From Candidatus Pelagibacterales bacterium (GTDB lineage Bacteria > Pseudomonadota > Alphaproteobacteria > Pelagibacterales > AG-422-B15), in NCBI GenBank assembly GCA_029242795.1, contig JAQWTH010000024.1, positions 1 through 33,191 of the forward strand: a stretch of 33,191 bases of DNA, given 5' to 3'. The translations under genes and the position numbers were made by a program. Below, piece after piece: positions 1 through 33,191 of this stretch (position 1 is the stretch's first letter; the number at the start of each line of letters is the position of its first letter). The notes under the pieces were generated by a model that saw only the letters and a program-made list of their open reading frames with translations, was not told the origin of the DNA and made no database searches.

Positions 1-411
1 GGATATGATACAATTTTAATTCCAGATACGATAAATAAAGAAGACTACGATGTTTTGAAGAATATTTATCAAGATCATGTTGCCCCTTTAGATCCAGATA
101 AAGGAGTTGGGTACAAAATCAAAGGTGATCTTCACAGTGGAATTACAAATTTTTTTACAGATATAAAATGGATATATGTAACACAGGAGTTTGGAACCTT
201 TCCTCCAACGACAGTATTCAAAAACTTGAGAGCTGAAAATATGTGGACACAAAACAGCTCACTCAAAGGAGATGAAGACTTATTAAATCATTGGTCAAGA
301 ATGAAGTTGATGCGTACATTTAATCCTGATGATCAAATATGGCAGTCCAAAATTATTGATCGAGGTCTGAAAGTTTTTAATGATACAAGAGCGTATTTGA
401 TAAAATCCTAA
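1..411 (+). CDS. DUF2817 / M14-like metallopeptidase, C-terminal part (5' end outside window)
   Basis: The reading frame is open from base 1 to the TAA at 409-411, so this is the last ~136 codons of a longer gene. The fragment contains an acidic-His segment (GDLHSG), then TQEFGT, then LRAENMW, and ends in a helical segment with NPDDQIWQSK. This order matches the C-terminal half of DUF2817 proteins, a zinc-carboxypeptidase-like (M14) family in which a D-H pair and a downstream Glu of the EFGT segment are conserved. The zinc-binding N-terminal part is not in the window, so activity cannot be judged. The gene is convergent with grxD and their stop codons overlap by four bases (408-411). The substrate is unknown. 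The family call comes from remembered motifs only. Confidence 0.6.
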   Translation, partial: GYDTILIPDTINKEDYDVLKNIYQDHVAPLDPDKGVGYKIKGDLHSGITNFFTDIKWIYVTQEFGTFPPTTVFKNLRAENMWTQNSSLKGDEDLLNHWSRMKLMRTFNPDDQIWQSKIIDRGLKVFNDTRAYLIKS

Positions 412-746
412 TCTTTTTTCGTGTGAGCAATTTCTTTTTCAGTGAATAATTGAGACAATTCTCCAGTCTCAAACATTTCTTTTACAATATCACAGCCTCC
501 AATAAACTCACCTTTTACATATAGTTGAGGTATCGTTGGCCAATCACTAAATACTTTTATGCCTTCACGAATTTCTTCACTTTGAAGGACATCGACATCT
601 TCAAATTTAACTTCTAAATATGAAAGTGCATTTACTACTGCATTTGAAAAACCGCATTGTGGCATTTCTCTGTTACCTTTCATGAACAAAACAACATCAC
701 TGCTGTCTATTGTAGATTGTATACTTTCAGATACATGGTCATTCAT
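408..746 (-). CDS. grxD: Monothiol glutaredoxin (Grx4/GrxD family)
   Basis: This 112-residue protein has the CGFS active site of monothiol glutaredoxins (residues ~32-35, in MPQCGFSNAV). It also has the family's conserved lysine before the active site (FMKGN), the WPTIPQLY segment carrying the cis-proline, and the GGCDIV glutathione-binding segment. Length matches the family (about 105-115). Such proteins bind a [2Fe-2S] cluster with glutathione and act in iron-sulfur cluster transfer and iron sensing, usually with a BolA partner. The bolA gene lies immediately upstream (stop at 750, start here at 746) and is co-oriented, so the two form a transcription unit. This is a standard alphaproteobacterial pair. 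Nothing is missing. Confidence 0.95.
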   Translation of the reverse strand: MNDHVSESIQSTIDSSDVVLFMKGNREMPQCGFSNAVVNALSYLEVKFEDVDVLQSEEIREGIKVFSDWPTIPQLYVKGEFIGGCDIVKEMFETGELSQLFTEKEIAHTKKD

Positions 747-749
747 AAT

Positions 750-986
750 CTAATCCTTTTTTACTGTAGTTTTTAGAGAGAGAGCGTGAAGAATGCCGCC
801 CATTCTTCCTTCTAACGCATCATATACCATTTTATGTTGTTGGATTCTTGTTTTTCCATCAAATAATGAAGAAGTAATGTGTGCAGAAAAATGATTGTTA
901 TCGCCTGCAAGATCAGTAATTGTTACCTCAGCATCCGGTATTGAAATTTTAATTAAATTCTCAATTTCTTTTTGTTCCATTGGCAT
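750..986 (-). CDS. bolA: BolA family protein
   Basis: A small BolA-fold protein of about 78 residues from the ATG at 986 (MPMEQKEIE). The frame could also start at 1007 or 980. I chose 986 because family members usually begin M-x-M followed by the first helix, IExLIK. Visible family features are DAEVTITDLAGDNNHFSAHI and the C-terminal RIQQHKMVYDALEGRMGGILHAL stretch, shown here in part: QQHKMVYDAL then MGGILHAL. The conserved His in HKMVY is the usual Fe-S ligand shared with the glutaredoxin partner. It is co-transcribed with grxD three bases downstream. Expected role: cytosolic partner of monothiol glutaredoxin in Fe-S and iron handling. Lacking the extended C terminus, it is probably the short BolA2/IbaG-like subtype. 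Confidence 0.9.
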   Translation of the reverse strand: MPMEQKEIENLIKISIPDAEVTITDLAGDNNHFSAHITSSLFDGKTRIQQHKMVYDALEGRMGGILHALSLKTTVKKD

Positions 987-1068
987 AATAGAATTACAAT
1001 TAATCATTCTGTCAAAGATTTCAACATTATAAATATTAAAATCACTGGTTTTCAGGAATTAATCTGTA

Positions 1069-1096
1069 TTGCATAGAAATTTATCTCTTATAGTAT
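1069..1096 (+). promoter_or_regulatory. Candidate promoter for the psiE-like gene
   Basis: A -35-like TTGCAT (1069-1074) and a -10-like TAGTAT (1091-1096) are separated by 16 bp. The predicted transcription start falls at or within a few bases of the GTG start codon (1104), so the transcript could be leaderless. Both hexamers are imperfect, and AT-rich DNA gives such matches by chance. Confidence 0.3.
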
Positions 1097-1103
1097 AAGG
1101 ATA

Positions 1104-1478
1104 GTGATTCAAAATATTAAATATCTCGAAAAAGTAATGGTTGTTTCAATTCTTATAGCAACTGTTTTTTCAATTGGTAAAGAATTCCAGGCAATGTATG
1201 TGGCTATGACTGTAACTTTGGCAGATCTTTTACTTTTATTTATCTATCTTGAGGTCATTCAGATGGCTCGAGAATATTGGACCTTAGATCGCATTAGAAT
1301 TAGTATTCCATTATTTATTGCAATTACTGCTCTTGCTCGTTTTATTATTTTGCAAGGTAAGTCTGGTGATCCAAGCTATCTTCTCTATGAAGGTGGGGCA
1401 ATTTTGCTAATTGCAATATCTATCTTTGTATTAAGAATGAGGAAACTAAAGATATTTTCTGACGGCTTAGAAGATTAA
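1104..1478 (+). CDS. PsiE-family (phosphate-starvation-inducible) integral membrane protein
   Basis: A 124-residue protein starting with GTG. It has four predicted membrane helices, at about residues 11-30, 33-55, 65-84 and 96-112. The run LADLLLLFIYLEVIQM followed by a short loop and RISIPLFIAITALAR is typical of the PsiE family (PF06146), which is induced by phosphate limitation in enteric bacteria; its molecular function is not established. The gene stands alone on the plus strand, between bolA and the DoxX-like gene, and its stop codon abuts the stop of the convergent DoxX-like gene at 1479. No Pho box was recognised upstream. The family call is moderately sure; a role in phosphate response is family knowledge only. 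Confidence 0.7.
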   Translation: MIQNIKYLEKVMVVSILIATVFSIGKEFQAMYVAMTVTLADLLLLFIYLEVIQMAREYWTLDRIRISIPLFIAITALARFIILQGKSGDPSYLLYEGGAILLIAISIFVLRMRKLKIFSDGLED

Positions 1479-1880
1479 TTAATTTTTAATACTATATTTA
1501 CCTGGATGTGCTGCAGATAAAATTAGTAGGCCAGCAATAATCCCAGAATTTTTTATAAAGTTTTGTAGTTCATGTTCTTGTTGCAACCCAGCAGACATAT
1601 CCCAAAAATCATGCATATAATAATTTATAATAATCGTTAATACTGCAAGAATAAATGCCGAAACTTTAGAGTGCCATCCTAAGATAATTGAAATTGAACA
1701 AATTAACTGAATTATTATAGTCAGAATAAGTGCAACGTTCGTCATGGGAACGTTATGATCAAGCATATAATTAAATATAAACTCATAATTAAATATTTTT
1801 GCAATGGCTCCAGGAAGTAAGAAATATAAGCCTATTATAATTCGACCAATAAGTAAGTTGATATCAGTGATTTTACTCAC
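1479..1880 (-). CDS. DoxX-family integral membrane protein
   Basis: About 133 residues with four predicted membrane helices. The first contains [20 protein letters not shown], followed by later IILGWHSK and HPGKYS segments, the usual pattern of DoxX/DoxD-like proteins. The frame opens at a TTG at 1895, but the GTG at 1880 overlaps the purL stop as GTGAGTAA, which would allow translational coupling, so I prefer it. Neither start has a clear ribosome-binding site. The gene lies directly downstream of purL and is probably a trailing gene of the pur operon, although nothing connects it to purine synthesis. DoxX proteins are linked to respiratory-chain or redox-stress functions in some species. 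The function here is unknown. Confidence 0.7.
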
Positions 1881-4080
1881 CCGTATATTTCTCAAAAAAT
1901 TCTGAATTTTTTTCTACTAATTGAGCAATTGATACTTTATTTAAATGATTGATTTTTAAATCAGTTCCTCCTACAAAACCAAGCTTTTCAATATGAACTG
2001 AGTTATCTTTTGCAAGAGCAATTACTTTTTCATAATTTTTCTCACTCACTTCGATTAAATAACGGCCTTGATCTTCACCAAATAAATATGCATGAAGAAA
2101 TTCTTTTTTTACTTCAATCTGTACACCAAAGTTACCCGCCATACACATTTCAGACATTGCTATTAATAATCCACCTTCACCTATATCATGAACAGATAGA
2201 GTTAAATGCCCTTCAATACAATCTAGAACAAACATTCCGTTTTTCTTTTCAATTTCTAAGTTAATTTCAGGAACACTGCCTTCTTCTTTATTTTTTATGA
2301 TTGATAAATATTGAGACATATTTAAATGTCCACTCGTTTCACCAATGACACAAATAATATTGCCTTCATTCTTCAAGCCAATTGTCATTGTCTTAGATAA
2401 ATCTTTTATGAGCCCAACACCTCCAATTGCAGGCGTTGGATAAATCCCAACACCATTTGTTTCATTGTAAAGTGAAACATTGCCTGAAATTACAGGGTAA
2501 TTTAAGTAGCTACACGACTCTGCCATTCCTCTTATGCACTCTACAAATTCTCCCATTATTTCTGGCTTTTCAGGATTTCCAAAATTCATACAGTCCGTTA
2601 CGGCAATAGGCAAAGCACCAGATGCAATGATATTTCTCCATGTTTCAACTATCGCATGCTTTCCACCTTCAAACGAATTGTGTTTACAATAGATAGGAGA
2701 ACAATCAGTGCTAATTGCAATTCCTTTATTGGTTCCGTGAACTCTAACAACCGCTGCATCAGATCCAGGTCTTACAATAGTATCCGCCATAACCATATGG
2801 TCATACTGTTCCCATATCCATTTACGACTACATAAATTTGGATGACTAATCATTTCGATTAAATCAGGTATGATTGTTTTTTGATCAAATTGATCTTGAA
2901 TAATTTTAATTCTTTTTGATGGCTCTCTAATAATATAATCTCTTTGGTATTCAGGAGCATCCTCAACTAAAATATTTATTGGAATACAAGCCTCTTCTTT
3001 ACCATTCATATTGAGCACTAAATTTTTAGTATCTGTAACTTTTCCAATAACTTCAAACTCTAGATCCCATTTTCTAAATATATTTCGTGCTAGACTCTCT
3101 TTAGTCGGATCAATAACCATTAACATTCGTTCCTGACTTTCTGAAAGCATTAACTCATAGGCTGTCATATTTTGTGCTCGCATGGGAACTTTTGTTAAGT
3201 CAATTTCGAGTCCGACATTACCTTTTGAAGCCATCTCAATTGATGATGATGTTAATCCAGCAGCACCCATATCCTGAATTGCAATAATTGCCTCTTCCTT
3301 CATTAGCTCAAGACATGCTTCCAATAGTAATTTTTCAGTAAATGGATCCCCAACTTGTACAGTTGGTTTTTTATCTTCAGAGTCATCATCAAATTCAGCA
3401 GATGCCATCGTTGCTCCGTGGATTCCATCTCTTCCTGTTTTTGAGCCAACGTAAACAACTGGATTACCAATGCCTGCTGCAGCTGAATAAAAAATTTTAT
3501 CTTTTTTGGCTATTCCAACAGTCATAGCATTGACTAAAATATTCCCATTATAAGAAGGGTGGAAATTAACTTCTCCGCCAACAGTTGGAATTCCAATACA
3601 ATTTCCATAGCCTCCAATACCTTCAACGACTCCCGATAAAAGATGTTTTGTTTTAGGGTGATCTATTTCACCAAATCTCAATGCATTTAAATTAGCTACA
3701 GGTCTTGCTCCCATTGTGAATACATCTCTCAGTATTCCACCAACACCAGTTGCAGCGCCTTGATAGGGTTCAATAAAAGAGGGGTGGTTATGACTTTCCA
3801 TTTTAAATACTGCAACGTCTCCATCATCAATATCAATAACACCCGCATTTTCTCCAGGACCTTGAACCACTCTATCACCAGAAGTTGGAAGTTTTTTTAG
3901 CCAATATTTTGATGATTTATAAGAACAATGCTCATTCCACATTGCTGAGAAGATTCCTAGCTCAGTTAAATTTGGTTCACGTCCAAGACCTTCTACAATG
4001 CTTTCAAATTCATCATGTTTAAGGCCATGATTTTCAACTAGTGACTGCTCGGTATTATATTTCCAATTCGAAATACTCAT
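1873..4080 (-). CDS. purL: Phosphoribosylformylglycinamidine synthase, large (synthetase) subunit PurL
   Basis: 735 residues, the length of the bacterial small-type PurL, which needs separate PurS and PurQ subunits. It catalyses the ATP- and glutamine-dependent step from FGAR to FGAM in purine synthesis. Visible family segments: [13 protein letters not shown] near residue 50, [21 protein letters not shown] near 95 (given in part: MESHNHPS), the glycine-rich [13 protein letters not shown] near 215, [12 protein letters not shown] near 270, and HDIGEGGLL in the second half. The two AIRS-like halves are complete. Its ATG shares a base with the purQ stop (TAATG at 4080), indicating translational coupling. 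The order purC-purS-purQ-purL is common in Alphaproteobacteria. Confidence 0.97.
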
Positions 4081-4751
4081 TATGAAAGTATACTTTCAAA
4101 GATATACTTACCATCTTCACAGCCTAAGGCTGACTCAGCAGCTCTTTCAGGATGTGGCATCAATCCAAGTACATTTTTTCTATCATTAAGTATTCCAGCG
4201 ATATTTTCTAATGATCCGTTTGGATTTGAATGAGAAGTAACCTCTCCTTCTTGGTTGCAATATTTAAAAGCAACTTGATCATTGTCGACAATTTTTTTCA
4301 GAGTTTCATCAGAGGCAAAGTAGTTTCCTTCATTATGAGCAATAGGCATTTTTGCAATATTTGTTTTTTTTGTAAATATCGATGTTTGATTTTCAGATTT
4401 TATATAGACGTCTCTACATATGAAGCTTAGAGAATTATTTCTGATTAATGCTCCATCAAGTAAAGACGTTTCTATCAGAATTTGAAAACCATTACATATA
4501 CCAATGACTGGAACCCCTTCGTTTGCTTTTTTTACGACTTCATAAATAATTGGAGAAGTTGAGGCAATTGCGCCACATCTTAAATAATCTCCATATGAGA
4601 ATCCGCCGGGCACAATAATTAGGTCTGAATTGCTAAGAGAGGTCTCCTTGTGCCAAACCATTTGAGGTTCTGATCCAGAAATCTTTCTAATTGCTACGGC
4701 GACATCTCTGTCACAATTTGATCCTGGAAAAACAATGACTTTTGATTTCAT
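4080..4751 (-). CDS. purQ: Phosphoribosylformylglycinamidine synthase, glutaminase subunit PurQ
   Basis: A 223-residue class I glutamine amidotransferase. FPGSNCDRD lies at the N terminus, [16 protein letters not shown] at about residues 48-63, and the nucleophile elbow GICNGFQIL near residue 84 carries the catalytic Cys. The His-Glu pair sits in GLMPHPERA near the C terminus. It generates ammonia from glutamine for PurL. It is co-transcribed between purS (six bases upstream) and purL (one-base overlap). The length is normal and no residue is missing. Confidence 0.97.
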
Positions 4752-4757
4752 TTATTG

Positions 4758-4997
4758 TTATTCAATCTCTACTGAATAGTCTTCGATCACTAAATTTGCT
4801 AGAAGTTTTTCACACATCTGATTTAGCTTTTGCTTTGCAATATCTGTATCTTCTTCGTCAATTGTTACTTCTATATATTTTCCTTGGCGAACATCTTGAA
4901 CAGTTTCAAATCCTAGAGTATTCAACGAGTTAGCAACAACTTTTCCCTGGGGATCTAAAACATCTTTTTTTAAGGTAATATGTATTTTTGCGAGCAT
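4758..4997 (-). CDS. purS: Phosphoribosylformylglycinamidine synthase subunit PurS
   Basis: A 79-residue protein with the PurS hallmark LDPQGKVVANSL near the N terminus and a second beta strand, GKYIEVTID. It bridges PurQ and PurL in the three-subunit FGAM synthase. The start ATG at 4995-4997 has an AAAGGA ribosome-binding site a few bases upstream and lies six bases after the purC stop. The size fits the family (78-85). Confidence 0.95.
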   Translation of the reverse strand: MLAKIHITLKKDVLDPQGKVVANSLNTLGFETVQDVRQGKYIEVTIDEEDTDIAKQKLNQMCEKLLANLVIEDYSVEIE

Positions 4998-5002
4998 ATC
5001 CT

Positions 5003-5722
5003 TTAATGCACGATTCCTAAACGTGAGGCAACTTCTTCATATGCATCGATTAAATTTCCAAGACCTTTTCTAAATACATCTTTATCAAGTTTGGTCTTAG
5101 ATTTGTTGTCCCAAAGTCTGCATGAATCAGGGCTTATCTCATCAGCTAATACAATTTTTTTCTTATTTGAAGATAGTCTTCCAAATTCAATTTTAAAATC
5201 AACTAGAGTTATTCCCTTTTTCTTAAAGTGATTAATTAGGCAATGATTAATTTTAAGACTCATCTGATCAATTTTTTCGATCTCCTTTTTAGTTGCCCAG
5301 CCAAATAGTTCCAAATGATCTCTTGAAACTATTGGATCATCTAAAGAGTCTTCTTTTAAGTAATACTCTAAAAGTGGCCTCTTAAGTTTCAAGCCATCTT
5401 TTATCCCAAGTCTGCTGCATATAGATCCAGAAGCAACATTTCTTACAACAAATTCTATTGGAATAATCTCACATTTTTTTATCAACTGTTCACGGTCATT
5501 TATTCTCTTAACAAAATGAGTAGGGATTTTTTTTGAAGTCAAAAGGAGCATGATATGTTCTGAAATTTTATTGTTAAGAACCCCTTTACTTTTAAAGATT
5601 TTGTGTTTTTTCTTATTGTATGCAGTCGCATCGTCTTTAAAAATCTGAATTAACGTATCTTTATTTGGGCCTTTAACTAATTGTTTGGCCTTTCCTTCAT
5701 AAAGAACTTTTTTAGTCGGCAT
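5003..5722 (-). CDS. purC: SAICAR synthetase PurC
   Basis: 239 residues. N-terminal LYEGKAKQLV and the downstream FKDDATAYN segment form the ATP-binding glycine-rich region of SAICAR synthetases. VVRNVASGS (residues ~90-98), LVDFKIEFG and LADEISPDSCRLWD are the other family signatures. It ligates aspartate to CAIR in purine synthesis. It is the first gene of the minus-strand purC-S-Q-L set; the promoter should lie in the 77-bp region shared with the divergent DUF1476 gene. No conserved residue appears to be missing. Confidence 0.96.
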   Translation of the reverse strand: MPTKKVLYEGKAKQLVKGPNKDTLIQIFKDDATAYNKKKHKIFKSKGVLNNKISEHIMLLLTSKKIPTHFVKRINDREQLIKKCEIIPIEFVVRNVASGSICSRLGIKDGLKLKRPLLEYYLKEDSLDDPIVSRDHLELFGWATKKEIEKIDQMSLKINHCLINHFKKKGITLVDFKIEFGRLSSNKKKIVLADEISPDSCRLWDNKSKTKLDKDVFRKGLGNLIDAYEEVASRLGIVH

Positions 5723-5799
5723 ATTTTATTTAATGACTTTTTTAAATGTTGAGATAGAGTTAATATATCAAAATTAAACAATATTTAATAACTATTATT

Positions 5800-6129
5800 A
5801 TGAAAAAACTCGACGAACGTAAAAAAGGTTACGAAGGCAAATTTGCCAGAGATCAAGAACTTGAATTTAAAATTCTCGCTCGTAGAAATAAGTATTTAGG
5901 TGTATGGGCTGCTGAAAAGCTTGGCTTATCAGGTCCAGCTGTTCAAGATTATTGCAATGAGGTTGTGAAGTCTGACTTAGAGGAAGCAGGGGATATGGAT
6001 GTGTTTCGTAAGGTAAGAAAAGATCTGGATGAGAAGAGTGTTCAGATTTCGGATGACGAACTACGCCAATATATGGATCAATTTTTACTTCAGGCAAAAG
6101 AAGAAATTATTGGAAAAGACAGTATATAA
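5800..6129 (+). CDS. DUF1476 protein: ATP synthase inhibitor subunit zeta
   Basis: This 109-residue protein matches the alphaproteobacterial zeta subunit (PF07345) along its length. It has an N-terminal helix, LDERKKGYEGKFARDQE, which in characterised members is the inhibitory segment inserting into the F1-ATPase. ARRNKYLGVWAAEKLGL, EEAGDMDVFRKVR and a C-terminal ISDDELRQYMDQF follow. It is known to block ATP hydrolysis by F1Fo-ATP synthase in Paracoccus-like bacteria. The family is essentially restricted to Alphaproteobacteria, so it is the best taxonomic marker in the window. Its position between purC (divergent) and purB is typical. A lysine-rich small gene follows 13 bases downstream. Confidence 0.92.
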   Translation: MKKLDERKKGYEGKFARDQELEFKILARRNKYLGVWAAEKLGLSGPAVQDYCNEVVKSDLEEAGDMDVFRKVRKDLDEKSVQISDDELRQYMDQFLLQAKEEIIGKDSI

Positions 6130-6142
6130 ATACTAAGCATCA

Positions 6143-6400
6143 ATGCCTAAAAAAAAGAGTAAATCCTCAAAAACAAAAAAAGCTTCTATTATAAAAAAAG
6201 CTACTGGGCAGAAAAAAAAACTGTCAAGAAAGAAAGTAGTAAAAAAGAAAGACGTTAAAAAGAATTCAAAAGTTACTTCTCAAAGCAGAAAAAAGAAAGA
6301 TACACCAAAAGCATTTATGACAATGACTGACGCTAATGAGATTATTGTAATGCTAGTAGGATTAAGTTTAGTTGCCTTATTAATGATTTCTATTTCTTAA
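6143..6400 (+). CDS. Small lysine-rich tail-anchored protein, unknown function
   Basis: An 85-residue protein that I do not recognise. Residues 1-56 are extremely basic, with 24 lysines and two arginines and almost no acidic residues. Residues ~65-85 form one hydrophobic helix ending at the C terminus (IIVMLVGLSLVALLMISIS), giving a predicted tail-anchored topology with a polycationic cytoplasmic arm. It follows the DUF1476 gene by 13 bases without an obvious ribosome-binding site, so it is probably co-transcribed. Its last 11 bases overlap the end of the convergent purB gene. The basic arm could bind DNA, RNA or anionic lipid; this is only inference. The A-rich composition raises some risk that the frame is spurious, but the clean helix at the end argues for a real gene. 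Confidence 0.6.
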   Translation: MPKKKSKSSKTKKASIIKKATGQKKKLSRKKVVKKKDVKKNSKVTSQSRKKKDTPKAFMTMTDANEIIVMLVGLSLVALLMISIS

Positions 6401-7685
6401 AAATCTTTTTAAAAATTTGATTAGTTTTTTTAATTGAATGATTGATATCTAGGATCTGATTAATTTCTTTTTTACTCAAATGTTGACTAACTTCTTTATC
6501 TTTTGTTAAAAGATTTGAAAAATCTTCTCCAGTTTTCCAAACTTTCATAGCATTTCTTTGTATCATTTTATAAGCTTTTTCTCTTGGCATGCCTTTATGA
6601 GTCAAAGCCAACATCAAACCTTCAGACATTGGAAGCTTATTTAGTTTATTGAGGTTAGAGAGCATATTTTTTGGGTATACAACTAGGTTTGAGATAATAT
6701 TTGTCATTCGCGCAAGACTAAAATCAGTAAGTACATTTGCATCTGGAGCCATCATACGCTCAACACTTGAATGAGATATATCTCTCTCATGCCATAAAGA
6801 AATATTTTCCATAGAAGGAATTACATAACTTCTAATTAACCTTGAAATTCCAGTTAAGTTTTCTGAAAGGACTGGATTTCTTTTATGAGGCATTGCAGAG
6901 GATCCCTTCTGTCCTTTTGAAAAGAACTCTTCCACTTCAAGAACTTCAGTTCTTTGAAGGTGTCTAATTTCAGTAGCAAGCCTCTCTATTGAACTTGCAA
7001 TAATTCCGAGTGTTGAAAAATAAACAGCATGACGGTCACGAGGAATAATCTGAGTAGAAATAGGCTCACAACTCATTCCAAGTTTCTTAGCAACAAATTG
7101 CTCTACACGTAGATCTATATTAGCATAATTTCCAACGGCACCTGAAATTGCACAAAAAGAAATTTCTTTTGTAGCTAATTCAAAACGTTTTTGATTGCGC
7201 TCAAATTCTTTATAAAAGGAAGCCATTTTTACTCCAAATGTGGTTGGCTCAGCATGAATTCCATGGCTTCTTCCAATACACGGAGTATTTTTATGTTTAA
7301 GAGATATTTTTTTAAGAGACTTTATTAGATTAGTAAGTTCAGTATTAATAATTTTAGCAGATTTCATTAACTGTACATTAAATGCTGTATCTAGAATGTC
7401 AGATGATGTTAATCCTTGATGAAGAAATCGGGCAGGCTTACCTGCATATTCAGCAATTGATGTTAAAAAAGCAATGACGTCATGTTTTACTTCACTTTCA
7501 ATCTTATCTATTCTTTTTTCATTTATTTTTGCTTTAGCTCTTATTTTTCTAGATGTTCCTTGAGGGACTGTTCCCAATTTTTCCATAGCCTCACAGGCAT
7601 ATAGTTCAATATCGAGCCAAATTTGAAACTTAGTCTTAGAACTCCATACTTCTTTCATTGGAGCTCTTGAATAACGAGGGATCAT
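6390..7685 (-). CDS. purB: Adenylosuccinate lyase
   Basis: 431 residues, normal for bacterial PurB. The fumarase/aspartase-superfamily signature GQKGSSAMPHKRNPV lies at about residues 260-274 and carries the catalytic serine of the flexible loop. FLHQGLTSSDILDTA (near 87) and GRSHGIHAEPTTFG (near 140) carry the catalytic His residues. It acts twice in purine synthesis: SAICAR to AICAR, and adenylosuccinate to AMP. It is on the same strand as the pur operon but separated from it by the divergent DUF1476 pair, so it is transcribed independently. It is followed upstream on the same strand by map. Confidence 0.97.
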   Translation of the reverse strand: MIPRYSRAPMKEVWSSKTKFQIWLDIELYACEAMEKLGTVPQGTSRKIRAKAKINEKRIDKIESEVKHDVIAFLTSIAEYAGKPARFLHQGLTSSDILDTAFNVQLMKSAKIINTELTNLIKSLKKISLKHKNTPCIGRSHGIHAEPTTFGVKMASFYKEFERNQKRFELATKEISFCAISGAVGNYANIDLRVEQFVAKKLGMSCEPISTQIIPRDRHAVYFSTLGIIASSIERLATEIRHLQRTEVLEVEEFFSKGQKGSSAMPHKRNPVLSENLTGISRLIRSYVIPSMENISLWHERDISHSSVERMMAPDANVLTDFSLARMTNIISNLVVYPKNMLSNLNKLNKLPMSEGLMLALTHKGMPREKAYKMIQRNAMKVWKTGEDFSNLLTKDKEVSQHLSKKEINQILDINHSIKKTNQIFKKIFKK

Positions 7686-7706
7686 AATGAACTTTTAAGC
7701 TTTTAT

Positions 7707-8474
7707 TTATGGTTTATCAAGACCTGCTGGTGATTTTGTGAAAATCTCATGTCCATCTTGTGTGACACCGATACTATGCTCATATTGAGCAGATAAGGTC
7801 TTGTCTTTTGTTACTGCAGTCCATCCATCATTTAACATTCTCACATCATACTTTCCTATATTAATCATAGGCTCTACAGTAAAAAACATTCCTTGCTCAA
7901 TTTTATCACCTTCTCCCATTTCCCCATAATGAAGAATATTTGGATATTCATGGAATACTGTTCCCAAGCCATGCCCACAAAAGTCTCGAACAACGCTATA
8001 GTTTTGTTTTTCTGCTATTGACTGAATTTTCGCTCCGATGTCACCCAAATACGCATTTGGAGACACAGCTTCAATTCCATTCATCATTGCTTCGTAAGTG
8101 CAATCAATTAATTTTTGAGCTTTATTATTTATCTTGCCAACAGGGAACATCCTACTTGTATCACCGTGCCACCCATCAACTATGACTGTAACATCAATAT
8201 TGACAATATCCCCGCTTTCTAAAATCCTATTAGATGGTATCCCATGGCAAATAACGTGATTTAATGATGTACAGATTGATTTTGGAAAGCCTTTATAAAA
8301 AAGTGGAGCTATAAAGCCATTATTTAAGTCTATAAAATTAAATGCAATACGATCTAGTTCTTCCGTAGAAACTCCTGGTTTTACATGATCAACCAACAAG
8401 TCAAGAGTTCTCGCAGCAAGGTTGCCCGCTTTTCTCATTCCCTCAAAATCTTTAGATTTATGAATTGTCATCAT
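7707..8474 (-). CDS. map: Methionine aminopeptidase type I
   Basis: 255 residues. The five metal ligands are in recognisable contexts: NIDVTVIVDGWHGDTSRMF (two Asp), GHGLGTVFHEYP (His), FFTVEPMI (Glu) and AQYEHSIGVT (Glu). CHGIPSNR holds the substrate-side His. It removes the initiator methionine from nascent proteins. No N-terminal zinc-finger extension is present, so it is the short bacterial type Ia. The gene is three bases downstream of sfsA on the same strand, an arrangement seen often in Alphaproteobacteria. Confidence 0.97.
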   Translation of the reverse strand: MMTIHKSKDFEGMRKAGNLAARTLDLLVDHVKPGVSTEELDRIAFNFIDLNNGFIAPLFYKGFPKSICTSLNHVICHGIPSNRILESGDIVNIDVTVIVDGWHGDTSRMFPVGKINNKAQKLIDCTYEAMMNGIEAVSPNAYLGDIGAKIQSIAEKQNYSVVRDFCGHGLGTVFHEYPNILHYGEMGEGDKIEQGMFFTVEPMINIGKYDVRMLNDGWTAVTKDKTLSAQYEHSIGVTQDGHEIFTKSPAGLDKP

Positions 8475-8477
8475 TCT

Positions 8478-9182
8478 TTACTTATCTATAAATTTTATTT
8501 TTTTATCAAGTTCAATATTATTTCTCACAAATGAGCAGCTATAACACAGTATTTCAACCCCCGCTTGCTTAGCGTTTATAATATTTTTTTTGTAAGTATT
8601 GTCTATTTCTTCTGCAATTCTAAATTTTTTACAATCATCTCTTTGAACTAGAAAGAGCATGATCGCTCTTCTTTTCTTTTTTACTACATCAATTAATTCA
8701 TGAAGATGCTTGCTGCCTCGTTCAGTTACAGCATCAGGAAATTCGGCTATACCTTTTCTTTTAGAAAGAGTAACATTTTTTACCTCTAAATATATTTCTT
8801 CACCTTTTTTATTAGTTATTAAAAAATCAATTCTACTATTTTTTCCATACTTAACTTCTCTTTTAAAATCATATTTTTTTCCTAATGTTGATATTTTTTT
8901 TTCAACAATTCCTTCTTCAACAATTCTATTTGCTTTATGAGTATTAACGCCAACAAATGCATCTTGAACTTTAATTATTTCAAGTGTGTATTTGAGCTTT
9001 CTTTTTTCATTATCTGTTTCGGTTAGGTAAACAATATTTCCTTCTGTTAAAAGACCCATCATTGATCCAGTATTTGGACAATGAGCTGTAACAACTTCTC
9101 CACTATCTAGTTTGACATCGGCAAAAAATCTCTTATATCTTTTTATCAATCTGCCTGTTATAAATTTTACTGGATCACGCAC
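8478..9182 (-). CDS. sfsA: SfsA family protein (sugar fermentation stimulation protein homologue)
   Basis: 234 residues beginning with GTG at 9182. The N-terminal OB-like part has GRLIKRYKRFFADV and VVTAHCPNTGSMMGL. The C-terminal nuclease-like part has RIDFLI, YLEVKNVTL, FPDAVTERGSKHL and later VQRDDCKKF, matching the family's D-ExK nuclease fold arrangement. The biochemical role is not settled; a DNA-binding or nuclease role has been proposed for the family. The start codon is two bases from that of the divergent CinA-like gene, so its promoter must lie inside that gene. Confidence 0.92.
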   Translation of the reverse strand: MRDPVKFITGRLIKRYKRFFADVKLDSGEVVTAHCPNTGSMMGLLTEGNIVYLTETDNEKRKLKYTLEIIKVQDAFVGVNTHKANRIVEEGIVEKKISTLGKKYDFKREVKYGKNSRIDFLITNKKGEEIYLEVKNVTLSKRKGIAEFPDAVTERGSKHLHELIDVVKKKRRAIMLFLVQRDDCKKFRIAEEIDNTYKKNIINAKQAGVEILCYSCSFVRNNIELDKKIKFIDK

Positions 9183-9184
9183 TT

Positions 9185-9898
9185 ATGAAAGCCTCACTTA
9201 TTATTATTGGTAACGAAATATTATCTGGTCGCACTCAAGATAAGAACTTATCATATCTTGCCACATGGTTGAATGAAATAGGTATTCAATTATCTGAAGT
9301 GAGAGTTATTCGTGATGAAGAAGATGAGATTATGGATACTGTTAATTTTTTAAGAAAAAAATATGATTATGTTTTCACAACAGGAGGTATTGGTCCGACA
9401 CACGATGATATTACCTCTGAAAGTATAGCTAAGGCTTTCAATGTTGATCTAGAGACCAATCCTCAAGCATTGGCAATTCTAAAAGAGTATTATAAAGACT
9501 CTGAGCTAACAGAAGCTAGATTGAAGATGACGAAAATTCCAAAGGGAGCAGAATTAGTTGAAAACCCAGTCAGTAAAGCTCCTGGGTTTAAAATTGAAAA
9601 TGTTTTTGTTATGGCTGGCATTCCTAAAATAATGCAAGGGATGCTTGAGGGCGCAAAAAATCATCTCTCTGGAGGCAAGCCTGTGAAATCTGAGTCAATT
9701 GATGTGTTTATGGCTGAAAGCTTTATTGCGAAAGAGTTATCTAATATGCAAGATAAATTTAAAGATGTTGAAATAGGAAGTTATCCATTTGTAAAAGATG
9801 GAAAGTATGGAACTAGTCTCGTAATGAGGTCATCTGATGAGGTAATACTTTCTGAATGTAAGGCTGAAATCGAACACATGATTAGTAAATTAGTATAA
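9185..9898 (+). CDS. CinA/MoCF-domain protein (molybdopterin-binding domain)
   Basis: 237 residues containing only the N-terminal MoaB/Mog-like domain of CinA: IIIGNEILSGRTQDKN at residues ~6-21 and TTGGIGPTHDDITSESIAKA at ~65-84, the classic molybdopterin-binding motif region. The C-terminal nicotinamide-nucleotide amidase domain of full CinA is absent, which is normal for the alphaproteobacterial short form. Near the end, a basic PFVKDGKYGTSLVMRS region resembles the linker domain of CinA. In other CinA-type proteins this domain has ADP-ribose pyrophosphatase activity; whether that holds here is unknown. The gene diverges from sfsA with start codons two bases apart and has no room for its own leader. 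Confidence 0.85.
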   Translation: MKASLIIIGNEILSGRTQDKNLSYLATWLNEIGIQLSEVRVIRDEEDEIMDTVNFLRKKYDYVFTTGGIGPTHDDITSESIAKAFNVDLETNPQALAILKEYYKDSELTEARLKMTKIPKGAELVENPVSKAPGFKIENVFVMAGIPKIMQGMLEGAKNHLSGGKPVKSESIDVFMAESFIAKELSNMQDKFKDVEIGSYPFVKDGKYGTSLVMRSSDEVILSECKAEIEHMISKLV

Positions 9899-10047
9899 TA
9901 TTTATATATATTTTTATTCACATAATATTTAAATTATTGTTTTTATTGCATTTTTCATTTTTTTCAATTTTTTTTTGGGCTTTACTTGTTTTCAAAAAAA
10001 ACTAATCTTTTTCCTAATTTTTAAAAATTAAGGGGAGTATTGAATTA

Positions 10048-10812
10048 ATGCTACTAAAAATAAAAAACTTAGTAATGACTACGATCGGGATTTTCCTAGT
10101 TGTAGGCACTACAAAAGCTTTTGCAGCACCTTTGATGCTTAGTACAAGTGATAACGTTGGTATATCATTTTGGCTAATTTCAATGGCAATGGTCGCTTCG
10201 ACTGCATTCTTTTTTCTAGAAAGAGATAATGTAGCTGCAAAGTGGAAAACTTCTATGACAATCGCTGGGTTGGTTACTGGTGTAGCTGCTTGGCATTATT
10301 TCTATATGAGAGGTGTGTGGATTTCTACTGGTGATTCACCAACTGTATTAAGATACATTGACTGGTTAATTACAGTGCCACTTCAAATTATTGAATTTTA
10401 TGTAATCCTTGCTGCAGTGACTACTGTTGCTGCCGCTTTATTCTGGAGATTATTAGTTGCTTCATTAGTAATGTTAATCTTTGGTTATTTAGGTGAAGCA
10501 GGGATGATGGGTACAATGCCTGCATTTATTATTGCAATGGCTGGCTGGTTGTACATCCTTTATGAGATCTTTGCAGGTGAAGCTAGTAAAGCAAATGCTG
10601 GTAGTGGAAATGCTGCAGGTCAACAAGCTTTTAGAGCACTATGTCTGATAGTGACTATTGGTTGGGCGATCTATCCATTAGGATATGCAATAGGTTATTT
10701 TGGCGGTGGCGTAGACGCTGGTAACTTAAACCTAATTTACAACCTAGCTGACTTTGTTAACAAGATTGCTTTCGGTATGGCTATTTATGTAGCTGCTAAA
10801 TCTGATAGCTAA
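10048..10812 (+). CDS. Proteorhodopsin, blue-absorbing proton-pump type
   Basis: 254 residues with seven membrane helices after an N-terminal signal-like segment (residues ~8-27, ending AFA). Helix C carries the pump motif: proton acceptor D105, T109 and proton donor E116 (the DTE pattern), with H83 as the usual counter-ion partner. The retinal Schiff-base lysine is K239 in FVNKIAFG. The spectral-tuning site, position 105 in the SAR86 protein and here Q113 in TVPLQIIEF, is glutamine, which is associated with blue absorption and open-ocean water. A good AAGGGGAG site (10030-10037) precedes the ATG. It is expected to pump protons out in light to supplement respiration. No blh or crt gene lies beside it, so retinal must be made or acquired elsewhere. 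A strong terminator closes the gene, so it is monocistronic. Confidence 0.97.
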   Translation: MLLKIKNLVMTTIGIFLVVGTTKAFAAPLMLSTSDNVGISFWLISMAMVASTAFFFLERDNVAAKWKTSMTIAGLVTGVAAWHYFYMRGVWISTGDSPTVLRYIDWLITVPLQIIEFYVILAAVTTVAAALFWRLLVASLVMLIFGYLGEAGMMGTMPAFIIAMAGWLYILYEIFAGEASKANAGSGNAAGQQAFRALCLIVTIGWAIYPLGYAIGYFGGGVDAGNLNLIYNLADFVNKIAFGMAIYVAAKSDS

Positions 10813-10833
10813 ACAAAGTTAAATAACTAAATT

Positions 10834-10860
10834 AAAAGGGGCCTTCGGGCCCCTTTTTTT
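10834..10860 (+). terminator. Intrinsic terminator of the proteorhodopsin gene
   Basis: A perfect 10-bp stem (10834-10843 with 10848-10857) closes a TTCG tetraloop, and its last stem pairs merge into a T run extending to 10860. This is the textbook intrinsic terminator form and sits 22 bases after the proteorhodopsin stop. It is the clearest terminator in the window and separates the rhodopsin from the hydrolase gene at 10875. Confidence 0.95.
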
Positions 10861-10874
10861 ATTAAAATATTCTT

Positions 10875-11762
10875 ATGATCTTTATTTTAAAAATTACAAA
10901 ATGGTTTTTGATAGTTCTATCCATTTTGATTTTTTTAATTCTTGGAAACTATTTCTCAAAAGTGTTTGCTGGGTATTTTCGATTGAATGTCGAACAGGTA
11001 TATTCATCAGACCATTTCAATTTTCTAAAATCTCATTTTGAAATTGTTAAACCTTCATCGGGTAAAAAATTTCCAACAGTAATCATGTTTCATGCATGTG
11101 GCGGACCTTATCCTTATTTGGATAGTTGGCAAAAGTTTTTTAGTGATAATGGAATTGCCTCGATACAAGTTGATAGTACCGGACCTAGAGGAATGAATAG
11201 GCGGGCAGCTATCAGAACTGTATGTTCTGGAGTTGATCTTCAAGGGCAAGAAAGAGCAGGCGATGTTTACAGTGTTTTGACAAATCTTGATCAATTTTCT
11301 TGGATAGATAATGACAATCTTTTTTTAGCTGGTTGGTCTCATGGCGCATATACTTTAATGGATTTTATGACAATGAATGATGATCTTGTTCCATCAAATA
11401 TTCTTGATTTTGATCAAAATAATATTCCCAAGATTAAAGGCAAGATTACGTTCTATCCTCATTGTGGAATACTGAACTTATCACAAAAGTTTGGATGGCG
11501 AACAAAAACCCCATCTTTAGTATTCCTTGCAGATCAAGACGGATTTGGTCTCGCAACACAACCAAGTGACTGTATTGAGTTATTTGACTCAATGAATAAA
11601 AAAGAAAAACACATCGATTATTATCTTATGGAAAACAGCACTCATGTGTTTGATAGTGAGATTTATATAAGAAGGGGCATAGTATACAATAAACAGGCAA
11701 CAGATTTTGCTAAAAACAACATTATATCTTTCATCAAAAGTTCTGGTAGCAAAGATAATTAA
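10875..11762 (+). CDS. Dienelactone-hydrolase-family alpha/beta hydrolase with N-terminal membrane anchor
   Basis: 295 residues. Residues ~7-28 form one hydrophobic helix without a lipobox or clear cleavage site, so the protein is probably anchored to the inner membrane with the enzyme domain outside. The alpha/beta-hydrolase domain has the oxyanion segment FHACGGP (71-77), nucleophile elbow GWSHG with S155, an acid candidate in FLADQDG (D220 or D222), and H257 in NSTHVFD. This matches the dienelactone hydrolase superfamily, which cleaves ester or lactone bonds in diverse compounds. The substrate is unknown. It starts 15 bases after the rhodopsin terminator and has no obvious ribosome-binding site, so the exact start is less certain than the family. 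Confidence 0.75.
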   Translation: MIFILKITKWFLIVLSILIFLILGNYFSKVFAGYFRLNVEQVYSSDHFNFLKSHFEIVKPSSGKKFPTVIMFHACGGPYPYLDSWQKFFSDNGIASIQVDSTGPRGMNRRAAIRTVCSGVDLQGQERAGDVYSVLTNLDQFSWIDNDNLFLAGWSHGAYTLMDFMTMNDDLVPSNILDFDQNNIPKIKGKITFYPHCGILNLSQKFGWRTKTPSLVFLADQDGFGLATQPSDCIELFDSMNKKEKHIDYYLMENSTHVFDSEIYIRRGIVYNKQATDFAKNNIISFIKSSGSKDN

Positions 11763-11784
11763 TCGATATAAACTCTAATTTAAT

Positions 11785-11872
11785 GGCCTCATGTTGGAAT
11801 TGGTAGACAACCGAGACTTAAAATCTCGTGCTCCTTGTGGGCGTCCCGGTTCGAGTCCGGGTGAGGCCACCA
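11785..11872 (+). tRNA. tRNA-Leu (anticodon TAA)
   Basis: An 88-base class II tRNA with encoded CCA. The acceptor stem GGCCTCA pairs with TGAGGCC. The anticodon loop CTTAAAA gives TAA. A variable arm is present, and the T-arm is CCCGG/GTTCGAG/CCGGG-like. No integrase or duplicated 3' end is nearby. Confidence 0.95.
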
Positions 11873-11914
11873 ACTCTTAGACTTTTTAGTTATTATTTTT
11901 AATACTAAATACAC

Positions 11915-11942
11915 TTGGAATACCTTTGTAAATAGGTATACA
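11915..11942 (+). promoter_or_regulatory. Candidate promoter with inverted repeat for the lipoprotein/exported-protein pair
   Basis: TTGGAA (11915-11920) and TATACA (11937-11942) are spaced by 16 bp. An inverted repeat, ATACCT (11920-11925) and AGGTAT (11934-11939) with an 8-base spacer, overlaps the space between the two boxes, where a repressor could bind. It is the only promoter-like match seen between tRNA-Leu and the ATG at 11965. The evidence is by eye only. Confidence 0.35.
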
Positions 11943-11964
11943 CTATTCTGATATTGGAGGGCTT

Positions 11965-12081
11965 ATGGTAAAAAAATCAATCTTTATAATCCTAGTAACA
12001 ATTTCACTCGCATTTTCTGGATGTGTTGGGAGAGGAACAACTAATATCTCTGGAATGGAAATGGGAGATGGTCTCAAATAA
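11965..12081 (+). CDS. 38-residue lipoprotein, unknown function
   Basis: This small reading frame encodes 38 residues. The N terminus has MVKKS followed by a hydrophobic stretch (IFIILVTISLAF) and the lipobox FSGC, with the modified Cys at residue 20; that leaves a mature lipopeptide of about 19 residues (CVGRGTTNISGMEMGDGLK). A GGAGGG ribosome-binding site at 11956-11961 precedes the ATG by three bases. The gene ends 28 bases before the 813-residue exported protein gene on the same strand, so the two probably share a transcript. Residue 2 after the Cys is Val, not Asp, so no Asp+2 inner-membrane retention signal is seen; outer-membrane sorting is possible. It is too short to be a T2SS pilotin of known type. 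I do not recognise a family. Similar tiny entericidin-like lipoproteins exist, but similarity is only in size. Confidence 0.7.
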   Translation: MVKKSIFIILVTISLAFSGCVGRGTTNISGMEMGDGLK

Positions 12082-12109
12082 ATTTAATAAATAAGAAGGT
12101 ACATAAAAA

Positions 12110-14551
12110 ATGTTAAAAGTCAGCAATAATAAAATTCTTAAATTTTTATTCTTATTATTCATTTCTATGTCAGTTTTCACATACTCTAACTCATATGCGA
12201 TCACTGAACCTGGTGGACAATACGCAATTGATAAAACTGATCAAATAAAAAGATTTGAACACAACTCACTTGATAATTTAAAGATGATTGACTTCTTCCT
12301 TTGTGTAATGAAAGTAAGAGCTGATTTATTTCCTAACTCTAATTACAAGGCTCAGGTTAATGAAGCTGCATGTCAAAAATTAGCTGGGGATTCTGATGAA
12401 GATGGCGCTAAAGTAAATATGGCTGATATAACGCTTAGCTGTACTCGTTCCAGCAACTCATCCCCTCAAATTTGTAAAAGTTGGTACAGCGTCGCTGGAG
12501 AAAATACAACTTATCTTGTTAAAGTTCAAATGAATGAAGAGCCAACTACTGCAAAACCAAACGGATACTTTACTTTTACATGGTGTATGGCTGACTCTGG
12601 CGATGGAACATGCAAAGCTTCTAATCTTGCATATGGTCAATTAAGTTTATCTGAAGATGGCAGTGGCAACACAGTTGTATCAATGTATGACGAATATGGT
12701 GGACAAATGTATAGTGAGATTACCGGCGAAGGTATGACACTCCAAGATTCAAGCGGAAATAATTTATCTGCTCCAACATCTGTTGTGGATAGCATCAATC
12801 TAACGTTAAGTAATCATAAGCTCGAGTCTGCAACTGGAACTTCGCGTCAAATAGGTGAAACGGCACCAGGCATAGGAGTAATTCGTTTAGCTGCTAGTCC
12901 AACTACATATAATCTCTCATTTGATGCAGCTCATGGTCTTGTAAATGAAGATGGCGGTTCTGCATCATGTTATACCCTTTCAAATCCAAGTGAATACGTT
13001 CACCAATATGACCTATATGATATCTCTACCGGAGCTATTAAATCAATGGGTGGAGGTATACCTATTTCTGTTGCAAGCGTTGCCGGAAGTGGTGCTTCTG
13101 TCGGAAATCGTGGCTGGTGGGATTACTGGGGACTCCACCTAGACGGATCTACTAATAGCAGTGTAAAAAAACTTGCGACAGGTGATACCGTAACTGCAAA
13201 TGCTGCTCAAACTTCTCTTGGAATTTCAAAAGATGACACGCTTACGGTTAACACTTCTATGGGCTCGCTTAGGGAAGAAACTAGTTATACTGGAACTATA
13301 CCAGCAGTTGATCAAGCTGCCGCGACTACAACAATGTACTTTTGGTCACCTTCAGGAAAAGAATTTATTTATTTAGATGGTACGACTATAAAAGCACTCC
13401 CAAGCGCTAATGGTGGTGATGGAGGAACTCATTATGATGGATCTTCTTTCAGTGCCGGTGCTGATATTTCTGCCGCTCTTGAATGGTGTGGTAATAGTGA
13501 TATCCAGGATTATTGTTTTGGAGCTCATTCAACAGCGATTGGTGGATGGTTCAACATAAGCGATATTTCAGCGAAGGAGTTTAAGGCGTACGTGCAAAAA
13601 AGGGTTACTCCTGGCATGTCAGGCTTTACTTCTGATGTTTACTTAAAATGTTACGGAGATCGATGTGCAAAGCCAATGGATGGAGGCTCATTGAGCACAG
13701 CTGGCTTTGGAGCTACTGACTTTAAAGCTTCTGCTAGTTCAACTTATAAATACTCATTTATTGACCCAAATGGTGGAACACCAAAATATTATATGTTTGA
13801 TGTAAGTGATATGACACTGAAACATTGCTCAACTTGGAATTCAAGTTCAAACACATGTACAGGTGATCTTTATCCCGTCATTTGTGCGACGGACGAAGGT
13901 TCAGATAAATGTGATAACTCTGATTGGAGCAGCACTACATGGCTCGATATGACTATGGTAAAATATGATGTAACTGTAAATAGCTGGGAAAACCTAGACT
14001 CTGCTACAAGATATATTTGGAATACATCCAATAATATATATGGGGATCGTCTCGCGTGGCCTTCAAAAAGTGGAACAGTTATTTCATTTTCACCTCCATT
14101 AAATATGACATATGAACATTCAACGTCGAATGATCGTAATGCTTCGAGCACCTATAATGGAAAGAAATTTGGTTTAGAATATGGTGGAAGTGGAAATCTC
14201 TGGGGTATCGATTGGTCTAAAGAAGATCCAAGTTGCCAAATGAATTGTGATTATCTTCCACAAATTAGTATTAAAGATGGTGTAGAAGTTGATACTACTG
14301 GGGATGGCTCTAATGACCATGTAATACTAGCAAGACGTATGGATTTAAGACCATCAACTGTCAGTGAAGCAACTTGTACAGATAAAGGCTTAAGTGTAGC
14401 TAGTTCTGCATCAGCGCCATCAACACCAGCAATTGAAACTATCATTAATTTTGGCACAAGTGATGAGCCAACGGGAGGTTCTTTGGTAAGTACAGAAGTT
14501 TGTGTTGTAGATAATATTTTATCTGGAGCGGCCGGCTGTCCAACTGAGTAG
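12110..14551 (+). CDS. Large exported cysteine-rich protein of unknown function
   Basis: 813 residues. The signal peptide has a basic n-region, a hydrophobic core at residues ~11-25 and an NSYA cleavage site after residue 30. The mature protein is rich in Ser, Thr, Gly, Asp, Asn and aromatic residues. It has 20 cysteines, at 65, 88, 111, 122, 159, 168, 287, 460, 469, 514, 519, 573, 583, 592, 601, 709, 713, 756, 798 and 810, an even number that fits disulfide pairing outside the cytoplasm. Two Asp-rich calcium-site-like motifs are visible: DSDEDG at 94-99 and DTTGDGSND at 728-736. No further membrane helix, LPXTG, autotransporter or PEP-CTERM signal is seen. AGAAGG at 12094-12099 precedes the ATG. 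Its composition looks richer in GC than the neighbouring genes. I do not recognise a family. It is a plausible T2SS substrate or surface-layer-like protein, by inference only. Confidence 0.9.
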   Translation: MLKVSNNKILKFLFLLFISMSVFTYSNSYAITEPGGQYAIDKTDQIKRFEHNSLDNLKMIDFFLCVMKVRADLFPNSNYKAQVNEAACQKLAGDSDEDGAKVNMADITLSCTRSSNSSPQICKSWYSVAGENTTYLVKVQMNEEPTTAKPNGYFTFTWCMADSGDGTCKASNLAYGQLSLSEDGSGNTVVSMYDEYGGQMYSEITGEGMTLQDSSGNNLSAPTSVVDSINLTLSNHKLESATGTSRQIGETAPGIGVIRLAASPTTYNLSFDAAHGLVNEDGGSASCYTLSNPSEYVHQYDLYDISTGAIKSMGGGIPISVASVAGSGASVGNRGWWDYWGLHLDGSTNSSVKKLATGDTVTANAAQTSLGISKDDTLTVNTSMGSLREETSYTGTIPAVDQAAATTTMYFWSPSGKEFIYLDGTTIKALPSANGGDGGTHYDGSSFSAGADISAALEWCGNSDIQDYCFGAHSTAIGGWFNISDISAKEFKAYVQKRVTPGMSGFTSDVYLKCYGDRCAKPMDGGSLSTAGFGATDFKASASSTYKYSFIDPNGGTPKYYMFDVSDMTLKHCSTWNSSSNTCTGDLYPVICATDEGSDKCDNSDWSSTTWLDMTMVKYDVTVNSWENLDSATRYIWNTSNNIYGDRLAWPSKSGTVISFSPPLNMTYEHSTSNDRNASSTYNGKKFGLEYGGSGNLWGIDWSKEDPSCQMNCDYLPQISIKDGVEVDTTGDGSNDHVILARRMDLRPSTVSEATCTDKGLSVASSASAPSTPAIETIINFGTSDEPTGGSLVSTEVCVVDNILSGAAGCPTE

Positions 14552-14557
14552 TTTTAT

Positions 14558-14583
14558 CTGAGAGAAATTTATGTTTCTCTCAG
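14558..14583. terminator. Perfect 10-bp hairpin between convergent genes, probable bidirectional terminator
   Basis: CTGAGAGAAA (14558-14567) pairs perfectly with TTTCTCTCAG (14574-14583) around a six-base loop. It sits exactly between the stop of the 813-residue protein gene (14551) and the stop of nadK (14585). There is no T run on either side, so it is an atypical intrinsic terminator or an mRNA 3'-end stabiliser. Confidence 0.5.
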
Positions 14584-14584
14584 G

Positions 14585-15352
14585 CTAATACTTAAATTGT
14601 TCGTTTAAAATTCGTTCTTCAAATGAATGATTTGAATCGTATAAAAGTATTATTTTTATTGAAGTGTCTTGTTGAATTGTGATTGATTTGACATTCCTTA
14701 CTTCTAAGCTGTCAGCTGTAGCGCTAACTGGTCTTTTATCATTTTCAAGAATATCTAATTTAACCTCAGATTTGTTATTTAAAATTGCACCCTTCCATCG
14801 TCTAGGTCTGAACGCACTAATTGGCGTGAGTGCAAGATCATTCGATTCAATCGATAGAATAGGACCATGAGCCGATAGATTATAAGCAGTACTTCCAGAT
14901 GGAGTTGCTAGGAGAATTCCATCACAGATAAGCTCTTCTAGTCTGATTTGATTATCAATTGAAACTTGAATCTTTGCCGCTTGATGGGTTTGTCTTAATA
15001 ATGCAACTTCGTTAATGGCCTTTGCAGTATGTAAGGTGTCATTTTTATCATAAGCAGTCATAACCAATGGTGACAATTGAACTGATTGAGATGCATTTAA
15101 TCTTTTAATTAAATGATCATCAGCAACTGAATTCATTAGGAATCCAATACTGCCATAATTAATTCCAAAGAATGGAATTTTTTGATCCATATAATCTTTA
15201 ATGGCTTGAAGCATAAACCCATCACCTCCAAGTACGATCAAAACATCAGAGTCATTCACAGCAAAATCACCATATTTTGAGACTAAAATCTTTTTTTGCT
15301 CTTGGGCTTCATTATTAGTAGAAGCAATAAAGTAAGGTTTGTTAAATTTCAT
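14585..15352 (-). CDS. nadK: NAD kinase
   Basis: 255 residues. The ATP-NAD kinase signature GGDG lies at residues 42-45 (VLGGDGFMLQA), followed by GINYGSIGFLMN. The NAD-binding region has CDGILLATPSGSTAYNLSAHGPI near residues 140-162 (in part: ATPSGSTAY). It phosphorylates NAD to NADP in the cytosol. The length is at the short end of the family, as is usual in Alphaproteobacteria. It is transcribed divergently from glpK across a 78-bp region that contains an inverted repeat. Confidence 0.94.
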   Translation of the reverse strand: MKFNKPYFIASTNNEAQEQKKILVSKYGDFAVNDSDVLIVLGGDGFMLQAIKDYMDQKIPFFGINYGSIGFLMNSVADDHLIKRLNASQSVQLSPLVMTAYDKNDTLHTAKAINEVALLRQTHQAAKIQVSIDNQIRLEELICDGILLATPSGSTAYNLSAHGPILSIESNDLALTPISAFRPRRWKGAILNNKSEVKLDILENDKRPVSATADSLEVRNVKSITIQQDTSIKIILLYDSNHSFEERILNEQFKY

Positions 15353-15373
15353 GATTTAATATCTATAAAAAAA

Positions 15374-15411
15374 TATTGTTTACCCTAAAATAGAAATGAA
15401 TTGAAACAATA
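15374..15411. promoter_or_regulatory. Inverted repeat in the nadK/glpK divergent promoter region
   Basis: TATTGTTT (15374-15381) is mirrored by AAACAATA (15404-15411) with a 22-base spacer, in the only intergenic space between the two divergent genes. The half-sites are spaced about three helical turns apart (30 bp start to start), so a dimeric regulator could bind. No known operator consensus was matched, and the AT-rich context lowers the significance. Confidence 0.3.
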
Positions 15412-15430
15412 ATTTTTAAATGAAGAAAAT

Positions 15431-16918
15431 ATGACTAAAAATGGCTATATTCTCTCTATTGATCAGGGCACAACAAGTTCGCGGGCCGCGCTAATTTCAC
15501 AAGAAGGAAATATTGTATGTCAGAAGAATATAGAATTTAAACAGTATTTTCCAGCTAATGGATGGGTCGAACACGACCCTCGTGATATTCTCTCGTCAAC
15601 TATTGATTGCATAAAATATATAATTAATGAGAGCAAGATAAGTCCAGAAGATATTACGACTGCTGGAGTCACTAATCAAAGAGAAACAATTGTTGCATGG
15701 GATAAAACATCAGGTGATCCAGTTTATAATGCAATAGTGTGGCAAGACCGGAGAACAGAGGATATTTGTGAATCTCTTAGAAAGAAAAATGTTGAAGATT
15801 TAATACAAAAAAAAACTGGCCTGTTAATTGATCCATATTTTTCTGCTCCTAAAATAAAATGGATTTTGGAAAATGTTGATAGAGCAAAAAGTTTGATAGT
15901 GGATAATAATTTACTCATTGGAACTATTGATACATGGTTAATTTGGAATTTAACTAATAGGCGATATCATCTTACAGATGTAACAAATGCATCGAGGACA
16001 ATGATTTATAATATAATTGATGATTGTTGGGATGAAGAGTTATTAAAACTATTTAATATTCCTAGAGAAATTCTTCCTGAAGTTAAAAGTTCAATGGATA
16101 ATTTTGGAGTAATTAGTAAAGATTTTTTTGGCTCTGAAATTCCTATAACTGGTGTTGCTGGAGATCAACAGGCCGCAGCATTTGGACAATTATGTATTAA
16201 GAAGGGCATGATTAAATCAACCTATGGAACAGGGTGTTTTATGTTAATCAATACAGGACCCGAAATATATCAATCTCAAAATAAACTTTTATCTACAACT
16301 GCTTTTAAAATAAATGATCAAAAAGCGTATGCCTTAGAAGGAAGTATATTTAATGCTGGAACAATAGTTCAGTGGATGAGGGATGAACTTTCTTTCTTTG
16401 AGAAAGCTCGAGAAATTGAGACATTAGCTTCTGACGCCAAAAATGATATTGTTTTTATACCAGCATTTACAGGACTAGGAGCCCCATACTGGAGATCGGA
16501 CATAAGAGGATCCATTCATGGAATAACTAGAGACACATCTAAGAGTGACCTTGCATTGGCAGCATTAAAATCAGTTTGCTTTCAATCAAAAGATTTATAT
16601 TTGAGTTTACAAAAAGATATGGCTAGTGATGATCTAAATTCTGTTATGCGTGTTGACGGAGGCATGTCTCAGAATAATTTGATGATGCAATATCTTGCAG
16701 ATCTGTTGCAGATAAATGTTGAAAGACCAGTTATTCAGGAAACTACTGTCGTGGGAGCAGCGTATCTAGCAGGATTACAACATGGAATATATAAAAGTAT
16801 TGATGATCTTAAAGAATTATGGAAAACTGATTGTGTTTTTGAGCCATCGAGTAAAAACAAAAAAGTAAACGATGACTATGGTCGATGGATAGAAATAATA
16901 CAGAAAGAAATAAAATAA
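15431..16918 (+). CDS. glpK: Glycerol kinase
   Basis: 495 residues, the family length. It has the FGGY-kinase ATP-binding start IDQGTTSSRAA (residues ~10-20), GVTNQRETIVAWD, IVWQDRRT, AGDQQAAAFGQ with STYGTGCF, EGSIFNAG, and DGGMSQNN in the C-terminal half. It phosphorylates glycerol to glycerol-3-phosphate for lipid or central metabolism. The adjacent gene is class II aldolase-like and no glpD or glpF lies in the window. Glycerol kinase points to use of dissolved or lipid-derived glycerol, consistent with a marine heterotroph. No truncation is seen. Confidence 0.96.
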   Translation: MTKNGYILSIDQGTTSSRAALISQEGNIVCQKNIEFKQYFPANGWVEHDPRDILSSTIDCIKYIINESKISPEDITTAGVTNQRETIVAWDKTSGDPVYNAIVWQDRRTEDICESLRKKNVEDLIQKKTGLLIDPYFSAPKIKWILENVDRAKSLIVDNNLLIGTIDTWLIWNLTNRRYHLTDVTNASRTMIYNIIDDCWDEELLKLFNIPREILPEVKSSMDNFGVISKDFFGSEIPITGVAGDQQAAAFGQLCIKKGMIKSTYGTGCFMLINTGPEIYQSQNKLLSTTAFKINDQKAYALEGSIFNAGTIVQWMRDELSFFEKAREIETLASDAKNDIVFIPAFTGLGAPYWRSDIRGSIHGITRDTSKSDLALAALKSVCFQSKDLYLSLQKDMASDDLNSVMRVDGGMSQNNLMMQYLADLLQINVERPVIQETTVVGAAYLAGLQHGIYKSIDDLKELWKTDCVFEPSSKNKKVNDDYGRWIEIIQKEIK

Positions 16919-16920
16919 TT

Positions 16921-17667
16921 ATGGTAGATGTAAAAGCGACAGTATCTATAGAAGAATGGGAAACAAGAGTTGATCTAGCAGCTTTTTATAGAACAATCCC
17001 ATATTTTGGATGGGATGACTTAATCTTTACTCATATTTCAGCAAAAGTACCAGGAACAGATGACCACTTTTTAATAAATCCATATGGATTTTTATTTGAA
17101 GAAATGACTGCCTCTAATTTAGTAAAAGTCGATTTAAACGGAAAAATAATTAGTGAGACAAATAACTTTATTAATCCTGCAGGTTTTACGATACATAGTG
17201 CGATTCATCAAGCACGGGAAGATGCACATTGTATCGTTCATCTACATTCAAATGATGGGGTTGCCGTTGCATCTTTAAAAGATGGATTGCTTCCATTGTC
17301 TCAAACAGGAATGTTAGTACGAAGTCAAATTGCTTATCATGATTATGAGGGAGTTGCTCTGTTTGATGAAGAGAAAGAAAGATTAGTAAATGATTTGGGT
17401 GATAGCAAATTAATGATCTTAAGAAATCATGGCACTTTAGCGATGGGTACTAATGTTGCAGAAGCATTTACAAATATTTATTTTCTTGAGAAAGCTTGTA
17501 CATACCAAGTAAGAGCAATGGCGGGCAGCCTCGAGTTTAATCAGCCATCAGATGAAGCTATTGAAACTACTCGTCAGCAGGGACAAGCAAGAGAAATGGC
17601 AGCTGCTCTATTATGGCCAGCAGTTCGGAGAAAAATGGAGCGTTTAGACCCTTCTTTTATGAATTAA
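16921..17667 (+). CDS. Class II aldolase/adducin-family protein
   Basis: 248 residues from the ATG at 16921, two bases after the glpK stop. An earlier ATG at 16885 lies inside glpK, and its 12 extra residues do not resemble the family, so I rejected it. The zinc site of class II aldolases is present: H107 and H109 in CIVHLHSNDG and H170 in LRNHGTLAMG. FTHISAKVPG and INPYGFLFEEMTASNLV are the usual substrate-region segments, and the C-terminal part has the long helix seen in adducin-like members. These enzymes cleave or epimerise phosphorylated sugars such as fuculose- or ribulose-phosphate, but this adducin-like subgroup has no defined substrate. It is co-oriented with glpK and probably co-transcribed. 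Confidence 0.88.
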   Translation: MVDVKATVSIEEWETRVDLAAFYRTIPYFGWDDLIFTHISAKVPGTDDHFLINPYGFLFEEMTASNLVKVDLNGKIISETNNFINPAGFTIHSAIHQAREDAHCIVHLHSNDGVAVASLKDGLLPLSQTGMLVRSQIAYHDYEGVALFDEEKERLVNDLGDSKLMILRNHGTLAMGTNVAEAFTNIYFLEKACTYQVRAMAGSLEFNQPSDEAIETTRQQGQAREMAAALLWPAVRRKMERLDPSFMN

Positions 17668-17693
17668 TTCTGATTGAACTATGCAGATAAAAT

Positions 17694-17708
17694 GTATAGT
17701 TTCTATAC
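17694..17708. promoter_or_regulatory. Short inverted repeat upstream of the formate dehydrogenase gene
   Basis: GTATAG (17694-17699) and CTATAC (17703-17708) form a perfect 6-bp inverted repeat with a TTT centre, in the 101-bp space between the aldolase-like gene and fdh. It could be an operator for fdh or a weak hairpin ending the upstream transcript. No T run follows directly. Confidence 0.3.
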
Positions 17709-17768
17709 GTTATTATTTTATTCATTAAAAAAATCACAAAGAAACCAAATATAAATAGGAGAAACTAA

Positions 17769-18968
17769 ATGAAAATTTTATGTATTTTGTATGATGATCC
17801 AAAAAGTGGAATGCCATCATCGTACGCAAGAGATGATTTACCAACAATCGAGAAATATCCTGATGGCATGACACTGCCATCTCCAAAGGCTAGAGATTTT
17901 ACTCCAGGAGAACTTTTAGGATGTGTATCAGGTGAATTAGGTTTAAGAAAATTTTTAGAAGATGCTGGACATACACTTGTTGTTACATCTGATAAGGATG
18001 GCGATGGATGTCAAGCAGATAAAGAATTAGTTGATGCTGATATTGTTATTTCTCAGCCATTTTTTCCTTATTATTTGACAAGAGAAAAGATGGAAACAGC
18101 TCCAAACTTAAAGATGGCAATTACTGCTGGAATTGGATCTGACCACGTTGACTTGCAAGCTGCAATGGATAGAAAAGTTGATGTTGTTGAAGTAACTTTC
18201 TGTAACTCAAGATCAGTTGCTGAACATATCGTAATGATGATCCTCTCTCTGGTTCGTGATTATCATAATCAATATAAAATTATTAAAGATGGTGGATGGA
18301 ATATTGCCGATGCAGTTCATAGATCTTATGATCTTGAAGGAATGCATGTTGGAACTGTTGCAGCTGGAAGAATTGGCCTTGATGCTCTCAGAAAATTAAA
18401 GCATTTTGATGTTCATATGCATTATTTTGATAGACACAGATTGCCAGAAGAAGTTGAGAAAGAACTTAACTTAACATTCCATGAGTCAGTTGAGTCTATG
18501 GTTGCGGTTTGTGATGTGGTGACTATCAATTGTCCGCTTCACCCTGAGACAGAACATATGTTTAATGATGACTTGATTGGTAAAATGAAACGAGGAGCAT
18601 ATATCGTGAATACCGCGCGTGGTAAAATTTGTGATAAAGATGCAATTGCTCGTGCATTAGAGTCCGGTCAGTTAAGTGGATATGCGGGAGACGTATGGTT
18701 CCCACAACCTGCTCCAAATGATCATGTGTGGAGATCAATGCCAAATCATGGAATGACTCCTCATACTTCTGGAACATCACTTTCAGCTCAAACAAGATAT
18801 GCTGATGGTGTTCGAGAAATCTTAGAGTGTTTCTTTGATGGAACTCCAATTAGAGATCCATATTTAATCGTTCAAAACGGTGAACTTGCTGGAATGGGAG
18901 CGCACTCCTATAGTAAGGGAACTGCTACTGGTGGTTCAGAAGAAGCAGCCGAATATAAAAAACAGTAA
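17769..18968 (+). CDS. fdh: NAD-dependent formate dehydrogenase
   Basis: 399 residues, the length of bacterial D-2-hydroxyacid-dehydrogenase-type formate dehydrogenases (about 400). It oxidises formate to CO2 with NAD and needs no metal. The key residues, numbered as in the Pseudomonas enzyme, are at identical positions: N146 (FCNSRSV), D221 (FDRHRLP, the NAD-selecting Asp), R284 (NTARGKI), Q313 (FPQPAPNDH) and H332 (TPHTSGTS). The Rossmann loop is GTVAAGRIG at 195-203. The N-terminal SGMPSSYARDDLP and the substrate-side QPFFPYYLT are typical. AGGAGA precedes the ATG by a few bases. A perfect hairpin follows the gene. It suggests energy gain from formate or C1 compounds. Confidence 0.96.
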   Translation: MKILCILYDDPKSGMPSSYARDDLPTIEKYPDGMTLPSPKARDFTPGELLGCVSGELGLRKFLEDAGHTLVVTSDKDGDGCQADKELVDADIVISQPFFPYYLTREKMETAPNLKMAITAGIGSDHVDLQAAMDRKVDVVEVTFCNSRSVAEHIVMMILSLVRDYHNQYKIIKDGGWNIADAVHRSYDLEGMHVGTVAAGRIGLDALRKLKHFDVHMHYFDRHRLPEEVEKELNLTFHESVESMVAVCDVVTINCPLHPETEHMFNDDLIGKMKRGAYIVNTARGKICDKDAIARALESGQLSGYAGDVWFPQPAPNDHVWRSMPNHGMTPHTSGTSLSAQTRYADGVREILECFFDGTPIRDPYLIVQNGELAGMGAHSYSKGTATGGSEEAAEYKKQ

Positions 18969-18984
18969 TTTTTTTTAAATTTGC

Positions 18985-19012
18985 TATAGGACGGATGAAA
19001 ATCCGTCCTATA
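18985..19012. terminator. Perfect 12-bp hairpin with GAAA loop between fdh and the hydroxylase gene
   Basis: TATAGGACGGAT (18985-18996) pairs completely with ATCCGTCCTATA (19001-19012), enclosing the stable tetraloop GAAA. It lies 16 bases after the fdh stop and ends four bases before the next gene's ATG. No T run follows, so it is either an atypical fdh terminator or an element that hides the translation start of the next gene. Confidence 0.55.
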
Positions 19013-19016
19013 TAAT

Positions 19017-19643
19017 ATGAATATGTTAAACGTATTCAGAAATTACTTTTCTCATTCTACAATTATAGGATTTATAATAATGGCTCTATTTGGCCTTTAT
19101 TATATTTTAGTGAATGATTTACTCTTGAACCATTTAGTATGGTTCTTTATCCCTATCATTCTTGCCCCATTCTATGAATGGTATGTGCATAAATACCAAT
19201 TACATGCTGAATTGACTAAAAAAGAAGGTTGGTACCGGAGATATCAAATTGTTCTTCACCATGGTCATCACCGAGAACCTGACAATATTAAACTTCAGTT
19301 TGCGCCATGGAGATATTTAATTTATGCCTATGGACAAGTTTATTTGTTATACGCACTTATCTTTTGGGACTTTTCATCTGCAATGGTGCCATTTACTGGT
19401 CATTTATTATATCACTTGTGGTATGAGTGGATTCATTTGGCTCATCACTCTAAAGGATATAAGCCAATATTTAGTGTTGGTAAAAAATTGAGAGACGCTC
19501 ATATGAGTCATCATTTTCATAACGAAAATTATAATTGGGGAATTACAAATATGATCGGTGATTATTTTTTTGGATCTCTAAAAAATAATAAATCAATTGA
19601 AAAAAGTTCTAATACTAAGACTATATCTGGTTATTACGATTAA
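19017..19643 (+). CDS. Fatty-acid/sterol hydroxylase-superfamily diiron membrane protein
   Basis: 208 residues with membrane helices at about 15-32, 38-53, 100-118 and 122-138. The eight-histidine diiron pattern of the fatty acid hydroxylase superfamily (PF04116) is visible: HX4H at 58-63 (HKYQLH), HXXHH at 81-85 (HHGHH), H129/H133 and H140 with HH at 143-144, and HXXHH at 162-166 (HMSHH). The product and substrate are unknown; candidates are lipids, sterol- or hopanoid-like compounds or carotenoids. It is not close to typical CrtZ in motif context. The ATG at 19017 lacks a ribosome-binding site; a second ATG at 19023 is possible. It is convergent with gspM. Confidence 0.75.
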   Translation: MNMLNVFRNYFSHSTIIGFIIMALFGLYYILVNDLLLNHLVWFFIPIILAPFYEWYVHKYQLHAELTKKEGWYRRYQIVLHHGHHREPDNIKLQFAPWRYLIYAYGQVYLLYALIFWDFSSAMVPFTGHLLYHLWYEWIHLAHHSKGYKPIFSVGKKLRDAHMSHHFHNENYNWGITNMIGDYFFGSLKNNKSIEKSSNTKTISGYYD

Positions 19644-19677
19644 GACTTTTCATTTTATTTATACTAGTACATTATTC

Positions 19678-20139
19678 TTAATAGATAAGACTCAGATCTA
19701 TGTTGATAAGATCTTCACTTATGACATCAATATATAATTTATCGATAACTAGACCTCGAGAATTATATACGTAAGAGATAAAACTAGTTAATTCTTTCAT
19801 GGAAGCTGTCTGGCCATTTAAATTAAATATATTGTTTTCATATTTGATTTTAAAATTTGATATACCTAATACTGTTAAGTCAGACTGTAAATCAGATGAT
19901 TTGATTGGAGGACTTGATAAGTGTCTCCATTTTCCAGGGAATATACTATCAAATTCTTCAATTGTGCTTAATTGCTTTTGTAACACATTCAGCTCATTTT
20001 CGAAATTGTCATTTTTATTTATTGTTGCACTAAGCAAGAAGGATATGAGTGATAAAAATATAAATGATAGTGATATTATATTTATAATTTTAATCGAAAT
20101 TGATGATTCAGCCCACTGTGTTTTCAATTCACTTATCAT
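19678..20139 (-). CDS. gspM: Type II secretion protein GspM (predicted)
   Basis: 153 residues, assigned mostly by position as the last gene of the gsp operon and by architecture. A short cytoplasmic N terminus is followed by one membrane helix at about residues 18-41, a coiled-coil-prone segment (ENELNVLQKQLSTIEEF) and a C-terminal periplasmic ferredoxin-like region (QTASMKELTSFISYVYNSRGLVIDKL). GspM normally pairs with GspL in the inner-membrane assembly platform. The sequence of this family is poorly conserved, so sequence alone would not identify it. Its start lies two bases after the gspL stop. No terminator is seen after the gene. Confidence 0.8.
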   Translation of the reverse strand: MISELKTQWAESSISIKIINIISLSFIFLSLISFLLSATINKNDNFENELNVLQKQLSTIEEFDSIFPGKWRHLSSPPIKSSDLQSDLTVLGISNFKIKYENNIFNLNGQTASMKELTSFISYVYNSRGLVIDKLYIDVISEDLINIDLSLIY

Positions 20140-20141
20140 AA

Positions 20142-21326
20142 TTAATTAATTCCCTTGAGCGTTAAATCAATTTCCATCTGAGTTTTTTGTTCAGATATAT
20201 TTTGTATCGATCTTACTTTGGATAAAAAATAACTATTATTTTGAAGTGCATCATTCATACGTGATATCGATGAACTTTTCGTACTATGGAGTTTAAGATA
20301 TACTGTGTCATCCTTCTTTATATTGAGTTGATTAAGTTCTATGCCTGGTATTCCAAATACCTCTCCTAGATAATTTAGCGTATTGATATGGTTAATGTTT
20401 GGTAAATTTTTAGTATTTTTTATACTGTATACTATGTCCGAAAGATCGGATTTTTCATAAGTATTTTCATCATGTGAAATAAATTCAAATAGATTATTAA
20501 GTCTCATTTCAATCTGTTCAGAGTTTTGAGTCGAGTTTTGAAAATAATTAAAACTTGATAGTGAAAATATAATGGAAAAAATTGCTAAGTTGATAGTTTT
20601 CCAGTTTTGAGACCAATTCGATGAATCATTGTTTGCGGCTTTTAACAGCTGTTTAAGATAAATAGCATTTTTAATATCTATGAATGATTGGTCATTAGCA
20701 ATACTTTCATACTTAATTTGAACATTGTTCTGAGATTGCAAAGATCTCAAGTTACCTTGACTTAAATTTTCTTCTTTAAGGGAGTAAAAACTTAGAAAGT
20801 TGGGTTTTTCATTTTGATTGAAAAGAACATTAATATCTTCGCTAAGGTTCTCTGAATTCGATGAAAATATATTTCCATTAAAATAAATATTAATTTCATT
20901 GTTTTCTTTAATCAAAAATTTCCACTCGTTTTGATCTGATTTTAGTAGTGATGTTTCAAAGTATATTGGCCTACTTTGTAATTTATACTTTTTTAAAATT
21001 TTAGATAATGCAATAATCAAACTCTTGTTGATTATGGTGTAAGGCAACCTATCTTTATGTTCAGAATTAACAATTATTAATTCATCAGGAGATTGTTCAA
21101 GGTCTTGCTTTATTATTTTTTTAGCATTTTTTTTAAATAACGACTTATTTTTTTTAGGAACTTCAAGATAATCTGAAAAACAACATTGTTTTGAAAGAAC
21201 AAAAATCAAGTTTGATTGATTATCACTTTGCTCAATTAATGAATCCAATTTATCAGTAATATTGTATTTAGAATTGATGAACTGACATCTTTCTAGGTCT
21301 GAATTTATAAAAATTATACTATTCAT
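20142..21326 (-). CDS. gspL: Type II secretion protein GspL (predicted)
   Basis: 394 residues. The N-terminal ~230 residues resemble the cytoplasmic actin-like domain of GspL that contacts GspE. A membrane helix at about residues 245-263 (INLAIFSIIFSLSSFNYF) follows, then a periplasmic coiled-coil and ferredoxin-like domain ending in the MEIDLTLKGIN strand. This topology and its place between gspK and gspM support the call. The ATG shares one base with the gspK stop (21326). It is expected to anchor the ATPase to the inner-membrane platform. Sequence identity to known GspL is probably low. Confidence 0.82.
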   Translation of the reverse strand: MNSIIFINSDLERCQFINSKYNITDKLDSLIEQSDNQSNLIFVLSKQCCFSDYLEVPKKNKSLFKKNAKKIIKQDLEQSPDELIIVNSEHKDRLPYTIINKSLIIALSKILKKYKLQSRPIYFETSLLKSDQNEWKFLIKENNEINIYFNGNIFSSNSENLSEDINVLFNQNEKPNFLSFYSLKEENLSQGNLRSLQSQNNVQIKYESIANDQSFIDIKNAIYLKQLLKAANNDSSNWSQNWKTINLAIFSIIFSLSSFNYFQNSTQNSEQIEMRLNNLFEFISHDENTYEKSDLSDIVYSIKNTKNLPNINHINTLNYLGEVFGIPGIELNQLNIKKDDTVYLKLHSTKSSSISRMNDALQNNSYFLSKVRSIQNISEQKTQMEIDLTLKGIN

Positions 21327-22312
21327 TACATTATTTCTATTTTCTGAATAACCCTATTGTGCTTTAGAAATCGAGAACCATCAAGGTCATGATTAACAAT
21401 TGTTGAAAAGCTTAAGTTATGACCAGACATTGTAATTTTTCCTTCAATCAGAAAATTTTCACTTTTTGTAGTAATCATATTTGTTATTTCATTAATTGTA
21501 GAGTCGGAAAGTCTTAAATTATATTTACAATAATAAGCAAAATCTTTTACGCTCTCGAACGGCTTTTCGTTTCTATATCTTATGATCTTTTCTGCATTGA
21601 TAAGACCAATCATTGGATGCAAAGCAGATATTGTATTGATATTTATGGTATTTATGTTCGTATCATATTCCTTTGGAATACCAGACAGATATGGCTTAAG
21701 TTTCTTTAGTATAGCTTTATCAAATCCTCTAATTAATAATACTTCATCTAAATTATGAATAGCTCTATTTGCTGCACGGTATCCTGGATTTAAGCTTAGA
21801 TAGTAGTCATCTTCTCCCCCTGAAGACGAAAACACTTCAGAGTCATAATCAATCCAATCAATTAATGCATAAATTAAGTCTTGGTTAATGTCTAGTTGGT
21901 CAAATAACGACATCAAGCGTTCTAACTGAATATAATTAATATCCGAGTTATTAAGTACCAAGCTATTGACGTTAATCTTTGATTGTAAATCACTAATCTT
22001 TAAATTTACTGTATAAGACCCCACAGAAAAAGGTTCAATTGAATTTCCCCAGTTTTCATTTTGATAAGTCATATTTGGTGAATTTTGAAAATCAATATTT
22101 AAAAGATTAATCGCAAAATCTTCCACTGCATGAATGTGAGTATAAATTATATTATTCTTTTGATACTGGCCTATCTGTTCTTGATCTTGTTTGCCAACAT
22201 TTAATAATATCGCAAGAAGGCTACTAACAAATCCTAAAAGAATTAATACAGAAATTAAGGCTGAGCCATTATTTCTAAATTTGAGATAAAATGACACGTT
22301 CAATATCCCCAT
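21326..22312 (-). CDS. gspK: Type II secretion minor pseudopilin GspK
   Basis: 328 residues, the size of GspK. The class III signal ends NNG with cleavage before SALISVLILLGF, residues ~17-28. The usual Glu at mature position 5 is absent, as is normal for GspK. The large alpha-helical insert has LIDWIDYDSE and GGEDDYYLSLNPGYRAANR, a conserved GspK region. It caps the pseudopilus tip with GspI and GspJ. The frame overlaps gspJ by 38 bases if it starts at the ATG at 22312; a GTG at 22297, preceded by a GGGG, is an alternative that shortens the leader. Only the start is uncertain. Confidence 0.92.
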   Translation of the reverse strand: MGILNVSFYLKFRNNGSALISVLILLGFVSSLLAILLNVGKQDQEQIGQYQKNNIIYTHIHAVEDFAINLLNIDFQNSPNMTYQNENWGNSIEPFSVGSYTVNLKISDLQSKINVNSLVLNNSDINYIQLERLMSLFDQLDINQDLIYALIDWIDYDSEVFSSSGGEDDYYLSLNPGYRAANRAIHNLDEVLLIRGFDKAILKKLKPYLSGIPKEYDTNINTININTISALHPMIGLINAEKIIRYRNEKPFESVKDFAYYCKYNLRLSDSTINEITNMITTKSENFLIEGKITMSGHNLSFSTIVNHDLDGSRFLKHNRVIQKIEIM

Positions 22313-22970
22313 AATATTTATGTTTTATTAAAATTTTAAATGCTAATGGCAGCCTATCATTTTTAGACTTATTAGATGTAAGATTTTGGTAGGCTTCAAT
22401 ATCACTTCTGGTTGTAAGTCCGATAGAAGATGATTGAGAGCTACTATTATCTGTAATATATCCTATTGGCCATGATTGAAGCCATTGTCTATTATGATCT
22501 GTAATAAATATAGAAAAATCTAATATATTCTCATCTAAAACATGAGTTTGATAATTTGAGTTTTGTATTCTATCAAGTACATTCCAGATATTTCTTTTTA
22601 ATTGCTGGTTTGAGAAATCATATTCTATTCGATATGTATATTGAGTATGATCTAATTCATTAAATATTGATCTTGAAAAGATTATCTTTTTATCATTCGT
22701 ATTACTGACGATCAATGATGGTTGGTAATCCCCATACTCATCACGTATTGATCTTGAAGACAATGTTTTTAGGTCCTGTTCTATAATTGATAATGTTGTT
22801 ATAAATTTTTCATAATTTTCATGATTTTTTGTTAAGCGATCTAAATTTATATTTAAAAATCCAAGAGCATAAAAAATACTTGATAAAATAATCCCTATAA
22901 TAAGAGTACTAATAACTACTTCTACAAGAGTAAAACCTCTTTCAAATTTATTGCGTTTGAAAATACACAT
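22275..22970 (-). CDS. gspJ: Type II secretion minor pseudopilin GspJ
   Basis: 231 residues from the ATG at 22970. The frame is open further upstream to 23045, but that would put about 37 residues before the prepilin site, whereas the chosen start gives a 12-residue leader ending in G (MCIFKRNKFERG), cut before FTLVEVV. The mature Glu5 is present. DIEAYQNL and RLPLAFKI are in the C-terminal beta part, a typical place for GspJ. It forms the tip complex with GspI and GspK. The start overlaps the end of gspI by 23 bases, which suggests coupled translation. Confidence 0.88.
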   Translation of the reverse strand: MCIFKRNKFERGFTLVEVVISTLIIGIILSSIFYALGFLNINLDRLTKNHENYEKFITTLSIIEQDLKTLSSRSIRDEYGDYQPSLIVSNTNDKKIIFSRSIFNELDHTQYTYRIEYDFSNQQLKRNIWNVLDRIQNSNYQTHVLDENILDFSIFITDHNRQWLQSWPIGYITDNSSSQSSSIGLTTRSDIEAYQNLTSNKSKNDRLPLAFKILIKHKYYGDIERVILSQI

Positions 22971-23334
22971 AATATTCAGTCTTAACTTTCTTTTTTTTAT
23001 CATTCTGATCAATAGTAAAAAATTCAAATGTATGAAGATTCTCAATTGCAGTAGGAATAGTTTCCACTAACCATCTATATTTTTTCTGATTAATTAAATT
23101 TTCCCCTCTAAGAGTTTTTTTGTCTAATAGCTTGTTATTTAAAACAAGCTCTGAATAAGCGTTGCTAGTTATGAATTGCCAAGAAATTTGATCTCTTATT
23201 TTTTGCGATAGAAATATGTTTGATTGAAGTGCAAAAAAAATACTTCCAATTGTAAGAGATACAATTACTAACGCTATTAATGACTCAACTAATGAAAAAC
23301 CATTAGAATTTTTATCACTGTATTTCAACACCAT
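22948..23334 (-). CDS. gspI: Type II secretion minor pseudopilin GspI
   Basis: 128 residues. The prepilin leader ends NSNG, with processing before FSLVESLIALVIVSL, and Glu5 is present. Length and hydrophobic helix match GspI. The C-terminal region has KKYRWLVETIPT, a family-like segment. It initiates the pseudopilus tip complex with GspJ and GspK. It overlaps gspH by 20 bases and gspJ by 23 bases. Confidence 0.88.
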   Translation of the reverse strand: MVLKYSDKNSNGFSLVESLIALVIVSLTIGSIFFALQSNIFLSQKIRDQISWQFITSNAYSELVLNNKLLDKKTLRGENLINQKKYRWLVETIPTAIENLHTFEFFTIDQNDKKKKVKTEYYVYFQTQ

Positions 23335-23752
23335 TTAATCCTAGTTTGAGTTTTTTTTCTTGTGATGATTCTTTTAATGTTAAAAAAATATAATCAATTA
23401 GGTTTTTATGACTTAATTGGATTTGAAATTCATTTGTTATATTTTTCATATCAGCCGTTCTTTTTTGAAAGATAATATTATTAAGCTTTACTAATTCCTC
23501 CTTATCATTAACTCTTGCTGAATTAACATCAAAATCTATTTGCAATACCTCTCCTGTTTGTAAAACATGATTAATTTTGTCATCCAGAAATTGAATTATT
23601 CTTTTTACTTCTCTTTTTTCGCTGTTATTGATTCCAGATCCGAACCCGCTAATTGAAATTGATCCAGCTATACCAATGATAATTAGTACAATTAAAATTT
23701 CGATTAATGAAAAACCTCTGTGACTATTTTTTTTTAATTTTCTAAGTTCCAA
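23315..23752 (-). CDS. gspH: Type II secretion minor pseudopilin GspH
   Basis: 145 residues. The prepilin signal HRG is cut before FSLIEILIVLIIIG, with Glu5 present, and a beta-rich C-terminal domain follows. The place directly after gspG and before gspI gives the assignment; the C-terminal part is too divergent to identify alone. It overlaps gspG by 19 bases. GspH links the tip complex to the GspG shaft. Confidence 0.85.
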   Translation of the reverse strand: MELRKLKKNSHRGFSLIEILIVLIIIGIAGSISISGFGSGINNSEKREVKRIIQFLDDKINHVLQTGEVLQIDFDVNSARVNDKEELVKLNNIIFQKRTADMKNITNEFQIQLSHKNLIDYIFLTLKESSQEKKLKLGLNGVEIQ

Positions 23753-24144
23753 TTTCCAATATCCTTATCATTTCCATTGCCTCCTAATTGACTGTCAGCA
23801 CCTAAAGAAAAAATATCAATTTTCGAATTTTTTCCTGGATTTGAATATTGATATGGTTCATTCCATGGATCTAGAGGTAAACGTTTAAGATATAGATTAT
23901 CTTCGTCCTCAATGAGCGCTTCTAATCCTTTATCATTTGAAGGATAAGTCCCATTATCTAATTTGTATAAGTCTAGGGCGCTCTCAATTGTTAAAATATC
24001 ATTTTTAACTTTAGTAAATCGCGCTTGGTCAGGTCGATTTATAACTGATGGGACTACAAATGATGCCATGATCGCTATGATGATTAATACCACCATTATT
24101 TCAATTAACGTAAATCCATCTTGTTTTTTATAATCAATTATCAT
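23734..24144 (-). CDS. gspG: Type II secretion major pseudopilin GspG
   Basis: 136 residues. The leader MIIDYKKQDG is ten residues long, cleaved before FTLIEIMVVLIIIAIMAS with Glu5. The C-terminal calcium-binding loop is intact: FSLGADSQLGGNGNDKDIGNW with the family's conserved Asp residues. TYPSNDKGLEAL and LPLDPWNEPYQY are the other GspG signatures. It is the most conserved of the pseudopilins and firmly identifies this as a T2SS rather than a type IV pilus. It shares one base with the gspF stop (24144). Confidence 0.97.
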   Translation of the reverse strand: MIIDYKKQDGFTLIEIMVVLIIIAIMASFVVPSVINRPDQARFTKVKNDILTIESALDLYKLDNGTYPSNDKGLEALIEDEDNLYLKRLPLDPWNEPYQYSNPGKNSKIDIFSLGADSQLGGNGNDKDIGNWNLEN

Positions 24145-25346
24145 TATACAAACTCATTTAAACTTAAGATTGGTGATAGAATGGCAAATGCTATGATTGA
24201 AACCACAACCCCTACGAAAACAATAATAATAGGTTCTATAAGTTTATTCAATCTTTCAAGACTATTCTCTAATTGCATATCTAGATGATTAGAAATTTTG
24301 TCAAAAACAGTAATCAAACTACCTGTTTCTTCACCAGCTGAAATCATGCTGATAAGATAATCTGGGAATGCATCAATGTCCTTTAATGATTGCGAAAGCG
24401 GATTTCCTTTGCGAATTTGTTGTGGAACTATTGCCAGATCAGATTTAATTTTTAAATTTGAAATAGAATTATTTGCTAGTGAAATTGATAGGTCTAATTG
24501 AAGACCAGAAAGTAAATTGATATATACTTGATGGGCAAATCTACTTAAATTTGCATGAGTAATTAATTTGCCTAAATAGGGTGCTTTTAATAAAAATGAT
24601 GACATTGAGTATCTAAAAGAACTTGATTGTCTCAATAAAATAAAAATGAATATTGTAATTAAAAAACCAAATGCAACTTTCATGCCTGAATTCTGTAGAA
24701 AATTGGATATATTAAATAATATTTTTGTTATTGATGGTAATTCTGCGTTTGCATCTTCAAATGTCATGGCAAATTGTGGAATAACTTGTGTAAAAATTAT
24801 ATTCAAAACTATTATTGTTACCATAAAAAGAAAGAAGGGATAAATAAGTGCATTAGTCATTTTTTGCTGAAATTTATTTTTTCTTTCAAGGTATAGATTC
24901 ATATTACTTAGAATTAATTCAAGATTTCCATTGGTCTCAGCAGAATCTATCATTGATATAAGTTCTTCTGATAGAGTAGGGGAAGATTTAGAGATTGATT
25001 GAGAAAGAGAGTCACCTCTTACTAAATTTGTTAGAATATTTTCTACTAGTTCTAAAATTGCTCTGTCTTTTAGAGATTCTTGTAATGCTTCTAAAGAGTT
25101 TTTAATTGTCATTCCAGTTTCAATCATCATTGAAAAGTTTGAAATGAACTCAGAAGTTTGTTTTAAATTTAGTATCTTTTTTTTATTTGAAAAAATAGTA
25201 CTAATTTTTTTTCTCTCTGAAATCTTTATTGCAATAAGTTTTCTTTTTTCAATTTCATTTTCAACTTCATTTAAATTCTTTGCATTTATTGTATCAATAA
25301 TTACCAATCCACTCTTGTCCATTGCTTTGTAAGTGAATAGTTTCAT
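24144..25346 (-). CDS. gspF: Type II secretion inner-membrane platform protein GspF
   Basis: 400 residues, normal for GspF. The N terminus has FTYKAMDKSG, a start typical of the family. Two repeated cytoplasmic T2SSF domains (~60-185 and ~260-385) each end in membrane helices at about 165-190, 215-235 and 370-393. GMTIKNSLEAL, and GEETGSLITVFDKISNHLD in part (AGEETGSL), are family hallmarks. It forms the core of the assembly platform that turns ATP hydrolysis by GspE into pseudopilus extension. It lies 13 bases after gspE. Confidence 0.95.
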   Translation of the reverse strand: MKLFTYKAMDKSGLVIIDTINAKNLNEVENEIEKRKLIAIKISERKKISTIFSNKKKILNLKQTSEFISNFSMMIETGMTIKNSLEALQESLKDRAILELVENILTNLVRGDSLSQSISKSSPTLSEELISMIDSAETNGNLELILSNMNLYLERKNKFQQKMTNALIYPFFLFMVTIIVLNIIFTQVIPQFAMTFEDANAELPSITKILFNISNFLQNSGMKVAFGFLITIFIFILLRQSSSFRYSMSSFLLKAPYLGKLITHANLSRFAHQVYINLLSGLQLDLSISLANNSISNLKIKSDLAIVPQQIRKGNPLSQSLKDIDAFPDYLISMISAGEETGSLITVFDKISNHLDMQLENSLERLNKLIEPIIIVFVGVVVSIIAFAILSPILSLNEFV

Positions 25347-25359
25347 TTTTTATATCAAA

Positions 25360-26676
25360 CTAAAAAATATCTTTATTTTCTTTTTTAATAGCAAGAGCTT
25401 GAGTGAGAGTTAAATGATCATCTGATAGATTTTTTCTTAGAACGTGCTCCTCAGTACTTTGACTTACAGCTTCTTGTAGTTTTTGACTCATAGAAATCAT
25501 TTCAAAAACAGCTGTTCGTCCATCTTGATTAAAGTTTTTCTCAAGTGATTGTCCAACAATGCAAAGAATACTTGATGTAAGCATTTTTTTATCTACTCCA
25601 AGTTCATTAAGGCGGTCAAATGCACCAAGAGGTGAATTAGTGTGTAATGTTGATAATACTAAATGACCCGTTAAACTAGCTCTTAAAGCTATATCAGCAG
25701 TTTCTTCATCTCTTATCTCTCCAACTAGAATTACATCTGGATCCTGTCTTAATATTGATCGTAAACCATCAGCAAAAGATAAATTAATTTTTGGATTAAC
25801 TTGAGTTTGACTGATGCCTTCAATTTTATATTCAATAGGATCTTCAATAGTCATTATATTAATATTTTTCTTTTTTATTCTCTCAATAGCTGCATATAGT
25901 GTAGTTGTTTTGCCTGACCCAGTCGGTCCCGTCACAAGTATAATTCCACTTTTCTGATCCAATAATGATTTGAAATCCTCAAGCTGCGCATCAAGCATTC
26001 CTAGACTTGATAAATCCAATTCGATATGGCGTTGATCTAATAATCTTAGAACAACACGTTCGTTATCATAAGAAGGTATAGTTGAAATACGTAAATCAAT
26101 GGGGTATGAGCCTATATTTATAGTTACTCTTCCATCCTGAGGCTTTCTCTTCTCAGTAATATCAAGGCCACTAATTATCTTTATTCGTGTAAATAATCTT
26201 GCCGAGATTCCAGAGTTTAAAGTGAAGGCATTTTCAATAGATCCATGAATTCTGAATTTGATATTTAGAGTATCCTCAAAAACTTGTAAGTGAATATCGG
26301 ATGCTTTTTTTGAAATGGCTTCTCTAAGAATAAGATTAAAAAGTTTTATTATGGGAGCATCGTCATGAGATTTTAATATATCGTCAGAATTATCAATTTC
26401 ATTTATAAAAGTGGATATTTCAATCTCATCACCAATATTTTGAATATTTTCAGCTGTGCTTTGATCATTTTCAAAAAACTCATTCAAAAGATCATTAAAC
26501 TGTTCAGCTTCGCACCAATTAACATTATATGGTTTTTTAAAATTCCAGGAAATCTTTTCAATTATTTTAAGATCTGCCGTCTTGTCTGCAGCAATTTCTA
26601 GCACTGAAGATTTTGAATTCTGAATTATTATTCTACTATTCTTTGAAAAATCGTAGCTTTGAAATTGAGAAGTCAT
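25360..26676 (-). CDS. gspE: Type II secretion ATPase GspE, lacking the zinc-binding domain
   Basis: 438 residues, shorter than usual (about 490-520). The N2E domain starts near residue 105 with ASDIHL at 125-130. Walker A GPTGSGKT is at 250-257, the Asp box near 276-283 (MTIEDPIE), Walker B near 312-322 (DPDVILVGEIR) and the His box TGHLVLSTLHTN at 336-347. After SLEKNF (377-382) the sequence runs straight into GRTAVFEMI at 386-394, so the ~40-50-residue tetracysteine zinc (CM) domain of canonical GspE is absent; only one Cys (372) remains nearby. The N1 domain also looks abbreviated. The motor core is intact, so it should be active. The start is normal. Confidence 0.95.
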   Translation of the reverse strand: MTSQFQSYDFSKNSRIIIQNSKSSVLEIAADKTADLKIIEKISWNFKKPYNVNWCEAEQFNDLLNEFFENDQSTAENIQNIGDEIEISTFINEIDNSDDILKSHDDAPIIKLFNLILREAISKKASDIHLQVFEDTLNIKFRIHGSIENAFTLNSGISARLFTRIKIISGLDITEKRKPQDGRVTINIGSYPIDLRISTIPSYDNERVVLRLLDQRHIELDLSSLGMLDAQLEDFKSLLDQKSGIILVTGPTGSGKTTTLYAAIERIKKKNINIMTIEDPIEYKIEGISQTQVNPKINLSFADGLRSILRQDPDVILVGEIRDEETADIALRASLTGHLVLSTLHTNSPLGAFDRLNELGVDKKMLTSSILCIVGQSLEKNFNQDGRTAVFEMISMSQKLQEAVSQSTEEHVLRKNLSDDHLTLTQALAIKKENKDIF

Positions 26677-26679
26677 ACT

Positions 26680-28470
26680 TTATTTTTGAATATGTTCCTG
26701 TAGATGAGGTTCGTAAAGCTTAGGTACAATTGTGAATTTTGATCTTGTTTCATCTTCTAAAAGACTCTCAATCTGAGAATATTTTGAGTCTGTTAAATCT
26801 TGTAATTCCCCATCACTTGAACGGTAATCTATGATGCTAGTTTTTATAAAGATGACTAAGTTTCTTTTTTCCATAACTTGAGTTGTATTTCTAAATAATC
26901 CACCAAGTACTGGAATACTTCCTAGAACTGGAATCTTAAATTCTGTATCAGTTAGTTTTTCGTCAATCAATCCTCCTATGACAATAAGCTCTTCATTGTT
27001 TACCATGACATTCGTTTTAATTGATTTTTTACTCGTTACTGTATCATTTTGTGATGTAATCGTTGCATCAATGCTTGAAACTTCTTGAAGAATATCAAGT
27101 CTTATGGTGTCTCCCTCAGAAATTTGTGGTTTGATTCTTAACGTTACGCCAACATCTTGTCTTTCCAAAGTTTGGAACGCTGAATTATTTGTATCAGTAA
27201 AAGAACCAGTTAAAAATGGGACGTTTCTTCCAACGATTATTTCTGCTTCTTCATTATCAATAGTAATAATACTTGGTGTAGATAAAATATCTGAAGTTGT
27301 ATTTGATGCCAATAAGTTTACAACTGCTTGTATATCCGTGATACTGTCTGCAGTGAATTGCATCAAGTTAGTAGCACCCAATTGAACCGATGCTTTAACA
27401 TCACCAATGCTTCCAGTAATACTAGACAACCCAAGCGCAACTGCATCGTTGTCAGAAATATCAGCCACTACAGCTTCTACTAAGACTTGTCTTCGAGGTA
27501 TATCCAATTGATTGATAACTTTTTTAAGCATCTTCTGGGTTCCTAGATCTGCTCTAATTACTAAAGCATTTAATTTTTTATCAGGTTGTATTTGTATAAA
27601 TGGACTCTCTTCACTTCCTTCTTGTATCGTAAGAGCTTTTAATGTTTCAGATAGATATTCTGCTTGAGCATGCTTTAGATAGATTACCTGTGTTTCATCC
27701 GTGAGTTCATTTTCATCTTCAATATTTCTTATTAATACTCTTATTTGACTTATGTCACTTGAGTGCGATTTAACAATTATTGAATTTGTATTTTTATCAA
27801 CCATGAAGATAGGGGCTATAAGTTTTAATCCAACTTCTTGCTTTTGGTCAGAAAAGAAACGATTAAGTACTTTTGCAACATCAAGTGCATTCAAGTTTTC
27901 AATTTTGATTATCTCAGTTTCTGTTAAATTTGGTTCATCAATTTTTTGAACAATTTTCTCTATTTTCTGAATACTAAAAGCATTCGATGTAATAATAAGA
28001 GAATTACTTTGTAAATAAGGTATTAGACTTGACTCTTTTGGGATAATTGGTCGAATTGCAGATACAAAATCATTTACAGGTATATTTTCAAGCTTGATTA
28101 ATTGAGTAACAATTTTGTCACTTGGTAATATTGATGAGTCCTCGGAATAAATAGAATTTTCTCTCATAAGCTGATCAGGTAAAATTTTTATTTTCCCATT
28201 GATTTCCTGCATGATAAAACCATGTACCTGTAAAATAGAGTGTAACATATCCTCTGCTTGCTCTAGGCTAATTTCTTCCTGAGATATTACATTAACTTTT
28301 CCTGTTACTCTGGAGTCGATAATAAATGATTTACCAACCATCAAAGCAAAACCTTCAATAACATCTTTAATATCGGCATCTTTAAAATTAAAAGTTATAG
28401 CATTTGCGTTTGAAATAATTAAAAAAGCTAAGAATAATTGAACAAATAAATTTCTCATTAGATTAAGCAT
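26680..28470 (-). CDS. gspD: Type II secretion outer-membrane secretin GspD
   Basis: 596 residues from the ATG at 28470, preceded by AAGGAG at a proper spacing; an upstream TTG extension to 28485 is rejected. Signal peptide: RNLFVQLFLAFLIISNANA, cut before ITFNF. N0 (residues ~25-95) begins FNFKDADIKDVIEGFA; N1-N3 ring-building repeats follow, including LKHAQAEYLSETLKAL. The secretin core has RRQVLVEAVVADISD, VPFLTGSF, VGVTLRIKPQI and VIGGLIDE. It forms the outer-membrane channel. The C terminus is short after the secretin core, so the S-domain that a pilotin binds is small or absent. The start overlaps the gspC stop as ATGCTTAA. Confidence 0.96.
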   Translation of the reverse strand: MLNLMRNLFVQLFLAFLIISNANAITFNFKDADIKDVIEGFALMVGKSFIIDSRVTGKVNVISQEEISLEQAEDMLHSILQVHGFIMQEINGKIKILPDQLMRENSIYSEDSSILPSDKIVTQLIKLENIPVNDFVSAIRPIIPKESSLIPYLQSNSLIITSNAFSIQKIEKIVQKIDEPNLTETEIIKIENLNALDVAKVLNRFFSDQKQEVGLKLIAPIFMVDKNTNSIIVKSHSSDISQIRVLIRNIEDENELTDETQVIYLKHAQAEYLSETLKALTIQEGSEESPFIQIQPDKKLNALVIRADLGTQKMLKKVINQLDIPRRQVLVEAVVADISDNDAVALGLSSITGSIGDVKASVQLGATNLMQFTADSITDIQAVVNLLASNTTSDILSTPSIITIDNEEAEIIVGRNVPFLTGSFTDTNNSAFQTLERQDVGVTLRIKPQISEGDTIRLDILQEVSSIDATITSQNDTVTSKKSIKTNVMVNNEELIVIGGLIDEKLTDTEFKIPVLGSIPVLGGLFRNTTQVMEKRNLVIFIKTSIIDYRSSDGELQDLTDSKYSQIESLLEDETRSKFTIVPKLYEPHLQEHIQK

Positions 28471-29221
28471 CAATTCTCCTTGCAATTAACTTTTTAATTT
28501 TTCCATCACGATATATCGATGCTACAATTTCTTTTCTATTTTCTAGTTTACTATATGCATCATTCAAAGTTGCAAGGTTAAAAACATTATAACCGCTAAG
28601 GTTAAATAAGAGATCTGTTTCTTTAAGGTGTAATTTTTTTATTATTTTTCCATCTACACGATCACTTATATAAATTCCTGGAGTTCCATTAATACTTCCT
28701 TGGTCAATTTTTAGATAAGGAAGTATTTCTAAAAGAGAGACATCGAGATTAATCATTCCATCTACTTCAGTAACTCTTTTTTTATCAGATAGATAAATCT
28801 GGTAAGTTTGATTATTGATACTTATTTTTATTGAGTTTGAATAAATAGACTCTAAGAAAACATTGTTTTCAATTTTATCACCTGGTTTAAAAATTTTTTT
28901 ATCACTTTTCTTATTTATAAAGTTTAAAATAATATAACCTCGATTTGGTTGCTTATTTATTGATACAATTCCAGCTAACTCAATTCCTAAATCTTGAAAA
29001 GAAATTTCTTCCGAAGAGACATTCTCTTCAACTGTATTCTCAAAAAGTGTTAAAAAATTTCTGCTTATTGTCTGGTTATCAAAAGAAATATTAAATACCT
29101 TTTCTTCATTCAATTTTGATTGATTTAAAGAGTAAAAAGATTGATAGAGAAATACGAGTGACAGAGGGATTAAAACATAAAATAAAATTTTTAAAATATT
29201 ATCAAAGGAAATAGAGTTCAT
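28463..29221 (-). CDS. gspC: Type II secretion inner-membrane protein GspC
   Basis: 252 residues. One membrane helix at residues ~9-27 near the N terminus is followed by an HR domain (about 75-160) with LGIELAGIVSINKQPNRGY, a segment shared by GspC proteins; the C-terminal ~90 residues have a PDZ-like layout (GIYISDRVDGKI...LATLNDAYSKLEN). GspC links the inner-membrane platform to GspD and is thought to recruit substrates. It is the first gene of the operon, 55 bases after the candidate -10 box. No clear ribosome-binding site precedes the ATG. Confidence 0.88.
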   Translation of the reverse strand: MNSISFDNILKILFYVLIPLSLVFLYQSFYSLNQSKLNEEKVFNISFDNQTISRNFLTLFENTVEENVSSEEISFQDLGIELAGIVSINKQPNRGYIILNFINKKSDKKIFKPGDKIENNVFLESIYSNSIKISINNQTYQIYLSDKKRVTEVDGMINLDVSLLEILPYLKIDQGSINGTPGIYISDRVDGKIIKKLHLKETDLLFNLSGYNVFNLATLNDAYSKLENRKEIVASIYRDGKIKKLIARRIDA

Positions 29222-29276
29222 TTTTGGTAAATAAAAAATTAAAGTTAAATAATAATTTTAAAGTCTTAGCTTTTAA

Positions 29277-29304
29277 TTATTACATGTCTTCTTAAGACCG
29301 TCAA
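29277..29304 (-). promoter_or_regulatory. Promoter of the gsp operon with an operator-like inverted repeat
   Basis: On the minus strand, TTGACG (29304-29299) is followed, after 16 bp, by TAATAA (29282-29277); a 17-bp spacing to AATAAT is equally possible. The first five bases of the -35 match sigma-70 consensus. GTCTT-AAG-AAGAC (29286-29298) is an inverted repeat placed exactly in the spacer, where a repressor could act. It lies just after the tRNA-Thr gene and about 55 bases before the gspC ATG. Confidence 0.5.
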
Positions 29305-29324
29305 CTAAACGTATGTTATTTGAA

Positions 29325-29400
29325 TGGTGCCCCTAAACGGACTTGAACCGCTAACCTATTGATTACAAATCAATTGCTCTACCAATTGAGCTATAGGGGC
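29325..29400 (-). tRNA. tRNA-Thr (anticodon TGT)
   Basis: A 76-base gene on the minus strand with encoded CCA. GCCCCTA pairs with TAGGGGC, the anticodon loop TTTGTAA gives TGT, and the T-loop GTTCAAG is standard. It lies upstream of the gsp operon, in the same orientation, with its own strong promoter. Confidence 0.95.
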
Positions 29401-29414
29401 AAAAGAGACTTACG

Positions 29415-29443
29415 TTTATAATTTAGCAAGGATGTCCAGTCAA
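29415..29443 (-). promoter_or_regulatory. Promoter of tRNA-Thr
   Basis: On the minus strand, TTGACT (29443-29438) and TATAAA (29420-29415) are separated by the ideal 17 bp. They are five-of-six matches to sigma-70 consensus. The predicted start is a few bases before the tRNA 5' end (29400). Read-through could also feed gspC, since no terminator is visible after the tRNA. Confidence 0.65.
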
Positions 29444-29483
29444 TTTAAAAGCTTAATTTTATAATTGCGACGGATGAAGTAAA

Positions 29484-29512
29484 TTGACAGTTCATGAAAT
29501 TTATTGTGAGAT
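29484..29512 (+). promoter_or_regulatory. Candidate promoter for the TrpB-like gene
   Basis: A perfect -35 TTGACA (29484-29489) is followed after 17 bp by a poor -10, TGAGAT (29507-29512). It lies 29 bases before the preferred ATG at 29541, which has AAGGGGA upstream. The match makes the extended frame beginning at 29484 unlikely to be coding. Confidence 0.35.
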
Positions 29513-29540
29513 TAATGAAATATTTAAGGGGAAAATTAAG

Positions 29541-30905
29541 ATGACCGACTCAGTAAAATACCTGTTAGAAGAAAGTAAGGCGCCAAAATTTTGGTATAAT
29601 ATTAATGCTGATCTTCCGTCTCCACCTCCACCTCCACTTCACCCAGGCACCAAGCAACCAGCGGGGCCAGATGATTTTGCTCCTTTGTTTCCAATGGGCC
29701 TAATAATGCAAGAGGTTTCAACTGAACGAGAAATTGAAATTCCTGAACCTGTTAGAGAGATTTATAAACAATGGAGACCATCACCTCTGTATCGAGCAAG
29801 AAGACTAGAGAAGTATTTAGATACTCCGGCTAAAATATATTTTAAGTATGAAGGGGTAAGTCCTACGGGAAGTCATAAACCTAACACAGCAGTTGCTCAG
29901 GCATTTTATAATAAAGAAGAGGGTGTAAAAAAAATATATACTGAAACTGGTGCGGGCCAGTGGGGCAGCTCATTAGCGTATGCAGGTCAAATGTTTGGTA
30001 TAGATATTGAAGTTTTCATGGTGAAAGTAAGCTTTGATCAAAAGCCTTATCGAAAATTTATGATGCAGTCATTTGGTGCCAAATGTAATTCAAGCCCATC
30101 TAGTTTAACAGATTTTGGTAAAAAGTTATTAGATGAGGACCCAAGTAACCCTGGCAGTTTGGGTATTGCAATTTCAGAAGCAGTAGAGTCAACTGTAAAA
30201 AGTAATGGTGAAGCCAAGTACTCTCTTGGCAGTGTTTTAGGGCATGTGCTGTTACATCAAACTATTAATGGAAATGAAGCAATTCTTCAGATGGAACAAG
30301 CTGGCGATTACCCCGACATTATAGTTGGATGTACTGGAGGTGGAAGCAATCTTTCTGGATTACTATTTCCATTTTTAGGTCAACAATTAAGAGGTGGGAA
30401 AAAAATAGATGTGATTGCTTGCGAACCTCTTTCTTGTCCATCATTTACAAAAGGAAAGTATGCATATGATTTTGGAGATATGGCAATGATGACCCCTTTA
30501 GTTAAAATGCATACATTAGGTTCAAGTTTTTTACCTCCTGCAAACCACTCTGGTGGCCTAAGATATCATGGAATGTCATATCACCTTAGTCATCTTTTAG
30601 ATTTGGGGCTAATACGAGCAAAAGCATACGGTCAAAAAGAATGTTTTGAAGCCGGTGTTGCATTTGCAAAGCAAGAGGGAATAATTCCAGCGCCAGAAGG
30701 TAATCATGCGGTAAAGGGTGCAATCGATGCGGCTTTAGAATGTAAAAAAAATGGTGAGTCCAAAACTATCTTGTTCAATTTGTGTGGTCACGGACATTTC
30801 GACATGTCCGCTTATGATGATTATTTTAGTGGTAACTTAGCTGAAGATAAGTTTGATAAGCAGCATGTTGATGAGGCTATTTCTAAATTACCAGAGATAA
30901 GTTAA
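29541..30905 (+). CDS. Stand-alone TrpB-like tryptophan synthase beta (TrpB2 type)
   Basis: 454 residues from the ATG at 29541, which has AAGGGGA upstream; a TTG at 29484 is rejected because it coincides with a -35 box. The PLP lysine is in GSHKPNTAVAQAF (near residue 111), and the phosphate-binding loop is GCTGGGSNLSG. RPSPLYRARRLEKYL and GAGQWGSSLAYAG are typical of the TrpB2/TIGR01415 group. There is no trpA beside it. TrpB2 enzymes join indole and serine to tryptophan, but such stand-alone copies may also salvage indole. Its stop overlaps that of the convergent rlmB. Confidence 0.88.
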   Translation: MTDSVKYLLEESKAPKFWYNINADLPSPPPPPLHPGTKQPAGPDDFAPLFPMGLIMQEVSTEREIEIPEPVREIYKQWRPSPLYRARRLEKYLDTPAKIYFKYEGVSPTGSHKPNTAVAQAFYNKEEGVKKIYTETGAGQWGSSLAYAGQMFGIDIEVFMVKVSFDQKPYRKFMMQSFGAKCNSSPSSLTDFGKKLLDEDPSNPGSLGIAISEAVESTVKSNGEAKYSLGSVLGHVLLHQTINGNEAILQMEQAGDYPDIIVGCTGGGSNLSGLLFPFLGQQLRGGKKIDVIACEPLSCPSFTKGKYAYDFGDMAMMTPLVKMHTLGSSFLPPANHSGGLRYHGMSYHLSHLLDLGLIRAKAYGQKECFEAGVAFAKQEGIIPAPEGNHAVKGAIDAALECKKNGESKTILFNLCGHGHFDMSAYDDYFSGNLAEDKFDKQHVDEAISKLPEIS

Positions 30906-31672
30906 TTTATATTATTATTTAGATAAAAGAAAAGTACAGCCGCTGAATTAGACACATTCAAACTTTCTAAATTGTTACTTATTTCTATTTTAACAACTTC
31001 ATCGCATGAACTTTTTGTGAGATGTCTCATTCCATCAGACTCAGATCCAAAAATAAAAACAGATTTTTTTGCAAAATCTGTATCTGTAATTTTCTTATCA
31101 CTATTTCCATCTAATCCGTAAACCCAATAACCATTTTCTTTTAATGTTCTTAGAGCTGATGATAAATTTGAAACTGAAGTGAAAGGAACCTTATCAATAC
31201 CTCCACAAGCTGTCTTTGTCATAAAGTGATTTTCATTCACTGATTGGTTTTCAGTAAGTATTATGCCATCAATTTTAAATGCGAGCGCTGATCTAAAAAT
31301 TGCTCCAACATTTTGAGAATCTTCAAGTTGATCTAGAATAATAATATTTGAACGTTCTGTTTTTATAGATTTTAAAAAATCTCCAATATCTATTTTTTTA
31401 TTTTTTTCAACTTTGAGACAAACTCCCTGATGAGTGAATCCTTTTCCTAAAACATGCTCTATTTCACTTCTTTGAGAAATAGTTACTTTTAGCCCCTTTG
31501 GTAACAAAGTAGTTTTATCTGATTTAAGGCGTTTATGAGCTTCACTGGTAACCAATAATTCACTTTTAATTCTATATTCATTAGATAGAGCCGCAGCAAC
31601 AGCATGATAGCCATACATCCAGTATTCATTATTATGGCTCTTTTTCGGGGATTTTTTATTATTACGCCTCAT
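30902..31672 (-). CDS. rlmB: 23S rRNA 2'-O-methyltransferase, TrmH/RlmB family
   Basis: 256 residues. A basic N-terminal tail is followed by an L30e-like substrate-binding domain with YGYHAVAAALSN, then the SPOUT catalytic domain with all three motifs: LEDSQNVGAIFRSA (motif 1, with N and R), FGSESDGM (motif 2) and LESLNVSNSAAVLFF (motif 3, the knot). The enzyme methylates a ribose of 23S rRNA; RlmB acts at G2251 in E. coli. Related TrmH-family proteins exist, so the precise target is less sure. It is divergent from the tRNA-Tyr/tRNA-Gly/tuf unit, the usual alphaproteobacterial arrangement. Confidence 0.9.
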   Translation of the reverse strand: MRRNNKKSPKKSHNNEYWMYGYHAVAAALSNEYRIKSELLVTSEAHKRLKSDKTTLLPKGLKVTISQRSEIEHVLGKGFTHQGVCLKVEKNKKIDIGDFLKSIKTERSNIIILDQLEDSQNVGAIFRSALAFKIDGIILTENQSVNENHFMTKTACGGIDKVPFTSVSNLSSALRTLKENGYWVYGLDGNSDKKITDTDFAKKSVFIFGSESDGMRHLTKSSCDEVVKIEISNNLESLNVSNSAAVLFFYLNNNIN

Positions 31673-31814
31673 GTAAGATGCATATTATTTAGATATGAAA
31701 TAGTTTCATCATAAATATTATTATTTATTGATTAACCAACATTTTTTACATATAAGACAACGCTTAAGGCTCATTATATAGAGATATTTAATGATACTTA
31801 TCTTGAGATATTTT

Positions 31815-31844
31815 TTGAATAATTTTTTATTCTATAAATATAAA
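31815..31844 (+). promoter_or_regulatory. Promoter of the tRNA-Tyr/tRNA-Gly/tuf unit
   Basis: TTGAAT (31815-31820) and TATAAA (31839-31844) have an 18-bp spacer. The predicted start, near 31851, is just before the tRNA-Tyr gene at 31855. The remaining intergenic stretch from 31673 is AT-rich, and nothing else was recognised in it. Confidence 0.5.
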
Positions 31845-31854
31845 GACTATCTCG

Positions 31855-31939
31855 GGAGGGGTGCCCGAGTGGTTAAAGGGGACGGGCTGTAAACCCGTTA
31901 GCTATGCTTACGTTGGTTCGAATCCAACCCCCTCCACCA
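31855..31939 (+). tRNA. tRNA-Tyr (anticodon GTA)
   Basis: An 85-base class II tRNA with encoded CCA. GGAGGGG pairs with CCCCTCC, the anticodon loop CTGTAAA gives GTA, a long variable arm follows, and the T-loop GTTCGAA is standard. Confidence 0.96.
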
Positions 31940-31973
31940 CTGAAAGGTACCTTAAGGTAGCTTGAAGGAATAA

Positions 31974-32047
31974 GCGGGTGTAGCTTAGTGGTAAAGCTCC
32001 AGCCTTCCAAGCTGATTACGAGGGTTCGATTCCCTTCACCCGCTCCA
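31974..32047 (+). tRNA. tRNA-Gly (anticodon TCC)
   Basis: A 74-base tRNA with encoded CCA. GCGGGTG pairs with CACCCGC, the anticodon loop CTTCCAA gives TCC, and the T-loop is GTTCGAT. It lies 34 bases after tRNA-Tyr and 38 before tuf, in the same orientation, so the three are probably cotranscribed. Confidence 0.95.
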
Positions 32048-32085
32048 AAGTTAATAACGAAGAAAAAATTGAGAGGAAGAAAAAA

Positions 32086-33191
32086 ATGGCTAAAGAAAAA
32101 TTTGATCGAAGTAAACCACATTGTAACGTTGGTACCATCGGTCACGTCGATCACGGTAAAACTACACTTACTGCAGCAATCACTAAAGTGTTAGCTGAAA
32201 CAGGAGGTGCTGAGTTTTCTGCATATGAAGATATTGATAAAGCGCCTGAAGAAAAAGAGCGTGGTATTACAATTTCAACTGCTCACGTAGAATACACAAC
32301 TGATGCAAGACATTATGCACACGTTGACTGTCCAGGGCACGCCGATTATGTAAAAAACATGATTACAGGTGCAGCTCAAATGGATGGAGCAATTCTAGTT
32401 GTTAATGCTGCTGATGGTCCTATGCCTCAAACTAGAGAGCATATTCTATTAGCAAGACAAGTTGGTGTTCCAGCAATTGTTGTTTATTTGAATAAAGTTG
32501 ATCAGGTTGATGATGCTGAATTACTAGAACTCGTTGAAGTTGAAATTAGAGATATTCTAAATGAATACGAATTTCCTGGTGACGATACTCCAATCGTAAA
32601 AGGATCTGCCCTTGCAGCCGTTGAAGGTAGAGACGACGAGATAGGAAAAAATTCTATTGCTGAATTAATGAAAGCTGTTGATGAATTTATACCTCAGCCT
32701 ACTAGAGATAAGGATAAGCCATTCCTTATGCCAATAGAGGATGTATTTTCAATTTCAGGTCGTGGTACAGTTTGTACTGGAAGAGTTGAAAGTGGTATCG
32801 TTAAAGTTGGTGAAGAATTAGAAATCGTTGGTATTAAAGAAACTCAAAAAACTACCTGTACTGGAGTTGAAATGTTTAGAAAGCTACTTGATGAAGGTGA
32901 AGCTGGCGATAACATCGGTGCTCTATTAAGGGGCATTGAGAGAGATCAAGTTGAAAGAGGTCAAGTACTAGCACATCCAGGAACAATTACTCCACATAAA
33001 AAATTTAAATGTGAAGCTTATGTTCTTAAAAAAGAAGAGGGTGGAAGACATACTCCTTTCTTTACTAACTACAGACCTCAGTTTTATTTCAGAACTACTG
33101 ATGTTACTGGAGTTTGTTCATTGCCTGAAGGAACTGAAATGGTTATGCCTGGAGACAATATTGCAATGGAAGTTGAGATGATTGCTCCAAT
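32086..33191 (+). CDS. tuf: Elongation factor Tu, 3' end outside window
   Basis: The frame starts at ATG 32086, with GAGAGGA nine bases upstream, and runs open to the window end: 368 codons of about 396. The GTPase motifs are complete: GHVDHGKT (residues 19-26, P-loop), the switch I region with RGITIST, DCPGH (switch II), NKVD (guanine specificity) and GSAL. Domain 2 has [13 protein letters not shown], and domain 3 has [34 protein letters not shown] and MPGDN. It delivers aminoacyl-tRNA to the ribosome. The next gene is expected to be tRNA-Trp or secE, as in related genomes, but it is not in the window. Confidence 0.98.

Follow-up and report, generated by a model that had tools for sequence, protein, structure and literature searches.

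We report that a two-gene locus in the 1.19-Mb genome of a member of the Pelagibacterales encodes an 813-aa protein which, judged by profile comparison, is a distant member of a protein family undescribed in Pfam, NCBIfam and PDB, and that members of this family carry a predicted lipid anchor either on the same chain or on a small lipoprotein encoded just upstream. In the reading that we favor, and consider fairly probable, the 813-aa protein is a surface protein exported by the T2SS, and the 38-aa micro-lipoprotein encoded next to it is its detached lipid anchor. The window, that is, the whole stretch of DNA that was analysed, is 33,191 nucleotides long, and the pair lies within it at the 3' end of a tRNA gene, as follows.

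11785-11872, plus strand: tRNA-Leu(TAA), with the pair at its 3' end
11965-12081, plus strand: ORF for a tiny, 38-aa lipoprotein (ORF and lipobox read from sequence)
12110-14551, plus strand: gene for the 813-aa exported protein (predicted signal peptide at about residues 1-30, 20 Cys, predicted to be beta-rich)

Both ORFs, the 28 bases that separate them, the signal peptide and the count of 20 cysteines are as the initial annotation of this DNA had claimed. The lipobox of the 38-aa protein, LAFSGC, makes residue 20 the predicted lipid-bearing cysteine and leaves a mature chain of about 19 aa (CVGRGTTNISGMEMGDGLK); the 813-aa protein has a non-lipoprotein N-terminal hydrophobic signal peptide, the lipobox sitting on the separate 38-aa protein. 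All of its cysteines, exactly 20, lie beyond residue 64. Between genera (20 vs 16 cysteines in total) Cys 111/122, 460/469 and 709/713 are lost as pairs and 415/437 is gained as a pair, which is what disulfides predict. Two Asp-rich stretches, DSDEDG (94-99) and DTTGDGSND (728-736), do exist as the initial annotation had pointed out, but only the second is retained in 35%-identical relatives, as DVDGDGTMD. When the window is compared with a 95%-identical relative, differences in the gene for the 813-aa protein fall 34/17/179 over the codon positions (dN 0.030, dS 0.42, dN/dS about 0.07), and the small gene gives dN 0.035, dS 0.27 and dN/dS of about 0.13, from 9 differences only; purifying selection acts on both genes. 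Upstream of the neighborhood of the pair are a bacteriorhodopsin-like gene (10048-10812; PF01036, 7e-43) and, between it and that neighborhood, a predicted hydrolase gene (10875-11762).

Searches of Pfam, NCBIfam and PDB with the 813-aa protein gave no match over curated cut-offs, and the PF11924 beta-barrel domain was absent from it in the Pfam search. A profile made from Pelagibacterales sequences only gave strong matches in six genomes outside the class, G804 (1.2e-13, in two collinear segments) and five genomes of the taxonomic family f181 (1e-9 to 1e-11), and hhalign found full-length similarity at a probability of about 98% over 671-689 columns. With G804 as seed, 8 more genomes were found in the class of G804, which is probably the Gammaproteobacteria, and the combined wider profile found the family in 23 of 274 genomes of that class. 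Cysteines 65, 88 and 287 are conserved in the family and 514 and 519 are present in nearly all members, a pattern to which the protein of the window conforms. Nineteen family members gave no match above chance in Pfam, NCBIfam or PDB, and the claim that the protein belongs to an unknown family stands, in that no member matches a known domain. The AlphaFold2 model of a fused homologue, G1135, is beta-rich (pLDDT 76, pTM 0.75), as is that of the 813-aa protein, which is of modest confidence (pLDDT 67, pTM 0.66); the predicted models are of the beta-rich type that the initial annotation had named as support for its reading. With an E-value limit of 0.001 Foldseek returned no match, the highest probability being 0.35, and hmmsearch against PDB returned none either; sialidase and GH43 structures stood near the top of the Foldseek list, with a TM of about 0.1, and are not matches.

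Within the Pelagibacterales the big protein was found in 5 of 297 genomes; a sixth match, to an ORF of about 122 aa in G065, was weak, reached no further than the signal-peptide region, and was rejected. The wider profile gave no further carriers in a sample of 147 Pelagibacterales genomes, and among 289 genomes drawn across the Alphaproteobacteria no carrier was found besides the window's own genome. A phage, plasmid or viral origin was also considered and set aside, searches of 50,697 phage records, 72,556 plasmids and IMG/VR having turned up no relatives. A counterpart of the small lipoprotein gene lies upstream of the big-protein homologue in G002, G014 and G102. In a second genus within the taxonomic family, two species have a big protein that is about 35% identical to that of the window and is preceded, at a distance of a few bases, by a gene for a 41-aa lipoprotein. 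The small lipoproteins of the window and of G014 gave no BLASTP alignment with each other. The suggestion that the two genes form a functional pair is strengthened, since within the Pelagibacterales the pair is retained even where the identity of the big proteins has fallen to 35%. A small lipoprotein gene adjoins every relative of the non-lipidated form whose upstream DNA is assembled, and the other relatives have the segment fused at the N terminus.

The fused relatives suggest that the small lipoprotein is a detached anchor. In 22 carriers the protein is a single chain, with the lipobox fused to the big domain, in the order signal peptide, lipid Cys, usually a Gly/Ser-rich linker, a GLxMPxxLSVV-like motif, and the domain with VNxILC; in G1108 the lipid Cys is the second candidate Cys and reads CGGSSGSA. 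In the split form an ordinary signal peptide precedes the domain, and a separate gene just upstream codes for a small lipoprotein. Outside the Pelagibacterales the split pairs are the following.

G804: 58-aa lipoprotein, genes overlapping by 14 bases
G999: 58-aa lipoprotein, gap of 23 bases
G1176: gap of 14
G1170: 56-aa lipoprotein, gap of 186 bases
G1114: two split pairs, with lipoproteins of 65 aa and 173 aa (the latter with an extra domain), gap of 18 bases each

The anchor was found in cis or in trans in all carriers that can be assessed, G1047 and G001 being excluded because contig ends cut it off. G1114, of the other class, has a streamlined genome of 1.19 Mb; its contig L124 holds three loci within 12 kb (2682-4403, 6376-9606 and 11231-14896), two of them family pairs and the third a look-alike (a 59-aa lipoprotein and a 512-aa exported protein). 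The extra domain on one of its small lipoproteins, of about 100 residues, appears cupredoxin-like by eye and gives no match in Pfam.

Outside the Pelagibacterales the small lipoproteins of the split pairs have tails that match the anchor motif of the fused form, with 3-6 residues between the motif and the C-terminus; shuffling gave p values of 0.0008 to 0.15 for the six tails and a combined p = 3e-6. For the tail of the window lipoprotein, GMEMGDGLK, the value is 0.49, with only GMEM in common with the motif, and for that of the G014 lipoprotein it is 0.16. Going by these residues, the tail of the window lipoprotein has diverged from the motif, and it is position, size and lipobox, not the motif, that argue for its role as an anchor. 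In the model of G1135 the motif block (31-40) has a mean pLDDT of about 77, and segments 1-28 and 43-54 are below 50. This fits a motif peptide that would rest on the domain and be joined to it by a loose linker, so that a cut in the linker need not lose the contact. On a tree of 19 members split and fused forms are intermixed, with at least 3 changes on the best tree; a single origin is also possible, and this mixed order makes repeated fission or fusion in the family likely. The notion of an anchor and a displayed protein, put forward in the initial annotation, thereby gains comparative support from gene position and from the fused and split forms.

The same comparison bears on a second explanation, in which the small lipoprotein is an assembly or maturation factor, either a pilotin-like secretin helper or an LptM-like disulfide aid, and the T2SS secretes the big protein into the medium. 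Small lipoproteins with assembly or maturation roles exist, among them GspS and LptM; the small lipoprotein co-occurs with the T2SS in the Pelagibacterales, and the big protein is rich in Cys. We nevertheless regard this explanation as unlikely. The separate small gene is missing in precisely those carriers whose big protein has its own lipobox, which an assembly factor leaves unexplained, and a mature chain of about 19 aa is far under pilotin size. The small gene moreover adjoins the big gene and not the secretin gene, and searches of Pfam and NCBIfam gave no LptM or pilotin match for it.

The case for a T2SS-exported surface protein with a detached anchor also depends on a linkage which is absent from the initial annotation. 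A gsp operon lies at 19678-29221, on the opposite strand and 5 kb downstream of the pair, which is outside the operon.

19678-20139, minus strand: gspM (by position and size, no Pfam match; same place in L012, L013, L015 and L016)
20142-21326, minus strand: gspL (by position and size, no Pfam match; same place in L012, L013, L015 and L016)
21326-22312, minus strand: gspK, minor pseudopilin (PF21687, 4.5e-22; NF037980 over cut-off)
22275-23045, minus strand: gspJ, minor pseudopilin (PF11612, 1.9e-16)
22948-23334, minus strand: gspI, minor pseudopilin (N_methyl; TIGR01707, 7e-6, below cut-off)
23315-23752, minus strand: gspH, minor pseudopilin (N_methyl; TIGR01708, 2.7e-7, below cut-off)
23734-24144, minus strand: gspG, major pseudopilin (PF08334, 3e-33)
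24144-25346, minus strand: gspF, platform protein (PF00482, 1.8e-43)
25360-26676, minus strand: gspE, secretion ATPase (PF00437, 6.7e-112; TIGR02533 the best NCBIfam match, below cut-off)
26680-28485, minus strand: gspD, secretin (TIGR02517, 1.9e-126, over cut-off; Secretin and GspD N0)
28463-29221, minus strand: gspC (PF11356, 7.5e-4, below cut-off; by position)
29325-29400, minus strand: tRNA-Thr(TGT), the 3' end of which borders the T2SS block

A prepilin peptidase (PF01478) was not found in the window's assembly (G000, 93% complete) and is present in G001, G002, G014, G102 and G091; its absence is probably an assembly gap. An orthologue of gspE (at least 66% identity, E <1e-189) occurs in 6 of the 297 Pelagibacterales genomes, namely the five carriers of the big protein and G091, which is 58% complete and whose contig ends at gspJ, before the expected site of the pair. 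The big protein is accordingly present in 5 of 6 gspE-bearing genomes and in 0 of the 291 others (Fisher 3e-10, a value that overstates independence because the carriers come from two genera only). In G014 and G102, of the sister genus, the pair adjoins gspM and is convergent with it; a prepilin peptidase gene lies beyond gspC in G014, as in G091, and on the same contig in G102. In the sister genus pair, operon and peptidase make up a single block, about 14 kb long, which is flanked by a fatty-acid hydroxylase gene on one side and the 3' end of tRNA-Thr on the other. Outside the class, G999 has gspE-F-G-H-I-J-K-L-M-N followed on the same strand by the small lipoprotein and domain genes, and G982 has gspM-gspN followed by the fused gene, so that the gene stands at the gspM end of the T2SS operon in three lineages (Pelagibacterales, G999 and G982). 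GspD was over cut-off in 13 of 14 carriers vs 8 of 18 non-carriers (p = 0.005) and, with one genome per family, in 10/10 vs 8/18 (p 0.003). By co-occurrence, adjacency and GspD enrichment, all of them read from genome sequences, the family is linked to the T2SS.

The chromosomal site of the pair differs between genera: in the window's genus it is the 3' end of tRNA-Leu, 5 kb from the operon, instead of the place beside gspM, and the tRNA-Leu/nadK site is empty in G014 and G102. Four relatives that lack a T2SS have a different two-gene surface locus at the same site. One of its genes codes for an inverse-autotransporter barrel, matched to PF11924 at 3e-28 in L071 and assigned by resemblance in the other three, and the second for an exported protein that bears Cys and is 286-381 aa long.

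L071, 3168-4919 (G005): inverse-autotransporter surface locus
L072, 14172-15939 (G010): inverse-autotransporter surface locus
L073, 2812-4837 (G008): inverse-autotransporter surface locus
L074, 5726-7734 (G003): inverse-autotransporter surface locus

The tRNA-Leu/nadK site looks like a hotspot for surface cargo. These loci resemble the pair in being two-gene surface loci at the same site, but they combine an outer-membrane barrel with an unrelated exported protein and the pair of the window has no barrel; homology of their partner proteins to the 813-aa protein was rejected at an hhalign probability of 0.3%. In G002 (L005 at about 2828-2878, the same as L016) the 3' half of tRNA-Leu is partly duplicated: a copy of about 50 nt stands some 175 bp downstream of the complete gene, immediately before the pair, and resembles a remnant as left by an integrated element. 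The gsp operon has 27-30% G+C vs 33-39% around it, and the interval from tRNA-Thr to the fatty-acid hydroxylase gene measures 7, 12, 337 and 812 bp in four relatives without a T2SS; the low G+C and this near-empty interval suggest that the operon is a block at tRNA-Thr that was gained or is often lost.

Distance from the operon is also what a third explanation has in its favor, namely that the big protein is surface-displayed by some other route (BAM, the LPS machinery or a flippase not yet described) and that the T2SS is coincidental or exports something else. The pair of the window is separated from the gsp operon and occupies a site which holds another surface pair in relatives, and in most carriers of the other class the family gene is away from the gsp genes. 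Against this stand the co-occurrence with the T2SS in 297 Pelagibacterales genomes, the adjacency in three lineages, the enrichment of GspD, and a T2SS-type sorting motif in most family members, and we consider such a route distinctly unlikely.

The sorting motif requires closer attention. In A. baumannii the export of lipoproteins by the T2SS needs GspN. Roberts, Gura and Sandkvist (2025, PMC12802150) report for T2SS surface lipoproteins a requirement for GspN and for a motif at P2'-P8' that is rich in Gly/Ser or Asn/Asp. In most members of the family at least 5 of the 7 residues P2'-P8' after the lipid Cys are Gly/Ser, and the small lipoprotein of G014 (CLGGSSSS) has 6 of 7; that of the window (CVGRGTTN) has 2 of 7 and lacks the sorting motif. 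GspN (PF01203) was over cut-off in 17 of 18 carriers outside the Pelagibacterales, G1114 being just below, and gave no match in the six Pelagibacterales T2SS genomes, several of which are incomplete. Carriers and T2SS-bearing non-carriers did not differ (17/18 vs 6/8, p = 0.22), and GspN was left out as evidence because its presence fails to separate the two.

The missing motif and the GspN result are the points in favor of a fourth explanation, a periplasmic tether, in which the big protein stays inside the outer membrane. The linkage to the T2SS speaks against it, as do the size, the richness in Ser, Thr and Gly and the paired Cys of the big protein, which are typical of exported proteins, and we hold it to be the least probable of the explanations weighed here. 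The diverged tail of the window lipoprotein, its missing sorting motif and the missing GspN fit an unlipidated cargo that has no need of the T2SS lipoprotein branch; they fit a periplasmic tether equally.

From the family, the gene pair, the fused and split architectures and the T2SS linkage, we infer for the preferred reading, a T2SS-exported surface protein with a detached anchor, the following course of events. The 813-aa protein would be made with an ordinary Sec signal peptide, fold and form its disulfides in the periplasm, and cross the outer membrane through the T2SS, the operon of which lies at a distance of 5 kb. The product of the 38-codon gene would be a micro-lipoprotein whose mature chain consists only of the lipidated Cys, a spacer of few residues and the C-terminal tail; as a detached anchor it would keep the 813-aa protein on the outer membrane, presumably at its outer surface, probably through non-covalent docking of the tail on the big domain. 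That this domain serves in adhesion or binding is a guess. More tentatively, and as a possibility that we rate below the reading for the window itself, the family may use a two-component anchor, in which an unlipidated domain passes through an ordinary T2SS and is captured by the C-terminal docking peptide of a micro-lipoprotein that is encoded alongside it and has about 20-40 residues when mature, split and single-chain forms interconverting in evolution. The split form could then enable surface display by a T2SS that has no GspN.

Among known systems the closest are the T2SS-dependent surface lipoproteins, such as pullulanase (PulA) and InvL, together with the GspN-dependent class of Roberts, Gura and Sandkvist (PMC12802150); they are likewise large, lipid-anchored exported proteins with a Gly/Ser motif after the Cys in a T2SS genome. 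The single-chain members of the family would fit this class, having the lipobox on the exported protein in 22 homologues, and family members directly follow gspM-gspN as a single chain in G982 and as a split pair in G999. The pair of the window differs from the class in that the lipid is on a separate micro-protein, GspN was not found, the Gly/Ser motif is absent and a sequence relation is not apparent. ElpS of Caulobacter crescentus is a surface lipoprotein encoded beside the T2SS operon, the surface location of which is T2SS-independent and the release T2SS-dependent (PMC2996285). It too is a surface lipoprotein with its gene by a T2SS operon in an aquatic alphaproteobacterium, but it is one chain, and it is likened here by description, not by sequence.

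Literature searches covering freely readable papers found no description of this family, nor of T2SS cargo in the Pelagibacterales. The finding is sound, both for an undescribed family, now defined for proteins unnamed in Pfam, NCBIfam and PDB, and for T2SS-linked putative surface lipoproteins with the anchor in cis or in trans, which is more interesting than the initial annotation had stated. How T2SS cargo is retained on the cell is an active question, and it was not until 2025 that a role of GspN for lipoprotein cargo was reported (PMC12802150). The family offers natural comparisons between cis and trans anchoring of the same domain, and between the presence and absence of GspN. It shows, too, that a streamlined SAR11-type lineage retains a T2SS with one nearby candidate cargo, while most of its relatives have no T2SS.
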